A stretch of 64,000 nucleotides of DNA, taken from positions 396,022 through 460,021 of the forward strand of contig NZ_LMUQ01000061.1 in assembly GCF_009765865.1 (NCBI RefSeq), given 5' to 3'. Position 1 is the stretch's first letter. Each line of letters opens with the position of its first letter. Under the pieces are notes generated by a model. That model ran no database searches. It was not told the origin of the DNA and saw only the letters and a program-made list of their open reading frames with translations. The DNA comes from Acidisoma sp. L85 (lineage in GTDB: Bacteria; Pseudomonadota; Alphaproteobacteria; Acetobacterales; Acetobacteraceae). This document shows positions 1 through 64,000 of the stretch, one piece after another. The translations under genes and the position numbers were made by a program.

Positions 1-1320
1 CTGCCAGGGCGTCGCGCCCAGACTATGCGCATTCGCGACCGCCAGCTCATCCACGATCTCGCGACCGTCCCGCAGGCGGATAACCACGCGACCACCGAAA
101 GCCTTCACGGCCGGGTCCTCGGAATGGTAGCGCCGCGTCCAGTCCGGATCCTCGATCGTGCTAATCTTGTGCCATAGACGCACGGTATCCGGTCGCTGCG
201 CCCGCTCCGGTGCATAGGAGTTGACGTGATGCCAAGCGCCATCCTGCAAAGCCACAGCCACGATATACATGATCGAATGATCGAGTGTTTCGCGTGAGGC
301 GGTGGGATCAAACTTCTGCGGATCGTTCGAGCCTGTGCCGATGACGTAATGCGTGTGATGGCTGGTGTGGATGACGATGCTCTCCACGTGCTCCCAATCC
401 GTCACCTGGCGCCCCATGCGGAAAGCCAGGTCGATCAGCGCCTGGCTCTGATACTCCGCCGAGTGTTCCTTCGTGTAGGTATCGAGGATCGCGCGCTTTG
501 CCTCGCCCGGCGCCGGCAGCGGCACGGCATATTGCGCCTTCGGACCGTCGAGCATCCAGGCGATCACGCTGTCCTCGCCTTCATAGATCGGGCTCGGCGC
601 GCCCTCGCCGCGCATGGCGCGGTCCACCGCCTCGATCGCCAGCTTCCCGGCATGTGATGGCGCATAGGCCTTCCACGAACTGATTTCACCCTTGCGGCTT
701 TGCCGCGTCGCGGTCGTCACGTGCAGCGCCTGCTGAACCGACTGGTAGATTTCCTCCGCGGGCAAATTGAGCAATGTGCCGATGCCAGCCGCGGCCGACG
801 GTCCCAGATGCGCGACATGGTCGATCTTGTGCTTATGCAGGCAAATGGCCCGCACCAAATCCACCTGAATTTCGTAGCCGGTGGCGAGGCCGCGGATCAG
901 CGAGCGTCCGTCTTTGCCGCATTGCTGCGCCACCGCCAGGATCGGCGGGATATTGTCGCCGGGGTGGCTGTATTCCGCCGCCAGAAAAGTGTCGTGATAG
1001 TCCAGCTCACGCACGGCCGTGCCATTGGCCCAGGCGGCCCATTCCGCATGCACCCGCAGCCTCGTATCGCAGCCAAACACCGTCGCCCCCCCTTGGCGCA
1101 GATGCGCGAGCGCCTGGGCACGCGCGGTCACCACCGGGTGGCGATTGATCGCGGCGATCGCCACAGCGGCATTGTCGATGATCCGGTTCACGATCATCTC
1201 GGCGACGACGGGCTCCACCTCCACCGGATCGGCGGCGACGGCGGCGATCTTCCAGGCGAGCTGATCTTCTCGTGCCAGGCGGTCTTTTTCCGGATGAACC
1301 CGAACCTCGTGAGTGATCAT
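1..1320 (-). CDS. prpD: 2-methylcitrate dehydratase PrpD, C-terminus cut by window edge
   Basis: The minus frame is open from ATG at 1320 to base 1, so 440 codons of a protein that normally has about 480-505 residues are present and the C-terminus lies outside the window. The protein belongs to the MmgE/PrpD family, which in the methylcitrate cycle dehydrates 2-methylcitrate to 2-methyl-cis-aconitate during propionate breakdown in the cytoplasm. The start reads [12 protein letters not shown] followed by [13 protein letters not shown], and the core contains [20 protein letters not shown], which I recognise as the PrpD-type active-site region (the actinobacterial/Ralstonia kind rather than the E. 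coli kind). The start codon overlaps the stop of the upstream GntR regulator as ATGA, so the two are translationally coupled. No prpB or prpC is visible, so another MmgE/PrpD substrate is possible. Confidence 0.88.
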
Positions 1321-2039
1321 GCTGCGATCCCGCTTTCCATCTGTGGCGTCCGTGTTTCAGCATCGAGGCTGCCGAGAATGCCGCGCAGCGCCGCGGCGAC
1401 GTGCCGGCGCATCAATCGCTCGGCGAAATCGCCGTCCCTCTCGGCCAACGCCTCGACCAATTGCTGGTGTTCCTGTAGCGCGCGGCGGGCACGCCCCGCG
1501 ACCCGGCTGTGACGGCGCCGGACCATGCGGATAAGGTTGTAGTATTCGTCGCAGAGAATCTGCACCAGGGTCGCATTGCCGCTGCGCTGGATGATGAAGA
1601 AGTGGAAATCCTCATCCGCCGTGCCCTGCCGATAGACGTCATCCTCAGTCGCATTCAGGGCGGCTTCGTGCTGCCGCAGCAGATCCCGCAGGTGAGCGAT
1701 GTCATCCGGCTGCATCCGCAAGGCCGCCTGCCGTGCCGCCATGCCCTCCAGCACCTCACGAATTTCATAGAGCTCGGTGATGCGAACCGGCGTTAATTCT
1801 GTGACGCGCGCGCTGAGCCTCGGCGTGCGAATGAGCAGCTTGCGCTCCTCAAGCCGGCGGATGGCTTCCCGTAAAGGCGCGCGGCTAACACCGAAACGTG
1901 AGGAAAGCGCGGATTCCTTGATCTTCGCGCCGGGCGCGAGTTCCCCACTGATGATTGCTTCACTGAGCAAATCGAAGACGCGGTGGGCCGCCGTGGCCCC
2001 ATCCGCCTCGGCAGCCGGATCAGCTGGCGCAGTTGACAC
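1317..2039 (-). CDS. GntR-family regulator with FCD ligand domain
   Basis: This 240-residue protein has an N-terminal winged helix-turn-helix (about residues 15-85, with [17 protein letters not shown] as the recognition region) and a C-terminal all-helical FCD domain that in this family binds a small carboxylate effector. Translation probably starts at GTG 2039, preceded by GGGGGAG. Its stop overlaps the start of prpD by four bases, so it most likely controls that gene and itself. The upstream gap contains a perfect palindrome TTTGTCGACAAA and an imperfect copy, both fitting a dimeric GntR protein. The effector is unknown; a propionate or methylcitrate-related acid would be the simple guess. 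Confidence 0.88.
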
Positions 2040-2087
2040 GGCTCGCTCCCCCGAAGCGCTTATCGCGCGGCCATGGCGTCAGGTCAA

Positions 2088-2099
2088 TATTGTCGACCA
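2088..2099. promoter_or_regulatory. Imperfect candidate operator for the GntR/FCD regulator
   Basis: TATTGTCGACCA shares the TTGTCGAC core with the perfect palindrome at 2152-2163. The centres are 64 bases apart, close to six helical turns, which would suit cooperative binding. It lies 49 bases upstream of the regulator start. Assignment to the regulator is inference. Confidence 0.4.
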
Positions 2100-2151
2100 G
2101 CGTTCCACACGCCTCACCGTCGCGATCACGACAGGTGGTAATCGCGCTGCT

Positions 2152-2163
2152 TTTGTCGACAAA
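2152..2163. promoter_or_regulatory. Perfect palindromic candidate operator TTTGTCGACAAA
   Basis: The twelve bases are a perfect inverted repeat within the divergent gap between the GntR/FCD gene (start 2039, minus) and the metallo-hydrolase gene (start 2237, plus). Symmetric sites of this size are usual for GntR dimers. A second, imperfect copy is at 2088-2099. Confidence 0.5.
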
Positions 2164-2236
2164 TTAATGACACGCGACGGCTTCGGATTGCCTTCCGAAG
2201 CTTTCGGGGTCACTTACCCCTGAACAGCGAGCCCAG

Positions 2237-3124
2237 ATGGATCAGAATGGATTGGAACCTAACCGCGAGATGACTTTCCTCAAGGAGCCTGAACCACCTC
2301 GCGGCCTCGCGCTCGATGTCTTGCCCGGCGTCAAACGTGTGGTGGCGGGTAATGCGGCAAGCATGACCTATCACGGCACCAACACCTATCTGATCGACGA
2401 CCCCGATGGTGGCCTGATCGTACTCGATCCCGGGCCCGACCTGCCCGGACATGTCGCCGCCATCGTCAAAGCCGGAGGCGGCCGGATACGCCGCATCCTT
2501 CTCAGCCACACCCATAGCGACCATGTCGGCGCCACGGCTGAGCTAAAAGCCGCAACGGGCGCGCCAACCTATGGCTGGAAGCGCAGTGCGACACCGAGCT
2601 TCGAACCGGATTTCGCGCTTGACGATGGCGACACGATTTCCGGGCTTACCGCGACCTTCACGCCGGGCCATGCAGCGGATCACCTCTGTTTCGCATGGCG
2701 CGACGGCATATTGTTCAGTGGCGATCACGTCATGGGTTGGTCCAGCAGCGTGGTCAGCCCACCGCTTGGTGATATGAAAGCTTATCTGGCGAGCCTCGAA
2801 CTACTTCTGGACCGCCCCGACACGCTCTATCTTTGCGGCCATGGTCCCGCCTTGCCGAACCCCCAAGCCTATGTCCGTCTTCTCATCGCGCATCGCAGAC
2901 GGCGGGAAGAGGCGATCAGCCGCGCCATCGCCGCGCGGCCCCAGACGACAGCCGAATTGGTATCGCGTCTCTACGCCAAAACCGATCCCATGCTCCGGCG
3001 CGCAGCCGAGCGAAACGTTCTCGCGCATCTCATCAAGCTCGATGCCGAGGGGAGGGTGACCCGCCAGGGAAACACCTGGCGTATAAACGCGCAGCGTGCA
3101 GAAAAGCAAAACGTTGAAGTTTGA
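2237..3124 (+). CDS. Metallo-beta-lactamase-fold hydrolase, LACTB2-like
   Basis: This 295-residue protein carries the metal-binding motif HTHSDH at residues 91-96 after a strand ending in RRILLS, the family signature for a di-zinc (or iron) hydrolase. The N-terminal part reads TNTYLIDDPDGGLIVLDPGP, typical of the LACTB2/glyoxalase II-like branch, and the last 80 residues look like the small winged-helix extension found in that branch. The true substrate cannot be told from sequence; members hydrolyse thioesters, RNA or phosphodiesters. Start ATG 2237 is favoured, ATG 2270 being an alternative. It precedes a cyclase-family hydrolase on the same strand by about 45 bases and could be cotranscribed. 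Confidence 0.82.
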   Translation: MDQNGLEPNREMTFLKEPEPPRGLALDVLPGVKRVVAGNAASMTYHGTNTYLIDDPDGGLIVLDPGPDLPGHVAAIVKAGGGRIRRILLSHTHSDHVGATAELKAATGAPTYGWKRSATPSFEPDFALDDGDTISGLTATFTPGHAADHLCFAWRDGILFSGDHVMGWSSSVVSPPLGDMKAYLASLELLLDRPDTLYLCGHGPALPNPQAYVRLLIAHRRRREEAISRAIAARPQTTAELVSRLYAKTDPMLRRAAERNVLAHLIKLDAEGRVTRQGNTWRINAQRAEKQNVEV

Positions 3125-3169
3125 AGTTTCTCGTTGACCTGCCACAGTTCGATTGCCCAGGAGTTCAGC

Positions 3170-3949
3170 ATGGCCCGTCGCATTATCGACATTTCGATTC
3201 CACTCGCGAACGACATCCCGGCCGATCCGCCGATGATGATCCCGTCAATCACCTATACCGCGCACAAGGAATCGCTGCCGCAGATACTGGGCTTCTTCCC
3301 GGGCCTGCGCGGGGAAGATCTGCCGGATGGCGAGGGCTGGGCCATGGAGCAGGTGACGATTTCAACGCATAACGGCACGCATCTGGATGCGCCGTGGCAC
3401 TACCACTCGACCATGAACCATGGCGAGAGGGCGATCACGATCGACGAAGTGCCGCTGGACTGGTGCTTCCAGCCCGGCGTGAAGCTCGATTTTCGCCACT
3501 TCCCTTCCGGATATGTCGCGACCGCCGCCGATGTCGAGGCAGAACTCGCGCGTATCGGCCACACCCTGAGTCCGCTCGAAATTGTTGTGGTCAACACCGC
3601 GGCAGGCCTGCGTTTCGGCGAGCCGGACTATCTCGCGAGCGGTTGTGGCGTGGGGTATGAGGCGACGATGTACCTCCTCGATCGCGGGATCCGGCTCACC
3701 GGCACGGACGGTTGGAGCTGGGACGCGCCCTTCGTACACACCGCCCGGAAATATGCCGAGACGAAAGACGCTTCACTGATCTGGGAGGGTCACAAAGCCG
3801 GACGGCACACCGGCTATTGCCACATCGAGAAGCTACACAATCTGGAGCAGCTGCCATCAACCGGTTTCCTGGTGAGTTGTTTCCCGGTGAAAATCGAACG
3901 AGCTTCCGCTGGCTGGACGAGAGCCGTCGCGATCATCGAAGAACCGTAG
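3170..3949 (+). CDS. Cyclase-family (kynurenine formamidase-like) metal hydrolase
   Basis: The 259-residue protein carries the cyclase-family metal-binding motif HNGTHLDAPWHYH at about residues 67-79 (HxGTHxDxPxH). Known members hydrolyse N-formylkynurenine, isatin or cyclic imides with Mn or Zn in the cytoplasm. I chose ATG 3170 because CAGGAG lies six to seven bases before it; an upstream TTG at 3134 has no good ribosome binding site. No tryptophan-catabolic genes are nearby, so kynurenine formamidase activity is not supported by context. It ends convergently to the hydroxyacyl-CoA hydrolase gene at 4002. Confidence 0.83.
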   Translation: MARRIIDISIPLANDIPADPPMMIPSITYTAHKESLPQILGFFPGLRGEDLPDGEGWAMEQVTISTHNGTHLDAPWHYHSTMNHGERAITIDEVPLDWCFQPGVKLDFRHFPSGYVATAADVEAELARIGHTLSPLEIVVVNTAAGLRFGEPDYLASGCGVGYEATMYLLDRGIRLTGTDGWSWDAPFVHTARKYAETKDASLIWEGHKAGRHTGYCHIEKLHNLEQLPSTGFLVSCFPVKIERASAGWTRAVAIIEEP

Positions 3950-3959
3950 GTATTTGAGC

Positions 3960-3979
3960 GCCCGCCGCGTAAAGCGGGC
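3960..3979. terminator. Hairpin between convergent genes
   Basis: GCCCGC and GCGGGC form a six-pair stem around an eight-base loop in the short gap between two convergent genes. No T-run follows on either strand, so an intrinsic terminator is only weakly supported. Confidence 0.3.
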
Positions 3980-4001
3980 AAGCTGAGACTGAAACCTCAA
4001 C

Positions 4002-5060
4002 TCACGCTGACCCCTCGTCCAGCCACAGCGAAGGCTTCAGCGCGGCGTTGGCGAAAAACTGAGCGACCTCACCGTCGCTCATTTCTTCCAAATGGGCGGG
4101 AACCCAGTGCGGCTTGCGATCCTTATCGACAATCGCAGCCCGCACGCCCTCGACGAAATCGTGGCCACTTGTCCGGACCAACGCCATCCCGAACTCACGG
4201 TCCAGACAGGCTCTCAAACCACCAAGCGCGGGCGCCGTTCGTAAGGCCTGCAACGTGATCTTGAGACTGCTCGGGGAACGCAGCGCGACAGTCGCGGCTG
4301 CCTTTCGTGCGGGCGGCTCCTCCCGTGTCGCAAGCGCCGCGACAATCGCCTCAACACTGGCTCCCGCGTAGCAGGCTTCAATCCAGCCTCGACCTTCCTC
4401 GAGAACGCCGGGCGGCGGCGCCTCGGAATGAGCCTGAATGCAGTCTTCTAGACCCACCGCACCGCAGTTCAGCAGTGCCTCCAACAAAGCGGGCAGCCGG
4501 ACGGATGGCACGTAAACATCCGCAAGCCCGCACAACAAGGCGTCGGCCGCCCCGATCGCATCGCCTGTGAGTGCGATATGCATGCAGATTTCGCGCGGCG
4601 CGCGGCTCAGCAACCAGGTCGCGCCGATATCCGGGAAGAAGCCAATCCCCGTCTCCGGCATGGCAACACGCGAGCGCTCCGTGACAATGCGGTGGCTGCC
4701 GTGAGCGGACAGACCAATTCCGCCGCCCATGACAATGCCTTCCATCAGCGCCACATAAGGCTTCGGGTATTCCGCGATGCGCGCGTTGAGCTGGTACTCG
4801 TTGCGAAAGAAGCTCGCATTCGCGCCAAAATCCGCAGCGAGTGTTGCCTCATACACCTCGCGAATATCGCCACCCGCACATAAGCCACGCTCGCCCGCGC
4901 CATCGATCAGCACGAACTCCACGCCGGAATCCGTTTCCCATGCGTCGAGCGCCACACGAATATGCTCGACCATCTCCAAGGTCAGCGCATTCAAGCGGGC
5001 CGGCCGGTTGAGTGTGATCCGGCCGACACGTCCCTCGACACGGATCAGGACATCGGACAC
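4002..5060 (-). CDS. 3-hydroxyisobutyryl-CoA hydrolase-like hydroxyacyl-CoA hydrolase (crotonase fold)
   Basis: This 352-residue crotonase-fold protein has the length and motifs of 3-hydroxyisobutyryl-CoA hydrolases: the oxyanion-hole segment GLCAGGDIREVYE (residues 59-71), MGGGIGLS (111-118) and PETGIGFFPDIG (135-146) holding the acidic residues used for thioester hydrolysis. The reaction would be removal of CoA from a short hydroxyacyl-CoA. Translation starts at GTG 5060, five bases after the stop of the BKACE gene, and the gene is the last of the minus-strand operon that begins with the sugar-type ABC importer. No other valine-degradation gene is present, so in this setting it more likely hydrolyses the CoA product of the BKACE step. 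That role is inference. Confidence 0.8.
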   Translation of the reverse strand: MSDVLIRVEGRVGRITLNRPARLNALTLEMVEHIRVALDAWETDSGVEFVLIDGAGERGLCAGGDIREVYEATLAADFGANASFFRNEYQLNARIAEYPKPYVALMEGIVMGGGIGLSAHGSHRIVTERSRVAMPETGIGFFPDIGATWLLSRAPREICMHIALTGDAIGAADALLCGLADVYVPSVRLPALLEALLNCGAVGLEDCIQAHSEAPPPGVLEEGRGWIEACYAGASVEAIVAALATREEPPARKAAATVALRSPSSLKITLQALRTAPALGGLRACLDREFGMALVRTSGHDFVEGVRAAIVDKDRKPHWVPAHLEEMSDGEVAQFFANAALKPSLWLDEGSA

Positions 5061-5065
5061 GAAGC

Positions 5066-5998
5066 TCAGAATCCGACCTTATCTCCGCCCTTGAGCGCCA
5101 ACATGGCCCGCGCCTCGTCCGGGCTTGCAAGTTCCAATCCCAGACCTTCGAGAATCTGCCGCACATTGCGCACCTGCTGCGCATTGCTTTCAGCGAATTT
5201 CCCTGGCCCGATCCAAAGACTGTCCTCCAGGCCCACCCGCACATGGGACCCCATGGCCGCCGCCATTGCCGCGATCGGCATTTGGTTGCGTCCCGCGCCG
5301 AGCACCGACCACTGATACCCATCGCCAAACAGCCGATCGGCCGTGCGCCGCATATGCATCACATCCTCAGGATGCGGCCCAATGCCGCCGAGAATGCCGA
5401 ATACTGTCTGCACGAATAGCGGCGGTGTCACCAGCTTGCGGTCAAGAAAATGCGCGAGGTTGTATAAGTGGCTGACGTCATAGCACTCGAACTCAAACCG
5501 CGTCCCGTTCCCGCTCATCGCGTTCAGCGCGTATTCGATGTCCTTGAAGGTATTGCGGAAAATCAGGTCCCGGCTGCCCTCCAGGAATTCCCGTTCCCAG
5601 GGATGCTTGAACTCCTTGAACCGATCGAGCATCGGAAACAATCCGAAATTCATCGAACCCATATTCAGCGACGCCACTTCCGGCTTGTAGGTCGTCGAGG
5701 GCCGGATGCGCTCGTCGATCTTCATGAAAGGGCTGCCGCCGCTGGTCAGGTTCAGCACGGCATTGGTCGACTGCTTGATGCGCGAGAGAAATGGCGCGAA
5801 TGCCTCCGGCCGCTGATCCGGCCTGCCCGTCTCGGGGTCTCGCGCGTGCAAATGCAGCACGGCGGCGCCAGCCTCCGCCGCGCCGATGGCCGCTTCGGCA
5901 ATCTCGTCAGCCGTCACCGGCAGATGCGGCGACATCGATGGCGTGTGGATCGCACCGGTAACCGCACAGGTGACGATGACTTTTCTGGCCTTGGCCAT
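5066..5998 (-). CDS. Beta-keto acid cleavage enzyme (BKACE, DUF849, Kce-like)
   Basis: The 310-residue protein is a BKACE-family TIM barrel: the start KVIVTCAVTGAIHTPSMSP and the segment AAVLHLHARDPETGRP are diagnostic, including the histidine pair that binds zinc. Known members condense a beta-keto acid with acetyl-CoA and split it into acetoacetate and a new acyl-CoA (lysine fermentation, carnitine breakdown and others). The gene starts at ATG 5998 behind AAGGAGC and sits between a 3-hydroxyacid dehydrogenase-like gene (13 bases upstream) and a hydroxyacyl-CoA hydrolase (5 bases downstream). The order matches the logic oxidise, cleave with CoA, release CoA. The keto acid substrate is not determined by sequence. 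Confidence 0.88.
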   Translation of the reverse strand: MAKARKVIVTCAVTGAIHTPSMSPHLPVTADEIAEAAIGAAEAGAAVLHLHARDPETGRPDQRPEAFAPFLSRIKQSTNAVLNLTSGGSPFMKIDERIRPSTTYKPEVASLNMGSMNFGLFPMLDRFKEFKHPWEREFLEGSRDLIFRNTFKDIEYALNAMSGNGTRFEFECYDVSHLYNLAHFLDRKLVTPPLFVQTVFGILGGIGPHPEDVMHMRRTADRLFGDGYQWSVLGAGRNQMPIAAMAAAMGSHVRVGLEDSLWIGPGKFAESNAQQVRNVRQILEGLGLELASPDEARAMLALKGGDKVGF

Positions 5999-6010
5999 GG
6001 TGCTTGCTCC

Positions 6011-6955
6011 TTAAACGATCTTCTTCGCCGCGTCGCGTTTATGCGCCAGCAACGCCATCAACCGACGATCCCGCCAACCAGCATGCTCCGCCAGCCGTTC
6101 CTTCGGCAGGGCTGCCCGTCGTTCCGCATCCACACGCTCGCTCGCCTCCGCCCAGCTCGCAATATGCTGCTGGCCCTTCCACAGGTTTTCATAGAGGCCC
6201 TCGTAGCGCGCGATATAGTCGGCCGCACCACCGGGCGCGTTCAGGTCGATGGTCTCGAAAGGTCCCATGAAAGCCCAGCGCAGCCCCAGACCATCGCGAA
6301 TGCCGATATCGACATCCTCGACCCCGGCATAGCCTTCGGCAACGAGCCGAAAAGCCTCCTGTAGTAAAGCACCTTGCAGGCGGTTCATCACGAAGCCGTC
6401 AATCTCCCGCTTCATCATGATGGGCGCGTGCCCGGCAGCCCGCATGAAATTGCCAGACCGCTCCACCACCTCCGGCGCCGTCCATGGCGCGGGAACCACC
6501 TCGACAGCCGGGATAAGGTAGGGCGGATTGATCGGATGGATCACCAGACAGCGATGCCGCCCCGGCAAACTCTCCGTAAAAGCCGACGGCAAAAGCGCCG
6601 AGGTCGAACTGGCGAGGATCGTGTCTGGTCCCGCCGCGGCATCAAGCTCGCGAAACACAGCGATCTTGGTCTCGATCCGCTCGGGAGTATTCTCCTGCGC
6701 ATGCACCGCGCCCTCAAGGGCCGCGGCGAGATTGCGCGCAGGTCTGATGCGGTTGCGCACCTGCTCGGGCGTATGGCCGCTGAGCAAGTCGTTGCGCGCG
6801 AGATCCTCCAACACCGAATCGACGTAGGCAACGGCTGCCTGCGCCGCGCCATCTTGAGCATCATGCAATGCCACCTCGTAGCCGGCACGTGCGAAGCTGA
6901 TGGACCAGGCGCGCCCGATGAGCCCGCTACCAATCACCGCGACCTTTTCGACCAT
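6011..6955 (-). CDS. CRYL1/L-carnitine dehydrogenase-like 3-hydroxyacid dehydrogenase
   Basis: The 314-residue protein has an N-terminal NAD-binding fold (VAVIGSGLIGRAW, residues 6-16) and the C-terminal helical domain of 3-hydroxyacyl-CoA dehydrogenases. Over its full length it resembles lambda-crystallin/L-gulonate 3-dehydrogenase (HPINPPYLIPAVEVVP, GFVMNRLQGALLQEA, GLGLRWAFMGPFETIDLNA). These enzymes, like bacterial L-carnitine dehydrogenase, oxidise the 3-hydroxyl of free acids, yielding beta-keto acids, exactly the substrate type of the BKACE enzyme encoded next. It lacks the thioesterase domain often fused to carnitine dehydrogenases. It starts at ATG 6955 and follows the fused permease by 38 bases in the same operon. 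Confidence 0.85.
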   Translation of the reverse strand: MVEKVAVIGSGLIGRAWSISFARAGYEVALHDAQDGAAQAAVAYVDSVLEDLARNDLLSGHTPEQVRNRIRPARNLAAALEGAVHAQENTPERIETKIAVFRELDAAAGPDTILASSTSALLPSAFTESLPGRHRCLVIHPINPPYLIPAVEVVPAPWTAPEVVERSGNFMRAAGHAPIMMKREIDGFVMNRLQGALLQEAFRLVAEGYAGVEDVDIGIRDGLGLRWAFMGPFETIDLNAPGGAADYIARYEGLYENLWKGQQHIASWAEASERVDAERRAALPKERLAEHAGWRDRRLMALLAHKRDAAKKIV

Positions 6956-6993
6956 CTCACCGTTTCCTTATCGTCTCAACACGGTCGCCGCCG

Positions 6994-9081
6994 TCAACGT
7001 GTCTGCCGTTCGCGCAAAGCAAGAACCGCGCCCAAAACAACCAAGCCGAAGATGATGTCCCGGACGGCATGCGGCAAGTTCGTGCCGTCGAGCAGAGTCT
7101 GCAGAGCCGTCAGAAGTAGCGCGCCTCCCAACATGCCGAGATAGTGGCCACGACCGCCGGTGATAAGCGTCCCGCCCACTACCACCACGGCAATCGAGGG
7201 CAAAAGGTAATCATCTCCCATGCCGAGACTGGCTTGGCCGCTAAAGCCGGTCAGCAGTACACCGACGAGCGCCGAACAAACACCGCTCAGCACATAGACC
7301 AGAACCAACGTGCGCGGCACATTGACGCCCGACAGCCGCGCGACAGTCACGCTATTTCCAATCGCATAGACGCGCCGCCCGAAGACCGTGCCACCCAGCA
7401 GAAAGACCGCCCCGACGATGAACAACACGACGAAGACCACGACGGGCGCAATGCCAGTGATCTTGCCGGTCAGGAACCAATGCAGTCCGGATGAGGAAAA
7501 CCCATCCGGCGTGCCATTGCTGTAGACCAGCGCCGCACCCTGCAGAATGCCGTTCATTGCAAGCGTAATTACGATTGGTGGGAGCCCCAGCACCACGATT
7601 CCGAGACCATTGACCGTGCCAATCAGCGCACCCAGCACCAGAACCGCCGGCACAACCCAGAGCGATGCCTCGTTCGAGCCGCGGATCATTCCGGCCGCCA
7701 GGATGCCGCAAAAGCCGATCACCCAGGGAACCGAAAGATCCAACCCGCCAGTCAGGATCACCGTGCCCTGCCCGAGCGCCAGAATGATGAGAAAAGAACT
7801 TAGCACGATAAGCGAATTGTAATACGACCAGTGCTCGACTGTGTCCGGCCGCACGATCGCCGTCGCGACCAGTACTCCGGCGACACAGACATAGGCCGGA
7901 AGCGCAAAGCGCAGGCGCTCCCGGTTGCGTTGCATCCAACTGACGTTTGGTGCTCGCAACGCCGCTGCCGAGCGTGAAAGCTCAACATGAACGGGCGCCC
8001 CGCCCCACTGGATCTGCGACGGCAGCAAGCCCGCTCGCCACCCCCGAAACCAGCGGCGCATGGAGCCGACGCCTTGCGCAAGTGGCGCGTCCTTGTGCAG
8101 GGCCGAGACCAGCACGGCAAGGATCAGTACAACGCCTTCGGCAACCGAGCTGTAATAGGCGGATACATTCAGGGCCAATAGGATATTGACCATCAGCATC
8201 AGGGTATAGGCGCCAAAAATCGCCCCAATCAGGCCACCCCGTCCGCCACCGAGAACCGTGCCACCGAGCACCACGGCGGCAAAAGTCTCGAGCACCAGAG
8301 GGTCCCCGATCAGGGGATCGCCAGCTCCGGTCTGAGCACTGATGAAGATACCCGCCCCACCATAGAACATCCCGGCCACGACATAAGTGAGGAATTTCGT
8401 CCGACGCACAGGGATGCCGGTAGAACGCGCGGACTCCTCCTCGCTGCCTATAGCGTAAATGCTGATACCGAAGCGCGTGCCCTTGATCGCCAGCCAGACC
8501 ACAACCGCAAAGGCGATCACCAGCAGCGCAGCGGGTAAGAAATTAGGGATCGCGGCGCCGGTGAAGAAGTTCTTGAAGCCATCGGGAATCGATCCGCCCG
8601 GTGAATCCAGCACCAGGACGGTGACGCCCCGCACGAGGAACATCGAGGACAACGTGACAACGATCGGTTGCAATCCCAGAAAAGCCACGAAAAAGCCGTT
8701 GAAAGCGCCGACGGCCCCACCCACGGCGAGGCCAAGAACGCCGACCCCAACTTCCGAGCCGATCCCCGTGCCCATATGCGTCGCCAGCACAACATTGACG
8801 AGCGACACGACCGAGCCGACCGAAAGATCAAAGCCGCCTACAAGAATGACGAGCGCCTGCCCCATCGCTGCGAGCGCTAGCGTGGCACCGCCGCTCGCCA
8901 TGAAACTCGCTTCGAAATAGCCGAAGGAACCGCCGCTGAAAATCGTCGAGACAAGGAAGAGCGCGGTGAATACCGCGACGATGATCAGCACGCCGCGATT
9001 TCGGCGCAGGAAGAGGACAGCGCTGGAACTTCGCGGCGCGACACCCGATGGCGGAGCGGATCGCACCACGGCGGAGGTCAT
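6994..9081 (-). CDS. Fused double permease of a CUT2-type sugar ABC importer
   Basis: This 695-residue membrane protein contains two complete RbsC-like permease domains in one chain, about residues 30-330 and 391-695, joined by a polar linker with little sign of membrane segments. Each half carries the family signature (GGFDLSVGSV at 82-91 and GGLDLSVPWV at 444-453) and the cytoplasmic coupling region. CUT2 permeases are normally about 320 residues and work as dimers, so one chain here provides both halves as an obligate heterodimer. It overlaps the ATPase gene by ATGA and would partner with it and the binding protein upstream. Substrate is likely a sugar, sugar acid or lactone judging by neighbours. 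Confidence 0.9.
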   Translation of the reverse strand: MTSAVVRSAPPSGVAPRSSSAVLFLRRNRGVLIIVAVFTALFLVSTIFSGGSFGYFEASFMASGGATLALAAMGQALVILVGGFDLSVGSVVSLVNVVLATHMGTGIGSEVGVGVLGLAVGGAVGAFNGFFVAFLGLQPIVVTLSSMFLVRGVTVLVLDSPGGSIPDGFKNFFTGAAIPNFLPAALLVIAFAVVVWLAIKGTRFGISIYAIGSEEESARSTGIPVRRTKFLTYVVAGMFYGGAGIFISAQTGAGDPLIGDPLVLETFAAVVLGGTVLGGGRGGLIGAIFGAYTLMLMVNILLALNVSAYYSSVAEGVVLILAVLVSALHKDAPLAQGVGSMRRWFRGWRAGLLPSQIQWGGAPVHVELSRSAAALRAPNVSWMQRNRERLRFALPAYVCVAGVLVATAIVRPDTVEHWSYYNSLIVLSSFLIILALGQGTVILTGGLDLSVPWVIGFCGILAAGMIRGSNEASLWVVPAVLVLGALIGTVNGLGIVVLGLPPIVITLAMNGILQGAALVYSNGTPDGFSSSGLHWFLTGKITGIAPVVVFVVLFIVGAVFLLGGTVFGRRVYAIGNSVTVARLSGVNVPRTLVLVYVLSGVCSALVGVLLTGFSGQASLGMGDDYLLPSIAVVVVGGTLITGGRGHYLGMLGGALLLTALQTLLDGTNLPHAVRDIIFGLVVLGAVLALRERQTR

Positions 9082-10622
9082 GACGCCAATTCCATCACGG
9101 CGCGGTTCGGCTCGATTTCACCCAGCGCCGGCCGCATGATGGCCTCTTCGTCAATTTCATCTCCGACCAGCTCGCACACAACCTGGCCGCCATACATAAC
9201 GAGCACGCGGTCACACAGATTTACTAACTCAGGGACCTCGCTGGAACAGAACAACACCGCACCTCCAGCCTTGGCGAAATCGCGAATCAGAACATAGATT
9301 TCGTGTTTGGTGCCGACATCGACGCCGCGCGTCGGATCGTACATCAGCATGACCCGGCTTTCCGCAAGCAACCACTTGGCGATCGCGATCTTTTGCTGAT
9401 TACCTCCGCTGAACGCCGAGACACGCGTATAAAGCGCTCTTTCCTGCACCTGAACGACATCCAGCACACGCGCGACCGCGCTGGCCTCCGCTTTCTTGTC
9501 GATGAGGCCAAAACGACTCCGCCGCTCCAGTGTCGGAAGTGAAACGTTGCTCTGCCCGTCTAGCTTGAGAAGAAGCGCCTCGGTCTTGCGGTCTTCGGGA
9601 ACCATGCTGATCCCGATCTGCGCGCACACCGCGTCGCCCGGGGAGGACAGCATCACTGGCTTTCCGGCTACCTCGATAACGCCGCCGGTTGGCTGCGCCG
9701 CGCCGAAACACGCCTGGAAAAGCTCCAATTGCCCCATTCCTTGCAGACCGGCAATTCCAAGCACCTCACCGGGCGCAAGCGAGAATGACACGTCACGCAC
9801 CTTGCCCTCTACGCTCAGGCTCTTGGCCGCGAGCGCTGGCGTCGCGCCCAAGACGGCGGTAGAAATGCGCGGCGGAAAAGTTGCCGCAAGCGAGCGGCCG
9901 ATAATCATCTGGATGAGTTCATCTTCCTTGACCTCATCGACGCGCCCGGCTCCGACATCTTTGCCGTTCCGCAGAACCGTGAGATGCTCGCAGAACAGCC
10001 GCACCTCCGGCATGCGATGCGAGATGAAGATGATCGTGATGCTTTGCGCCTTCAGCCGTGCGATTAGATCGCCTAACCAATCGATATCACGTCCTGACAA
10101 AGTGGACGTCGGCTCATCCAACAGCAGAATCCTCGGCCGCCGAAAGACGGCCCGCGCAATCTCCACCTTCTGCCGCGAGGAAAGGCTCAGCTCCGACATC
10201 TCCCTGCGCGGATCGATATCCTCGAGGCCCAAACTGGCCAGATGCTCGTTAACTAACCGAAGACCTTCCCGCTTGCGCACCTGACCGAGGGTCGAAACGG
10301 GTTCGTATAGCAGCAGCATATTCTCCGCGATTGTGAGGTCGCGGATTTGGGTCATTTCCTGGAACGCGGTCTGGATGCCGAGCGCGTGGGACTGGCGCGG
10401 CGAACGAAGCGCGCAACTCTCGCCGAATACCTTGAGAACGCCGGCATCCGGCTGGACCAGCCCACTCAGCATCTTGACCGTGGTCGATTTTCCCGCGCCG
10501 TTCTCGCCGAGCAGCGCATGCACTGTTCCCGCGCGCACCGAGAAAGACATGCCGTCGAGAGCGACCGTCGCGCCATAGACCTTCCGGATGTTCTCGGCGG
10601 AAATGGCGATATCGACCGTCAT
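9078..10622 (-). CDS. CUT2-type sugar ABC importer ATPase (RbsA/MglA-like)
   Basis: The 514-residue protein has two tandem nucleotide-binding domains, as in RbsA and MglA. The first has Walker A GENGAGKST (residues 39-47), LLLDEPTSTLS as Walker B, and the second keeps SGGNQQKIAIAKWL but has the degenerate Walker A (GLQGMGQ) normal for the family. I chose ATG 10622, preceded by GAGAGGG, over a TTG at 10643. It lies between the periplasmic binding protein gene and the fused permease gene, overlapping the latter by four bases, so it energises uptake at the inner membrane in that importer. Confidence 0.93.
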   Translation of the reverse strand: MTVDIAISAENIRKVYGATVALDGMSFSVRAGTVHALLGENGAGKSTTVKMLSGLVQPDAGVLKVFGESCALRSPRQSHALGIQTAFQEMTQIRDLTIAENMLLLYEPVSTLGQVRKREGLRLVNEHLASLGLEDIDPRREMSELSLSSRQKVEIARAVFRRPRILLLDEPTSTLSGRDIDWLGDLIARLKAQSITIIFISHRMPEVRLFCEHLTVLRNGKDVGAGRVDEVKEDELIQMIIGRSLAATFPPRISTAVLGATPALAAKSLSVEGKVRDVSFSLAPGEVLGIAGLQGMGQLELFQACFGAAQPTGGVIEVAGKPVMLSSPGDAVCAQIGISMVPEDRKTEALLLKLDGQSNVSLPTLERRSRFGLIDKKAEASAVARVLDVVQVQERALYTRVSAFSGGNQQKIAIAKWLLAESRVMLMYDPTRGVDVGTKHEIYVLIRDFAKAGGAVLFCSSEVPELVNLCDRVLVMYGGQVVCELVGDEIDEEAIMRPALGEIEPNRAVMELAS

Positions 10623-10661
10623 GCCCGTAGCCCTCTCAAGCAATTCGGCGAGGCCGACGTC

Positions 10662-11798
10662 TCACTCCTCCGGTTTGCCGGTGAGCGCGCCTTGCACGCC
10701 TACCTCAGGAACGTCGGGAGAATAGACAGAAGCGAACCAGCCGGGATTGGGGATCAGCGACGGCTTGAAGACGTTGCAACCCGCCCTCATTTCCGCCCAG
10801 CTTCCGGTCTCACAGAGTTTGATGTTGTCGTTAGTGACCAAATTCTGTTCGATCACCGTCAGCTTCGGAATATCTTTTCCCTCAAGCTTCTCGACGACGC
10901 GCTTGAGCGCGAGCGCACCGGAGAAGTTTTGTGAACCAGAAGACATGCGGTGTGCCCCCATCGGGCGGTAACTGCCATTTGCCCCATCGACCTGAGTGCC
11001 GGCGGGCAGCATCTGCAAACGGCCACCATTGGAGGCTTCGCCGCCGCAAGGCCTAAGCTTGTCGTCGGCGATACCGGCTTCCTTCTGCATGGCATTCGCC
11101 GTGTAGCATCCAGCTTGCATCAGCACGCCGTCGATGCTGGTCCAGGGATGCGTGGCGATGATTTTCGAAAGCTCCGTGCGAGCCACCGCCTGGCTCCACA
11201 TGCCATTCGCCTGAGCGACGATGTGAATATCCGGGTAGTTCTTCAGCACCTCCAACTCGCCCTGCTTGCGCAAGAGGTCCACGGAGGTTCCGGGCACACC
11301 ATTGATCAGAACGATATTGCCCTTGCCATTCAGCTGTTTGACGAGCCAGTTGGCCTGGTTCTTCCCCCATAGAAGCTGGTCGATGTGAAAGTTATAGGCG
11401 CATGGCTCCGAGATCACGGAATCATAGGCAGCGACAATGACGCCGCGCTGACAGGCGTTCTTGACAACCGCGTTCAGCGCCGTGGGGGAGATCGGGTAGA
11501 CCAGAATGGCATTGGCGCCAGCCTGCACCATGCTGTTGATCTGCTGGATCTGGCGCTGGGCATTTGGCCCGGCAACCTGAATGCGGAGGTCAACCTTGTC
11601 ACGCAAAGATTTCGACGCCGCCATCGCCCGGATTTCGTTCTCGGCCTCCGCCTGCCAGTCGTTGCCGATGTAGCTCATGCTCAAAAAGATTTTGAGCTTC
11701 TTGTCGGCTGCGTGGCTCGGCGCGGCTAACCCGGCGGTGATTGCCGCACTCATTGCGAGAGGCAAAAGGCCCCGAGCGATCATCTTGTGAAGACGCAT
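10662..11798 (-). CDS. Periplasmic binding protein of CUT2-type sugar ABC importer
   Basis: This 378-residue protein begins with a clear Sec signal peptide (positively charged start, hydrophobic stretch, likely cleavage after SHA near residue 30) and continues as a type I periplasmic binding protein (peripla_BP_4 kind), with KLKIFLSMSYIGNDW as first strand and helix. ATG 11798 has GGGGAGA just upstream; a longer frame upstream of it lacks a signal sequence. It contains ISEPCAY, a motif also found in the binding protein at 49493, with a second cysteine in NACQRG, so a disulfide is possible. It is the first gene of the minus-strand catabolic operon. The ligand is unknown. Confidence 0.9.
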   Translation of the reverse strand: MRLHKMIARGLLPLAMSAAITAGLAAPSHAADKKLKIFLSMSYIGNDWQAEAENEIRAMAASKSLRDKVDLRIQVAGPNAQRQIQQINSMVQAGANAILVYPISPTALNAVVKNACQRGVIVAAYDSVISEPCAYNFHIDQLLWGKNQANWLVKQLNGKGNIVLINGVPGTSVDLLRKQGELEVLKNYPDIHIVAQANGMWSQAVARTELSKIIATHPWTSIDGVLMQAGCYTANAMQKEAGIADDKLRPCGGEASNGGRLQMLPAGTQVDGANGSYRPMGAHRMSSGSQNFSGALALKRVVEKLEGKDIPKLTVIEQNLVTNDNIKLCETGSWAEMRAGCNVFKPSLIPNPGWFASVYSPDVPEVGVQGALTGKPEE

Positions 11799-11924
11799 CG
11801 TCTTTTTCTCCCCTGTCCCGGCGCCCGGGCTCTTGCAATTTTTCACAGTCGTCCGAGCAACGTCCGAAATTGCTATTCTCGCTAAAACACCATACATGAT
11901 GGTTGTCGTCAACGTGGATCGATC

Positions 11925-11934
11925 TGTGATCACA
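11925..11934. promoter_or_regulatory. Candidate operator TGTGATCACA, copy 1
   Basis: A perfect 10-base palindrome in the divergent gap between the importer operon (start 11798, minus) and the GntR/FCD regulator (start 11976, plus), 42 bases before the regulator. The identical ten bases recur at 13621-13630 in the other divergent promoter gap of this cluster. It is not a CRP site because there is no six-base spacer. Binding by the adjacent regulator is inference. Confidence 0.5.
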
Positions 11935-11975
11935 CGCAGCGGCAGAGACGCTTCGGCGACAGGGAGCAGAAAAGC

Positions 11976-12686
11976 GTGACGACCAGCATTACCGCTGTCG
12001 ATGTCACCACGGTGCAGGAGCGTGTTTACCGCGAGTTGCGTGGCGCACTGCAGCAAGGGCGGCTGGTCTCAGGGCAATCGATGACCGTTCGCGCCCTCGC
12101 GCGCGCTGTCGGCACCAGCGAAATGCCTGTCCGCGAAGCGCTTCGCCGGCTCATCGCCGAAGGTGCGCTGATCCAGGCACCGAACCGCTCGTTTCAGGTC
12201 ATTCCGATGACTCCCGACCGGCTGGTGGAACTCACCCGCGTACGTGTGGCGCTTGAGGGCATGGCGGCCCGCCTCGCGACAACGAATGTGGATCAAGAAC
12301 TTATCGAAACCCTCACGCGACTGAATGCCGAGATGCGCGAGGCGATCGAGCCCACCCGCGCCGACGATGTTTTGCGCGCGAACCAGGAGTTTCATTTCAC
12401 GATCTACCGCGCGGCGAAGTCGCCGCAGCTTCTCGAATTGATTGACATGCTTTGGCTCCGCAGTGGCCCTTATCTCGCCGATATGTTGCGGGGGCGCATG
12501 GACGCGCGGGAGATCTTTCGTCGGGGAACGGTTGTGCATGGCCGGCTAATCCGGGCGATGGCGCGACAGGACGCGGATGGCGTCGCCCGCGCGCTCACGC
12601 TGGACATGGAGCGCACGGCAGAATTCTCGATGAAGCACCTCACCGCAACGGCGACGCGGCCACGAAGAGCCGCGATTGCCGCTTAG
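11976..12686 (+). CDS. GntR-family regulator with FCD domain, local regulator of the catabolic cluster
   Basis: The 236-residue protein has a GntR winged helix (about residues 10-75, with VGTSEMPVREALRRL as the recognition region) and an FCD domain (about 80-215) that in the family senses sugar acids or other carboxylates through a metal-assisted site. The gene is divergent from the importer operon and convergent with the SDR gene (10 bases between stops). Its promoter gap and that of the SDR/SMP-30 pair share the palindrome TGTGATCACA, which makes this protein the best candidate for coordinated control of both halves of the cluster. A second inverted repeat (ACCAT-N5-ATGGT, 11889-11903) is also present in its gap. 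Confidence 0.88.
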   Translation: MTTSITAVDVTTVQERVYRELRGALQQGRLVSGQSMTVRALARAVGTSEMPVREALRRLIAEGALIQAPNRSFQVIPMTPDRLVELTRVRVALEGMAARLATTNVDQELIETLTRLNAEMREAIEPTRADDVLRANQEFHFTIYRAAKSPQLLELIDMLWLRSGPYLADMLRGRMDAREIFRRGTVVHGRLIRAMARQDADGVARALTLDMERTAEFSMKHLTATATRPRRAAIAA

Positions 12687-12696
12687 GCATTGCTTC

Positions 12697-13488
12697 TCAG
12701 TTTTCCGGCGGCGAGCGATAGGTTTCGAAGTTGCCGCAGACCCCGACCGACTGGCCGGAAACATGCGGCGCCCGATCGGAGGCGAGGAAGATTGCCATAT
12801 CCGCGATCTCGACCATCTCGACCATGCTGTGCATCGAAACATTGTGCAGCACCATCGGGAGATATCGCTCGTAGCTCACACCACGAGCCTTGGCTTGTTC
12901 CTCGAACACTCGCCTTGAGCGTGGCCCGTTGACGACGCCCGGCAGAATCGCGTTGACGCGAATATTGAACGCCCCGAGTTCGATCGCGAGCACATCTGTG
13001 AACCCGCGGACGGCGTATTTGCTGGTCGAATAGGCCGATCGCAGTGGCATGCCCATTCGCCCGGCGGTCGAGGACAGATTGAGGATAACGCCGCTATTCT
13101 GTTTCTTCATTAATGGAATCGCGCGCCGGGCCATGTAGAATCCGCCGGTGACATTGACGTCGATCGTCTGCGCCCATTCCGTGTCCGTGACATCCTCCAC
13201 CATCTTCGTCGGACCTGAGACACCCGCATTATTGACCAGAATGTCGATGCCGCCGAGTTCGGTCTCGATGCGGTCGAACATCGCGCCTACCTGTTCGGAC
13301 TTGGAGACATCGGCGCGCATCGCGGTCAGCGAGGGGTGGTGACCGTCCAGCTTCGCGAGCGCGGCCTCATCTACGTCACAGACGAAAACGCGCGCGCCCT
13401 CGTCGAGAAACCGCTCGGCGATTACGCGGCCGATACCCGCGGCGCCCGCACTGATAACGACACGTTTGCCCGTCAACCCGAGATCCAT
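12697..13488 (-). CDS. SDR-family oxidoreductase
   Basis: This 263-residue classical short-chain dehydrogenase has the cofactor loop around SAGAAGIGRVIAERF (about residues 13-27), NNAGVSG (85-91 region), and the catalytic YSTSK (Y-x3-K). Acidic residues after strand two (VFVCDVDEA) suggest NAD rather than NADP. In the cluster it would oxidise a sugar or sugar acid hydroxyl, before or after the lactonase steps. It is divergent from the first SMP-30 gene, and the gap between them holds the second TGTGATCACA palindrome. The substrate cannot be read from sequence. Confidence 0.87.
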   Translation of the reverse strand: MDLGLTGKRVVISAGAAGIGRVIAERFLDEGARVFVCDVDEAALAKLDGHHPSLTAMRADVSKSEQVGAMFDRIETELGGIDILVNNAGVSGPTKMVEDVTDTEWAQTIDVNVTGGFYMARRAIPLMKKQNSGVILNLSSTAGRMGMPLRSAYSTSKYAVRGFTDVLAIELGAFNIRVNAILPGVVNGPRSRRVFEEQAKARGVSYERYLPMVLHNVSMHSMVEMVEIADMAIFLASDRAPHVSGQSVGVCGNFETYRSPPEN

Positions 13489-13620
13489 GAGATCCTCCCC
13501 TGACTTATCCGCCTTGCTGCACCGCAGCGCGGATGACGCCCGATTTCAGCCGGGACTTCGTGAATGCCATGCCACGCGGTGGCGATGAGCGTCAATGCTG
13601 CGCAATGGGAGATAGGCGAT

Positions 13621-13630
13621 GTGTGATCAC
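13621..13630. promoter_or_regulatory. Candidate operator TGTGATCACA, copy 2
   Basis: The same perfect palindrome as at 11925-11934, here 98 bases before the first SMP-30 gene and 133 bases before the divergent SDR gene. Both copies are preceded by GAT plus one base. A repeat of ten exact bases confined to the two promoter gaps of one cluster is unlikely by chance and suggests a shared operator. Confidence 0.5.
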
Positions 13631-13727
13631 AGGGCTTGGAAATGCCCGGCTCCGCCGGTATCCTCGCTCCCAAGAAAACGTATGCAAGCGGCCTAAATCC
13701 GTGCGACGAGAAATAGGGAGCAGCGTC

Positions 13728-14630
13728 ATGGTCGATATCCGCCTCTTGGTGGACTCACGCAACCATCTCGGCGAGGGTCCCTTATGGGACGTTGAGGAGC
13801 AGCGTCTATACTGGATCGATAGTTCAGCGGCTGAAATCTGGAGCTGCAAATCGGATGGCAGTGATGTGAAGCTTTTCTACGTTCCCTCCCATATCGGCTC
13901 TATGGCATTGCGTGAAAAGGGCGGCGCCGTGCTCGCTCTCGCTAATGGCTTCAGCCTGTACGATTTTGAAACGCAACGACTCACTCATATTGGCGACCCG
14001 GAAGCCGATGAGCCCGAGAACCGGCTGAATGACGGCAAGGTCGATCGTCGTGGGCGTTTTCTCGCGGGCTACATGTCCTATGACCACGATCGGCAAGATG
14101 CGAACCGAGGTCAGCGGCCCGTCAGAAACTCCGCGTTGTATCGTTTGGATCCCGACCTCTCCATCCACCGGCTCGATGGCGGCATTAAATGCTCGAACGG
14201 TCCCTGCTGGAGCCCTGACAACCGTACCTTCTATTTCTGCGATTCCTACGACAACGTCATGTACGCTTATGACTATGACATCGAGAGCGGCGAAGTAAGC
14301 AACCGGCGAGTCTTCGCCGATACCTTGAACTATCCTGGCACCTTCGACGGCTCGACAGTGGACTCGGAGGGCTATATCTGGAATGCGCATGTCTTCGGCG
14401 GCCGCATCATTCGCTATGCGCCTGATGGAAGCATCGATCGCATGGTTCCCTTCCCGCTCCGCAACCTGACGAGCGTCATGTTCGGCGGCCCCAATCTCGA
14501 CATTCTCTACGTCACCAGCATGGGCCGACCCATTAAGGGCATTCCACAGCGAGAGCCGCATGCCGGCGGTGTCTATGCCGTGCACGGCCTCGGTGTGAAG
14601 GGCTTGCCCGAACCCCGTTTCGCCGGCTGA
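13728..14630 (+). CDS. SMP-30/gluconolactonase-family lactonase, copy 1
   Basis: This 300-residue six-bladed propeller protein hydrolyses sugar lactones in characterised relatives, using one divalent metal. The metal-binding pattern is visible: GEGPLWD near residue 17 (Glu), CSNGPCWSPD (Asn) near the middle and VDSEGYIWNAHV (Asp). LNDGKVDRRGRFLAG is the usual family core. ATG 13728 has AGGGAG eight bases upstream and gives the usual family length. It heads an apparent three-gene run of SMP-30 paralogs (22 and 33 base gaps) and is closest in sequence to copy 3. No signal peptide is seen, so it acts in the cytoplasm. Confidence 0.87.
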   Translation: MVDIRLLVDSRNHLGEGPLWDVEEQRLYWIDSSAAEIWSCKSDGSDVKLFYVPSHIGSMALREKGGAVLALANGFSLYDFETQRLTHIGDPEADEPENRLNDGKVDRRGRFLAGYMSYDHDRQDANRGQRPVRNSALYRLDPDLSIHRLDGGIKCSNGPCWSPDNRTFYFCDSYDNVMYAYDYDIESGEVSNRRVFADTLNYPGTFDGSTVDSEGYIWNAHVFGGRIIRYAPDGSIDRMVPFPLRNLTSVMFGGPNLDILYVTSMGRPIKGIPQREPHAGGVYAVHGLGVKGLPEPRFAG

Positions 14631-14652
14631 TTGCAGGAAGCAGGAGAACACG

Positions 14653-15549
14653 ATGAAGGTCACGAAACTCGCGGACGGTCTCGGCTGGCCCGAAGGTCCG
14701 TCGGAGCTCTCAGATGGTCGAATCATTTTCGTCGAGACCTATCGCAGCCAGGTCTCGGTTTGGGAAGAAGGCCGCGGCGTCTCGCGTTTCGCCTATGTGG
14801 GTGGCGGCCCCAACGCTGTACTCGCGGCGAGCGACGGCTGTTGCTACGTCACCCAGAATGGTGGCGTCATTGGGCCGTGGCGAGCCGTCGATCGGCGGCC
14901 GCCTTGCATCCAGCGCGTGACGCCAGAGGGCAAGGTCGAGATTCTCGCGACCCAGATCGATGGTCATGAGCTACGCGCACCAAATGATTTGGCTTTTGGA
15001 CCGGACGGCACATTGTATTTCACCGATCCCGGTGGCCCGTTCGACCCAGTAAACCGGCCGGATCGCTCGCGCCTTTTCGCGATGAAGCCGGATGGAACGG
15101 GCCGACTTCTGGAGGAGTTGGAACCCGTCTATTCCAACGGCATCGTGGTCGAAGCCGACGGCAGCATCGTTTGGGTGGAGAGCTATACCGGCGCGGTGAA
15201 ACGGCGTGGTACGGATGGCCGCATCACGCAACTCTGCATCCTGCCGGAGAAGGGCAAGCCTGATGGGCTGAAGGTTGCGGCCAACGGCGACCTCTACGTC
15301 ACGGCACTTATCGCTGAGGGCATTGATGTCGTGGCGCCAGATGGCAGCTATCGCTATCTCCTCCCCGTCGGGCGCGTTCCAACCAACTGCCTCTTCGTCG
15401 GCCGCAAACTATACGTGACCGATGGCGGCCATCTAGGTCTGTCGCCGGATCCCGAAATGGCGGGCGCGCTGTGGCAGGTGGACCTCGGCGATGTCGAGGG
15501 CATGCCGCTTTTCCCAGGCGGGATCGCGCGGCACGTCATCGCTGGCTGA
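14653..15549 (+). CDS. SMP-30/gluconolactonase-family lactonase, copy 2 (divergent branch)
   Basis: The 298-residue protein belongs to the same propeller family but to a different branch from its two neighbours: it starts VTKLADGLGWPEGPSEL, has RAPNDLAFGPDGTLYFTDPGG-like blade sequence and PDGLKVAANGDLYV for the last metal ligand. The metal set Glu, Asn, Asp appears intact. GGAG lies just before ATG 14653, 22 bases after the preceding stop, so it is cotranscribed with copies 1 and 3. Divergence from its neighbours suggests a different lactone or a different step. Confidence 0.86.
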   Translation: MKVTKLADGLGWPEGPSELSDGRIIFVETYRSQVSVWEEGRGVSRFAYVGGGPNAVLAASDGCCYVTQNGGVIGPWRAVDRRPPCIQRVTPEGKVEILATQIDGHELRAPNDLAFGPDGTLYFTDPGGPFDPVNRPDRSRLFAMKPDGTGRLLEELEPVYSNGIVVEADGSIVWVESYTGAVKRRGTDGRITQLCILPEKGKPDGLKVAANGDLYVTALIAEGIDVVAPDGSYRYLLPVGRVPTNCLFVGRKLYVTDGGHLGLSPDPEMAGALWQVDLGDVEGMPLFPGGIARHVIAG

Positions 15550-15582
15550 ACACGAAACACGCGCCGCCACAAGGAAGACCGA

Positions 15583-16497
15583 ATGTCTTACACAATAGAA
15601 CGCGTTCTCGACTGTGAAAATCATCTTGGCGAGGGTCCGATCTGGGATGTCGAGGAGGGCAAGCTCTATTGGGTGGACGGCACAGGGCGGCGCGTGGGGA
15701 AGCCCGCGATCTGGCGTTACGATCCGCGCGACGGCAAGATTGAGAACTGGCGCCTGGATCGGGACGTCGGCGCGATGGTGCTTGGCCGCGATCGAAACGC
15801 GGTTCTCGCCCTTGATGACGGTTTCTATTTCTTCGACTTCACCACCGGGAAAACCGAGCTGATCGGGCTCGTGGATGAGGAACAGCCACGCACGCGCCTG
15901 AACGACGGAAAATGCGACCGGCGCGGCCGGTTCTTCGCCGGCGGGATGGACGACAAGGAGGAGCTGAAGATCTGCGGTCTTTGGCGCCTCGACCCCGATC
16001 TCTCCATCACGAAAGTAGATGGCGGCATCATCTGCTCGAACGGTCCTTGCTGGAGTCCGGACGACAAAACCTTCTACTTCGCGGATACCTTCCAAGAAGA
16101 AATCTGGGCCTACGATTACGACCTCGCAACAGGCGTGCCCTCGTCCCGGCGGCTTTTCGCCAGTACGAAGGATGATGCGGGCGTCGCTGATGGCTCGACG
16201 GTGGATGCCGAAGGCTATCTCTGGAATGCGCAGTTGATTTCCGGAGATCTCGTTCGCTATGCGCCCGACGGAACGGTGGACCGCCGCATTTCGATGCCGG
16301 TCAAGAATATAACCAGCGTCAACTTCGGCGGTCCCAACCTCGATGAGATCTACGTCACCTCCATGGCGCGCGTTAAACACCCGGCGGTGCACGATCACTT
16401 CGCGGTCGAGGCGAAGCCGCAATTCGGGGCCGGAAGCCTGTTCCGCATACGCGGGCTTGGGATTCGAGGCGTGCCGGAGCCCCGCTTCGCGATCTAA
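15583..16497 (+). CDS. SMP-30/gluconolactonase-family lactonase, copy 3
   Basis: This 304-residue paralog shares with copy 1 the segments ENHLGEGPIWDVEEGKLYWVD, LNDGKCDRRGRFFAG and CSNGPCWSPDDKTFYF, and the metal ligands Glu, Asn and Asp (STVDAEGYLWNAQ) are all present. It follows copy 2 by 33 bases with AAGGAAG before ATG 15583 and is probably the last gene of the run. Three lactonases in a row next to one importer and one dehydrogenase suggest that several lactone isomers, or successive lactones, are processed. Confidence 0.87.
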   Translation: MSYTIERVLDCENHLGEGPIWDVEEGKLYWVDGTGRRVGKPAIWRYDPRDGKIENWRLDRDVGAMVLGRDRNAVLALDDGFYFFDFTTGKTELIGLVDEEQPRTRLNDGKCDRRGRFFAGGMDDKEELKICGLWRLDPDLSITKVDGGIICSNGPCWSPDDKTFYFADTFQEEIWAYDYDLATGVPSSRRLFASTKDDAGVADGSTVDAEGYLWNAQLISGDLVRYAPDGTVDRRISMPVKNITSVNFGGPNLDEIYVTSMARVKHPAVHDHFAVEAKPQFGAGSLFRIRGLGIRGVPEPRFAI

Positions 16498-16510
16498 TCC
16501 GTCGGGCGCG

Positions 16511-16960
16511 CTAGCCCTTCTTGCGAAGCGCCCGCACGAAACGTGACCCCGTCTCGGCAAATCCGGTGGCGAGGCAGAATGCCGATAACGTCGGCTCCTC
16601 GCCAGCCACCGCGAGTTCCAGCACATCGCATCCCGCGACCCTTGCCGCTTGAGATGCGGCTTTCAGCAATAGCCGGCCGATTCCACGGCGTCGCTCATCC
16701 GGGCCGACCAACAACGTGGTGATCTGCGCTGTTGGCTGCTCCGCGCCCAGCGTCCGGTATCAATGCACCACCACCAACCCGCTCGGCGGTCCCCATTCCA
16801 GCGCGACCAAGGCTGCCCCGGGCCATTGATGAAGCGCATCCAGCCGATCCGCCAATACACGCGTTTCGACAGGATGACCGGCCACACTCAGAAGCTCCGC
16901 AAGCCCCGGCGCCTCGGCGCCTGTGGCGGCGCGGATTTCCAATCCGTATCGAGTGGTCAC
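16511..16960 (-). pseudogene. GNAT acetyltransferase interrupted by an in-frame TGA
   Basis: Two stretches on the minus strand lie in the same frame: residues from MTTRYGLEIRAATGAEAPG to PSGLVVVH, then TGA at 16760-16762, then YRTLGAEQPTAQITTLLVGPDERRRGIG through to a TAG at 16511. Together they form a complete GNAT protein of about 149 residues with the acetyl-CoA-binding motif RRRGIGRLLLKAA. The stop sits where a tryptophan (TGG) would be natural after VVVH, so a single base change explains it. It is either a recent nonsense mutation or a base error. It ends convergently with the third SMP-30 gene. Confidence 0.75.
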
Positions 16961-17030
16961 CTCAGCCCTCCGCCATCGCCCGCGGCCAGCCTAGCCGCGG
17001 GCGATGAGCGGCGCCAAGCTCGGCGAATGC

Positions 17031-17672
17031 TCAGCCCCGCCAAGCCGAACCGCGAATCACACTGCAGAAGTTGCCCCGCGTGAAACTGGGGTCCTTATCC
17101 GCGAGAACATCCGCCTTCACATTGCCGAAGGTGGTGTCCGGCTTGTGCTTGATACCATCATAGAAGGTCTGGATGATTTCCTCCTTGAACTTCGTCTCGC
17201 GCGGATGGGCATGCACCACCGCCTCACGTTCTTCCGCCCTGTATTCGGGATAAGTCAGCCCAAGCACATCCATTTCGACGCCGGCGGTGACCAGCGCAAC
17301 AACTGGATGCATATGCTGCGGAATGCCGGGCGTGGTGTGCAAGGCAATCGCCGTCCAAACCGTGTCGAGATCCTGCTGCGCGATACCATGCCCGCGCAGG
17401 AAATCCCGCGCAGCATTGGCACCGTCGACCTCGAAACGCTCATGCGCGCTACTGTGCTGATGCGTCAGCCCCATGTCGTGGAACATCGCACCCGCATAGA
17501 GCAGTTCGGGGTCGAAACGCAGCCCGCGATGCTTTCCGGCAAGCGCGCCAAAGTAATAGACCCGGCTCGAATGATGAAACAGCAGCGGCGTCTCCGTATC
17601 CTTCACTAGCTCAGTGATCTCGCGTGCCAGTTTGCTATCGGGGATGGTCACCCCTTCGATCGACAGGCTCAT
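17031..17672 (-). CDS. HD-domain hydrolase, cyanamide hydratase-like
   Basis: The 213-residue protein has the HD metal-binding pattern: an early histidine (LLFHHSSRVYYF), AGAMFHDMGL as the HD pair, and later LHTTPGIP. Overall it resembles small HD proteins annotated as cyanamide hydratase-like or phosphohydrolase. Metal-dependent hydrolysis or hydration of a small molecule in the cytoplasm is likely, but the substrate is unknown. It is divergent from the GlxA-type regulator at 17774 with about 100 bases between, and such regulators often control a single divergent enzyme, so the two may form a pair. Confidence 0.75.
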   Translation of the reverse strand: MSLSIEGVTIPDSKLAREITELVKDTETPLLFHHSSRVYYFGALAGKHRGLRFDPELLYAGAMFHDMGLTHQHSSAHERFEVDGANAARDFLRGHGIAQQDLDTVWTAIALHTTPGIPQHMHPVVALVTAGVEMDVLGLTYPEYRAEEREAVVHAHPRETKFKEEIIQTFYDGIKHKPDTTFGNVKADVLADKDPSFTRGNFCSVIRGSAWRG

Positions 17673-17773
17673 TGGATCTCTCCTTGAAAGCTGCCGCTAC
17701 AATTACGCCGCTACTGACACGTCCGCAATTGACGTAAACAGTCATTCTCTGCCAGATAGCGGCGAAACCGGCC

Positions 17774-18799
17774 ATGGCGATCGATATGACGAAGACGGTC
17801 ATCCTTCTTGCAGTCCCGGGGGTGCAACTCCTCGACGTCTCCGGCCCGCTTGACGTCTTTGCCGAGGCGAATGTCCAGGCCGGACGCGCGGCCTATCGGA
17901 CGTTCGTCGTCGCGACCGAGCCCGGGCCGATCCGCAGCGCCTCGGGGGTGCGCCTGCTGCCCGACCATGTCGTGGGCGAGGCGGCCAGCCGAAGCGCTGA
18001 CACCCTACTCGTCGCGGGGTCTCCTCACATGCACGAAGTTGCACCCGATCCAGCCGTGCTCGCCTGGCTGCGTGAGGCCACCGCCGAGGCCCGCCGCTAT
18101 GGCTCCGTTTGTAGCGGCGCTTTCCTCCTCGCGGCGGCAGGACTGCTCGAGGGCCGGCGCATCACCACCCATTGGGCAGTCGCCGAGCAGCTCGCGCTGG
18201 CCTATCCCGGCGTTATTGTCGATACCGATGCCATCCACCTGCGCGACGGCCGCCTCCGCACCGCCGCTGGTGTCACCGCCGGGCTCGATCTCGCGCTGTC
18301 GCTCGTGGAGGAGGATCTCGGCCGCGCCATCGCCATGAAAGTCGCGGCGCAGCTCGTTATGTTCTTCAAGCGCCCCGGCGGCCAGTTGCAATTCAGCCGG
18401 CGTGGCGAGGCCGCGCCTGCCGGCCGCTCGGTCTTGCAGGAGGTGCAACGCTGGGTCGCGGCCAATCCCGCCGCCGATCACACGGTCGCGCATCTCGCTG
18501 CCCGAACCGGCCTTAGTCCGCGCCATTTCGCGCGTCTCTTCCGCCAGGAAGTCGGCATGACGCCCGCCGCCTGGACCGAAGCCGCCCGCGTCGCCGCCGC
18601 GCGACGGCGCCTGGAAGACGGGCACGAACCGCCGAAGCAGGTCGCGGCCCTCTGCGGCTTCGCCGATGCCGACACGCTCCGCCGCGCCTTTGTCCGGCAG
18701 GTGGGAGTGACGCCTGCCGAATATCGGAAGCGCCATGGCGGGACGATAGCAGCCACAAGCGCTGCGCCCGGCTTTGGCAACCCCACCGAGAGGGTCTAA
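17774..18799 (+). CDS. GlxA-family AraC transcriptional regulator with DJ-1/PfpI domain
   Basis: The 341-residue protein combines an N-terminal DJ-1/PfpI-like domain (about residues 5-185, with SVCSGAFLLAAAGLLEG holding the conserved nucleophile cysteine position) and a C-terminal AraC-type double helix-turn-helix (about 215-320, LAARTGLSPRHFARLFR and VTPAEYRKRHGG). Family members sense small amides or nitrogen compounds. It is divergent from the HD hydrolase gene and 27 bases upstream of glutaryl-CoA dehydrogenase, on the same strand. Either could be its target. Confidence 0.88.
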   Translation: MAIDMTKTVILLAVPGVQLLDVSGPLDVFAEANVQAGRAAYRTFVVATEPGPIRSASGVRLLPDHVVGEAASRSADTLLVAGSPHMHEVAPDPAVLAWLREATAEARRYGSVCSGAFLLAAAGLLEGRRITTHWAVAEQLALAYPGVIVDTDAIHLRDGRLRTAAGVTAGLDLALSLVEEDLGRAIAMKVAAQLVMFFKRPGGQLQFSRRGEAAPAGRSVLQEVQRWVAANPAADHTVAHLAARTGLSPRHFARLFRQEVGMTPAAWTEAARVAAARRRLEDGHEPPKQVAALCGFADADTLRRAFVRQVGVTPAEYRKRHGGTIAATSAAPGFGNPTERV

Positions 18800-18826
18800 T
18801 CTGCGCCCCAAGCCGGAGGAACCACC

Positions 18827-20023
18827 ATGGACGACGTCCGCCCCACCAAGCCCGTATTCGACTGGGCCGATCCCTTTCTTCTCGATGACCAGCTGACGGA
18901 AGAAGAGCGCATGGTCCGTGACACCGCGCGGGACTTCGCGCAGGAACGGCTTCAGCCCGGTATCCTCCAGGCCTATCGCGACGAGGCTTTCGACCGCAAT
19001 CTAATGGCGGAAATGGGTGCGCTCGGCCTGCTCGGCCCCACCATCCCGGTCGAATATGGCGGCGCCGGCCTCGGCTATGTCTCCTACGGCCTGGTGGCGC
19101 GCGAAGTTGAGCGCGTCGACAGCGGTTATCGCTCGGCGATGAGCGTGCAGTCCTCGCTCGTCATGTATCCGATCCACGCTTATGGCTCCCCGGCCCAGCG
19201 CGAGCGCTACCTGCCCCGGCTGGCCACCGGCGAATTGGTCGGCTGCTTTGGCCTGACCGAGCCGGATGCGGGGTCCGACCCCTCCGGCATGCGCACCCGC
19301 GCCGAGAAGGTCGCGGATGGCTATCGGCTGACCGGATCGAAGACCTGGATCAGCAACAGCCCCTTCGCCGATATCATGATCGTCTGGGCGAAATCGGCGG
19401 CGCATGACGGCGCCATCCGCGGCTTCATTCTCGAACGCGGCATGGCTGGCCTCACCACCCCCAAGATCGAGAACAAGCTCAGCCTGCGCGCCTCGGTCAC
19501 TGGTGAGATCGTGATGGACGGCGTCGTGGTGCCCGAGGAAAACCTGCTGCCCGGCGTCTCGGGCATCAAAGGCCCCTTCGGCTGCCTCAACCGCGCGCGT
19601 TACGGCATTTCCTGGGGCGTGATGGGCGCCGCCGAATTCTGCTTTGCCGCGGCCCGGCAGTATACGCTCGACCGCAAGCAATTCGGCCGCCCGCTGGCGG
19701 CAACTCAGCTCGTGCAGAAAAAGCTCGCGGATATGGAAACCGAGATCGCGCTGGGTCTGCAAGCAGCGCTCCGCCTCGGCCGCTTGTTCGAGGAAGGCAA
19801 GCTGGCGCCCGAGGTCATCTCGCTCGTCAAGCGCAACAACTGCGGCAAGGCGCTGGATATCGCGCGGGTGGCGCGGGACATGCACGGCGGCAACGGCATT
19901 TCCGCCGAGTTCCACGTCATGCGGCACGCCATCAATCTCGAAACCACCAATACCTATGAGGGCACGCATGACATTCACGCCCTGATACTTGGCCGCGCCA
20001 TTACAGGGATTGCAGCGTTCTGA
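18827..20023 (+). CDS. gcdH: Glutaryl-CoA dehydrogenase
   Basis: This 398-residue acyl-CoA dehydrogenase matches the glutaryl-CoA branch along its length: [52 protein letters not shown] and the end [19 protein letters not shown] with the catalytic glutamate at about residue 378. The FAD enzyme dehydrogenates and decarboxylates glutaryl-CoA to crotonyl-CoA in lysine, tryptophan or glutarate catabolism and passes electrons to ETF. ATG 18827 has CGGAGGA upstream. The next gene encodes a CaiB-type CoA-transferase, which would supply glutaryl-CoA from free glutarate. Confidence 0.92.
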
Positions 20024-20081
20024 TGCGCGCCCTTGCATCACTGACCGCTCGCGACTGGAATCAGCGGCCCCGACAAACGCG

Positions 20082-21200
20082 ATGACCGCTAAACCTCTCG
20101 CCGGGGTTCGCGTTCTCGAACTCGCCCGCATTCTCGCTGGACCTTGGGCGGGACAATTGCTCGCCGACCTCGGCGCCGAGGTCCTCAAGGTTGAGCGGCC
20201 GGGTGTCGGCGATGATACGCGCCACTGGGGCCCACCCTTCGTCACGGCCGGGGATGGCAGCGCCCTTGGCGCCGCCTATTTCCATGGTACCAATCGCGGC
20301 AAGCAAGGCATCGCGATTGATTACGAGACCGAAGAGGGACGGGCCGAGGTGCGCCGTCTCGTCGCGGAGTCCGATGTGCTGATCGAGAACTTCAAGGTCG
20401 GCGGCCTCGCGAAATACGGCCTCGACTATGCGTCGCTCAGCGCCGTGTATCCGCGCCTGATCTATTGCTCCATCACCGGCTTCGGCCAAACCGGTCCCTA
20501 CGCGCCGCGCGCCGGCTACGACTTCATGATCCAGGGCCTCGGCGGAATCATGGATCTAACTGGTGAGCCTGACGGCGAGCCGCAGAAGATGGGCGTCGCC
20601 TTCGCGGATATCTTCACCGGCGTCTACAGCGTCGTCGGCATTCTTGCGGCCCTGCGCCAGCGGGATGTCACCGGGCGCGGCGCGCATCTCGACATGGCCT
20701 TGATGGATTGCATGGTCGGCGTGCTCGCCAACCAGGGCATGAATTATCTCGTGAGCGGCACGGCACCGAAGCGCATGGGCAACGCCCATCCCAATATCGC
20801 ACCGTATCAGACGCTGCCGGTCTCGGATGGACATATCATCGTCGCTGTCGGCAATGACAGCCAGTTCCAGGCCTTCTGCCGCGTACTGAACGCGCCGGAG
20901 ATTGGCGCAGATCCCTATTACGCCACCAATCCCCTGCGCGTCGGCCACCGCTCCGCGCTGACGGCCGCGCTGACAGCGCATACGCTACGGTTCGACCGAG
21001 ACACCTTGCTCACGGCGTTGAGCGCGGTCGGTGTACCGGGCGGTCCCATCAACACGGTCGCGGATGTCTTCGCCGATCCCCAAGTCATCGCGCGCGGCAT
21101 GCTGTTGTCGCTGACCGACGGCATTCCCGGCATCGCGAGCCCCATCGTGATGGATGGCGAGCGGTTGGTGTCGGATAGAGCGAGCCCCAGACTCGCATGA
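20082..21200 (+). CDS. CaiB/BaiF-family CoA-transferase, probably succinyl-CoA:glutarate CoA-transferase
   Basis: The 372-residue protein is a class III CoA-transferase: PLAGVRVLELARILAGPWAGQLLADLGAEVLKVE-type N-terminus, the NRGKQGIAIDY loop, and the catalytic aspartate in VAFADIFTGVYS at about residue 176. ATG 20082 gives the proper family start; a longer frame from 19989 overlaps the gcdH stop and adds unrelated residues. Its place directly after gcdH makes succinyl-CoA:glutarate CoA transfer (as in human SUGCT) the most likely reaction. Class III enzymes are hard to tell apart by substrate, so this rests on context. Confidence 0.85.
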   Translation: MTAKPLAGVRVLELARILAGPWAGQLLADLGAEVLKVERPGVGDDTRHWGPPFVTAGDGSALGAAYFHGTNRGKQGIAIDYETEEGRAEVRRLVAESDVLIENFKVGGLAKYGLDYASLSAVYPRLIYCSITGFGQTGPYAPRAGYDFMIQGLGGIMDLTGEPDGEPQKMGVAFADIFTGVYSVVGILAALRQRDVTGRGAHLDMALMDCMVGVLANQGMNYLVSGTAPKRMGNAHPNIAPYQTLPVSDGHIIVAVGNDSQFQAFCRVLNAPEIGADPYYATNPLRVGHRSALTAALTAHTLRFDRDTLLTALSAVGVPGGPINTVADVFADPQVIARGMLLSLTDGIPGIASPIVMDGERLVSDRASPRLA

Positions 21201-21253
21201 TACAAATATCGATGCTCATGGCGCGCTAAGCACTCGCGAGCCTCAATGGCTTC

Positions 21254-22096
21254 TCAGCCCTGGGAAAGCATCAAGATGAAAGCCGCCACATTGTCGGGAT
21301 TGTGCACCTCGTACCCCGGTGGCACGGGGTTGGTAAGATACCGCAGACCACCGCCAGCATGGAAGTATGGCCAGTCTATATATCCATACTCCCCAAACCC
21401 TGCGTATTGGTGACATGCCTCATGCACGATGGTGCGCATCGCATCATGGGGGAAGTCCCTGAGATATTCGCGCGAGAGACACATAGCACTGGTATGTTCT
21501 AGTCGTCCGGTCATCGGATTGACGATTGAGCTGTTTCCGTAGTGCTGGGGCGCATAGCCTGCCAACCCCGCAATGTCGTGCGACCTCACAAGGTTAATGC
21601 GATGCGGGCCTGTGAGGCCAGCAGCGATTGATCCGACGACTCCTGAGATGTGCGCGTATTCCGAAGGCGTCATGCCCATCGGGTGGGTGCCGAAGCACTG
21701 ATTCGCGATGGCGTTTAGTCGGGGATGGGGATATCTTTGAAGTCTTTGCGAGGCGATCCCGCACCGTGTCCAGGCTTCGGCATCAAGATGCGCAAGGTTC
21801 ATCACTTCAGCCTGAGAAACTGGCTCACCGCTCAAATCTTCACCGATCGACAGGTGTCCGTAGTTCAGGACGCGCCAAGGCTTCTGCGCAAGATGGTGGG
21901 TCACCGCTGGATTGCCGTCGGGAGGAGGAGTGTGCGTTAACGGCTTCGCACGTGGCGGCTTAGGCGACGCAGAGCGAATAGAGGGCGAATGCCGAGCGAT
22001 AGCCTCGGCGAATGACTTGCCGCCACCCTGCGCTTGATCATTCTGAGAATGAGGTCGCGTTACCGCTGTTCGTTCCGTCGCACTCAAGACAGTCAT
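21254..22096 (-). CDS. Aspzincin-like (M35-type) putative metallopeptidase, copy 1
   Basis: From ATG 22096 the protein has 280 residues. Near the C-terminus it has TIVHEACHQYAG with an HExxH zinc site at 225-229, followed by GYIDWPY (238-244), which fits the aspzincin pattern G-x-x-D-x-x-Y that provides the third, aspartate ligand, and then NPDNVAAFI, which parallels the conserved NADxYAxFA end of lysine-specific M35 relatives. The first 70 residues are polar and proline-rich and no signal peptide is visible. A longer frame from 22159 is possible, but this start puts HExxH at the same residue number as in copy 2. It shares KPWRVLNYGHL-type sequence with the two neighbours. Substrate and export route are unknown. 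Confidence 0.68.
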   Translation of the reverse strand: MTVLSATERTAVTRPHSQNDQAQGGGKSFAEAIARHSPSIRSASPKPPRAKPLTHTPPPDGNPAVTHHLAQKPWRVLNYGHLSIGEDLSGEPVSQAEVMNLAHLDAEAWTRCGIASQRLQRYPHPRLNAIANQCFGTHPMGMTPSEYAHISGVVGSIAAGLTGPHRINLVRSHDIAGLAGYAPQHYGNSSIVNPMTGRLEHTSAMCLSREYLRDFPHDAMRTIVHEACHQYAGFGEYGYIDWPYFHAGGGLRYLTNPVPPGYEVHNPDNVAAFILMLSQG

Positions 22097-22127
22097 AGCT
22101 TTTTCCCGGGATCTCTTTTTCTCAGTC

Positions 22128-22778
22128 TCAAGATAGCAATCGGCATCCCGAAGCCACAATGCACCCTACCGTTTGATACAAGACATCGCCGTTAAGTCCC
22201 GCGCCGATGCGGTCGGCAATGAGGCATGCGATGTTCCGCACGCTACGCACGCGTCCGATACCGCAACTCGATAGCCTGAAATTTCTCTTTTGCCGCTGTG
22301 AAGCTCCCTCCGGTCCGAGACCCGACGTCTCGACGCCGGCTTCAATCATTGCGGAGTCATGGACCCTCGACGCGAGGTGTGGCTTCAATAGCCCGACGTT
22401 GAGCTTCGGCCGCGTCGCGACGCACCGCCGACAGGTCCTGGCGAGTGATCGGATCGTCTTTAAGATTGCAGCGAATCGAAAGAGATCCACCCCTTGGAAA
22501 CGGCCTCGGTGCAGAAGTTTCCACGGTTTTCGGCTGAGTGTGGAGCCTACTGATATTTCACCATCCACCGGCAGCAACACAGGCGCCAGCTGGTTCGGCG
22601 TCCGGAGCCGCCGCCCGACCTGCGGTGACATAGAGCTGTCGGCCGCTGTAAACCCTCTCTGCGCCGCGTTCCATTGATCACGCGGCTTTGCCACAACACG
22701 CTTGCCGAACGTGTGCGCTGCGTCTCTAGCACTCCCCGTTGTCGAAACTTGCATCGGCGGCCTCTTGTCGTGATCCAA
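22128..22778 (-). pseudogene. Decayed, C-terminally truncated third copy of the aspzincin-like gene
   Basis: An open frame of 216 codons resembles copy 2 in its first two thirds: KRPPMQVSTTG against KRAVMQIGTA, QWNAAQRG against EWNAAERK, KPWKLLHRGRF against NRWRALYGGEL, and IEAGVETSGLGPEG against IESGMEIFGFGPKG. The last quarter no longer aligns and the HExxH zinc site is absent, so the catalytic end has been lost. The spacer upstream (22779-22938) matches the spacer upstream of copy 2. I read it as the remnant of a tandem duplicate; a non-catalytic protein is a less likely alternative. Confidence 0.65.
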
Positions 22779-23184
22779 GCGACACTAGGCAACACTTTTC
22801 GTTCCCAGCCGAGCCCATCATCCCCATACGACGATCGCTAATATAGGCTCCAATGCACTACGCAAGAAGGACCGCATAGGCCGAGCTGATATAAAGACGA
22901 AATCGCGCTTCCTTGAGGAAAGATCCTCCTCACGTAGCTTGAGTGAGGCATCTTCCGGTCAGTCGGCGCGGCGAGGTTTCGTTGATCCACAAATCAACGC
23001 GCGCCGCATGTTGCTGTCGCCGAACGGCGGCGTTCGGACATCGCCAGCCTCCTCGTGATCCCTGGCAACCGAATGATGTCGAACATAGCGAATCACGCCT
23101 TACCCTGACCGCGAGATAAGCGCTCATTGCTCGCATCCTAAGCCGGCACGCACACAATTCAAAGCTATAGGCTGCGGCCGCTCT
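22779..23184. other. Gap of about 400 bases without a convincing gene; two hairpins and a duplicated spacer
   Basis: No frame here looks coding. The left part (22779-22938) is a diverged copy of the spacer upstream of copy 2. The right part contains two good inverted repeats: CGTTGAT around a six-base loop at 22980-22999 and CCGAACG around GCGG at 23020-23037. Neither is followed by a T-run. They could shape the 3' end of the copy 2 transcript. Confidence 0.5.
22911..22938 (-). repeat. Duplicated tail of the M81 gene, copy A
   Basis: About 24 of 30 positions match 24148-24176, which encodes the last residues of the M81 peptidase and its surroundings (TGAGGAAAG, TCCTC and TCACGT blocks are identical). 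It lies 133 bases upstream of the decayed aspzincin copy, as copy B lies 139 bases upstream of copy 2. It is the junction left by a tandem duplication. Confidence 0.55.
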
Positions 23185-24009
23185 CTATCCAATACGATGG
23201 GCGAAGGCAGCGATGCTGTCTGCATTGTTCGTAAATTTTTTTGTCTTTCCGAGATATTTCACGATGTCATGTTCAAGAAACTGCCTTAGGTCAAGATACG
23301 CCTTGTCTTCCGTTCCTATACAATGAGACGCCTCGTGAAGCAGCGCGAAGACCACCTTTTCCACCGAGCATGGCTCGCCTAAAAGCTCTCGCGCCAAGTA
23401 TATTTCGCCTCGCCGCGCCATACCGAGCGCGTCGTCGATCTGGCTACTACTACAGAGCTTCACCGTGAAAGGCCCAAGCATACCCTCGGCAATGCTGTCA
23501 TACTTACTAGCCAGATGCACCTTGTCCATCGCCGATGGACCCTTGGGCCCAAAACCGAAAATCTCCATGCCAGACTCAATCATTTCTTTGTTCCAAGGAC
23601 CCATGATTCGCCTCGCGGTCTTCTCCGCGCGCTTCTGGGCATCGACCGTGGCTTTGTACGCGACCGCGCCTTCCTTTGGTGCAATTGGTCTCTCATCGGA
23701 ATCATGGACGATCACGAGGGGGCCATTCGGAAGCTCGCCTCCATAGAGAGCTCGCCACCGATTGTGGATGTATTTATGCGCCGACGCAGCAGATGCCGGT
23801 GGTTGCAGCGGCGCCCCGATCCGTTGTCGGCTCGGTCCGCTACCCCTTGGTTCAACTCGCGGCGATACGGGGTCGCGAACGGTCGCGGACTTCCTCTCCG
23901 CCGCGTTCCATTCTCCCTCATGGTCTGCCGCACAAAGCCTGCCGGATGGGGACGCGACGCTGTCCCCACGAGCCGCTGTCCCAATCTGCATCACCGCTCT
24001 CTTCGTCAT
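23185..24009 (-). CDS. Aspzincin-like (M35-type) putative metallopeptidase, copy 2
   Basis: From ATG 24009 the protein has 274 residues (GTG 24030 is possible). It ends with FALLHEASHCIGTEDKAYL: HExxH at 225-229 and GTEDKAY at 232-238, the aspzincin G-T-x-D-x-x-Y motif supplying an aspartate zinc ligand, then NNADSIAAFA, matching the usual C-terminus of lysine-specific M35-type peptidases. The catalytic set is therefore complete. The N-terminal 75 residues are polar and basic without a signal peptide, so if exported it must use another route. Known bacterial proteins with this domain are often effector or toxin parts; here no immunity gene or secretion gene is adjacent. GC content is visibly lower than in the flanking genes. 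Confidence 0.72.
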   Translation of the reverse strand: MTKRAVMQIGTAARGDSVASPSGRLCAADHEGEWNAAERKSATVRDPVSPRVEPRGSGPSRQRIGAPLQPPASAASAHKYIHNRWRALYGGELPNGPLVIVHDSDERPIAPKEGAVAYKATVDAQKRAEKTARRIMGPWNKEMIESGMEIFGFGPKGPSAMDKVHLASKYDSIAEGMLGPFTVKLCSSSQIDDALGMARRGEIYLARELLGEPCSVEKVVFALLHEASHCIGTEDKAYLDLRQFLEHDIVKYLGKTKKFTNNADSIAAFAHRIG

Positions 24010-24139
24010 GACCGGTGCTGCAATTATCACTTTCAGATCGTGGCCGATCCCATCAACCGCACCCGGCCGCCTCTGATTTCATCGATCCGATGAAGCAATA
24101 ATGCAGACCCGCACTGGCTGGCGCGATACACATACAAAT

Positions 24140-25615
24140 TCACTCTCCCCTGAGGAAAGGGTCCTCGTCACGTGGCCAAAACGCGCCCTGCCGCTTGGTG
24201 TAGGGAAGCGTCGCAAAATCCTGCGTCAGCGCGCCGGGCGAGGACGCATACAGCACCTCCCGCGCGATCGGCGCGAACCCCGCGTGAAAATGCTGGATCG
24301 ACTTCACCACGATGATGCGGGAACCTGCAGTATCAAGACCCAAGGCGCTCATGCCCATCGGATGAAAAGTCTGAGTCCGCAGACTAATCAACACCAGATC
24401 GACACCCTGGCCACGCACCCAGGCGCAAGCACCCAGCGCTACCGGAGCATCGCCGAATAACTGCGTTCCGGAATCCGCCAAGCCCATCACAGTCACGCGC
24501 AAATCCACCGGATCGCCGGAAGCCTTCCCGCATTTACCACCGATCCGCAGATCGAGCGTCGCGCCCACCCCGGCTTCCATGCAAAACCGCACCGCCATCG
24601 GGTCCCAGAAATAGCCGAGCGCCACCTCCGACAAGCCACGCTCCAGCACGCGGCGCAGGAAGAAGGTGCTGTCGCCTGCCGCACCGCCGCCTGGATTATC
24701 CGCCACATCGGCAATCACCACCGGCCGCGACGGCAAACTTGGGGGAATGTCCAACGCCAGATCAAGCGCCGCATCGATGGTGAGGAAAGCCGGCGTGGTC
24801 TCCTTGCGCAGCGCGAACAACGCCTCGCCGTACTGCCGCGCTGTTGCCACCGCCAGCTCGGCATCGCCATCCGCGATCGCGAGCATCCTCACGCCAACAT
24901 CGGCCACATCCCCCCAAGGGAAGCCATGCATGAGCGAAAGCGACAGCACCCCATCGCGGCCCTCGTGCGCGATCATGCGATCGACGAAACCGCGCATCGG
25001 CTGCGCGGTCGGCCGGAAGGTGCCGATCATGCGGCAATCGAAAACCGCCATCACCGGCTTCGTGCGCCCCTCCGCCGCATCCGCGATCAGCGTGAACAGG
25101 TGCTCCGCGCGCTCGGCGATATCGGTGTGCGGATACTCCTTGTAAGCGACTAGCACGGTCGCCGCCCGCAGCATCGCTTTGGTGAGATGGCAGTGGAGAT
25201 CGAGCTCGGCGCCGACAGGCACGTCCTGCCCGACGATCGCTCGCACCTCCGCAAGCAGATCGCCCTCGCAATCATCATATCCGACCGCGACCATCGCGCC
25301 ATGCAGCGCGAGCATCACCGCGTCAACCGGCACGGCCGCACGAAGATCCGCCAGAATCTCGTCGCGAAACGCCTCGTAAACCGCGCGCGTCGTGACGCCG
25401 CCAGGCTCGGCGTAGGCACAGAGGCTTTCGGCGACATCCCAACCAAGCGCCGCTGCCCTGTGCCGCCAGGCGTAAAGCTGCACGGAGCTATAATTCGCCG
25501 GCCGCCGCGTCGCATCGCCATGAGCAACGAAGCCCTCAGCGAAGCTGAGGGCACCGGTCGGAACCGCAACAAATGTGTTGGTTTCGGTATCCAGGCCGGC
25601 GATGAAAATCTTCAT
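24140..25615 (-). CDS. M81-family metallopeptidase (MlrC-like)
   Basis: The 491-residue protein is of the M81 (microcystinase C) family: start MKIFIAGLDTETNTFVAVPTG, middle MLALHGAMVAVGYDDCEGDLL, ELDLHCHLTKAM, and ADVADNPGGGAAGDSTFFLRR, all with the expected histidine and acidic residues for zinc. MlrC cleaves linear small peptides after microcystin ring opening, but most members occur in bacteria that never meet microcystin, so a small amidated or peptide substrate is all that can be said. ATG 25615 fits the family N-terminus; a TTG at 25633 adds six residues. Its last codons were copied into the neighbouring island. Confidence 0.87.
   Translation of the reverse strand: MKIFIAGLDTETNTFVAVPTGALSFAEGFVAHGDATRRPANYSSVQLYAWRHRAAALGWDVAESLCAYAEPGGVTTRAVYEAFRDEILADLRAAVPVDAVMLALHGAMVAVGYDDCEGDLLAEVRAIVGQDVPVGAELDLHCHLTKAMLRAATVLVAYKEYPHTDIAERAEHLFTLIADAAEGRTKPVMAVFDCRMIGTFRPTAQPMRGFVDRMIAHEGRDGVLSLSLMHGFPWGDVADVGVRMLAIADGDAELAVATARQYGEALFALRKETTPAFLTIDAALDLALDIPPSLPSRPVVIADVADNPGGGAAGDSTFFLRRVLERGLSEVALGYFWDPMAVRFCMEAGVGATLDLRIGGKCGKASGDPVDLRVTVMGLADSGTQLFGDAPVALGACAWVRGQGVDLVLISLRTQTFHPMGMSALGLDTAGSRIIVVKSIQHFHAGFAPIAREVLYASSPGALTQDFATLPYTKRQGAFWPRDEDPFLRGE
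24148..24176 (-). repeat. Tail of the M81 gene that was duplicated, copy B
   Basis: This is the source-like copy, within the last codons of the M81 gene. It matches 22911-22938 at about 24 of 30 positions, and the spacer between it and aspzincin copy 2 also aligns with the spacer before the decayed copy, with the shared block GCCGA(T/G)CCCATCA. Confidence 0.55.
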
Positions 25616-25631
25616 GCCGAGCCGTAGTGAC

Positions 25632-25658
25632 AAAAACGCGCCGCCGTCAAAGGCGGCG
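25632..25658 (-). terminator. Intrinsic terminator after the PEBP gene
   Basis: Read on the minus strand, a seven-pair GC stem (CGCCGCC with GGCGGCG, loop TTTGAC) is followed after three bases by TTTTT. It lies five bases after the PEBP-family stop and before the M81 start, so it should separate the two transcripts. Confidence 0.75.
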
Positions 25659-25662
25659 AGAC

Positions 25663-26154
25663 CTACTTGCCATAGGTTACGGTGAAAGAGGCTTTAGCGA
25701 TCGTCGCGAAATGCAGGTAGTAGCCCACCTGCGCGCTGGGCGTGTCCCCATTCAGCGGAAGGCTTGGTTCCTTCAAGGCGTGAATCGTGAAGATGTAGTG
25801 ATGCGGCGCGTCGCCCTCCGGCGGGCAGGGACCGCCATAGCCGGCACTACCGAAATCCGTCCGCGCCTCCACCGACCCCGCGGGCAAGCCGCTCTTTACC
25901 GGGTGGCTCGCGCCCTCGGGGATCGACGTCGCGCTGGCGGGAATATTGACCACCGTCCAATGCCACCAGCCGCTGCCGGTCGGCGCATCGGGATCATAAA
26001 CCGTCAGGGCGAAGCTCTTGGTGCCTTCAGGCGCGCCGGACCAGTGCAACTCAGGAGAGACATTGCCGCCGGTACAGCCAAAGCTCGAGAAGACATGCTT
26101 CATCGGGCACTCGGCGCCGTCGGACAAGCTGTTGCTGGCCAGGGTAAATGTCAT
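25663..26154 (-). CDS. YbhB/YbcL-family PEBP protein
   Basis: The 163-residue protein has the phosphatidylethanolamine-binding protein core: GNVSPELHWSGAP, FALTVYDPDAPTGSGWWHW and GPCPPEGDAPHHYIFTIHAL, which line the anion-binding pocket. Bacterial members are small cytoplasmic or periplasmic proteins of uncertain role, sometimes described as kinase inhibitor-like. No signal peptide is seen. It follows the ogt gene by about 30 bases and is closed off downstream by an intrinsic terminator. Confidence 0.9.
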   Translation of the reverse strand: MTFTLASNSLSDGAECPMKHVFSSFGCTGGNVSPELHWSGAPEGTKSFALTVYDPDAPTGSGWWHWTVVNIPASATSIPEGASHPVKSGLPAGSVEARTDFGSAGYGGPCPPEGDAPHHYIFTIHALKEPSLPLNGDTPSAQVGYYLHFATIAKASFTVTYGK

Positions 26155-26184
26155 GCATGGGCTCCGGTAGGTCTGCCCCTACCC

Positions 26185-26736
26185 TCACGCGGCAGCGCCG
26201 AGCCCGTCAAGAGAGCGCGGCGTCAAGGCGCTCGGTGTCGCACCCTTTTCATGTTCGAGCAGCCAGACCTTTCGGACGATGCCGCCGCCATAGCCGGTTG
26301 GTGACGCATCAGCGCCGATAACGCGGTGGCAGGGCACCACAATCCCCACGGGATTGGCTCCGTTGGCCATGCCCACGGCACGATAGGCGGAAGGGCGGCC
26401 GAGCGTCGCGGCGAGGCGGCCGTAGCTCGTCGTAACACCTGGTGGAATCGTCCGCAGCGCAGTCCAGACCGCGCGCTGAAACGCGGTGCCCGCGGTTTCC
26501 ACGGCAATGGCATCCAGCGCTGCCAGATCGCCCGCGAAGTAAGCAGCCAGCGGCTCACGAATCGCGGCGGGAGCAACGGCCGTCTCCAGCACTACGGCGC
26601 CGTAGTGCTGACGGAGCAGCCTGTGCATCCGCGGCGCATAGTCCTCGAAATCGAGTGCCCGTAGCCGGTTCTCCTCGAACACCAGGAGGATCGTGCCGAG
26701 TGGCGAGGCGAAGCGGTCAAGCGACAGCGTCTTCAT
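26185..26736 (-). CDS. ogt: Methylated-DNA-protein-cysteine S-methyltransferase
   Basis: The 183-residue protein removes the methyl group from O6-methylguanine in DNA by transferring it to its own cysteine, here Cys136 in GIVVPCHRVIG. The helix-turn-helix part (YGRLAATLGRPSAYRAVGMANGANP) is complete. ATG 26736 lies inside the last 20 bases of the Ada-AlkA fusion gene, so the two are translationally coupled and form an alkylation-repair operon. Together they carry the activities that E. coli spreads over Ada, AlkA and Ogt. Confidence 0.93.
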   Translation of the reverse strand: MKTLSLDRFASPLGTILLVFEENRLRALDFEDYAPRMHRLLRQHYGAVVLETAVAPAAIREPLAAYFAGDLAALDAIAVETAGTAFQRAVWTALRTIPPGVTTSYGRLAATLGRPSAYRAVGMANGANPVGIVVPCHRVIGADASPTGYGGGIVRKVWLLEHEKGATPSALTPRSLDGLGAAA

Positions 26737-28213
26737 GAGAAATCCTTTCGGGCGCCGGCGAAAGTCCCAGCGCCACCATCCAGAGGTGTGTTGCGGCATA
26801 GGCTCGCCACGGCCGCCATTGCTCCGCGCGCGCCGCCAGAGCCGTCGCGGGCAACCCAATCGCTCGCTGCAAGCCGACATCGCCGACCGGAAAAGCATCG
26901 GTCTCGCGCAGAGCGAAAAGCGCGATGCATTGTGCCGTCCACGGGCCGATGCCAGGCACCGCGCAAAGCCGCCGCTGGGCAATGTCCAGCCCGTCCCCGC
27001 GCATTAACAAACCGGGCGTCTCGACCACGGCGCGCGCCAGGTTGACGATCGCCGCTCCCCGCGCGCGCGGCATGTTCAGTGCCAGGCTGATGGCATCCGG
27101 CGCCACGGCCGCCAGAACGACCGCTGGCGGGAACAGCGCGGTCAAGCCAGCGACCCGCGTTTCGACCAAAGTGCCGAACTCCGTCGCGAGCCACCCCGCC
27201 ATCCGGCTACCTGCCGCGACACTGACCTGCTGGCCGAGGATCACCCGCACCGCCAGCTCGAAGGGGTCCCAGGCGCCCGGCACCCGCATGCCGGGTCGCA
27301 GCACTACCAAGCCCGCCAGCGCCGGGTCCTGCCCAAGCCAGGCATCAATCGGCACGGGGTCGGCACCGAGGTCGAAAATCCGCCGCAGCCGAGCGACAAT
27401 ACGAGGCAGCATCCGCAGCGCGGGAAAGTTGATCCGGGCGCGCAGGCTGGTCGCGTCCTCCTGCCAGACCTCGACCGTGCCGTATTGCCCTTCCACGGCA
27501 ATTACCCGGGCGTAGCAAGCAGGCGATACCTGCTCGACACCCGGAATCGCATGGGCCGCGAGGAGCGACATCACCCCCGCCCACTCATAGGGCGGACGCA
27601 GTGGCAGGCTGAGCACGAGACCCGGCTCCGCCTGCCGTCCCTTGGCGCGGCGCATCTCACTCGGCGGCCGGCCGTAGAGATCGCGGAAGACGGTATTGAA
27701 CCGGCGCAGACTCCCGAAACCGGCGGCAAGCGCCACCTCGGTGAGCGGCAGATCAGTCTCGGCCACCAATTGCCGTGCCAGCAGGTTTCGCCGCGTTTGC
27801 GCCAGCGCCTTCGGGCTCGCCCCAAGGTGGCTTTGAAACAGCCGCCGCAATTGCCGCTCGCCAATGCCGAGCCTGGCGGCCAGACCGGCTTCGTCATTTC
27901 CCTCGCCCGTCTCGCCTTCGGCGATCAACACCATTGCTTGCTCGACGAGACGGGCGGAACCGGTCGATAGGGTGGTTTCCGGTGCGCGCTCCGGCCGGCA
28001 GCGCAAGCAGGAGCGAAATCCCGCCGCCTCGGCTGCGGCGGCACTACGATAGAAGGTGACATGCGCGGGCTTCGGGGTCGGCGCCGGGCAAATGGGTCGG
28101 CAATAGATGCCCGTCGTCCGCACGGCGGTGAAGAACCGGCCATCGAAACGCGCATCGCGCGTGATCAGGGCACGGTAGCAAACCTCGGGATCGAGATGGA
28201 GCGCGATTGACAT
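26717..28213 (-). CDS. Ada-AlkA fusion: methyl-phosphotriester sensor/regulator with 3-methyladenine DNA glycosylase
   Basis: The 498-residue protein joins three parts. Residues 1-78 are the Ada zinc domain with Cys38, Cys42, Cys69 and Cys72, where Cys38 accepts methyl groups from DNA phosphotriesters. Residues about 85-190 are an AraC-type DNA-binding domain (LAARLGIGERQLRRLFQSHLG). Residues about 200-490 are an AlkA-type glycosylase with helix-hairpin-helix PGIGPWTAQCIALFAL and the catalytic aspartate in FPVGDVGL. It would sense alkylation, activate its own operon and excise alkylated bases. The methyltransferase domain of classical Ada is absent and is supplied by the overlapping ogt gene. 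Confidence 0.92.
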   Translation of the reverse strand: MSIALHLDPEVCYRALITRDARFDGRFFTAVRTTGIYCRPICPAPTPKPAHVTFYRSAAAAEAAGFRSCLRCRPERAPETTLSTGSARLVEQAMVLIAEGETGEGNDEAGLAARLGIGERQLRRLFQSHLGASPKALAQTRRNLLARQLVAETDLPLTEVALAAGFGSLRRFNTVFRDLYGRPPSEMRRAKGRQAEPGLVLSLPLRPPYEWAGVMSLLAAHAIPGVEQVSPACYARVIAVEGQYGTVEVWQEDATSLRARINFPALRMLPRIVARLRRIFDLGADPVPIDAWLGQDPALAGLVVLRPGMRVPGAWDPFELAVRVILGQQVSVAAGSRMAGWLATEFGTLVETRVAGLTALFPPAVVLAAVAPDAISLALNMPRARGAAIVNLARAVVETPGLLMRGDGLDIAQRRLCAVPGIGPWTAQCIALFALRETDAFPVGDVGLQRAIGLPATALAARAEQWRPWRAYAATHLWMVALGLSPAPERISHEDAVA

Positions 28214-28311
28214 GGCCGGATCATGCCAGCACCCGCCGCCTCACGCTCGCCGTTTTCGGACATGAACGTCTCCGCCCGGCGCCGAGCCTCCGCGTCCTTA
28301 CACGCCCGGAA

Positions 28312-30168
28312 CTAACGCCCAGCGAGCTGAGCCCGCAACGTCACGACCTCTTCCCGAAGCAAATCCAGGCTGACGCGCTGATAGGTCACCGCCGCATGCC
28401 GAGCGAAGCGCGCAAGGATAATGCGCTGATCGTGATTTAGCTCGTTGCCCGCCTGCTGGGGACCATACAAGGCGAGCGCCACCCCATGACCGTCGGCCGC
28501 CAGCGGAACCGCCAGTGTCGGTGCCGCAAGTCCCTTTGGCAGTCCCTCGCGCGTATATTCGTCACGGCCGAGGCGCAGCGGTCCTTTCGCGTGCAGACAA
28601 TCGAGCAGCGGAGAATGCGCGGCCGGATCCAGCTCGCGCAACAGCCCGTCGCTCCAACCATGGGAAGAGGCACGCCGAAACCCCTTTCCCGCCTCGCGGA
28701 ATACCGCCGCCGAGACCAGCCCGAAGGCTTCCACCGGCACCTCGCTCACCAGCCGGTCTACCTCCTCCAGCGTTATCGCGGCGAGCAACTCGTCATTCGC
28801 GCGGCGAAAGCGGCGCTCCGCGAGGAAATAAGCGCGATGCAGCAGATGGTCGGTAATATGGACGATGAGTTCATGCGCCTTGCTCATCACCAGCAAAATT
28901 CCCGGCGCGGCGATAAATGCCCATAAAAGCTCGGGAATTTCCAAAACATGCTCGTAGCGAATGAGCGTGTCGTGGACATAGACGATCGGCACGGCGACGA
29001 CCACGGTGACAGCGGCAAGCGTGGTGCCGCGCCGGATCGGTGTCCAAACGCTTTCGACCCGGCGACGCCAGATGGCGATGCCGACGAACCAGGCGAGCAT
29101 GCAGTTGAACAGGAACAGCAAACCGATGACCTGGTCACTCGGCTGAGCCTCGCCCCAGATCAGGGTGAGCAAAGTCGTGCTCTCGCTGACCTTGGCGAAA
29201 ATGAAGGCCGGCAGTCCCAGGGCGCAGCCGGCGGTAACCCAGCGTAGCCGCTGATATTCCGCCGGCGGCATTTCCCACCGCCGCGCGATCAGAATGCCGA
29301 GCGCGCCGATATCGATGGCAAGCAGAACAACAAACAACCCATCCGTCAGCCGTTCGGTCTGCAAGCCAAGCACATTGCTGAAGCTGACGAGTTGCCCAAG
29401 GGCCAGCGCAATGGCGATGAAAGGCAAGGCGCGTTCCAGCCCCCGCCAGCGAGACGCCGTCTCGTCATGCGGGAAACACAGGATGAGTAGCACGAAGCCG
29501 ACCACCCCGGCAGCCTGGATCAGCGCGAAGATCACTTCGACGACAAGAACCGCCGGCGGCCAGGCCAGTAGCACCGACAGCAGCCCTACCGCCTGTCCCG
29601 GCTGAGACCACAAGGCAAACAGGAAAAATCCCCAGGCGGTGCGGCTCGGCCGCCGCCACACCAGGAAGGCCGCGCCCAGAACGAAAATGAGCGCCAAGAT
29701 TTGGTCGGCGGCGAGCACGACCATCGCACCAACACCCCAGGGCGGATCAGTCGCCGCCACGGTGACCTCGCGGCTGGCACCATTGACGCCCTGCACCTCC
29801 AGGCGGCTCGTCATGCCCGGGGGCACGAAACTCAGACCACCGAGACCTGCCAAGACCGCGAGCGTGTCCCGGCAACGCAACGATCCCGGGTTCCAGCAAT
29901 TCATGACGTTGAGATCCAGCCGGTCACCCGGTCGCAGCCCGGCGCGCCAGGCCGGCGAATGCTCCTCAGCCGTGAAAGGCGCCACGACATCCAAAACGAT
30001 GCCGTTATTGTCGGTCGAGAAACCGTAGGAGGCGAGTGGCCAAACCAGCCGGCCGAGATCCGGCAGCAGCGTCAACACGCCCCAAAGGGTGAGAAGAACC
30101 AGCAGCACCCGTCCGACACTGCCATGCAGCCAGTTCCGCGCTCTACTCCCCTCGCCTAGGTCCGTCAT
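28312..30168 (-). CDS. Membrane sensor with PDZ-like and GAF domains and no output domain
   Basis: The 618-residue protein has one N-terminal membrane helix (about 18-43), a periplasmic PDZ-like segment (about 50-145, with SPAWRAGLRPGDRLDL as the loop), then a series of about seven to eight membrane helices (about 148-435), and a cytoplasmic GAF-like domain (about 465-600) after RAYFLAERRFRRANDELLAA. The end is a short coiled coil (DLLREEVVTLRAQLAGR). The arrangement resembles the sensor half of ComP-type histidine kinases, but no kinase, cyclase or DNA-binding domain follows. It may signal through a partner protein. Its ribosome binding site lies within a perfect hairpin at 30170-30192. Confidence 0.72.
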   Translation of the reverse strand: MTDLGEGSRARNWLHGSVGRVLLVLLTLWGVLTLLPDLGRLVWPLASYGFSTDNNGIVLDVVAPFTAEEHSPAWRAGLRPGDRLDLNVMNCWNPGSLRCRDTLAVLAGLGGLSFVPPGMTSRLEVQGVNGASREVTVAATDPPWGVGAMVVLAADQILALIFVLGAAFLVWRRPSRTAWGFFLFALWSQPGQAVGLLSVLLAWPPAVLVVEVIFALIQAAGVVGFVLLILCFPHDETASRWRGLERALPFIAIALALGQLVSFSNVLGLQTERLTDGLFVVLLAIDIGALGILIARRWEMPPAEYQRLRWVTAGCALGLPAFIFAKVSESTTLLTLIWGEAQPSDQVIGLLFLFNCMLAWFVGIAIWRRRVESVWTPIRRGTTLAAVTVVVAVPIVYVHDTLIRYEHVLEIPELLWAFIAAPGILLVMSKAHELIVHITDHLLHRAYFLAERRFRRANDELLAAITLEEVDRLVSEVPVEAFGLVSAAVFREAGKGFRRASSHGWSDGLLRELDPAAHSPLLDCLHAKGPLRLGRDEYTREGLPKGLAAPTLAVPLAADGHGVALALYGPQQAGNELNHDQRIILARFARHAAVTYQRVSLDLLREEVVTLRAQLAGR

Positions 30169-30169
30169 C

Positions 30170-30192
30170 GCCCCTCCTTGAAAGGGAGGGGC
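30170..30192 (-). promoter_or_regulatory. Hairpin enclosing the ribosome binding site of the PDZ-GAF gene
   Basis: On the minus strand GCCCCTCC, loop CTTTCAA, GGAGGGGC form an eight-pair perfect stem ending one base before ATG 30168. The Shine-Dalgarno AAGGAGG is in the 3' arm, so folding would hide it. The adjoining sequence (GGGGGTGGGT on the plus strand) is like dispersed hairpin repeats of alphaproteobacteria, so it may also be a repeat element that landed here. Confidence 0.6.
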
Positions 30193-30223
30193 CGGGGGTG
30201 GGTTGGAGGCCGCGTCTCCGCGT

Positions 30224-31201
30224 TCAAGCGCGCTTACGCAGCAGCAACCGCCCCTCCGCCGCCTGCCAGGCCAGCAGCGCAGGCAGCCCGATCGCCAAAT
30301 CCCGTGCCCGCCGGGTCAGCGACAGAGCGAGACCGATATCCGCCGGGATGCCGAACACTCCGCAAAGCATGATGTAGCCACCCTCCTGCACGCCTAGCGC
30401 ATTGGGAATGAAGAAGGCGAAGCTGCGCAAGGCCGCCAAGAGGCTATCAATGATGATGCCGTCCGTGAGGGTTGCATCGGTGCCCATCAGCCGCAGCATG
30501 ATCCAAGTCTCCAGCCCGGTCACCGCCCAGCAGCCAAGATGCACGATCGCCGCCAGGGCAAGCCTTCCCGGAGCGCTAAAGATAATCCGCAGCTCCACCA
30601 GAAGCTCGCCCGCACGATCCGCGCGTCCGCCAAGGAAGGGCAGCCGCTGCACCACGCGCAGCAGCCGCGCCTCGGCCCATGCAGGCGCAGTGCCGAGCAC
30701 CGCGAGTGCTACGACAACGATCGTACCCATTAGCGCGGCGCCACCCGCCAGCGGCAGGATAAGCCCCTGCCCGCGGTGGGACGCCGCGAGCAGGCCAAGT
30801 CCGATCGCCGCGTAGGCGATCTGCATCATCGCCTCGATGGTCACATCGACAATGGTCGAGACGCCGGCGAAAATACCGTCCGCTCCCGCCATCATCAAAG
30901 CCCTGGCGCCCAGCACCTGACCGCCGACCTGCGACAGCGGCAGAGCCTCGGAAGCAGCGTCGCGGATCAGCCGCCCCCAGCAGAAGGCCAGGTAGCGCAG
31001 CCGTTGCCCCGCACGGTCGAGCAGCCACCAGGCGAGTGCGAGACCCTCGTTGAGCGCCAGGTGGATCGCGAGGATCAGCGCGAACCCCGCCACGCCCAGG
31101 CGTTCGAGCCCATGCAGGATGCCGCCGATGCCGACATGGGCCATCAGCAGAGTCAGCAGGACGAGACCCGCGATCAAAGCAGGCAGCAGGAGACGCTTCA
31201 T
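30224..31201 (-). CDS. HpnL-like / lysylphosphatidylglycerol synthase-like membrane protein
   Basis: The 325-residue protein is an integral membrane protein with about seven to eight hydrophobic helices and the family segment SEALPLSQVGGQVLGARALMMAG, typical of the UPF0104/LPG synthase transmembrane family and in particular of HpnL, linked with hopanoid and lipid A modification in acetic acid bacteria and rhizobia. No catalytic residues can be assigned. No hopanoid genes (hpnH, shc) are in the window, so the hopanoid role is a family inference. It is on the same strand as the PDZ-GAF gene, 55 bases upstream of it. Confidence 0.68.
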   Translation of the reverse strand: MKRLLLPALIAGLVLLTLLMAHVGIGGILHGLERLGVAGFALILAIHLALNEGLALAWWLLDRAGQRLRYLAFCWGRLIRDAASEALPLSQVGGQVLGARALMMAGADGIFAGVSTIVDVTIEAMMQIAYAAIGLGLLAASHRGQGLILPLAGGAALMGTIVVVALAVLGTAPAWAEARLLRVVQRLPFLGGRADRAGELLVELRIIFSAPGRLALAAIVHLGCWAVTGLETWIMLRLMGTDATLTDGIIIDSLLAALRSFAFFIPNALGVQEGGYIMLCGVFGIPADIGLALSLTRRARDLAIGLPALLAWQAAEGRLLLRKRA

Positions 31202-31420
31202 GACCCTCGAAGGCGATGCGGATGCCGCCGTCTATCCGGAGAAACGACGCATACCGCAATGCCTGTCTTGCCGATCCATCCCTTTTCGGCGGTGTCTCCT
31301 CAACGCACCGCACCCACCAAAGGGCAGCATCATCAAGTCTTTGCCTGTCCTCCATCCAGGGGATTGAGGATGACGCGCCTCAGCCACTCACCTCGCTCGT
31401 GTCTTCTGTCCGGCGGCACT

Positions 31421-32320
31421 TCAGGGCAAATGATTGCCGCCCGTCACGCCATAAACCTCGCCAGTCACGAAGCTCGATTCCTGAGACGCCAGAAGCACAT
31501 AGACAGAGGCAAGCTCGGCCGGCTGCCCCGGCCGGCCGAGCGGCACCGTCGCCCCAAATTGCGGGATCTTATCCTGCGGCTGGCCGCCCGAAGGCTGTAG
31601 CGGCGTCCAGACCGGTCCCGGCGCCACCGCATTCACCCGGATACCCTTCTTGGCCACCTGCTTCGCCAGGGCATGGGTGAAGGCAACGATGGCCGCCTTC
31701 GTCGAGGCATAGTCGAGCAGCGACGCTGACGGCTGGTAAGATTGGATTGAGGCCGTGTTGATGATGGTGGCCCCCGGCGGCAGCAGCGGCAGTGCCGCCT
31801 TGCATAGCCAAAACATGCTGTAGACGTTGGTCTTAAAGGTCTCGTCGAACTGCTGCGTGGTCAGTTCCTCGATGTTCTCGCAAGCCTGCTGATGGCCGCC
31901 GACCAGAGCCAGGATATCGAGCCCGCCCAGCGCCTCATGGGCCTTCGACACCAGCGCCTTGCAGAAAGCTTCATCGGCGATGCTGCCTGGTAGGCACACT
32001 GCCTTGCGCCCTGCCGCCTCGATGAGGCCCACGACTTCCCGCGCATCCTCTTCCTCGGATGGAAGGTAGTTCAATACGATGTCCGCACCCTCCCGCGCGA
32101 AGGCGATGGCGGCAGCGCGACCGATGCCGGAATCGGCGCCCGTGATCAGTGCCTTACGGCCCGCCAGACGCCCGAACCCCTTGTAGCTGTCCTCGCCGTG
32201 GTCTGGCTTGGGGTCCATTTTCTGAGCAAGGCCCGGCACAGGTTGTGGCTGCTTCGGGAAGGGCGGCTGCGGATACTGCTTGGTCGGATCCTGCATCGCA
32301 TATTGATTCTCGGTCGCCAT
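31421..32320 (-). CDS. SDR-family oxidoreductase, YghA/stress-type
   Basis: The 299-residue protein has a proline-rich N-terminal arm of about 45 residues ([16 protein letters not shown]) typical of the YghA/YhdG stress-related SDR group, then the cofactor loop [15 protein letters not shown] and the catalytic YASTK. Among three consecutive ATG codons (32326, 32323, 32320) I chose 32320 because GGAG lies directly before the first, leaving correct spacing only for the third. Substrate unknown; these enzymes often reduce aldehydes. About 220 bases with no visible gene separate it from the HpnL-like gene. Confidence 0.86.
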
Positions 32321-32434
32321 CATCATCTCCGGTCGCGGTTGGCTTCCGGAAATCGGGCGTGCGATAGGCGAGGCAAGAGTCAGGCGCGGCGCGCCGCAGA
32401 CAACTCCCCGTGTTGGCGCAAGCCGCTCGCCACC

Positions 32435-34366
32435 CTACCCCGCGCGGTTCTGCACCAGGTCATCCACCACGGCTGGATCGGCCAGGGTCGAGGTATCGCC
32501 CAGCGTCTCGATCTCATTGGCCGCGATCTTGCGGAGAATGCGGCGCATGATCTTGCCGCTGCGGGTCTTCGGCAATCCCGGTGCCCATTGGATGACATCC
32601 GGCACCGCAATCGGCCCGATCTGCTTGCGCACCAGCGCGAACAAATCCTTCCGAACGGCATCAGTCGGTTCAATGCCGCGCTTGAGCGTGACATAGGCAT
32701 AGATGCCCTGCCCCTTCACCTCATGCGGGAATCCAACCACGGCCGATTCCGCCACCCGCTCGTCATTGTCGAGCGCGCTTTCGACCTCGGCCGTTCCCAT
32801 GCGATGGCCGGAGACATTGATGACGTCATCCACCCGGCCGGTAATCCAGTAATACCCATCCGCATCGCAGCGCGCGCCGTCGCCGGTGAAGTAGAGGCCC
32901 TTGTAGGTGCTGAAATAGGTCTGGATGAAGCGCTGGTGGTCGCCATACAGCGTGCGCGCCTGGCCGGGCCAGCTATCGGCGATGCAGAGATAGCCTTCCG
33001 CCACCCCTTCCAGCACCTTGCCCTCGCTATCGACGATCACAGGGACAACCCCGGGCAACGGCAGGGTCGCCGAACCGGGTTTGAGCGGCATGCCCGGCAC
33101 CGGACTGATCAGAATGCCGCCCGTCTCGGTCTGCCACCAGCTATCGACAATCGGGCAACGTTCCTCTCCGACAACGGTGTTGTACCAATGCCAGGCCTCG
33201 GGATTGATCGGCTCCCCCACGCTTCCCAGCAGCCACAAACTGCTCCGCGCGCTGCGCTTCACCGGCTCGTCCCCGTCGCGCATCAGTGCGCGGATGGCGG
33301 TCGGCGCGGTGTAGAAGATCTCGACCTTGTGGCGATCCACCACCTCCCACATTCGCCCGCTATCCGGATAGGTCGGGACGCCCTCGAACATGACGGTGGT
33401 GCCGCCATTCGCGAGCGGGCCGTAGACAATGTACGTGTGGCCGGTGACCCAGCCGACATCCGCGGTGCACCAAAAAATCTCGCCGGGCTTGTAGTCGAAG
33501 ACGAGTTCATGGGTGAAACTCGCCCAGACCATATAGCCGCCGGTCGTATGCAGCACGCCCTTCGGCTTGCCGGTGCTGCCCGACGTGTAGAGGATGAACA
33601 ACGGATCCTCGGCGCCCATCTCGACAGGCGCGCAATCGGTCGATGCCTCGGCGAGTGCTGCGGCGTAATCATGGTCCCGTCCTTCCGTCATCGGTACCGA
33701 GGCGCCGGTCACCGGCACCACCAGCACCGTCGTGACATCGGAGCAACTGGCGAGCGCCTGATCGACGTTGGCCTTTAGCGGCACGCGCCGCCCGCCGCGC
33801 CGGCCCTCATCGGCCGTGATCAACACCGTCGACTTACAGTCCTGAATGCGGCCCGCAAGACTGTCCGGCGAGAAGCCGCCAAAGACCACGGAATGCGCGG
33901 CACCAATACGCGCGCATGCCAACATGGACACTGCAGCTTCCACCACCATCGGCAAATAGATCGTGACGCGGTCACCCCGCTTCACGCCATGACCCTTCAA
34001 AACATTGGCGAGGCGACACACGCGCTCGTGCAGGTCGCGATAGGTGACACTCTCGGACGTGCCAGGCTCATCGCCTTCCCAGATGATGGCAACTTGATCG
34101 CCGCGCGTTGCCAGATGCCGGTCGAGACAGGAAACACTGGCATTCAGCGTCCCATCCTCGAACCACTTGATCGAGACATCGCCGGTGAAACTCGTATTCT
34201 TGATCTTGGTGGGCGGCCGCATCCAGGCGATGCGGTCAGTCGCCTCGCGCTTCCAGAAAGCCTCGGGATCAGCCGTCGCCGCCGCGCGCAGCGCCTCGAT
34301 GCGTTGCGCGCTTTCGGCCAGCCGCGGATGGAGCGGCGTTTTTGGGGCGGTCAGATCGTTGGGCAT
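32435..34366 (-). CDS. acs: Acetyl-CoA synthetase
   Basis: The 643-residue protein is a full-length AMP-forming acetyl-CoA synthetase: [19 protein letters not shown] (ATP-binding loop), [30 protein letters not shown], and the C-terminal [13 protein letters not shown] holding the lysine that acetylation normally regulates. It activates acetate with ATP and CoA in the cytoplasm, letting the cell use acetate. It stands alone at ATG 34366, 133 bases after the esterase gene on the same strand. Confidence 0.96.
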
Positions 34367-34499
34367 GCCGTCTCTCCCGAACTAGCGGCCGCAAGGCCGC
34401 CGCTGGCCGGATCTCGCGCCCGGCTCGGGCCGGAGCCTCCGAGTCCAAAGCTGCAATGTCAAACGCTTTCGCCGCCCGGAAAGCCGCGAAAGGCGCGGC

Positions 34500-35441
34500 T
34501 CAGACCCGCCCGCTGTGAGCCAGTCGTTGCAGCGATGAGACGATCTCGGAAAATGCCGTCGCGATGCGTTCGCTGTTCGCCCGGCCGCGCAGATAAGCAT
34601 GCACAAGGCCCTCGCCGGAATGCAGCGTCACATGGATGCCAGCCTCGCGCAGCGCCGCCGCATACTCCGCCGCGTCGTCGCAAAGTGGATCGTGCTGAGC
34701 GGGAAATAGTGCCGCCGGCGGAAATCCCGCCACGTCGAGCGAAGCGAGCGGCGCCAGTTCCGGATCGCGCGTCACACTGACATCGCCGCCTGTGTAAAAA
34801 CCCCGGAAGGAAGAGAGCGCCGCCGCCGTCAGCATTGGCGCATTCTCGTTCGGGCCGCCCTTCGCGCGGCCTGGATCAGGATGCAGCATCGGATAGATCA
34901 GCACCTGCGCCCAGGGCATCGGCTTGCCGAGACGCCGCAGCCGATGGCAGAGCGCAACCGCAAGCGTGGCGCCCGCGCTATCCCCAACCAGGATCACCGC
35001 CTGGCCGGAATCGATCAAATCATCGTAGGCGGCCTCGGCATCATCGAGCGCCGCCGGATAGACATGCTCAGGGGAGAGCCGGTAGTCGAGCGCCACCACC
35101 GCCACCTCGGCGCCCGCGGCCAGATCGGCGCAGACGCTGTCATGGCTGTCGAGGCCGCCAAGCACGAAACCGCCGCCATGAAAGAACAGCGCGACCCGGC
35201 CGGGGATCGCATCGGGGGTCGCGTAGCACCGCACGCGCAACTCCCGCGCGGGATTTTGCGCGTGTAAGACCCCGTCCTTGGCTTGCAGCCCGGGCGGATA
35301 GGGCCGCGCGAAAGCCTCGGCCGTCCGATCATACCGCGCGCGGATCGTCTCCAGCGAATCGTCGGGCCGCGCATCTTTCGAGAAGCTTTCGCTGCGCTTG
35401 ATGAAGGCTTGCATCTCCTGGTCCACATCGAATCCGCTCAC
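34500..35441 (-). CDS. Alpha/beta hydrolase, hormone-sensitive-lipase-type esterase
   Basis: The 313-residue protein shows the HSL-family oxyanion motif FFHGGGFVLGG, the nucleophile elbow GDSAGATLA, and acid and histidine ends (DPLCDDAAEYA, GLVHAYL). It would hydrolyse short acyl esters in the cytoplasm; no signal peptide is seen. It follows the two small envelope proteins and precedes acs, and acetate released from acetyl esters could feed acs, though this is only suggestive. Confidence 0.88.
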   Translation of the reverse strand: MSGFDVDQEMQAFIKRSESFSKDARPDDSLETIRARYDRTAEAFARPYPPGLQAKDGVLHAQNPARELRVRCYATPDAIPGRVALFFHGGGFVLGGLDSHDSVCADLAAGAEVAVVALDYRLSPEHVYPAALDDAEAAYDDLIDSGQAVILVGDSAGATLAVALCHRLRRLGKPMPWAQVLIYPMLHPDPGRAKGGPNENAPMLTAAALSSFRGFYTGGDVSVTRDPELAPLASLDVAGFPPAALFPAQHDPLCDDAAEYAAALREAGIHVTLHSGEGLVHAYLRGRANSERIATAFSEIVSSLQRLAHSGRV

Positions 35442-35459
35442 CCTGCCTGTCCCCCCGCC

Positions 35460-35738
35460 TCAACTCGCGTCCGTGCTGCCAACCTGGATCTTATAGGCCA
35501 TTCCCTTCTCAACCTCATCGATGGCTTGCTGGACCAGCTTGAGTGCGGCCTGGATATGGCCTGCCTTGTCCGGCGTCGCGAGGCCAAGCTGCTGGGCCGC
35601 GACATTGAGGGCGGTCAGCGCCTTGTCCATATGACCCTGATGGTGCAGCGCACAGCCGGCGAGCAAGGCCCCGGCAAGGCAGGCGCCCGCAAGTCCCGCC
35701 AAGCGACCATCAAACCCGGCCGTCCAAACGCGGCTCAC
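35460..35738 (-). CDS. Small putative lipoprotein
   Basis: The 92-residue protein has a hydrophobic N-terminus ending in ALLAGC, a good lipobox for cysteine lipidation near residue 29, and a short mature part predicted helical: HMDKALTALNVAAQQL, DKAGHIQAALKLVQQAIDEV. It overlaps the stop of the 77-residue gene by four bases (ATGA) and resembles it in the helical pattern, so they are a paralogous pair. The function is unknown. Confidence 0.65.
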   Translation of the reverse strand: MSRVWTAGFDGRLAGLAGACLAGALLAGCALHHQGHMDKALTALNVAAQQLGLATPDKAGHIQAALKLVQQAIDEVEKGMAYKIQVGSTDAS

Positions 35739-35968
35739 TGGCTTACCGCCGAAAGCTCGGCCTTGGCGCTGGCAATTAGCGCGATCGCGGCAGCGGGGTG
35801 GCCGCCCTTATTGTCCCTCGTGGCCGCGAGAGCGTCATGGGCGTCATCCAGCGCCTCAAGCGCCTGGGCGACGTGGCTCTCCTCGGCAACCGCTGTCACC
35901 CCGAGGCCACCCAAGGTGAACGCCACGAGCATCGCCCCCGCCAGTCTCCACCCGCCCGCTGCCGCCAT
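35735..35968 (-). CDS. Small exported protein paired with the lipoprotein
   Basis: The 77-residue protein starts with a signal-like stretch (LAGAMLVAFTLGGLGVTAVA, cleavage likely after AVA near residue 28) followed by two short helices: HVAQALEALDDAHDAL and NKGGHPAAAIALIASAKAEL. The (D/N)K-(A/G)-GH turn and alanine-rich second helix recur in the next gene. No known domain is recognised. The pair may sit in the periplasm and on a membrane respectively. Confidence 0.6.
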   Translation of the reverse strand: MAAAGGWRLAGAMLVAFTLGGLGVTAVAEESHVAQALEALDDAHDALAATRDNKGGHPAAAIALIASAKAELSAVSQ

Positions 35969-36173
35969 GCTCTCGACCCCGCCCGATTCCCGAAGCCCGC
36001 AGCATAGCGCGACGAACCAATGGCGCCAGCGTCGGATGGCAACGGGATCGAGCCGTTTCTTTACAACTCGGTCGTAATGTTTGTGCGATCTCGCAATGAG
36101 TTAAGCGTCTTTAGCCCTTGGAAGAAGCCCAGCCGCCATCATCGGCCGAAATCCTTTGGAACAAGCAACGCAT

Positions 36174-36422
36174 ATGACTATCTCAACGACGACAGGCGCT
36201 CCTCCGATTGCGAAGGCATCGCACCCGACGGCCGAGACCAAGGACTACAAGGCGGCCTTCTCGGAGATTCTGAAGAAGCACTCCCGCACGCTTTGCAAAG
36301 TGGGAGGCGAGCATAAGACGCTTGTTGAGAAGGAAGCCAAAGGCGGCATCTCGCGCTCCGATGCGATCGATGCGCAGTACGTGGTAATGAATGAGGAGCT
36401 TGCGCTCACCGACCGGCGTTAG
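36174..36422 (+). CDS. Small hypothetical protein, possibly truncated by a stop codon
   Basis: An 82-residue frame starts at ATG 36174 and is rich in charged helix-forming residues (EILKKHSRTLCKVGGEHKTL). It ends at TAG 36420-36422, but the same frame continues with NQVRKLGKTYNFSLGELGHLF up to TAA 36486-36488, which reads like natural protein, so the stop may be a mutation. No family is recognised, and no strong ribosome binding site is seen. Base composition is less GC-rich than its neighbours, consistent with acquired or decaying DNA. Confidence 0.4.
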   Translation: MTISTTTGAPPIAKASHPTAETKDYKAAFSEILKKHSRTLCKVGGEHKTLVEKEAKGGISRSDAIDAQYVVMNEELALTDRR

Positions 36423-36557
36423 AATCAGGTTAGAAAGCTTGGCAAGACCTACAACTTCTCGCTCGGCGAGCTGGGTCACCTGTTCTAAGGCATTCAACCA
36501 CACGACACAGAAGATCTTGGACGAGCGCGGGAAGAACATGGCCGACGATTCAAATGC

Positions 36558-36779
36558 TTAAAAAATTGGCCGGCGGAACAGCGTATCGGGAACCGGCGGC
36601 TTAATGACCTCGAGGCCAAATACCTCGGGAGCGCGGGCACCAATGGTGGGGTCGGGCTGGCCAGCATAGCCGACATCGGCGATTTTCGGAGGAAACCCGA
36701 GCCGCGCTTCGATGATCCTGATAGCCCGCCACGCATACTTTGAGGCGAAGGGTTGCACTTCTCGGGCACCCGTAGACAT
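36558..36779 (-). CDS. Short hypothetical protein
   Basis: A 73-residue frame with plausible codon use (KYAWRAIRIIEARLGFPP and GARAPEVFGLEVIKPPVP). I recognise no family. It could be a small gene or a fragment of a larger one; the opposite strand holds nothing better. It fills the space between the small plus-strand gene and sufE. Confidence 0.3.
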   Translation of the reverse strand: MSTGAREVQPFASKYAWRAIRIIEARLGFPPKIADVGYAGQPDPTIGARAPEVFGLEVIKPPVPDTLFRRPIF

Positions 36780-36808
36780 GGAGATCTCGGCACGCTGTCG
36801 CGGCCGGA

Positions 36809-37249
36809 TTAAACCGCCGCGGCGCGCTCCCGGATCGCCCGGGCCATAGCCGCGATGCCGTTGCCACGGTTGGTCGAAAGTGCCTCGATCAAACCGAGTT
36901 CTTTGAGGAACGCAGGATCCGTCGCCAGGATCTCGTCGCGCGGCCGTCCCGAGTAAACCCGCAGCAGCAGCGCGACGAGACCCGACACGATCGCCGCATC
37001 CGAAACGCCCGCGAGGAAGAGCGCGCCATCACGCTCCTCGGCTTCCATCCATACGCGGCTCTGGCAGCCTGGTACGCGATGCGCGTCGTTCAGCCATTCG
37101 GCAGGGAACGGCGCGAGCTTTTTCCCCAATCCGATGATGTAGCCGTAGCGATCCTCCCAATCGTCGAACAACGCCAACTCCTCGCCGATTTCGGCTATGG
37201 CTGCCGCCGCTGTCGGTTCGGAGGCTACGAAGAAAGGGGCATTCGTCAT
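36809..37249 (-). CDS. sufE: SufE-family sulfur acceptor protein
   Basis: The 146-residue protein matches SufE: LFDDWEDRYGYIIGLGKKLAPFP, VPGCQSRVW with the persulfide-carrying cysteine at residue 62, and a C-terminal helical part. It accepts sulfur from a cysteine desulfurase (SufS) and passes it to the Fe-S assembly scaffold. No other suf gene is in the window, so it is a stand-alone copy. It is followed downstream on the same strand by the 73-residue frame and preceded by a structured repeat. Confidence 0.92.
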   Translation of the reverse strand: MTNAPFFVASEPTAAAAIAEIGEELALFDDWEDRYGYIIGLGKKLAPFPAEWLNDAHRVPGCQSRVWMEAEERDGALFLAGVSDAAIVSGLVALLLRVYSGRPRDEILATDPAFLKELGLIEALSTNRGNGIAAMARAIRERAAAV

Positions 37250-37264
37250 CAGCGAAGTCCCATC

Positions 37265-37368
37265 CCGTCATGGCACGCGAAGGCGGGGCGGCCACCCACG
37301 TGCCATCCACGCCTTGCCTTCGTGGAGTACGGAAGGCGTAGATGCTCGGCCTTCGCCGAGCATGACGG
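37265..37368. repeat. REP-like structured intergenic repeat
   Basis: The element is bounded by CCGTCATG (37265-37272) and CATGACGG (37361-37368). Inside are ATGGCACG with CGTGCCAT (37270-37277, 37299-37306) and a nine-pair stem ATGCTCGGC/GCCGAGCAT with loop CTTC (37342-37363). It lies between hslU and sufE, both on the minus strand. It has the look of REP/BIME elements; no second copy is in the window. Confidence 0.6.
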
Positions 37369-37391
37369 TGTCGTGTCAGCGATCCTCGCCA

Positions 37392-38708
37392 CTACAGAAT
37401 GAACCGGCTGAGGTCGCCCTTCGCGGCCAGCGGCGCCACGCGGTCGCGCACGTCGGAAGCATCTACCTTCACCGTCTCGCCGCCACGATCCGAGGCCGTG
37501 AAGCTGATCTCCTCGAACAGTTTCTCCAGCACAGTGGAAAGCCGGCGTGCGCCGATATTCTCCACCCGGTCGTTGATGTCCGCCGCCAAATCCGCCACCG
37601 CGTCAATCGCCGCTTCAGTAATGTCGAGCGTCAGCCGCTCGGTCTGCATCAGCGCGACGTACTGCTTCAGCAGCGAATGCTCCGGCTCGGTCAGGATACG
37701 CCGCAAATCACTCCGCGACAGCGGCGCCAGTTCCACGCGGATCGGCAAACGCCCCTGCAATTCCGGCAACAGGTCGGAGGGTTTCGCGACATGAAAGGCA
37801 CCCGAGGCGATGAACAGGATGTGGTCGGTCTTCACCGGCCCGTATTTCGTCGCGACCGTCGTGCCCTCGATCAGCGGCAGCAGGTCGCGCTGCACACCCT
37901 CGCGGCTGACATCGGCCCCCCGGAAGCCGCCTTCCGATCGCGCGCAAATCTTGTCGATCTCGTCGAGGAAGACGATGCCGTTCTGCTCGGCATGGTTCAC
38001 CGCATCCTTGGTGAGCTGCTCGCTATCCAGCAGCTTATCCGCTTCCTCACGCTCCAGCGCGCGGCGAGCCGCCTCCACCGTCATCTTCTTGGCCTGAGCC
38101 TGACGGCCGAACATGCCTTTCATCATCTCGCCGAGATTGATCACCTGGCCAGGTGGCATGCCGGGCATATCCATCTGCCCGATTGGCGCGCCGCCGGTAT
38201 CGGTCACCGAAACCTCGACTTCCTTCTGCTCGAACTCACCGTTCCGCAGCATGCGGCGGAACTTCGAGCGGGTATCGGCCGCGGCACCCTCGCCGACCAG
38301 CGCCGTCACCAGCCGCTCCTCGGCGGCAAGCTCGGCCTTGGCCTGCACGCCCTTGCGGCTGGATTCGCGCAGCATCGTGATGCTGGCTTCCACTAGGTCA
38401 CGCACGATGCTCTCCACGTCGCGGCCGACATAGCCGACCTCGGTGAATTTCGTGGCCTCGACCTTCAGGAAGGGCGCCTGGGCCAGCTTGGCCAGGCGGC
38501 GCGCGATCTCGGTCTTGCCGCAGCCGGTGGGGCCGATCATCAGGATATTCTTCGGCACCACCTCCTCGCGCATGCCCTCCGGCACCTGCTGGCGGCGCCA
38601 GCGGTTGCGCAGAGCAATGGCGACGGCGCGTTTCGCGTCATCCTGGCCGACGATATAGCGGTCGAGTTCCGAGACAATCTCCCGGGGAGAATAGGTCGGG
38701 GCTTCCAT
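37392..38708 (-). CDS. hslU: ATP-dependent protease ATPase subunit HslU
   Basis: The 438-residue AAA+ protein has Walker [17 protein letters not shown] (about 51-66), Walker B with [12 protein letters not shown], and the typical HslU start [16 protein letters not shown] and C-terminal end SRFIL that inserts into HslV. It unfolds substrates for the HslV peptidase in the cytoplasm. It follows hslV by 70 bases on the same strand, the usual order. Confidence 0.97.
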
Positions 38709-38778
38709 AGGCTAACTCCTAGCGCCGAGGCTGGTCCCGCTCAGCGGCGACCGGCGACGGCCCGAATGGCTTGGTTAC

Positions 38779-39342
38779 TTAGATGGTCTCAACGACGAGG
38801 CTATGATTGGTATAGACGCAAATGTCGCCGGCGATCTTCATAGCTCTACGGGCGATCTCCTCGGCCGTAAGATCGGGCACGTCGATCAGTGCACGCGCCG
38901 CCGCCAGGGCGTAGTTGCCGCCCGAGCCGATGGCGATGATGCCGTCCTCCGGCTCCAGTACGTCGCCATTGCCGGTGAGGGTATAGGAATGATCGGCATC
39001 AGCCACTGTCATCATCGCCTCAAGCCGGCGCAGGTATCGGTCGGTCCGCCAATCCTTGGCAAGCTCCACGCAGGCGCGCTCAAGCTGGTTAGGGAAGCGT
39101 TCGAGCTTGGCCTCCAGCCGTTCGAGGAGGGTGAAGGCATCCGCCGTGGCACCGGCAAAGCCGGCAATCACGCTGCCGCCACCGATGCGGCGGACCTTGC
39201 GGGCATTGCCCTTGATAACGGTCTGGCCGAGCGTGACCTGGCCATCTCCGGCCATGGCCACCTGGGGGCCTTTCCGGACGCAGAGGATCGTCGTGCCATG
39301 CCAGCCGACGGGGTCGTAGGGGTTTTGCAGGGTCTGGGACAT
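38779..39342 (-). CDS. hslV: ATP-dependent protease proteolytic subunit HslV
   Basis: The 187-residue protein has [13 protein letters not shown] near the start, so the mature protein begins at the threonine nucleophile after removal of about 16 residues, as in other alphaproteobacteria. The segments [23 protein letters not shown] and [17 protein letters not shown] are typical. It forms the dodecameric peptidase core for HslU. Confidence 0.97.
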
Positions 39343-39443
39343 GCGAGGCAGATGGGGCCACTCACGTTTCCGTGCAAGACAGCGAGCGGGCAGCGGCCAT
39401 GCAGCAGGCTGCGGTCGACAGTGCGCGACCGCGGGGACTCCAC

Positions 39444-41237
39444 CTAGCCGCGACGGCCGAACAGCGTCTCGATCTCTCCGCGACTCAGCTTCAGAAAAGT
39501 CGGCCTTCCATGGCTACAGGTGGCGGCACGGGGGACCCGCTCCATCTCGCGGAGCAATGCATTCATCTCGGCCTGGTTCATCCGCCGGCCGGCACGGATG
39601 CTGCCATGGCAGGCCATACGCGCGATCACCGCATCCAGCCGCTGGTCCAGCGCCGTGCTCTCTTCGGTTTCCGCGAGCTCGTCGGCAATGTCGCGCAGCA
39701 GTGGCGTCGGATCGGCGGTGCCCAGAACGGCGGGCAAAGCCCGGACCATGATCGCGCCGGGACCAAACCCCTCGATCTCCAGGCCCAGCCGGGCGAGTGC
39801 CGTGGCTTCCGCCAGCAGCCGCGAGACATCGGGAGGCGGCAGATCGACCACGGCGGGAAGCAGCAGCGGCTGGGACGACGGACCGCCGCCCTCCATCACC
39901 GAGGCGCGCAACGCCTCATGCGTCAGCCGTTCATGCGCCGCGTGCTGATCTACCAGGATCAGCGTCCCATCCGTCGCAACGGCGATGACATAGGTATCGA
40001 GCACCTGAGCCACTGCCGCACCCAAGGGGTGCTCCGCGACAAAGCTCGGTTCCGTCGATGGCACTGCCCGGGCGTATGGCGCGGCTGCGAGCGGCAACTG
40101 CGCCTCGGCCAAGAACGAATCGAATGGGCGCGACGCAACTTGGGTCTCAGCCTGAACCGAAGCGGGGCCAAAATATGCCGGCGCTGGCACCACATTCGAC
40201 CGGCGATAGGCCATGTGGATTCCGGCCCGCCGGGGCTGGGAAAAGACCGAGGCCGGCCGCGCCAGGGACTGTCGCAGCGCCGAGATCATCAGCCCGCGCA
40301 CCGCCGCGCCATCCCGAAAGCGCAGTTCGGTCTTTGCCGGATGAACATTCACATCCACAGCCGCTGCCGGTAGATCGAGCCACAGCCCCGCCACCGGAAA
40401 GCGCCCGCGCGGAATCACTTCCTGATAGGCGACTCGCAAAGCCGTGCGGAGTAGCGGATCCGTCACAGGGCGCCCATTGACGACGAGGAACTGCGCTCCG
40501 CCTGTAGCCCGATGTGTCGCCGCAGCTCCGGCGAAACCCACCAGCGTTACCACGTCCCGTTCGCCATCGACGCTGACCAGCGTCTCGGCCTCCTCCTTCG
40601 CCAGCAGAGCCGCCAGCCGCCCGCGTCGATCGGATGCCGGCAAATCCAGCACCACCCGGCCTTCATTCTCCAACCGGAAAGCCACCGCGGGCGCCGCCAG
40701 CGCCAGCCGGCTGACCGCCGCCTGGACATGATCCATCTCGATTCGCGCCGAGCGCAGGAAGGCCCGCCGCGCCGGGGTGGCGAAGAACAGGTCGCTCACC
40801 ACCACCCGCGTTCCCTGCGTGCCCGCCGCCGGCGCTACCTCCGCCACGGCACCGCCCTCGACCCGGATAGTGAAGGCGCTCTCCGCCCCCGCCACGCGGC
40901 TGGTGACGGCAAGCCGCGCCGCCGCCCCAATCGAGGGCAGCGCCTCGCCGCGAAAACCGAGCGTCGCGATATGCACCAGGTCACCTGCCTCAGTGAGCTT
41001 GCTCGTGGCGTGGCGCTGGATGGCGAGGGCCAGATCTCCCGCCGTCATGCCATGGCCGTCATCCGAAACCTCGATCCGCCGGATGCCGCCTTCCTCCAGC
41101 GCCACGGCGATCCGAGTCGCCCCGGCATCGAGCGCGTTTTCCACCAGCTCCTTCACCGCTGCGGCCGGCCGCTCAACCACCTCGCCAGCAGCGATGCGGT
41201 CGATGACGTGGTCAGGCAGAAGGCGAATCATGGCCAT
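39444..41237 (-). CDS. mutL: DNA mismatch repair protein MutL (endonuclease-type)
   Basis: The 597-residue protein has the GHKL ATPase motifs [22 protein letters not shown] and [10 protein letters not shown] in the first 110 residues, and a C-terminal dimerisation domain holding [13 protein letters not shown], the DQHAxxExxxxE metal motif of endonuclease-active MutL, as expected in bacteria that lack MutH. ATG 41237 (or 41231) matches the family start [17 protein letters not shown]; the longer frame from 41273 has unrelated residues. It is about 100 bases upstream of hslV on the same strand. Confidence 0.95.
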
Positions 41238-41285
41238 GAGCGCCTGAGTGGCGCTTTCACCGAGGCACCGCAAGCGTCACGATGC

Positions 41286-42545
41286 TCATTGCGTGGGGAT
41301 GCGTTCTGCTAGGCGACGCGTCGTGACCGCCAAGACAAGATCTAGGGCGAGTCCAAGCCCAACAGCGATCGCGCCCAAGGCGAATAGCAGGCGGTAGTCC
41401 CCGCCGGTACGTGAGAAAAGAAACGAAAACCCATAGGCGGCCGCTGCCTGGCAGATCGCATAGCTCGTGGTAACCGTGCTCCAGGCGTGCTGTTGCCGGG
41501 CGAGCTCGTGCGGGAACAGCTCATGGACCCTTCCGAACACCAGCGGCACGATGCCCGGCGTCAAGGCGCCCATGGCGATGCAGGAGACGGCCAGGGGGAT
41601 GGTGCCGCTGGTAAAGGCCGGCACGGCAATTGCTGCGCACTGAACAAAATAGGCGAGACGCAAAGCGGGGCCAAACCCTGTTCGATCCGCCAGATGACCG
41701 GTCAGGAGCGGTCCCGCCATTGCGCCGATGCCATATAGAACCCAGTAGCGCGCCCCGGAATCCAATCCCCGATGCAGGCCGCGCACGATGAAATCCACCA
41801 GGAAGATCATCGGCGGCACGAGCGCCACGGCGTTCAGCCCGTATTCGACCACCAGACCACGGATTAGTAACGGCGAAACCGCACGCCCTTCACGGCTAAC
41901 GAGATGAAGCGCCCGCGTCGTCCCCGTCGGCGGCCAGCTATGCCAACTCATGAGGGTAAGCAGGCCCGACAACACTCCAAGCCCGCACCACGTCTCCGTC
42001 AGCCCGCCTCTCAGCAATAGCGGCACAAGCGTGCCGGACGCCGCGATGCCGAGCCCGACACCTGTGAATATCGTTCCACTCACGAGCCCCCGCTTCCCCG
42101 GGGGCGTATGAGGAAGAATGGCCGAGGCGGCCAGAACCATGATCACGCCGCCAGTCAATCCCGCGACCAATCGCCAGCAGAAATACCAGGCGAGCGACAG
42201 CGGCAACGCGCAGGCGAAGAAAGCGAGAGTCGCGAAGACCATCGCCGCGCGCAGCAGCATTGTCACGGGAAGCCGCGCGGCCAATCGCCTCGCCAGCAGG
42301 GCACCGGCCAAATAGCCAGCGAGATTTGCCGCGCCGAGATAGAGAACGTCGGAAGGCGCGAACCAGTGTGCCTCGATCAACGGCGGGATTAGCGGGGTAT
42401 AAGCGAAGCGACCCAGACCGATGCCAACAAGGCATGCGCAAAGCCCCGCCATTGTCGCACGCCAGGCGCTCACGCTGGATCCGGACACCGCGCGATTCAC
42501 CACGAGGCGCGGCAGATCACCCGGCCCCAAGCCGCCATCGCGCAA
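41286..42545 (-). CDS. MFS transporter, YbfB/YjiJ family
   Basis: The 419-residue membrane protein has about twelve hydrophobic helices and the YbfB/YjiJ features GIGLGRFAYTPLIPPLIEA and GAANLAGYLAGALLARRLAARLP. Substrates of this family are unknown; it moves small molecules across the inner membrane by proton antiport or uniport. It follows the SDR gene by 18 bases on the same strand and may be cotranscribed. The annotated start at 42545 has no strong ribosome binding site and an internal ATG near the first helix is possible. Confidence 0.87.
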   Translation of the reverse strand: MRDGGLGPGDLPRLVVNRAVSGSSVSAWRATMAGLCACLVGIGLGRFAYTPLIPPLIEAHWFAPSDVLYLGAANLAGYLAGALLARRLAARLPVTMLLRAAMVFATLAFFACALPLSLAWYFCWRLVAGLTGGVIMVLAASAILPHTPPGKRGLVSGTIFTGVGLGIAASGTLVPLLLRGGLTETWCGLGVLSGLLTLMSWHSWPPTGTTRALHLVSREGRAVSPLLIRGLVVEYGLNAVALVPPMIFLVDFIVRGLHRGLDSGARYWVLYGIGAMAGPLLTGHLADRTGFGPALRLAYFVQCAAIAVPAFTSGTIPLAVSCIAMGALTPGIVPLVFGRVHELFPHELARQQHAWSTVTTSYAICQAAAAYGFSFLFSRTGGDYRLLFALGAIAVGLGLALDLVLAVTTRRLAERIPTQ

Positions 42546-42563
42546 ATCACCTTCGGCTGCGGA

Positions 42564-43286
42564 TCACCAATGCCCCGCATTCTGCCCGCCATCGACATGG
42601 ATGGTCTCACCTGTCACGAAAAGCGCGGATTCGAGGTAAAGCACGGCATCGACCACCTCGCTGATCTCGGCCATCCTGTGCATCGGATGCAGCTTCGCCA
42701 GCGCCTCATAGGTTTCAGCGGAATGCATAGGCGTCTTGGTGATCCCCGGTGCAACCGCATTCACACGCACACCGCGATCCGCAAATTCGATCGCGAGTCC
42801 ACGCGTGACAGTCGCGAGCCCGCCTTTCGTCAGAGACGCCAGCGCCCCCGGCACCTCCTTGAGCGGCTGGCCGACCATGCTGGCCGTAATCTGTACGATA
42901 TGCCCGGACTTCTGCTTCAGCATCTGCGCCGCCGCGCGCTGCGTGATATGAAAGAACCCGGCGACATTCACCGCGATCGCCGCGACAAAATCGGTTTCCG
43001 TATATTCAATGAATGGTTTGCTGAGGAAGATGCCAGCATTGTTGATCAAGCTATCGATGCGTCCGAATCGCTCCAAAGCCGCCGCGGCAACACGATCCGC
43101 CGTCGCGGAACTCCCGATATCGCCGTCAACGGTCACGATGCCCGCATCACCTGCGGCAAATGCGGGCGTAATCGCACGCGAATTCGCGACAACGCCATAC
43201 CCTCGCGCTCGATAAGCCGCCACTAAACCAGCGCCAATACCCTGCGACGCACCCGTAACGATGACAACCTTCTGTTCTGCTTGCAT
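42564..43286 (-). CDS. SDR-family protein lacking the catalytic tyrosine
   Basis: The 240-residue protein has the cofactor loop TGASQGIGAGLVAAY, NNAGIF, a serine in ITASMVGQ and a C-terminus typical of classical SDRs. At the active site, however, it reads GALASLTKGGL, so the Y-x3-K tyrosine position holds alanine while lysine is kept. Related SDRs with the same segment exist, so this is probably a subfamily trait rather than an error. Catalysis would need another acid, or the protein has a binding role. It is upstream of the MFS gene and divergent from the hydrolase at 43458. Confidence 0.8.
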   Translation of the reverse strand: MQAEQKVVIVTGASQGIGAGLVAAYRARGYGVVANSRAITPAFAAGDAGIVTVDGDIGSSATADRVAAAALERFGRIDSLINNAGIFLSKPFIEYTETDFVAAIAVNVAGFFHITQRAAAQMLKQKSGHIVQITASMVGQPLKEVPGALASLTKGGLATVTRGLAIEFADRGVRVNAVAPGITKTPMHSAETYEALAKLHPMHRMAEISEVVDAVLYLESALFVTGETIHVDGGQNAGHW

Positions 43287-43457
43287 GACGCCACTTCCAC
43301 CAATATGATTTCGGAAAGACTCGAAGTTCCTAGAGAGACCAGAGGAGGCGGAAAGCTGGCCCGCTTATACCGGCTAGCTCAGCCATGTTCAATCTCACCA
43401 CGCGCTGCGATATTGTAACGACTGAGTTGCGGTCCCCCTGTCTCATGGCAAATCACC

Positions 43458-44426
43458 ATGTTTGATTTCGGACGGCGAAGCGCGCTCGCCGCGGGAGCGA
43501 GCATGATGCTCCTACTCTCAACCAAGGCTCGGAGCGAAATGAAATCCGCCGCTGCCGCGTTCACCGGCATCACATACAAAAGCCGGATCATCGACGGCCA
43601 CTCGATCTTCTATCGAGAGGCAGGAAACCCCGGCGCACCGGCGATCATTCTCCTGCACGGCTTCCCATCGTCTTCCCGTATGTGGGAGCGGCTCATGCCA
43701 TCCCTCGCCCAGCGTTACCACGTGATCGCGCCCGACTATATCGGCTTCGGCTGGAGCGACGCACCAGCGCCGGTGAAGTTCGACTATACCTTCGATAATC
43801 TTGCCAAGATCGTTGGTGGACTCACGGAGGAACTCAACCTCGGCCGCTACGTGCTTGTGTTGCAAGACTATGGCGGTCCGGTTGGTTTCCGCTTGGCACT
43901 TGCCCATCCGGAGCGGGTGAGAGCGCTCATCGTGCAGAATGCCGCCTCCTATGACGAGGCGCTCGGCCCGCTTTGGGACGCGCGCAAAGCTTATTGGGCC
44001 GATCCCGCGGCGCATGTCGAGAAGCTGAAGGCCAATTTCCTCTCCCTCGACGCAACGCGATTTAGGCATATTGGAAAGTCGCCTCATCCGGAGCGTTATG
44101 ATCCGGACACCTGGGCGGATGAATTCGCCTTTCTTTCCCGGCCGGGCCAGGCGGATATCCAGGTGGCCTTGTTCTACGATTACAGAACGAACGTGGCAGC
44201 CTATCCGGCTTGGCAAGCGTGGCTGCGCGAATATAAGCCGCCTCTGCTGGTCACCTGGGGCCGCTACGATCCGTCATTCGAACTTGCGGGCGCCGGTGCC
44301 TTCAAACGCGATGTTCCGGAGGCTGAGATAAACATTCTCGAAGCCGGCCATTTCCCCATGGATGAAGCACCCGCCGAAGTAACAAGGCTCACAGGCGCGT
44401 TCCTGGATAAGCTTAAAACCGATTAG
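43458..44426 (+). CDS. Exported alpha/beta hydrolase with aspartate nucleophile (haloalkane dehalogenase/epoxide hydrolase type)
   Basis: The 322-residue protein begins with FGRRSALAAGASMMLLLS, a twin-arginine-like signal, and continues as an alpha/beta hydrolase: LLHGFPSSSRMWERL, VLQDYGGPVG with the nucleophile aspartate at residue 137, and ILEAGHFPMDEAP with the histidine. An aspartate nucleophile is usual for haloalkane dehalogenases, epoxide hydrolases and fluoroacetate dehalogenases. The preferred substrate is unknown. It ends four bases before the convergent GntR gene and is divergent from the SDR gene. Confidence 0.82.
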   Translation: MFDFGRRSALAAGASMMLLLSTKARSEMKSAAAAFTGITYKSRIIDGHSIFYREAGNPGAPAIILLHGFPSSSRMWERLMPSLAQRYHVIAPDYIGFGWSDAPAPVKFDYTFDNLAKIVGGLTEELNLGRYVLVLQDYGGPVGFRLALAHPERVRALIVQNAASYDEALGPLWDARKAYWADPAAHVEKLKANFLSLDATRFRHIGKSPHPERYDPDTWADEFAFLSRPGQADIQVALFYDYRTNVAAYPAWQAWLREYKPPLLVTWGRYDPSFELAGAGAFKRDVPEAEINILEAGHFPMDEAPAEVTRLTGAFLDKLKTD

Positions 44427-44430
44427 CGTC

Positions 44431-45228
44431 TCAAGCGCGTTTTGAGGTGCGGCGCGCGCGAAGTTCAGGAACGTCCCGCGCAATACCCATCTCGGAAACC
44501 TGCAACCAGTCGCGGGCCAGGTGTTCGCCCTCCGATTTCCAGAAGTCCCGGTCGGCCTTCAGCAATCGCTGCGCCGCACCCTCCAGATGCACCTTCACCG
44601 CAGCGCGCGCTTCGTCCGGCGACGCCGCCTCGATCGCCTCGTAGATTTGCCGGTGCTCCTTCACCACTGACGCAGCGAAATCCTCACGCCGAGCCTCATT
44701 CGCGCGTGTCACCCGAATAGCTGACCGCATAGGCCCGGCGAACATCTGCACAAATTGTCCCCAATAGGCATTCGACGTTGCACGGCCGATGGCGAGGTGA
44801 AATTCCAGATCCTCCTGCACCCCATCGCCCCCTTCGCGCATCCGGTCCTCGATCGCGAACAACGCTTTCCTGATCGCGCGGCACTGCGAGGCAGTACGGC
44901 GCTCCGCCGCGAGTCCCGCCATCTCGGCCTCTATCGCGCGCCGCACCTCGAGGAAACCGAGCAGCCCCTTGATTGACTGCGGCACCGAAAGCGACCGGTC
45001 GCTGCCCAATGTAACCGCGAGCACGGTAGCGGCGCGGCCCTGGCTCGTACGAAGCAAACCCTCCGACTTCAACCGGGCCACCGCCTCCCGCACAACCGTG
45101 CGGCTGACCTGGTATTGCGTCGCGATCATCTGCTCCGAGGGCAGCTGTGCGCCGACCTGCAGTTCGCCCCCCAGGATCCGCGCCCGCAGCGCCTCGGCCA
45201 GCTGATCGGAGCGACTTTGGTGCAACAT
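44431..45228 (-). CDS. GntR-family regulator with FCD domain, divergent from the importer pair
   Basis: The 265-residue protein starts at ATG 45228 (MLHQSRSDQLAEALRARI) and has a winged helix (YQVSRTVVREAVARLKSEGLL) and an FCD domain. A longer open frame reaching to 46497 is antisense to the importer genes and is not credible. Being divergent from the binding-protein gene at 45433, it most likely controls the two importers. The 204-base gap has the asymmetric motif CTTATCATACAACTTAAG (45295-45312) as a possible site. The ligand is probably the imported sugar or an acid derived from it. Confidence 0.88.
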   Translation of the reverse strand: MLHQSRSDQLAEALRARILGGELQVGAQLPSEQMIATQYQVSRTVVREAVARLKSEGLLRTSQGRAATVLAVTLGSDRSLSVPQSIKGLLGFLEVRRAIEAEMAGLAAERRTASQCRAIRKALFAIEDRMREGGDGVQEDLEFHLAIGRATSNAYWGQFVQMFAGPMRSAIRVTRANEARREDFAASVVKEHRQIYEAIEAASPDEARAAVKVHLEGAAQRLLKADRDFWKSEGEHLARDWLQVSEMGIARDVPELRARRTSKRA

Positions 45229-45432
45229 GCGGCAACTCCGCCCTGCCGGTGAGTGTAACCTGAAAGGGCTTGCATCGCCCTGTGGAGGCGGTAGCTTATC
45301 ATACAACTTAAGGCCGATCCGGTACAAAAACCAGCCCCGGCAGCGCTCGCCTGGCTTAATTCCGGCGGATGCAGCGAAGGTGCCGGCGGCGACGATGAAT
45401 GCTAATGACATTGCCAAAGGGAGAAACAAAAA

Positions 45433-46425
45433 ATGTCCAAGATCACTGACCTCACCATGAACCGTCGCGGTCTGCTCAAGCTCACCGCACCCGCCATGCT
45501 CGCCGCTATGGCGCCTGCCGCCTGGGCCGCCGGAGGAAAGCGTTTCGCCTATCTGACGCCTGGCCTCGATCTCCCTTTCTGGCGCTATCTCGCCAAAGGC
45601 GTTGACGACACCGTAAAGGCGGCGGGCGGCACGAACACGACCTATGACAGCCATAACAGCGCGCAGACGCAGTTGCAGAACGCCCAGGATGTCATCTCGC
45701 GCGGCGTGGACGGCATCATCATCTCGCCCACCGACAGCTCCACCGCCCCCGCCGTTATCGCCGCCGCCGAGCGCGCGAAGATCCCGGTTGTGATCGCCGA
45801 TATCGGCACAACCAGCGGCGACTATGTTTCCTTCGTCACCTCCAATAACGGGCAAGGCGCTTACGAAACGGGCCAGGCGCTCGCCAAGGCGATCAAGGCG
45901 AAGGGCTGGCAAAACGGCACCTTCGGGCTGGTCACCATCTCGCTCGCCCGCAAGAACGGCCAGCTCCGCACCGCAGGCTTCCGCCGCGCCATGGCGGAGA
46001 TCGGCATGAAGGAAGCGCAGCTTTCGCAAATGCAGACCTACACCGCGGACGAGACCTTCCGTTTCACGCAGGATATGCTGACAGCCCATCCCGACATGCG
46101 CGCGCTTTTTGTCGAAACGGATGACCCCGCGCTCGGCGCCGCGCGCGCAATCAAGGCTGGCCGCCGTGAAGGCGAAATCCTGCTCGCCGCTTTCGATGGT
46201 GTGCCCGCCTTCGTGCCAATGTTGGAGAGTGGTGAGATCACTGTCGCCGGAATGCAGCAGCCTTATCTGATAGGCGTTACCTGTTGCCAGGCGATGCTCG
46301 ACCATCTCGCCGGCAAGACGCCCGAGAAGAATGTTCTTTTGCCGGTGGAAATCGTGACCTCGCAAAACGTCAAGCAACTGCTGCCGGAAATCACCCGCAC
46401 CGTCTTCGCGAACAACATGGGTTGA
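45433..46425 (+). CDS. Periplasmic sugar-binding protein, importer B
   Basis: The 330-residue type I periplasmic binding protein carries a twin-arginine-type signal (NRRGLLKLTAPAMLAAMAPAAWA, cleavage near residue 35) and then KRFAYLTPGLDLPFW. Internal features such as GVDGIIISPTDSSTAPAVIAAAE and FVETDDPALGAARAIKAG mark the ribose-binding type. GGGAGA precedes ATG 45433. It opens a three-gene importer with the ATPase and permease that follow by 21 bases and by overlap. Confidence 0.9.
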   Translation: MSKITDLTMNRRGLLKLTAPAMLAAMAPAAWAAGGKRFAYLTPGLDLPFWRYLAKGVDDTVKAAGGTNTTYDSHNSAQTQLQNAQDVISRGVDGIIISPTDSSTAPAVIAAAERAKIPVVIADIGTTSGDYVSFVTSNNGQGAYETGQALAKAIKAKGWQNGTFGLVTISLARKNGQLRTAGFRRAMAEIGMKEAQLSQMQTYTADETFRFTQDMLTAHPDMRALFVETDDPALGAARAIKAGRREGEILLAAFDGVPAFVPMLESGEITVAGMQQPYLIGVTCCQAMLDHLAGKTPEKNVLLPVEIVTSQNVKQLLPEITRTVFANNMG

Positions 46426-46446
46426 GCGAGCGACGCGGAGAAACCA

Positions 46447-48345
46447 ATGGCGCTTCTTGAATTGTCTGGCGTCAGCAAGCGCTTTGGCTCGACCCAAGCG
46501 CTATCGGATGCGAGCTTCAGCCTGGCGGCAGGAGAAGTGCATGGCTTGTGCGGCGCCAATGGCGCCGGCAAGTCAACTTTGTCGCGCGTCATCTCAGGTC
46601 ACGTCCAGCCCGATCAGAGCCGGTTCGTGCTGGATGGTCAGGAGCGTCACTTCACCAGTTCGCGCGATGCGCTGCGTGCTGGCATCTGCATGGTCACGCA
46701 GGAAACCACGCTGGCGCCCGATCTTTCGGTTCTCGAGAACATCATGCTACCACGCCTCGGCATGCCCGGGGCGCTCAACTGGCGTCGTCTGCGAGAAGAA
46801 GCGGCGCAGCTTGTCGCCGGGCTCGGCGGCGACATTCAACTAACCCTGGATGAAACCGTCGGCACGCTCAGCATCGGCCAGCGGCAGATGGTCGAGATCC
46901 TGAAGGCTTTGGCGCTCGATAGCCGCATCATCATCTTCGACGAGCCCACCGCCTCGCTCTCGCCATTCGAAAGCGAAATCCTGTTCGGCATCATGCGTGA
47001 CCTTACCGCGCGCGGACATGGCCTCATCTTCGTCTCCCATCGGCTGGAGGAGATCTTCGGCGTCTGTGATCGCATCACCGTGTTGCGCGAGGGACGGCTC
47101 GTCGCCTCCGGCGCTACCACCGCCAGCATGACCGGCGGCGAATTGGTTCGCTTGATGATCGGCCGCGAACTGGCTGATGTCTTCGCGCGTGGCGATGATC
47201 CGCCCGCTGAGCCGTTGCGAACCGGCAAACCCGTGTTGCGCGTCCGCAATCTCGCATCTTCGCCGCTCGTGCGCGATGTTTCCTTTGAACTCCATGCGGG
47301 CGAAATCCTCGGTCTTGCCGGGCTCATCGGCGCCGGCCGGTCGGAAACACTCGAAACCATCTTCGGCCTCCGCAAAGCGACGGGTGGAAAAGTCGAACTC
47401 GAGGGCGACGCGTTCTCTCCCCGTCGTCCAGTGGACGCGATCCGCGCGGGTGTCGCTCTGGTGCCGGAAGATCGTCGCCACCAAAGCATCGTTCCCGATC
47501 TTTCGGTGCGTGAGAATCTGCTGCTGGCCCATCTCGGTGACCATCGCGGTTTCGGCCGCGGCTATGCGGCGCGCAAAACGGAGGCGGAGCGGCTGCTGGA
47601 TCTTCTCGGGCTGCCGCCTGATCGCCTTTGGGATCCGGATCTGCTGAATTTCAGCGGCGGCATGCAGCAGAAAATCATTCTCGCGCGCTGGCTGCTTCTC
47701 AAGCCGCGCGTTCTCATGCTGGACGAGCCGACGCGCGGCGTGGATATCGGCACGCGCAGCAGCATCTACGCGCTGCTGCGGCGGATCGCGGCGGAAGGCG
47801 TCGCCGTTCTCGTCGTGTCGTCGGATTTTGAGGAAGTGATCGGCATTTCGGATCGCATCGTGGTGATGAGCGACGGCGTGTCTGTGGCCGAATTCCCGAG
47901 CCGTCTCGTCAGCATCGAGAGTCTGGCGATGTTCGCCGCCCCGCGCAGCTCTGCAAAACGAACCCACGCGGTTCTGGAAGAACTCGTTGCGGCTCATGGC
48001 GGTGTCGCCTGCTGGGTCGGCATAGAGCAGGACCGCCTGTTTTGTTTCGATCGTGCCGGAAGCGAGACCCGCGCCGACCCCGGCATCGCCGCCGGGCAGA
48101 TCCATGACGTCTCCACTCTCGCCATGGCGCTGGCCCTCACGGCGCGCGCCCCAGGCTTCGTCACCGACACGGACGCCAAGCAGACGCTGGCAATCGCGAT
48201 CATGGGCCGCCGCGGCCACGAACTTGGTCTCGTTAGCCTGACGCTGCCCGCCGGAAACCCTTTGCCGGACGCCGAAACCCTGACGCGGCAGGTACAGGAT
48301 AGGCTTGCCGCCAAGGGCTCGCTCGCTTTGGGGAAGGCTGCATGA
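46447..48345 (+). CDS. CUT2-type ABC ATPase with an extra C-terminal domain, importer B
   Basis: The 632-residue protein contains the two RbsA-type nucleotide-binding domains within residues 1-500: Walker A GANGAGKST (36-44), IIIFDEPTASLSPFE, and the second half with NFSGGMQQKIILARWLL and LMLDEPTRGVDIGT. Residues 501-632 are an extension absent from usual RbsA (about 500 residues), starting SSAKRTHAVLEELVAAHGGVAC and containing a pattern of alternating strands and helices that I cannot assign. It overlaps the permease gene by ATGA. The extension may sense a ligand or bind a partner. Confidence 0.88.
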   Translation: MALLELSGVSKRFGSTQALSDASFSLAAGEVHGLCGANGAGKSTLSRVISGHVQPDQSRFVLDGQERHFTSSRDALRAGICMVTQETTLAPDLSVLENIMLPRLGMPGALNWRRLREEAAQLVAGLGGDIQLTLDETVGTLSIGQRQMVEILKALALDSRIIIFDEPTASLSPFESEILFGIMRDLTARGHGLIFVSHRLEEIFGVCDRITVLREGRLVASGATTASMTGGELVRLMIGRELADVFARGDDPPAEPLRTGKPVLRVRNLASSPLVRDVSFELHAGEILGLAGLIGAGRSETLETIFGLRKATGGKVELEGDAFSPRRPVDAIRAGVALVPEDRRHQSIVPDLSVRENLLLAHLGDHRGFGRGYAARKTEAERLLDLLGLPPDRLWDPDLLNFSGGMQQKIILARWLLLKPRVLMLDEPTRGVDIGTRSSIYALLRRIAAEGVAVLVVSSDFEEVIGISDRIVVMSDGVSVAEFPSRLVSIESLAMFAAPRSSAKRTHAVLEELVAAHGGVACWVGIEQDRLFCFDRAGSETRADPGIAAGQIHDVSTLAMALALTARAPGFVTDTDAKQTLAIAIMGRRGHELGLVSLTLPAGNPLPDAETLTRQVQDRLAAKGSLALGKAA

Positions 48346-49322
48346 CGGAGGAGATCGTGCCTGCCGCCCCGCCACGCCACGGAGTGCTGAAACTCTTCGC
48401 GACCCAGATCGAGCTTCGCATGCTGCTGCTGACCCTCGCGGTCATGCTCGTTCTGGCCATAAGCTCGCCCTACTTCCGCACGCTCAACAATCTCCTCAAC
48501 GCGATGGACCAATCCGTCGTCGTCGGGCTCGTAGCGCTGGGGCAGACCCTGGTGATTCTGATCGGCGGCATCGATCTCGCGGTCGGCTCGCTGGTTGGCG
48601 TGACCGGTATCGTTCTCGGCCTCTGCTTCCCGAGCCTGGGCCTCTATGGCGCTGTGGCCGCCTGCCTCGTGACCGGCGCGGTGGCCGGCACGATCAGCGG
48701 CGCCATCACAACCTTCGGCCGCGTCGCACCTTTCGTCGTCACGCTAGGGATGATGTCGATCGGCCGCAGCCTCGCTTACGTCCTCAGTGGCGCCACCTCG
48801 ATCAGCGCCATCCCGCCTGCGCTGGGCGACCTGTCGAGCCTCACCATCTTCGGTGTGCCGCTTAACTTCACCCTGCTCATCATCGTCTATCTGCTGGCCT
48901 GGTGGTTCCTCAGCCGCGCCAAGGGCGGCCGAACACTCTATGCCATCGGTTCAAACAACGCCGCCGCGCGGGTCGCCGGCCTCTCCATCTCGATCTGGAG
49001 TGTGCTGGCCTATACGATATCGGGCCTGATGGCGGCGGTCTCGGCGATCTTTCTGACCTCGCGTGTGCTGTCGATCGACCCGCTCGCCGGAACCGGCCTC
49101 GAACTCGATTCCATCGCTGCCGTGGTGATCGGCGGCGCCAGCCTGTTCGGCGGGCGCGGCTCCATCATCGGCACGCTGTTCGGCGTGTTCATCATGGTGT
49201 TCATCCGTAACGGCCTCAACCTCCTTGGCGTCTCGCCCTATTGGCAGGGCACCGCGATCGGCTCGATCATCATCGCCGCCGTGCTGCTAGAGCGGATCGT
49301 AAGCAGCCGTGCGCGCCGTTGA
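48342..49322 (+). CDS. CUT2-type sugar ABC permease, importer B
   Basis: The 326-residue membrane protein is RbsC-like with the signature IGGIDLAVGSLVG and VVIGGASLFGGRGSIIGTLFG, and about eight to nine hydrophobic helices. Only one permease gene belongs to this importer, so it acts as a homodimer. It overlaps the ATPase gene by four bases and ends 170 bases before the next importer. Confidence 0.92.
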   Translation: MTEEIVPAAPPRHGVLKLFATQIELRMLLLTLAVMLVLAISSPYFRTLNNLLNAMDQSVVVGLVALGQTLVILIGGIDLAVGSLVGVTGIVLGLCFPSLGLYGAVAACLVTGAVAGTISGAITTFGRVAPFVVTLGMMSIGRSLAYVLSGATSISAIPPALGDLSSLTIFGVPLNFTLLIIVYLLAWWFLSRAKGGRTLYAIGSNNAAARVAGLSISIWSVLAYTISGLMAAVSAIFLTSRVLSIDPLAGTGLELDSIAAVVIGGASLFGGRGSIIGTLFGVFIMVFIRNGLNLLGVSPYWQGTAIGSIIIAAVLLERIVSSRARR

Positions 49323-49492
49323 GCTTTGCACGTCGGAGCAATCGGCATTCATCCAAGGTCGCGGTTGCGGCTGTTGGAGCCTTGCCACAATACTGCCACC
49401 CCAAACGTCAGATGGGATTGCAGAACTAGCCTGGACCGGCTGACGGACGACCGAGGCCGTTACGCTTCGGAAAACAACAGGAGGAACGACAC

Positions 49493-50509
49493 GTGAAGAC
49501 CATCATGACGACGACCGCCATCGCCCTGGTCCTGGCTTTCGCAGCGGGCTCCGCTTTAGCCGATACCTCAGGCAAGAAAGTGGCGCTCTCGAACAACTAC
49601 GCGGGCAATTCCTGGCGGCAGGCCATGCTCCATAGCTGGGACAAGGTCGCCAAGGCCGCCGTGGCCGACCACATGGTCGCTTCCGCCGATTCCTTCACCA
49701 CAGCCGACAAGGAAGTGCCGACCCAGGCGGCCCAGCTCCAGAACCTCATCCTGCAAGGTTACGACGCCATCGTCATCGACGCCGCCTCGCCCGAGGCGCT
49801 CAATGGCGCGGTCAAGGCCGCCTGCGATGCCGGCATCACCGTCGTTTCCTATGACGGCACGGTCAGCGAGCCCTGCGCCTATCGCGTCGGCATCGATTAC
49901 GTGGGCATGGGCAAGGAGCAGGTCGACTACCTCGCGAAGCGCCTCCCGGATGGCGGCAACCTCCTGGAAATTCGCGGTCTTGCCGGAACCTCAATCGACG
50001 ACCTGATCCACCAGGGCATCGCGGCGGGGGTCAAGGCGCATCCGAACTTCAAGATCGTCGGATCGGTCACCGGCAACTGGGACGAAGCCACGGCGCAAAA
50101 AGCGGTCGCGACCGTCTTGCCGTCGATGCCCGATATCGTCGGCGTGGTCGACCAGGGCGGAGACGGCTACGGCGCCGCGCAGGCTTTCACCGCGGCGGGC
50201 AAGAAAGAGCCGATCATCATCATGGGCAACCGCCAGGACGAACTCGCCTGGTGGAAGCAGCAGCATGACGCGAACGGCTACACCACCTGGTCCGCCACCA
50301 TCCCGCCGGGCGGCGTAACGCTGGCCTTCTGGGTCGCGCAGCAGATCCTCGACGGCAAGAAGGTGCCGCATGATGTCGTCTTCCCGGCGCTCGAGGTCGA
50401 TCAGGCCGGTCTCGACGCCGCTCTGAAAGCCGCACCGGTCGGTGGCGTCTACAACACCGAATACAGTCAGGCCGATGCCATCAAGGCGATTGCCGCGAGC
50501 GCGAAATAA
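49493..50509 (+). CDS. Periplasmic sugar-binding protein, importer C
   Basis: The 338-residue protein starts at GTG 49493 with CAGGAGGA upstream and has a Sec signal peptide ending in GSALA near residue 23. The mature part begins [16 protein letters not shown] and includes [16 protein letters not shown], a motif shared with the binding protein at 10662, and a second cysteine in KAACDAGI. The two may bind related ligands, with a disulfide. It starts the four-gene importer C. Confidence 0.9.
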
Positions 50510-50519
50510 GCTCATTGCG

Positions 50520-51998
50520 ATGACAAGCGTGACCGCCGCGAATCCCGAAGTCGTCCGTCTAGCGGCGGTCACTAAAAACTTTGGCGCCGTCCGCGCCCTC
50601 GCCGGCGTCGATCTCATGGTCGATTCCGGCGCCTGCCTGGGCCTCGTCGGCCATAACGGCGCCGGCAAATCGACGCTCATGCATGTCCTCGCCGGCACGC
50701 TTCTCCCCTCGAGCGGCGAGATCGCGATCGGCGGCGCGCGCCAGGACAGCTACTCGGTGACGCTCGCGCAGCAACTCGGCATCCGCTGCGTGTTTCAGGA
50801 GCTGTCGCTCTGTCCCAACCTGACGGTCGCCGAGAATACCCGCATCCTCCACCCGTCGATCCGTGGCATAGGCTGGCGCCGCCGGGCCGGGCGCCTCATC
50901 ATTGACCGCCTCGACGCGATCTTCCCCGGCCACGGCATCGCGGCCGAGACCATCGTCGCGGATCTCTCCATCAGCCGCCGCCAGATGGTCGAGATCGCCC
51001 GCGCCTTCAGCGTCACCGACGCGCCGCTGAAACTGGTGATCCTCGACGAACCCACCTCCTCGCTGGATGCGGACACCGCTGGCCAGCTCCTCAGTTTCGT
51101 CCGCCGCTTCGTCGCTGAGGGCGGCAGCGTCATCCTCATCTCCCACATCCTCGGCGAGATCCTCGGCAATTCGGACCGCATCGTCGTCATGCGGGACGGC
51201 CAGGTGGTCGCCAGCGAGCAGGCCAAAGCCTTCGACCGCGCCCGCCTGGTCGAGACCATGGGCAGCACCCACGCCACCGACCAGCCGCCGCCCGCCACCC
51301 TCGCCCAGAACCGGGGCCAGACGCCGATCATGGTCCGCGCCCGCCCGAAATCCCAGGCCGACAGGACCGATCTCGTCGCGCATCAGGGCGAGATCATCGG
51401 ACTCGCCGGCTTCTCGGGCCATGGCCAGACCGAGCTTCTCATCGAGGTCTTCGACGCCGCGTCCCGCAACACCACCCGCACCACCGTCGCCGCCCCGGTC
51501 GCCCTGGTGGCCGGGGACCGCCAGACCGACGGCGTCTTTCCCCTGTGGTCGATCGCCGAGAACATCACCATCCGCTCGCTCGCCGCACTACGGCGCGGCA
51601 TGCTCATTTCGCCCACGCGCGAGGCCGCAATGGCGGAGGACTGGAAGCAGCGTATCGGCATCCGCAGCCCCAACCTGGGCAACCCCATCCTCTCGCTCTC
51701 CGGAGGCAACCAGCAGAAGGCGCTCTTCGCTCGCGCGCTCGGCTCGGATGCGCGCATCGTGGTGATGGACGACCCGATGCGCGGCGTCGATATCGGCACG
51801 AAGCTCGATGTCTATGACCTCATCCGTGGCGAGGCAGCGGCCGGCCGCACCTTCCTCTGGTACACCACCGAGCTGGAGGAGCTGCAGAATTGCGACCACG
51901 TCTATGTCTTCCGCCACGGCCGCATCGTCGCCGATCTCGGCCGCGCTGATCTCACCGAGCAACAGCTCATCCGTGCCTCCTTCCAGGACGTCGCATGA
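50520..51998 (+). CDS. CUT2-type sugar ABC ATPase, importer C
   Basis: The 492-residue protein has two nucleotide-binding domains: first Walker [10 protein letters not shown] with [13 protein letters not shown], second with [15 protein letters not shown] and [13 protein letters not shown]. The second Walker A is degenerate (GFSGHGQ) as usual. ATG 50520, ten bases after the preceding stop, gives the normal start; the frame to 50442 overlaps the preceding gene. It overlaps the next permease by ATGA. Confidence 0.91.
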
Positions 51999-52990
51999 CC
52001 ACGAACGCTGCCGCGTCCACCCGCCGCCCCATCTTGTTCGGCACGACGCCAGGCCGGCTTCTGCGCGGCCTGCTGCCGGCGATTTCCTTCGCGCTGGTGG
52101 TTCTCGCGATCTCGTACTTCAACCCGCGGGCGATCAGCTATTTCGGCTTCACGCTGATGCTGAACCTCGCGGTGCCAGTCGCCCTCGCGACCATCGCGCA
52201 AATGTTGATCATCACCGTCAATGACCTCGATCTTTCGATCGGCGCCTTCGTCGGCTTCACGGGCTGCGTCGTCGCGACCTGGCTGCCGACCAACCCGCTG
52301 CTCGGCTGGGCCATCCTCGCCGCATCCGTCGCCGTCTACGCGGCACTCGGCGCGCTGGTCTATCTGCGTCAACTGCCCTCGATCGTCGTCACGCTTGGCA
52401 TGAGCTTCGTCTGGCTCGGCCTAGCCATCCTCATCCGCCCGACCCCCGGCGGCACCGCGCCCGGCTGGCTGCATGCCTTCGTCAGCCAGCGCATCCCGGG
52501 CATCCCCTTCCCGATCGTCGCGGCGGTGGTGATCGCCGTCGTCGTCCATATCGGCCTGATGCGAACCTCCTACGGCGCCATCCTGCGCGGCGTGGGCGGC
52601 AATCCGAGCGCCATCGAGCGGGCCGGATGGTCGCTCCTCAAGGCGAAGATGGCTGTCTATGCCTTGGCTGGCGTCTTCGGCGTGCTAGCGGGCCTGTCGC
52701 TGGTCGGTGTCTCGACCTCCGCCGATGCCAATATGGCGAATGGCTATACGCTGCTCTCCATCGCCGGCGCGATCCTGGGCGGCGCGGAGTTCGTCGGCGG
52801 CCGTGTGTCACCCATCGGCGCGGTGATCGGAGCGCTCACCTTGCAGCTCGCGGCGGTGGCGCTGAACTTCTTCCACCTGCCCGCCTTCCCGTCCTTCCGC
52901 ATTCCGCAGGAGTGGCAGGTCGGCGCGCAGGGCATCATCCTCATCATCATCCTGGCGGCCCGCACGCTGATCAACCGGAGCGACCGATGA
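51995..52990 (+). CDS. CUT2-type sugar ABC permease 1, importer C
   Basis: The 331-residue protein has about nine membrane helices and the RbsC-type signature [13 protein letters not shown] with [20 protein letters not shown] near its end. It is followed with a four-base overlap by a second permease, so importer C uses a heterodimer of two separate chains. The arrangement is the split equivalent of the fused permease at 6994. Confidence 0.91.
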
Positions 52991-53952
52991 GCGACGCCGC
53001 CGCCCCCGCTTTCATCAAGCGCCTCGGCGCTCGGCCCTGGATCTGGTCCTTCCTGGCCGCCGCCGTCGTCTGGGTGCTGGCGATCGCCGTTGCCCATGGC
53101 GAGGGCGCCTCGGGCATGCTCTCGACCGCGCTCTCCTTCTCGGTCTTCACCGTGGTGGTGGGTATGGGCCAGATGTTCGTCATCACCCTTGGTCCCGGCA
53201 ATATCGACCTGTCGCTGCCGGCCAATATCGGCCTGTCCGGCGCGGTCGCGATGCAGGTCATGAATGGTTCGGACGACCGCATCGCGCTCGGCATCCTCGC
53301 CGCCCTCGTGACCGGACTGCTGATCGGCCTGTTCAATTACCTGCTGATCCGGCTGCTGCGAATCCCACCGATCATCGCGACGCTCGCGGCGAGTTTCGTA
53401 TTGGTCTCGGTCGGCATCAGCTATGGCCGCGGCCTGCAGATCAAACCGCCGCCTGCCTTCGCCGATTTCACCTTCTGGCGCATCGCCACGATTCCCGCGC
53501 TCGCCTTGGCGGCGCTGTTGCTCACGATCCTCGCCGCCATCCTCCTCCATCGCACGATCTTTGGCCGGTCCGTGCTCGCGATCGGCCAGAACATGCGCGC
53601 GGCGCGCCTCTCCGGCATCCGCGTGGAGCGCGTGCGGCTACTCACCTACGTCCTCTGCGCGGCGCTCGCGAGCCTCTGCGGCGCGCTCCTCGCCGGCTTC
53701 ACCGGCGGCTCCTCACTCGACATGGGCGCCGAGTATTTGTTGAGTTCGATCGCCGTCGTCGTCATCGGCGGCACCTCAGTTGCCGGAGGCTCGGCGAACC
53801 TGCCGGGCATCTGGGGCGCCTCGCTCTTCCTGTTCATGGTGGTGACGCTGCTGAACACGTCGGGATTCGGCGCGGGTGTGCGTGACGTCATGACCGGCGT
53901 GATTATCATCGCGGTCATCACGATCGCGGGGGGTAAGCGCAAGCTGCGATAG
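52987..53952 (+). CDS. CUT2-type sugar ABC permease 2, importer C
   Basis: The 321-residue protein starts at ATG 52987 inside the ATGA overlap; a longer frame from 52627 only shadows the preceding gene. It has about nine helices, the signature TLGPGNIDLSLPANIG and IGGTSVAGGSANLPGIWGAS. It completes importer C together with permease 1. Confidence 0.91.
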   Translation: MSDAAAPAFIKRLGARPWIWSFLAAAVVWVLAIAVAHGEGASGMLSTALSFSVFTVVVGMGQMFVITLGPGNIDLSLPANIGLSGAVAMQVMNGSDDRIALGILAALVTGLLIGLFNYLLIRLLRIPPIIATLAASFVLVSVGISYGRGLQIKPPPAFADFTFWRIATIPALALAALLLTILAAILLHRTIFGRSVLAIGQNMRAARLSGIRVERVRLLTYVLCAALASLCGALLAGFTGGSSLDMGAEYLLSSIAVVVIGGTSVAGGSANLPGIWGASLFLFMVVTLLNTSGFGAGVRDVMTGVIIIAVITIAGGKRKLR

Positions 53953-54049
53953 TGTTTCTGCCCGCCACGAGCTTCCGCCAATGTATCGACGACACCATCG
54001 TCCGATAGCGATCAGCCGGGTCTCCGCCTAAACTATGATGGCGATACCG

Positions 54050-54069
54050 GCCCGCGGCATTACGCGGGC
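54050..54069. terminator. Hairpin between importer C and the next hydrolase
   Basis: GCCCGCG and CGCGGGC form a seven-pair stem with loop GCATTA, 98 bases after the importer stop and 21 bases before the hydrolase start. No T-run follows. It may end the importer transcript or influence the hydrolase leader. Confidence 0.3.
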
Positions 54070-54090
54070 AATGTCCGATGGGGAGAGGCA

Positions 54091-55137
54091 ATGCCCGGAG
54101 AAATCGACCAATATCGCCGCCGTTTCCTGGGCGCCGCGGCCGTGACCATCGCCGCCTCTCAACTCGGTACCGCAGGCTCCGCGTCGGCGCAATCCGGCAG
54201 CGCAAAACCGGACGTGCCCAAGATCAAGCCCGGAACGAACACGGCCTTCGCTCCATTGAAGCAGATCGATGCCGGCGAGCTGAGCATCGGCTACGCCGAA
54301 GCCGGTCCCGCCGATGGTCCCGTCGTCATCCTCCTGCACGGCTGGCCCTATGACATTTACAGCTACGTTGATGTCGCGCCTTTGCTGGCGGCAACGGGTT
54401 ACCGGGTAATCGTGCCGTATTTGCGCGGCTACGGCACGACGCGCTTTCTGTCGGACACCACCTTCCGGAATGGCCAGCAGGCGGTGGTCGCCGTCGATAC
54501 CATCGCCTTGATGGACACCCTCAAGATCAAAACCGCGATCCTCGCAGGCTATGACTGGGGTGCGCGAACGGCCGACGTCATCGCGGCACTCTGGCCGGAG
54601 CGCTGCAAGGCCCTGGTCTCCGTCAGCGGCTATCTGATCGGCAGCCAAAAGGCCAACGAGAAGCCGCTGCCGCCAAAGGCCGAGCTGCAATGGTGGTATC
54701 AATACTATTTCGCCACGGAACGCGGAGAGGCGGGCTACGGCGAATACCGGCACGATTTCGCGAAGCTGATCTGGCAGATCGCCTCGCCGAAATGGAACTT
54801 CGATGATGCCACATTCGACCGCACCGCAACGGCGTTCGACAACCCGGATCACGTTGCAATTGTGATTCACAACTACAGGTGGCGGCTTAGCTTGGCTAAA
54901 GGCGATCCAAAATATGACGGTCTCGAGCGGCGTCTCGCCGCGAGTCCCGTCATCACCGTGCCCACAATTACCCTGGAAGGTGATGCGAATGGCGCGCCGC
55001 ACCCGCCTGCCGCAGCATATCGCACGAGATTCTCGGGCAGATATCAACACCGGATCATCGACGGCGGCATCGGTCACAACCTGCCTCAGGAGGCACCGCA
55101 AGCCTTTGCTCAAGCTGTGGTCGACGTCGCTAACTGA
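54091..55137 (+). CDS. Tat-exported alpha/beta hydrolase with aspartate nucleophile
   Basis: The 348-residue protein has a textbook twin-arginine signal (YRRRFLGAAAVTIAASQ, cleavage after SASA near residue 33), then an alpha/beta hydrolase domain: LLHGWPYDIYSYVDVAP, LAGYDWGARTAD with Asp155 as nucleophile, and GIGHNLPQEAP with the histidine. It fits the epoxide hydrolase/haloacid-type group and should fold with no cofactor in the periplasm. It follows importer C and precedes the thioredoxin-fold protein by 37 bases on the same strand. Confidence 0.84.
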   Translation: MPGEIDQYRRRFLGAAAVTIAASQLGTAGSASAQSGSAKPDVPKIKPGTNTAFAPLKQIDAGELSIGYAEAGPADGPVVILLHGWPYDIYSYVDVAPLLAATGYRVIVPYLRGYGTTRFLSDTTFRNGQQAVVAVDTIALMDTLKIKTAILAGYDWGARTADVIAALWPERCKALVSVSGYLIGSQKANEKPLPPKAELQWWYQYYFATERGEAGYGEYRHDFAKLIWQIASPKWNFDDATFDRTATAFDNPDHVAIVIHNYRWRLSLAKGDPKYDGLERRLAASPVITVPTITLEGDANGAPHPPAAAYRTRFSGRYQHRIIDGGIGHNLPQEAPQAFAQAVVDVAN

Positions 55138-55174
55138 TTTTTCGAGCATCGCACACCAGGGGAAGGCGTTCCCG

Positions 55175-56260
55175 ATGAAAGCAAACCGACTCTTGTTGGC
55201 CGCGATACTCGCTAGCGTAATCGGCGCACCGCTTGAAGCCTCAGCCGAGGACAAAGCCGTGACGCAGCAGACGACACCCGCGACGGTTCAACTGCGTGTG
55301 GAAGGTGAGATGCCTTCTCTCCACGGCGCTGTGACGTGGCTCAACTCGCCACCTTTGACAGCAGCGGAACTGCGCGGAAAGGTCGTCCTTATCGACTTCT
55401 GGACCTACACCTGCATCAACTGGCTGCGCACGCTCCCCCATATCCAAGCCTGGGCCACGAAATATAGGGATCAAGGACTGGTGGTCATCGGCGTGCACAC
55501 GCCCGAATTTGGCTTCGAGAAAAACATCGACAATGTTCGTCGGGCCATTAAAGAGATGGGGATCGACTATCCGGTCGCGGTCGATAGCAACTACGTGCTG
55601 TGGCAGGACTTTAACAACGAATATTGGCCGGCGCTTTATATTGTCGATGCACAGGGGCGCATCCGGCACCATGAGTTCGGCGAAGGCGGATACAAAAAGT
55701 CCGAAATGACTATCCAACAGCTCCTGACCGAGGCAGGGGCGAGCAACGTCAGCCACGATCTTGTCTCAGTCGATGCTCAGGGCAGGGAAAAACCCGCCGA
55801 CTGGAGCAATCTGCAATCTTCAGAGAGTTATGTCGGCTACGGAAAAACCGAGAAGTTCGTGTCGCCTAGTGGTGAGATCCGAGATAAGCTGCATATCTAC
55901 ACGGCACCCGCGCGATTGAGGCTCAATCACTGGGCGCTCGAGGGTGACTGGACGATGGAGAAACACTTCGTCGCACTGAACCAGCCCGAGGGGCGGATCG
56001 TGTATCGCTTCCACGCGCGAGACCTTCATCTCGTAATGGGACCGGCGACGCCAGGAACATCGGTGCGGTTCCGTGTGCTCATCGATGGGCAGGAACCGGG
56101 GGCCGCTCATGGAATCGACGCGGACAGCCAAGGCAACGGCACGGTCACCGAACAGCGGCTCTATCAGCTTATCCGTCAACCGGAGCCCATCAGTGATCGG
56201 ACGTTTGAGATCGAGTTTCTCGATCCGGGGGTCCAGGCTTTCGTGTTCACGTTTGGCTAA
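55175..56260 (+). CDS. Exported thioredoxin-fold protein with CXXW site and C-terminal DipZ-type domain
   Basis: The 361-residue protein has a signal peptide (about 1-24), a TlpA/AhpC-like thioredoxin domain (about 45-195) and a C-terminal beta-rich domain (about 225-361) like that of DipZ proteins, ending FLDPGVQAFVFTFG. The active site reads FWTYTCINWLRTLP: Cys80 is present but the second cysteine of the expected CINC is Trp83. It cannot work as a classical disulfide exchanger. The same C-terminal domain is encoded at 63552-64000. ATG 55175 is chosen for its signal peptide. Confidence 0.82.
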   Translation: MKANRLLLAAILASVIGAPLEASAEDKAVTQQTTPATVQLRVEGEMPSLHGAVTWLNSPPLTAAELRGKVVLIDFWTYTCINWLRTLPHIQAWATKYRDQGLVVIGVHTPEFGFEKNIDNVRRAIKEMGIDYPVAVDSNYVLWQDFNNEYWPALYIVDAQGRIRHHEFGEGGYKKSEMTIQQLLTEAGASNVSHDLVSVDAQGREKPADWSNLQSSESYVGYGKTEKFVSPSGEIRDKLHIYTAPARLRLNHWALEGDWTMEKHFVALNQPEGRIVYRFHARDLHLVMGPATPGTSVRFRVLIDGQEPGAAHGIDADSQGNGTVTEQRLYQLIRQPEPISDRTFEIEFLDPGVQAFVFTFG

Positions 56261-56619
56261 GCCAAAGCAACGCCTTCCAGCACAGCACGCAACCGAGCCT
56301 TCACTTTCGTCCTGTCGCGCGACGGCAGCCGCCCGATGCGCTGCGCCCGGGCAATCTCGATCGTCGCGACCTTCGCAGTTCGGACAACGGAGGGCGCGAA
56401 GAGCCCGGCCGCCATCAAGTCGGATAGCGCGACATCACCCTGCCACGGCCGATTGGCGGCACTGGTGATCATCAACACCCAGATCATGAAGGGCGTGTCG
56501 TCCGGCAGTCCGCCAGAGATAACGAGCGCCGGACGAAATTGCTGCACGGGATGGCTCGTGTATGGAAACGGCACCTTCACGATATCCCAGATACCGACGC
56601 GGGAATCAGAGTCCGGCAT
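56257..56619 (-). CDS. MazF/PemK-like toxin
   Basis: The 120-residue protein (ATG 56619; GTG 56643 possible) has the PemK fold pattern: GIWDIVKVPFPYTSH, RPALVISGG, and ALSDLMAAGLFAPSVVRTAKVATI. These toxins cut mRNA in the cytoplasm. It overlaps the stop of the antitoxin gene by 14 bases, the normal toxin-antitoxin arrangement, and its 3' end overlaps the convergent thioredoxin gene by four bases. Confidence 0.8.
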   Translation of the reverse strand: MPDSDSRVGIWDIVKVPFPYTSHPVQQFRPALVISGGLPDDTPFMIWVLMITSAANRPWQGDVALSDLMAAGLFAPSVVRTAKVATIEIARAQRIGRLPSRDRTKVKARLRAVLEGVALA

Positions 56620-56821
56620 AAGCGCGTGTATCTTCCTCGCCACTCCATTCGCCGAAAGCCGCGAATGGATCTTCCTTCGCCTCGAGGGTGCGCCGCGTCA
56701 GGATAACGCGGCCATCCTCGATCACGTAGGCAAGCTCGTCACCCTCCCGCAGATGCAGCGCAACCCGCACGGCTTGCGGAATGGTGGTCTGAGCCTTGGA
56801 GGTGAGACGGCTGGTGATCAT
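56606..56821 (-). CDS. AbrB/MazE-type antitoxin
   Basis: The 71-residue protein has an AbrB swapped-hairpin DNA-binding start (SRLTSKAQTTIPQAVRVALHL, then GDELAYVIEDGRVILTR) and an acidic tail that would block the toxin. It lies just upstream of the toxin gene and binds its own promoter in known systems; palindromes lie right before the start codon. Confidence 0.85.
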   Translation of the reverse strand: MITSRLTSKAQTTIPQAVRVALHLREGDELAYVIEDGRVILTRRTLEAKEDPFAAFGEWSGEEDTRAYAGL

Positions 56822-56832
56822 GAGAGCGCGGT

Positions 56833-56870
56833 AAGGAATTTCCTTTCCGGCGTCAAGAACACCGGAAAGG
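56833..56870 (-). promoter_or_regulatory. Overlapping palindromes between pgi and the antitoxin
   Basis: A 13-base palindrome AAGGAATTTCCTT (56833-56845) overlaps a nine-pair inverted repeat CCTTTCCGG/CCGGAAAGG (56842-56850 and 56862-56870, loop 11). It begins 12 bases upstream of the antitoxin ATG and contains TTGACG on the minus strand, a possible -35 box. It fits an autoregulatory operator; the longer stem could also end the pgi transcript. Confidence 0.5.
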
Positions 56871-56884
56871 ATGCATCAGAAAGA

Positions 56885-58561
56885 TTACCCCTCCCCCCGC
56901 AACGCCTTAAACCGCGCCATCAGCGCCGCCGTCGAGCCGTCATGCTTGCCCACCTTCGCCCCAGGCTCCAGCTGCGGAATAATCGACTGCGCGAGCTTCT
57001 TGCCCAGTTCCACACCCCACTGGTCGAAACTATTGATCCCCCAGATGGCGCCCTGCACTGCCACGCAATGCTCGTACAGCACGATCAGACGGCCCAGGCT
57101 GTAGGGGTCGAGCTTTTTGTAGAGGATCGTCGTGCTTGGGCGCTCGCCGGTGAAGACGCGGTGGGGGGCGACGCGCTCGATAGTTCTGACGTCAGAACCG
57201 GCGGCCTTCATCTCCTCGGTGACCTCGGCGAGGGTCTTGCCGGCCAGCAGCGCCTCGGCCTGGGCGAAGACGTTGGCGGCGAGGATGCGATGCGCCTCGG
57301 GCCGGTTGTGGTCGGGCTCGGCGGCGAGGATGAAGTCGACCGGGACGTGCGCCGGCCCCTGATGCACTAGCTGCATGAAGCTGTGCTGCGCATCGGTGCC
57401 GGGCTCGCCGAAGACCACCGGGCAGGTCTGATGCGCCACCTGGTCGCCCGCGAGACGGACGGACTTGCCGTTGCTCTCCATCTCCAACTGCTGGAGATAC
57501 GCCGGGAAGCGGGCCAGCCGCGCGTCATAGGCCAGGATGCAGAGCGTCGCCGAGCCCAGCACGTCGGTATTCCAAATCCCAGTCAGCGCCATCAACGCCG
57601 GCAGATTGGACTCGAGCGGCGTGTCGCGGAAATGGAAGTCCATTGCCCGCGCGCCGTCGAGAAAGGATTGGAACGCGTCCCACCCCGCCGCCAGCGCCAC
57701 CGACAGGCCAATCGCCGACCACACCGAATAGCGGCCGCCAACCCAATCGCGAAAGCCGAAAACGCGGTCCTCGGAAATTCCGAACTTCCCGGTTTCCTTC
57801 AGATTCGTCGAGAGCGCGACGAGATGTTTGCCGACTCCCTCCTCACCTACCGCCGCCACCAGCCAATCGCGCGCGGCATGGCCATTGGTCATGGTCTCGA
57901 GCGTCGTGAAAGTCTTGCTCGCGACGAGAACGAGCGTGCGCCTGGGATCGAGGATGCGGGCGAATTGCGCGAAGGCATGGCCATCGACGTTCGAGAGGAA
58001 ATGCGCCTCGACCTTGGCGCCATGCACGAAGGTCAGCGCCTGACTGACCATGCGCGGACCGAGATCCGAACCGCCTATGCCGATATTGAGCACATCGGTG
58101 AAGGGCTTGCCGTCCGCCGCGACAATCGAGCCGTCATGCACGGCGCGGACGAATTTCTCCATCCGGTCGCGGTCACTCGCCGCGACCTTCGAGGCATCTT
58201 CCCAGCCGCCATCCGGCGTCACCGCACGCATCCCGGCATCAGGCTTGCTGCGCAGCGCCATGTGCATCGCGGAACGATGTTCGGTCATATTCACCGGCTC
58301 GCCGGCAAACAACCGGCCGATGAATTCCTCGACCTTTGCGGCGCGGGCGAGTTCCAGCAGGAGCGTGCGCGCCTCCGGGCTCATCGAGGTCTTCGAATAG
58401 TCGAGCGACAGATCCTCGAAGGTAGCGGAAAAGGATTCGGCACGCTTGGGATCGGCTTTGAAGAGCGGCGAAATCAGCTTCCCGCCGGGCTTGGCGGCGA
58501 GGGCCGCGAGCTTGTCCCAGACGGGCTTGGTGGCGCTGGCGGGCAGGGCTTCATCGGACAT
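56885..58561 (-). CDS. pgi: Glucose-6-phosphate isomerase
   Basis: The 558-residue protein has the PGI signatures: IGGSDLGPRMVSQAL, VGGRYSVWSAIGLSVAL, LIVLYEHCVAVQGAIWGINSFDQWGVELGK. It interconverts glucose-6-phosphate and fructose-6-phosphate in the cytoplasm, and is complete. It stops 63 bases before the toxin-antitoxin pair and begins 23 bases after the deacetylase gene end. Confidence 0.97.
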   Translation of the reverse strand: MSDEALPASATKPVWDKLAALAAKPGGKLISPLFKADPKRAESFSATFEDLSLDYSKTSMSPEARTLLLELARAAKVEEFIGRLFAGEPVNMTEHRSAMHMALRSKPDAGMRAVTPDGGWEDASKVAASDRDRMEKFVRAVHDGSIVAADGKPFTDVLNIGIGGSDLGPRMVSQALTFVHGAKVEAHFLSNVDGHAFAQFARILDPRRTLVLVASKTFTTLETMTNGHAARDWLVAAVGEEGVGKHLVALSTNLKETGKFGISEDRVFGFRDWVGGRYSVWSAIGLSVALAAGWDAFQSFLDGARAMDFHFRDTPLESNLPALMALTGIWNTDVLGSATLCILAYDARLARFPAYLQQLEMESNGKSVRLAGDQVAHQTCPVVFGEPGTDAQHSFMQLVHQGPAHVPVDFILAAEPDHNRPEAHRILAANVFAQAEALLAGKTLAEVTEEMKAAGSDVRTIERVAPHRVFTGERPSTTILYKKLDPYSLGRLIVLYEHCVAVQGAIWGINSFDQWGVELGKKLAQSIIPQLEPGAKVGKHDGSTAALMARFKALRGEG

Positions 58562-58584
58562 GGGAGTTCTCCTCGGAAACGCGT

Positions 58585-59532
58585 TCAGCCGGCCATGAGG
58601 CCTTGAACATGGGCGGCGGCCGAAGCCGCCAAGGCGTCGAGATCATAGCCGCCTTCGAGCAGCGAGACGATGCGCCCCCCGGTATGGCGACGGGCGGACT
58701 CGACAATGCGGGCGGTGATCCAGGCGAAGTCGGCCTCGTCCAGCTCCAGGCCGCCGAGTGGATCGTCCCGATGCGCGTCGAAGCCGGCCGAGATGATGAG
58801 GCAGTCGGGCGCGAAGGCGTCCAGCGCGGGCAGGATGCGGTCGGACCAGGCGGCGCGGAAGGCGGCGGAGCCGGAGCCGGCGGCGAGGGCCGCGTTGACG
58901 ATCTGGCCATGAGCACCGGTTTCCCCAATGCTGCCGGTGCCGGGGTAGAAGGGGAATTGGTGGCTCGAACCGAAGAAGAAGTCGGCGTCGTCCCAGGCGA
59001 CGGCTTGCGTGCCGTTGCCGTGATGGACGTCGAAATCCACCACCGCCACGCGCTGCTTGCCCCAGGCGGCCCGCGCATGATGCGCGGCGATCGCGGCGTT
59101 GGAGAAGAGGCAAAAGCCCATGGCGCGTTCGGGCTCCGCATGATGCCCAGGCGGCCGGGTGGCGACGAAGGCGGCGCGCGCACGGTCGGTCATCACTGCA
59201 TCCACCGCCGCCACCGCGCCACCAGCCGCCCGCAGCGCCGCCTCGGCACTGCCCGCGCTCATCACCGTGTCCGGGTCGAGCCGCTCCAGCTTTCCCGGCC
59301 CAGGGTGGGTGCTGAGGATGTGGTCGATGTATCGCGCGGAATGGACGCGGCCGAGTTGGTCAGGCGTCGCTTGCGGCGCTTCCTCATGCATCAGGTCGCC
59401 GAATTCGGGCTCGCCGAGCGCCCGCCAGACTGCGCGCAGGCGACCCACACGTTCGGGGTGGCCGGGGCCGGTGTCGTGGTCGAGGCCGGCCGGATGGGTG
59501 ATGAGCAGGACGTCGCCGGCGGAGGAGCTCAT
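58585..59532 (-). CDS. Histone deacetylase-family (acetylpolyamine amidohydrolase-like) protein
   Basis: The 315-residue protein has the HDAC-fold zinc site: TRPPGHHAEPERAMGFCLFSN, VDFDVHHGNGT, and GFDAHRDDPLGGL. Bacterial members deacetylate small molecules or acetyl-lysine in the cytoplasm. ATG 59532 gives HPERVGRLRAVWRAL-type family start; GTG 59538 is possible. It is between pgi and a TusA-like gene on the same strand. Confidence 0.9.
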   Translation of the reverse strand: MSSSAGDVLLITHPAGLDHDTGPGHPERVGRLRAVWRALGEPEFGDLMHEEAPQATPDQLGRVHSARYIDHILSTHPGPGKLERLDPDTVMSAGSAEAALRAAGGAVAAVDAVMTDRARAAFVATRPPGHHAEPERAMGFCLFSNAAIAAHHARAAWGKQRVAVVDFDVHHGNGTQAVAWDDADFFFGSSHQFPFYPGTGSIGETGAHGQIVNAALAAGSGSAAFRAAWSDRILPALDAFAPDCLIISAGFDAHRDDPLGGLELDEADFAWITARIVESARRHTGGRIVSLLEGGYDLDALAASAAAHVQGLMAG

Positions 59533-59544
59533 ATGCACATATCT

Positions 59545-59799
59545 TTATGTGTCTTTGGTGGCATCGGGCAAAGCGGGGCGGCGTTTAAGCGTGAAGCTGT
59601 AGATACCGGCATCCTCGCTCCAGGCGACCAGAGTATGGCCGGTCTCCTGGCAGTAGCTTTTGAAGTCGGCGACGGCGGCCGCGTCGGTGGCGAGTACGCG
59701 CAGGCGCTCACCCGGCGCCATGCCGCGCAGCTCGCGGTTGGCGCGCAGCACGGGAAGCGGACAGGCGAGGTCCCGCAGGTCGAGCAGCGTTTCGCTCAT
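59545..59799 (-). CDS. TusA-like sulfurtransferase
   Basis: The 84-residue protein has the TusA motif DLACPLPVLRANREL with Cys13 in CPxP, which carries persulfide sulfur. ATG 59799 is the proper start; a longer frame from 59967 has unrelated residues. It lies 12 bases upstream of the HDAC-family gene. TusA relays sulfur to tRNA modification or other acceptors; here it may be a paralog of uncertain partner. Confidence 0.85.
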   Translation of the reverse strand: MSETLLDLRDLACPLPVLRANRELRGMAPGERLRVLATDAAAVADFKSYCQETGHTLVAWSEDAGIYSFTLKRRPALPDATKDT

Positions 59800-59908
59800 G
59801 GCGCTTATCCTGGCTCCGGCATGATCGCGCCGCAAGCCGCGCCGAGGGATCTCGGGCAAGTGCCGCAGGACCGTCACTTTACCGGAGCCGCTGAGGGCAA
59901 GGTCGCGT

Positions 59909-61216
59909 CTAGTCACCCCAGGTCGCGAACATGCCGACCGCCGCGAGGGCCATGACCGCCGTTGCAAGCCAGCCCATGGTGGCGAGACCGCGGCCGAGCA
60001 CGAAACGGCCCATGACGTCGCTCCGCACCGCCATGAGCAGCATCATGACCATGACCGGGACGGCGACGATGCCGTTCAGCACCGCGCTCCAGAACAGAGC
60101 CTTGACCGGATCGAGCGGGCTGAAGTTGAGCAGCGCGCCGATCACGGTGGCCGCCGCGATGGTGCCGTAGAAGGCGCGCGCCTTCAGCGGCTTGCGAGCG
60201 AGACCGACGGGCCATTGTAGCGCCTCCCCAAGCGCGAAGGCGGCCGAGCCCGCCAGAACCGGCAGCGCCAATAGTCCCGTGCCGATGATGCCGAGCGCGA
60301 AGAGGGTGAACGCGAAAGGCCCCGCGAGCGGCCGCAGCGCCTCCGCCGCTTGAGATGAGGTCTGGATATTCGTCATGCCATGCGCGTTCAGCGTCGCAGC
60401 GGCGGTCAGCATGATGAACAGAGCCACAATGTTCGAAATGCCCATGCCGACATAGGTATCGATGCGAATACGCCGCATCTCCCGCGGAGCCTGGCCCGGC
60501 GCATCCAACAGCGAGCGCGAGTCGTTGCGCTCCGAGAGATCCTCGACCTCCTCACCAGCCTGCCAGAAGAACAGATAAGGGCTGATCGTGGTGCCAAAGA
60601 CAGCGACAACGGCGGTGAGGTAGGCGCCGCTCATGCTGATATGCGGCCAGACGAGGTTGAGGAGGACCTTGCCCCAGGGAACCCCGACCACGAAGACCGT
60701 CGCGACATAAGCAAATAGCGACAGAGTAAGCCACTTCAGAACCGAGACGTAGCGCGCATAGCGCAGAAACACCTCCAGGCCGACCGAGAGCAGCGCGAAG
60801 CCGGCGACATAGACCAGCAGAGGGCCTTTCACGAGGAGCTTCAGTGCCGCCGCCATGGCACCGAGATCAGCGCCGATATTGATGGTATTGGCGATGATCA
60901 GCAGGCCGACGATGCCGTGCAGTAACCAAGTGGGATAATACCGTCGCAAGTTGCCCGCGAGACCACGGCCGGTGACGCGACCGATCTCCGCGCTGATCTG
61001 TTGGATGGCGCACATCAGCGGATAGGTCAGCAGCAGGGTCCAGCCGAGCGAATAGCCGAATTGGGCGCCGACCTGTGAATAGGTCGCGATACCGCTGGGG
61101 TCATCGTCCGAGGCACCCGTGATAAGGCCGGGCCCCATGATCGCCATGAGAGGCGGCCGCTCGGGCTGCTTGGGCAATTCGTCTGGCGGCAGAATGGCGG
61201 GGTTAGCGTCGCTCAT
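59909..61216 (-). CDS. Nramp-family divalent metal transporter with altered signature motifs
   Basis: The 435-residue protein has about eleven helices and Nramp features (IMGPGLITGASDDDPSGIATYSQ at the start, DDDP then helix 1). The canonical DPGN motif of helix 1 is DPSG here, and the helix 6 MPH motif is replaced by TISPYLFFWQ. These changes occur in Nramp-related proteins with other metal preferences, so Mn or Fe uptake should not be assumed. ATG 61216 fits; the longer frame from 61372 lacks support. Confidence 0.85.
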   Translation of the reverse strand: MSDANPAILPPDELPKQPERPPLMAIMGPGLITGASDDDPSGIATYSQVGAQFGYSLGWTLLLTYPLMCAIQQISAEIGRVTGRGLAGNLRRYYPTWLLHGIVGLLIIANTINIGADLGAMAAALKLLVKGPLLVYVAGFALLSVGLEVFLRYARYVSVLKWLTLSLFAYVATVFVVGVPWGKVLLNLVWPHISMSGAYLTAVVAVFGTTISPYLFFWQAGEEVEDLSERNDSRSLLDAPGQAPREMRRIRIDTYVGMGISNIVALFIMLTAAATLNAHGMTNIQTSSQAAEALRPLAGPFAFTLFALGIIGTGLLALPVLAGSAAFALGEALQWPVGLARKPLKARAFYGTIAAATVIGALLNFSPLDPVKALFWSAVLNGIVAVPVMVMMLLMAVRSDVMGRFVLGRGLATMGWLATAVMALAAVGMFATWGD

Positions 61217-61452
61217 CGCGGCGGGCGCCGGTGGGTCATGGTGGTCTCCTCGCCCGGCGTTTGTCTGGAAGCGACGCTGGCTACGCCTCATTGCACAGTT
61301 TGATTGATGTTGTGATTTGATTTTGAACTCGCGCGGACAAGGGCCGCCCATGATTTGGGCAAGAACTTTCACGGCGGAGCGCAGGGGCGTTTGGCAAGGT
61401 CGTGGAGAATGATCTAGAAACTGATCTGCTCTCTCATCCTATGGAACCTGTT
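61217..61452. other. Divergent promoter gap between the Nramp-family and FKBP genes
   Basis: About 236 bases without a convincing gene. Two TTTGATT heptamers occur at 61299-61305 and 61316-61322, seventeen bases apart, in an AT-rich patch that likely holds promoter elements. No metal-regulator box could be recognised with confidence. Confidence 0.35.
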
Positions 61453-61824
61453 ATGGCCGAAAACCTCAGCGCCCTCAGCACCTTGCCATCCGGCATCCGC
61501 TATCGCGACGAGGTGGTCGGCGACGGCCCCAGCCCGGTTAAGGGCCAAACCGTTTCCGTGCATTACACGGGATGGCTGGATGATGACGGCAAGCCTGGGC
61601 GCAAGTTCGATAGCTCACGCGATCGCGGTGCGCCGTTCCAATTCACGCTCGGCGTTCAGCAGGTGATTTCCGGCTGGGATATCGGCGTCGCTTCGATGCA
61701 GGTTGGCGGCCGCCGGACCCTCGTTCTGCCGCCCGAACATGGTTACGGAGCTCGTGGCGCGGGCGGTGTGATTCCGCCCAATGCCACGCTGATCTTCGAT
61801 GTCGAACTGCTCGGCATTGGCTGA
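61453..61824 (+). CDS. FKBP-type peptidyl-prolyl cis-trans isomerase
   Basis: The 123-residue protein is a single FKBP domain: [46 protein letters not shown] and [24 protein letters not shown]. It speeds proline isomerisation in folding proteins; no signal peptide is seen, so it is cytoplasmic. ATG 61453 has GGAA nearby; ATG 61441 and GTG 61402 would add residues unlike the family. Confidence 0.92.
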
Positions 61825-61893
61825 CCGCGGCTCAGGGCGCGACGGATCGAGGCTCGTTCAGGTATAAAGGCGCTCCACGGAGCGACGATTTCA

Positions 61894-62607
61894 ATGACTG
61901 AGCGCCTGTTTCTTGCTGAATCGAATCTCGCATCGGCCCCGGCAACGGTTCAGGCGGCCGGTGCTGAGGGCATCGCTCTCGACCGCAGTATCTTCTACGC
62001 GCGTTCCGGCGGGCAGCCGGGCGATGTCGGCACGCTGCGCTGGGAAGGCGGCGAGGTCGCGATCGTCGATACGCTGAAGGGTGACGGCGAGACCATCCTG
62101 CTTGTCCCCGCGACGGATGGCGCATTACCGGCCGTGGGCGCCGCGGTCGAGATGGTGCTCGATTGGCCGCGGCGACATGCCCTGATGCGGATGCACACGA
62201 CGTTGCATTTGCTCTGCGCGGCGCTTCCAGGTGCAGCCGTTACAGGCGGCCAGATCGGCGCCGATCGCTCGCGATTAGATTTCGACTTGCCGGAAGCTCC
62301 CGATCGCGTGGCATTGGAGGCGCGGCTGAATGCCCTCATCGCTGAGGATCATGCGTTGAAGGCTCATTGGGTGGACGAATCTGTGCTCGACGAAAATCCC
62401 GCGCTGGTGCGGACGCTTTCGGTAAAGCCGCCGCGCGGCACCGGACGGCTGCGATTGGTGCAGATCGGTGCCGACGACGCCATCGTGGATCTGCAGCCCT
62501 GCGGCGGCACGCATGTATCGCGAACGAGCGAGATTGGCGCGGTAAAGATCGCGAAAGTAGAAAACAAGGGACGACAGAACCGGCGCATCGTCGTCGTTCT
62601 GGCGTGA
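61894..62607 (+). CDS. Alanyl-tRNA editing protein AlaX
   Basis: The 237-residue protein is a stand-alone editing domain of the AlaRS kind: FYARSGGQPGDVG, HTTLH (His101, His105) and PCGGTHVSR (Cys203, His207), the zinc ligands. It hydrolyses Ser- or Gly-tRNA(Ala). Length fits AlaX of the medium type. A small stem (61871-61884) overlaps GGAG upstream of ATG 61894. It overlaps the next gene by GTGA. Confidence 0.93.
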   Translation: MTERLFLAESNLASAPATVQAAGAEGIALDRSIFYARSGGQPGDVGTLRWEGGEVAIVDTLKGDGETILLVPATDGALPAVGAAVEMVLDWPRRHALMRMHTTLHLLCAALPGAAVTGGQIGADRSRLDFDLPEAPDRVALEARLNALIAEDHALKAHWVDESVLDENPALVRTLSVKPPRGTGRLRLVQIGADDAIVDLQPCGGTHVSRTSEIGAVKIAKVENKGRQNRRIVVVLA

Positions 62608-63161
62608 GTTCCTCATTGCAATCCCCAGCGCAGCTTCCCGATCGAGCGGCTATCCGGATCCGCACGTTGTCGGGCGCGGAGGCCATGCAGCGGATCTCTT
62701 CACTCTCCGACATACTGATCGATTGTGTGGAGAGCGGTGCCTCGGTCAGCTTCATGGCGCCTCTGGCTCGCGCGAAAGCTGACGCGTTTTGGTCCCAGGC
62801 AGCGGCGGCGGTGGCGGAAGGCGAGCGCATTTTGCTCGTGGCCGAGAGCGAGGGGCGGCTCCTCGGGACAGTGCAAATTGTCTCGGCGCAGTCAGAAAAC
62901 CAGCCGCATCGCGCGGATATCTCGAAGATGCTTGTCCTCCGCGCGGCTCGCAGGAATGGAGTTGGCCAAGCCCTCATGCAGGCGGCCGAGGAGGCCGCGC
63001 GCGCGGCGGGCAAGACACTTCTGGTTCTGGACACCGGGGCGGATGACGCCGAGCGGCTCTATGCGCGGCTGAATTGGATCGCCATCGGGGAAATCCCCGG
63101 CTACGCGCTGTATCCCGATGGCCGACCCTGCGCTACGCGGATTTTCTATAAGGTGCTGTGA
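62604..63161 (+). CDS. GNAT-family N-acetyltransferase
   Basis: From GTG 62604, which overlaps the AlaX stop as GTGA, the protein has 185 residues. It has the GNAT core: LLVAESEGRLLGTVQIV, ADISKMLVLRAARRNGVGQALM (acetyl-CoA loop) and LVLDTGADDAERLYARLNW. It resembles RimI/phosphinothricin acetyltransferase-like small enzymes acting on amines or antibiotics. Translational coupling to AlaX suggests coexpression. Substrate unknown. Confidence 0.87.
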   Translation: MSSSLQSPAQLPDRAAIRIRTLSGAEAMQRISSLSDILIDCVESGASVSFMAPLARAKADAFWSQAAAAVAEGERILLVAESEGRLLGTVQIVSAQSENQPHRADISKMLVLRAARRNGVGQALMQAAEEAARAAGKTLLVLDTGADDAERLYARLNWIAIGEIPGYALYPDGRPCATRIFYKVL

Positions 63162-63217
63162 GCGCGGCGCCACGCAGCGCGGCGCTCCGCCAGAATCCCT
63201 GCTGAAAGCACCCTGCC

Positions 63218-63565
63218 ATGCCTTCGATCAGCATTAGGATTGACCTCGATCCGAAAGGCCGGATCGGACCGGGGAAAATCGAACTCCTCGAAAAGATCGC
63301 CAGCCTCGGGTCAATCTCGGCCGCCGGGCGCGCGATGAGCATGTCGTATCGGCGAGCCTGGGAACTGGTCGAGGAAACCAACACAATATTCGGCAGTCCG
63401 GTTGCCTCGGCTCAGGTTGGCGGCAGACAAGGCGGCGGCGCGACCCTCACGCCGCTCGGTGTCGAACTCGTCACCCGCTTTCGCGCGATCGAGCGGGCGC
63501 TTTCCGAGGTGGCGCGGGAGCACGTCGCCGCCTTGCAGGCCGAAGTCACTGTCAGCCAAAGGTGA
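63218..63565 (+). CDS. ModE-like winged helix DNA-binding protein without molybdate domain
   Basis: The 115-residue protein is the N-terminal DNA-binding part of ModE-type regulators: GPGKIELLEKIASLGSISAAGRAMSMSYRRAWELVEETN, then QGGGATLTPLGVELVTRFR. The C-terminal molybdate-binding (TOBE) part of full ModE (about 260 residues) is missing, a common form. No mod transport or molybdenum genes are adjacent. Its 3' end overlaps the convergent gene at 63552 by 14 bases. Confidence 0.88.
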   Translation: MPSISIRIDLDPKGRIGPGKIELLEKIASLGSISAAGRAMSMSYRRAWELVEETNTIFGSPVASAQVGGRQGGGATLTPLGVELVTRFRAIERALSEVAREHVAALQAEVTVSQR

Positions 63566-64000
63566 AGGCGAAAGCCTGGGCGCCGGGATCGAGGAATTCG
63601 ATCTCGAAGTTCCGGTCAGCCACCGGTCCTGATTGGCGGACCAGCTGGTAGAGGCGCTGGCCGTCAATCGTGCCATTGCCCTGAGCATCCACATCGGCGC
63701 CGTGATCAGCAAGCGGCGGCTTGCCGTCGATCAGCACCCTGAACCGCACGGGCTTGCCATCGCTGCTCGGCCCCAAAACGAGATGGAGGTCGCGGGCATG
63801 GAAGCGATAGGCGATGCGGCCCTCGCCGGCGTTGGAGGTGGCGTTCTCGCCTTTGACGGTCCAGTCACCGCCCAGCGCCCATTGGTTCAGGGTGAGTTGC
63901 GGCGCGGTGGCGTAGACGTGGCTCGCATCCGGCACGGCTCCGCCGGGTGAGGCGAAGTTTTCGGCGCGCTGGTAGCCGATATAGGTCTCGGGTGAAGCGA
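63552..64000 (-). CDS. C-terminal part of a second thioredoxin/DipZ-type protein, cut by window edge
   Basis: The minus frame is open from the right edge to the stop at 63552, giving 149 codons: it begins ASPETYIGYQRAENFASPGG and ends FLDPGAQAFAFTFG. The sequence aligns with residues about 215-361 of the protein at 55175 (QSSESYVGYGKTEKF... FLDPGVQAFVFTFG). Because the 5' end is outside, I cannot tell whether it has a membrane CcdA part (full DipZ) or only the thioredoxin part. It is convergent with the ModE-like gene. Confidence 0.82.
   Translation of the reverse strand, partial: ASPETYIGYQRAENFASPGGAVPDASHVYATAPQLTLNQWALGGDWTVKGENATSNAGEGRIAYRFHARDLHLVLGPSSDGKPVRFRVLIDGKPPLADHGADVDAQGNGTIDGQRLYQLVRQSGPVADRNFEIEFLDPGAQAFAFTFG

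Follow-up and report, generated by a model that had tools for sequence, protein, structure and literature searches.

The window, a 64,000-nucleotide stretch of the Acidisoma sp. L85 genome, contains a tight minus-strand run of six genes from ECH_2 to SBP (gaps of 5, 12, 38, -4 and 18 bases), a divergent GntR gene and, beyond it, an SDR gene and three SMP-30 genes (Table 1). Every enzyme family named in an earlier note on this DNA is encoded where that note had placed it. For the SBP gene the start at 11798 is the more likely one, and for the first SMP-30 gene the start at 13728 is more likely than that of a longer open reading frame from 13533 because the latter would enclose an operator.

Table 1. 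Genes and operator sites of the cluster, in window positions.
Feature	Position	Strand	Match or remark
ECH_2 / 3-hydroxyisobutyryl-CoA (HIBYL-CoA) hydrolase family	4002..5060	-	NF004127 422 bits, cut-off 274; candidate glyceryl-CoA (acyl-CoA) hydrolase
BKACE	5066..5998	-	NF053538 557 bits, cut-off 430
CRYL1-like 3-hydroxyacid dehydrogenase (3HCDH family, PRK06129)	6011..6955	-	NF004783 459 bits, cut-off 347
Fused double CUT2 (sugar-type) ABC permease, 695 aa	6994..9081	-	two BPD_transp_2 stretches; ribose/galactofuranose permease relatives
CUT2 ABC ATPase	9078..10643	-	family profile match
Sugar-type SBP, 378 aa	10662..11798	-	Peripla_BP_4
Operator TGTGATCACA	11925..11934		between GntR and ABC/BKACE operon
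GntR/FCD regulator	11976..12686	+	family profile match; 34-39% to GntR of P. simiae-type operons
SDR dehydrogenase	12697..13488	-	candidate 2-deoxyaldonate 3-dehydrogenase (or sugar 1-dehydrogenase)
Second operator TGTGATCACA	13622..13631		between SDR and SMP-30 genes
SMP-30 lactonase, core type	13728..14630	+	PF08450; 49-51% to SMP-30 of P. simiae-type operons
SMP-30-like protein, different type, putative accessory	14653..15549	+	PF08450 78 bits
SMP-30 lactonase, core type	15583..16497	+	PF08450; 47% to first SMP-30, 52% to Rhizobium cluster SMP-30

The importer has the features of the CUT2 class, namely a double-domain ATPase, a BPD_transp_2 permease and a Peripla_BP_4 SBP. The ligands of the solved SBP relatives include ribose, galactofuranose and xylitol-type compounds, among others, so that no ligand follows from the structures. 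The three lactonases of the earlier note are all present as genes, but the type that related clusters conserve is represented by the first and third only; the middle gene is the best match for a single gene in the other mapped loci, at 25% identity, and none of those related loci has a close counterpart of it.

The earlier note knew of no described pathway joining lactonases to BKACE. One does exist: from mutant fitness, Price et al. 2019 (PMC6365646) proposed for Pseudomonas simiae a route from 2-deoxyribose and 2-deoxyribonate that depends on a lactonase, an SDR and a BKACE, whose genes, needed for deoxyribose and deoxyribonate, lie in one operon. The same three are encoded together in the window. 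The two systems also have in common a GntR regulator and a GTGATCAC operator at near-equal distance from the regulator gene, and for both the proposed products are acetoacetate and glyceryl-CoA. In contrast, the P. simiae operon, as described there, has two MFS carriers in place of the CUT2 ABC importer and neither a CRYL1-like dehydrogenase nor an ECH_2 hydrolase; its lactone is formed by a separate molybdenum dehydrogenase (PMC6365646), and in the window the SDR and lactonase genes form a second transcription unit. What is new relative to Price et al. is thus the ABC importer replacing the MFS carriers, the second (CRYL1-like) dehydrogenase and the HIBYL-CoA-hydrolase-family gene. The glyceryl-CoA hydrolase is listed as unknown in PMC9007349, and the published pathway has no known dedicated importer beyond MFS carriers; the cluster offers candidates for both. 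A more distant counterpart is the cluster of Paraburkholderia bryophila and Burkholderia phytofirmans (PMC6365646), in which SDR and BKACE belong to the same families as in the window but are accompanied by an AraC regulator, an MFS carrier and a second SDR and by no lactonase of this type. A search of the open-licence literature yielded no paper on the ABC-type cluster or on a glyceryl-CoA hydrolase.

The kinship of the BKACE points in the same direction. The gene order of P. simiae recurs in operons of eight genomes, seven of them Pseudomonas (one of these seven without calls for the SMP-30 and first MFS genes), and to these eight P. simiae-type operons, assigned as such by gene order and operator only, the window BKACE is 65-68% identical, as against 54-59% for P. 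bryophila-type and 33-35% for 13 carnitine-type enzymes. In the tree it groups with the P. simiae type, with the carnitine group beyond a branch of 100% support. Its NCBIfam model, NF053538, is named 3,5-dioxohexanoate:acetyl-CoA acetone transferase, and the score above the cut-off, together with two dehydrogenases in the cluster and a single TRAP-type relative that adjoins a degradative HMG-CoA reductase gene, could suggest that a 3,5-dihydroxy acid or its delta-lactone is oxidized twice to a 3,5-dioxo acid before BKACE cleavage. We consider this very unlikely: the P. simiae-type and P. bryophila-type BKACEs tested score above the same cut-off, which leaves the name silent on the physiological substrate and rules it out as a guide; the lactonase is accompanied by a sugar-type importer in 34 of 34 loci; and clusters with the SDR alone occur, as do loci in which the CRYL1-like dehydrogenase lacks an SDR (6 of 58), such that two sequential oxidations are not obligatory. 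Database labels of the kind 3-keto-5-aminohexanoate cleavage or 3,5-dioxohexanoate are thus likely to be misread for a large BKACE group.

The earlier note also drew a parallel with carnitine breakdown, which holds for the logic of the steps but not for the sequences. The operon for carnitine (carnitine dehydrogenase, BKACE and thioesterase) has the enzyme classes and step order seen in the window, the sole point in favor of carnitine or a near analogue as substrate. It differs in lacking a sugar importer and lactonase, and its dehydrogenases are only 32-38% identical to the CRYL1-like enzyme. Trees of both dehydrogenase and BKACE place the window apart from the carnitine group, and the family scores agree: of five dehydrogenases tested from that group, four score above the cut-off of 414 bits for L-carnitine dehydrogenase and the fifth falls 0.3 bits short, while the window enzyme reaches 166, and it scores 179 against the cut-off of 592 for carnitine 3-dehydrogenase. 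The same genome encodes a separate carnitine 3-dehydrogenase (673 bits) together with a BKACE on contig C75. We therefore regard carnitine as ruled out, with next to no probability left to it.

The closest solved relatives of the CRYL1-like dehydrogenase are lambda-crystallins, known as L-gulonate 3-dehydrogenases. This would suit the broad reading of the earlier note, whereby this enzyme oxidizes C3 of a non-deoxy aldonate, L-gulonate for instance, and BKACE cleaves the product. A 2-hydroxylated acid would, however, have to yield 2-hydroxyacetoacetate, and we know of no precedent for its release by BKACE. In the substrates from which BKACE forms acetoacetate, the alpha carbon is unsubstituted (Price et al., PMC6365646; CORE-cycle paper), making a non-deoxy substrate very improbable. 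The SDR is 42-49% identical to the SDRs of the eight P. simiae-type operons and belongs to the same SDR group, yet lies outside the supported clade in which most SDRs of the P. simiae and P. bryophila types are placed; those of the Lichenicoccus and Caballeronia CUT2 clusters group with the P. simiae-/P. bryophila-type SDRs (99% and 87%). Assigning the SDR to C3 would leave the cluster with no assigned sugar 1-dehydrogenase, a point that counts against the deoxyribonate-type reading developed below.

Regulation provides a further feature common to these operons. Upstream of the P. simiae regulator the palindrome GTGATCAC lies at -47 to -40 (PMC6365646); in the window each of the two divergent promoters of the cluster has a copy, and the remaining sequence of the 64 kb has none; the core at 11926-11933 occupies -50 to -43 relative to the start of GntR. 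The longer form TGTGATCACA has two sites in 64 kb against a chance mean of 0.04, and the GntR protein may control both transcription units through it. The pattern T[GT]TGATCA[AC]A was found in all eight P. simiae-type loci (0.13 expected) and in 11 of 12 LIV and 19 of 29 CUT2 loci, but in none of 13 carnitine loci and none of four TRAP-type clusters; among P. bryophila-type loci it occurs in one of seven, there within a gene. The Metarhizobium cluster also has two sites, upstream of SMP-30 and upstream of SBP. The operator is not exclusive to these pathways, as a paralogous GntR gene beside a glutamine-synthetase-like gene in the same genome has a site, and AkgR was likewise noted with GTGATCAC by Price et al. 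(PMC6365646). A scan for sigma-70-type promoters gave no match and was uninformative.

The cluster is conserved elsewhere, contrary to what would have spoken against the earlier note. In a neighbourhood census of complete named loci that encode the fused sugar-type permease, 34 of 34 carry SBP, GntR, SDR, BKACE and SMP-30 genes alongside the CRYL1-like dehydrogenase, a grouping far beyond chance. After tree correction, the association of SMP-30 with CUT2 comes down to three independent pairs on supported branches, or ten on all branches, with none opposite; a sign test on these pairs is unable to reach significance, so the Fisher value from the census does not count as independent evidence. 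The fused permease is not an exclusive marker of the pathway, since seven of nine permease-selected loci, all seven of one family and some on short contigs, have more distant fused permeases (49-52%) but lack the dehydrogenase, BKACE and SMP-30. One Pseudomonas locus (L202) combines a CRYL1-like dehydrogenase (51%) with BKACE, MFS, GntR and SDR genes and two operators, and its MFS carrier is 68% like the second MFS of the L169 operon.

Taken together, these observations lead us to read the cluster as a version of the oxidative 2-deoxyribonate-type pathway that is supplied by an ABC importer, with a probability of roughly two thirds; the divergent SDR, the non-exclusive operator, the fused permeases found apart from the cluster and the rarity of ECH_2 and glycerate kinase genes in CUT2 clusters weigh against it. 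The substrate of the CUT2 importer would be a neutral 2-deoxyaldose or, with higher probability, the corresponding lactone, which SMP-30 would open to the 2-deoxyaldonate; the SDR, the CRYL1-like dehydrogenase or both would oxidize the C3 hydroxyl, and the two may start from opposite configurations at C3 and arrive at one 3-keto acid; BKACE would convert 2-deoxy-3-ketopentonate and acetyl-CoA to acetoacetate and glyceryl-CoA; and the HIBYL-CoA-hydrolase-like enzyme would release glycerate, which glycerate kinase would pass to glycolysis. The order of lactone opening, 3-hydroxyl oxidation, BKACE cleavage and CoA release proposed in the earlier note is thus upheld, with putative intermediates, as is a sugar-like substrate; its identity, which the earlier note had left open, we narrow to the 2-deoxy sugar acids, with a 2-deoxypentonate as the likeliest. 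Identical chemistry would apply to other 2-deoxy and to 2,6-dideoxy sugar acids, among them 2-deoxygluconate and dideoxyhexonates derived from glycosides of plants or microbes, and would lead to a C4-C6 polyhydroxyacyl-CoA; the transporter and SBP suit many sugars, about one third of positions differ between the window BKACE and the P. simiae type, and an arginine in the active-site region varies among clusters. Two features nevertheless suggest a C5 acid and glyceryl-CoA, the glycerate kinase and ECH_2 genes added at the Rhizobium (L059) and Agrobacterium (L061) clusters and the operator common to the deoxyribonate operons, and we judge other deoxy sugar acids unlikely. The cluster suggests that turnover of oxidized deoxyribose extends across Alphaproteobacteria of soils and of plants; this would include the lactone linked to DNA damage in work that PMC6365646 cites.

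The hydrolase is a sporadic member of these clusters, being present in four of 46 CUT2 clusters, as compared with two of 46 for glycerate kinase, and the cluster ECH_2 genes have at least three origins, as a test that involves a long branch excludes a single clade for them (p 0.017). The window protein retains the E and D of the MPE...PD region, presumably the catalytic pair, which are found in 3-hydroxyisobutyryl-CoA hydrolase of valine catabolism, a member of the same family. Chemically, glyceryl-CoA should differ from 3-hydroxyisobutyryl-CoA solely by OH for CH3 at C2, and the genomic settings are distinct, with the window gene in a BKACE operon and the 3-hydroxyisobutyryl-CoA hydrolase gene adjoining mmsB in Shinella and Streptomyces. 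The window ECH_2 thus fits the 'unknown glyceryl-CoA hydrolase' of PMC9007349, glyceryl-CoA being its putative substrate. The same genome has a second ECH_2 copy, 45% identical, elsewhere.

A bolder and rather unlikely extension is that the cluster is a self-contained route for 2-deoxypentonolactones of either C3 configuration, with the SDR acting on one epimer and the unrelated CRYL1-like 3HCDH enzyme on the other to give one 3-keto acid, the HIBYL-CoA-hydrolase relative as the missing glyceryl-CoA hydrolase, and L-glycerate released in Rhizobium ruizarguesonis. In the latter, a LarA-type racemase gene accompanies glycerate kinase and would point to L-glycerate release and hence, if true, to a natural source of L-series 2-deoxypentonic acids, which to our knowledge no one has described. 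The closest solved relative of the LarA of the Rhizobium cluster (L059) is a broad-spectrum racemase, from which glycerate does not follow.

On sequence evidence, the window cluster is predicted to encode a conserved variant, of ABC type, of the deoxyribonate pathway to which two enzyme functions have been added; one of these is a candidate for a step whose enzyme is listed as unknown. On the minus strand of the window, from a 6.38-Mb alphaproteobacterial genome, lie six genes in the order SBP, ATPase, fused permease, CRYL1-like 3HCDH dehydrogenase, BKACE, ECH_2 hydrolase, with intergenic gaps of at most 18 bases, apart from a single one of 38; a GntR gene diverges from this run, and a second unit, also divergent, consists of the SDR with the three SMP-30 genes. 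Window gene calls and family matches bore out the families and coordinates assigned in the earlier note. Convergent to the ECH_2 gene is a PF04199 cyclase-family gene, an 81% identical homolog of which adjoins the CRYL1-like dehydrogenase and BKACE at locus L123; other cyclase-family genes diverge from SMP-30 at L073 (Metarhizobium) and L121 (Ancylobacter). An HD-domain protein of the window has weak cyanamide hydratase family similarity, scoring under the family cut-off.

Features of the window and of compared loci
Feature	Sequence	Positions
PF04199 cyclase-family gene	window	3134-3949
ECH_2	window	4002-5060
BKACE	window	5066-5998
CRYL1-like 3HCDH	window	6011-6955
Permease	window	6994-9081
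ATPase	window	9078-10643
SBP	window	10662-11798
Operator sites	window	11925, 13622
GntR	window	11976-12686
SDR	window	12697-13488
Three SMP-30 genes	window	up to 16497
HD-domain protein	window	17031-17672
Operon with closest BKACE	L035, genome G130	1444-11029
Lar genes and glycerate kinase	L059, plasmid pRlX3	14419-19749
TRAP-type relative	L065, plasmid	3223-8273
Paralogous GntR gene	L255, contig C45	5372-7627
Carnitine operon	L257, contig C75	14893-18413

The earlier note listed no described pathway with lactonases joined to BKACE, but Price et al. 2019 (PMC6365646) propose one for P. simiae: 2-deoxyribose is oxidised to a lactone, lactonase PS417_07255 opens it, SDR PS417_07245 oxidises the deoxyribonate, and BKACE PS417_07250 splits the keto acid into glyceryl-CoA and acetoacetate. 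That cluster begins with a GntR gene and ends with two MFS genes, and the authors assayed the dehydrogenases in vitro (PMC6365646). We recognised P. simiae-type operons by gene order. A BKACE search gave matches in 31 of 199 Pseudomonas genomes, and 20 of the 31 were examined: seven loci carry GntR, SDR, BKACE and MFS in the P. simiae order (SMP-30 and the first MFS were not called in one), four follow the P. bryophila arrangement of AraC, BKACE, MFS and SDR, and the remainder comprise one mixture (L202) and eight other contexts. One further genome (L169) shows GntR, SDR, BKACE, SMP-30, MFS, MFS.

The window BKACE is 65-68% identical to P. simiae-type (n=8), 54-59% to P. bryophila-type (n=7) and 33-35% to carnitine-type enzymes (n=13), and a fully supported branch of the BKACE tree separates the carnitine group. 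The carnitine label was checked against NCBIfam at five of the 13 loci, four scoring above the L-carnitine dehydrogenase cut-off and one 0.3 bits short. Identification of the cluster as a carnitine operon was rejected; the genome's own lies elsewhere (L257), with a GbdR/AraC-like regulator, BKACE and a 485-aa carnitine 3-dehydrogenase scoring above its NCBIfam cut-off. Identity to P. simiae-type proteins is 49-51% for the SMP-30 genes and 42-49% for the SDR. In the SDR tree it joins those of Metarhizobium and Cereibacter and stays apart from the clade holding most deoxyribonate-type SDRs; that clade is joined by the SDRs from the ABC-type clusters of Lichenicoccus and Caballeronia. The SDR is thus the weak link in the predicted kinship to the deoxyribonate pathway.

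Around residue 237 of BKACE, the window protein keeps the GAGRNQ..P form, as do the P. simiae-type and most of the LIV-type proteins; in most CUT2-type relatives the conserved arginine of this segment is replaced (GAGASQLR or GAGSSQLR) and an arginine is present four residues further on. The closest BKACE (89%), from the window's genus (L035), sits in a different operon with aldehyde-dehydrogenase-like, histidinol-dehydrogenase-like and single-domain CUT2 permease genes, two operator sites flanking BKACE. On a Sagittula stellata plasmid (L065), TRAP genes, an SDR and a gene for a degradative HMG-CoA reductase lie divergent from a TRAP-type relative of the cluster.

Conservation was assessed by searching the dehydrogenase alignment against one-genome-per-species contigs, taking the best 80 of at least 582 confirmed stretches, a top slice and no census, with many loci from Mesorhizobium. 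Only loci with flanks of at least 7 kb on the upstream and 6 kb on the downstream side were counted, which left 58 and excluded 22 beforehand. The fused CUT2 permease occurs in 34 of these 58, and all 34 have SBP, GntR, SDR, BKACE and at least one SMP-30 (two or more in 12). The 24 without it show SMP-30 in none, SDR in 12, BKACE in 17 and GntR in seven. Across all 80, SMP-30 accompanies the permease in 39/40 loci vs 2/40 without it, the exceptions being contigs that end early on the side concerned. Supported branches of the dehydrogenase tree provide just three independent contrasts, with SMP-30 never opposite in direction. De novo gene clustering of 46 permease-bearing loci returned the same eight families, each in 42 to 46 loci, and ECH_2 in four. 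In seven plasmid records covering at least 80% of the permease, the dehydrogenase adjoins it by coordinates in all seven, five of which were inspected. In contrast, among nine loci chosen by permease alone within the class, the cluster is present in two (58-59% identity) and absent in seven (49-52%), all seven from one family; at L261-L267, one alphaproteobacterial family has such fused CUT2 permeases, two in some genomes, and lacks the other cluster genes beside them.

A shared-palindrome search upstream of ABC genes yielded TGTGATCACA, with two sites in 64 kb vs 0.04 expected (0/100 shuffles had two); in the window its core, GTGATCAC, is confined to these sites. It lies at -50 to -43 relative to the GntR start, and at -47 to -40 of PS417_07240 in P. 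simiae (Price et al., PMC6365646). The pattern T[GT]TGATCA[AC]A was found in P. simiae-type (8/8), LIV-type (11/12) and CUT2-type (19/29) loci and twice in L202, and in carnitine (0/13), TRAP (0/4), P. bryophila-type (1/7) and other loci (1/13) rarely or never. The predicted operator ties the window SDR and lactonases to the regulon of the BKACE operon; it does not imply the same inducer, because the genome has four sites (two in the cluster, one at a paralogous GntR gene, one in a coding-looking stretch) and AkgR sites share the motif (PMC6365646). The paralogous gene (L255) diverges from a glutamine-synthetase-like gene, with operator TGTGATCACA.

The first added function is the second dehydrogenase. 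In the 58 full-flank loci, all of which hold the CRYL1-like query, BKACE occurs with a nearby SDR in 45, without one in six, SDR without BKACE in one and neither in six; at the P. simiae-type loci, SDR accompanies BKACE and the CRYL1-like gene was found in 0/8. Either dehydrogenase alone thus seems able to feed BKACE. At C3, enzymes of the 3HCDH fold generally act on the L configuration, and SDRs of the hydroxybutyrate type on the D configuration found in 2-deoxy-D-ribonate; given these opposite specificities, we propose that with the pair the pathway would accept a wider range of substrates, covering both C3 epimers.

The second is ECH_2, from the family of 3-hydroxyisobutyryl-CoA hydrolases. 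For deoxyribonate oxidation, the GapMind authors list the glyceryl-CoA hydrolase as unknown (PMC9007349). Beyond the window operon, ECH_2 lies between SMP-30 and SDR downstream of an operator in L121 and adjoins glycerate kinase in Rhizobium L059 and Agrobacterium L061. A 40-sequence tree requires at least three origins for the four cluster copies, a single clade being rejected (p 0.017, a long branch involved); the window copy has its nearest homologs among streptomycetes (up to 58%). Such repeated recruitment of one family into one operon suggests that the pathway yields a substrate of the family's known kind. Glyceryl-CoA, 3-hydroxyisobutyryl-CoA with hydroxyl replacing methyl, is a chemically plausible fit. 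As just 4/46 clusters hold ECH_2, another enzyme must take this step elsewhere. After the BKACE cluster of L059 (Rhizobium ruizarguesonis) come LarA (lactate-racemase-type), LarB, LarC and LarE-like genes, then glycerate kinase; L-glycerate could be formed there and then racemised.
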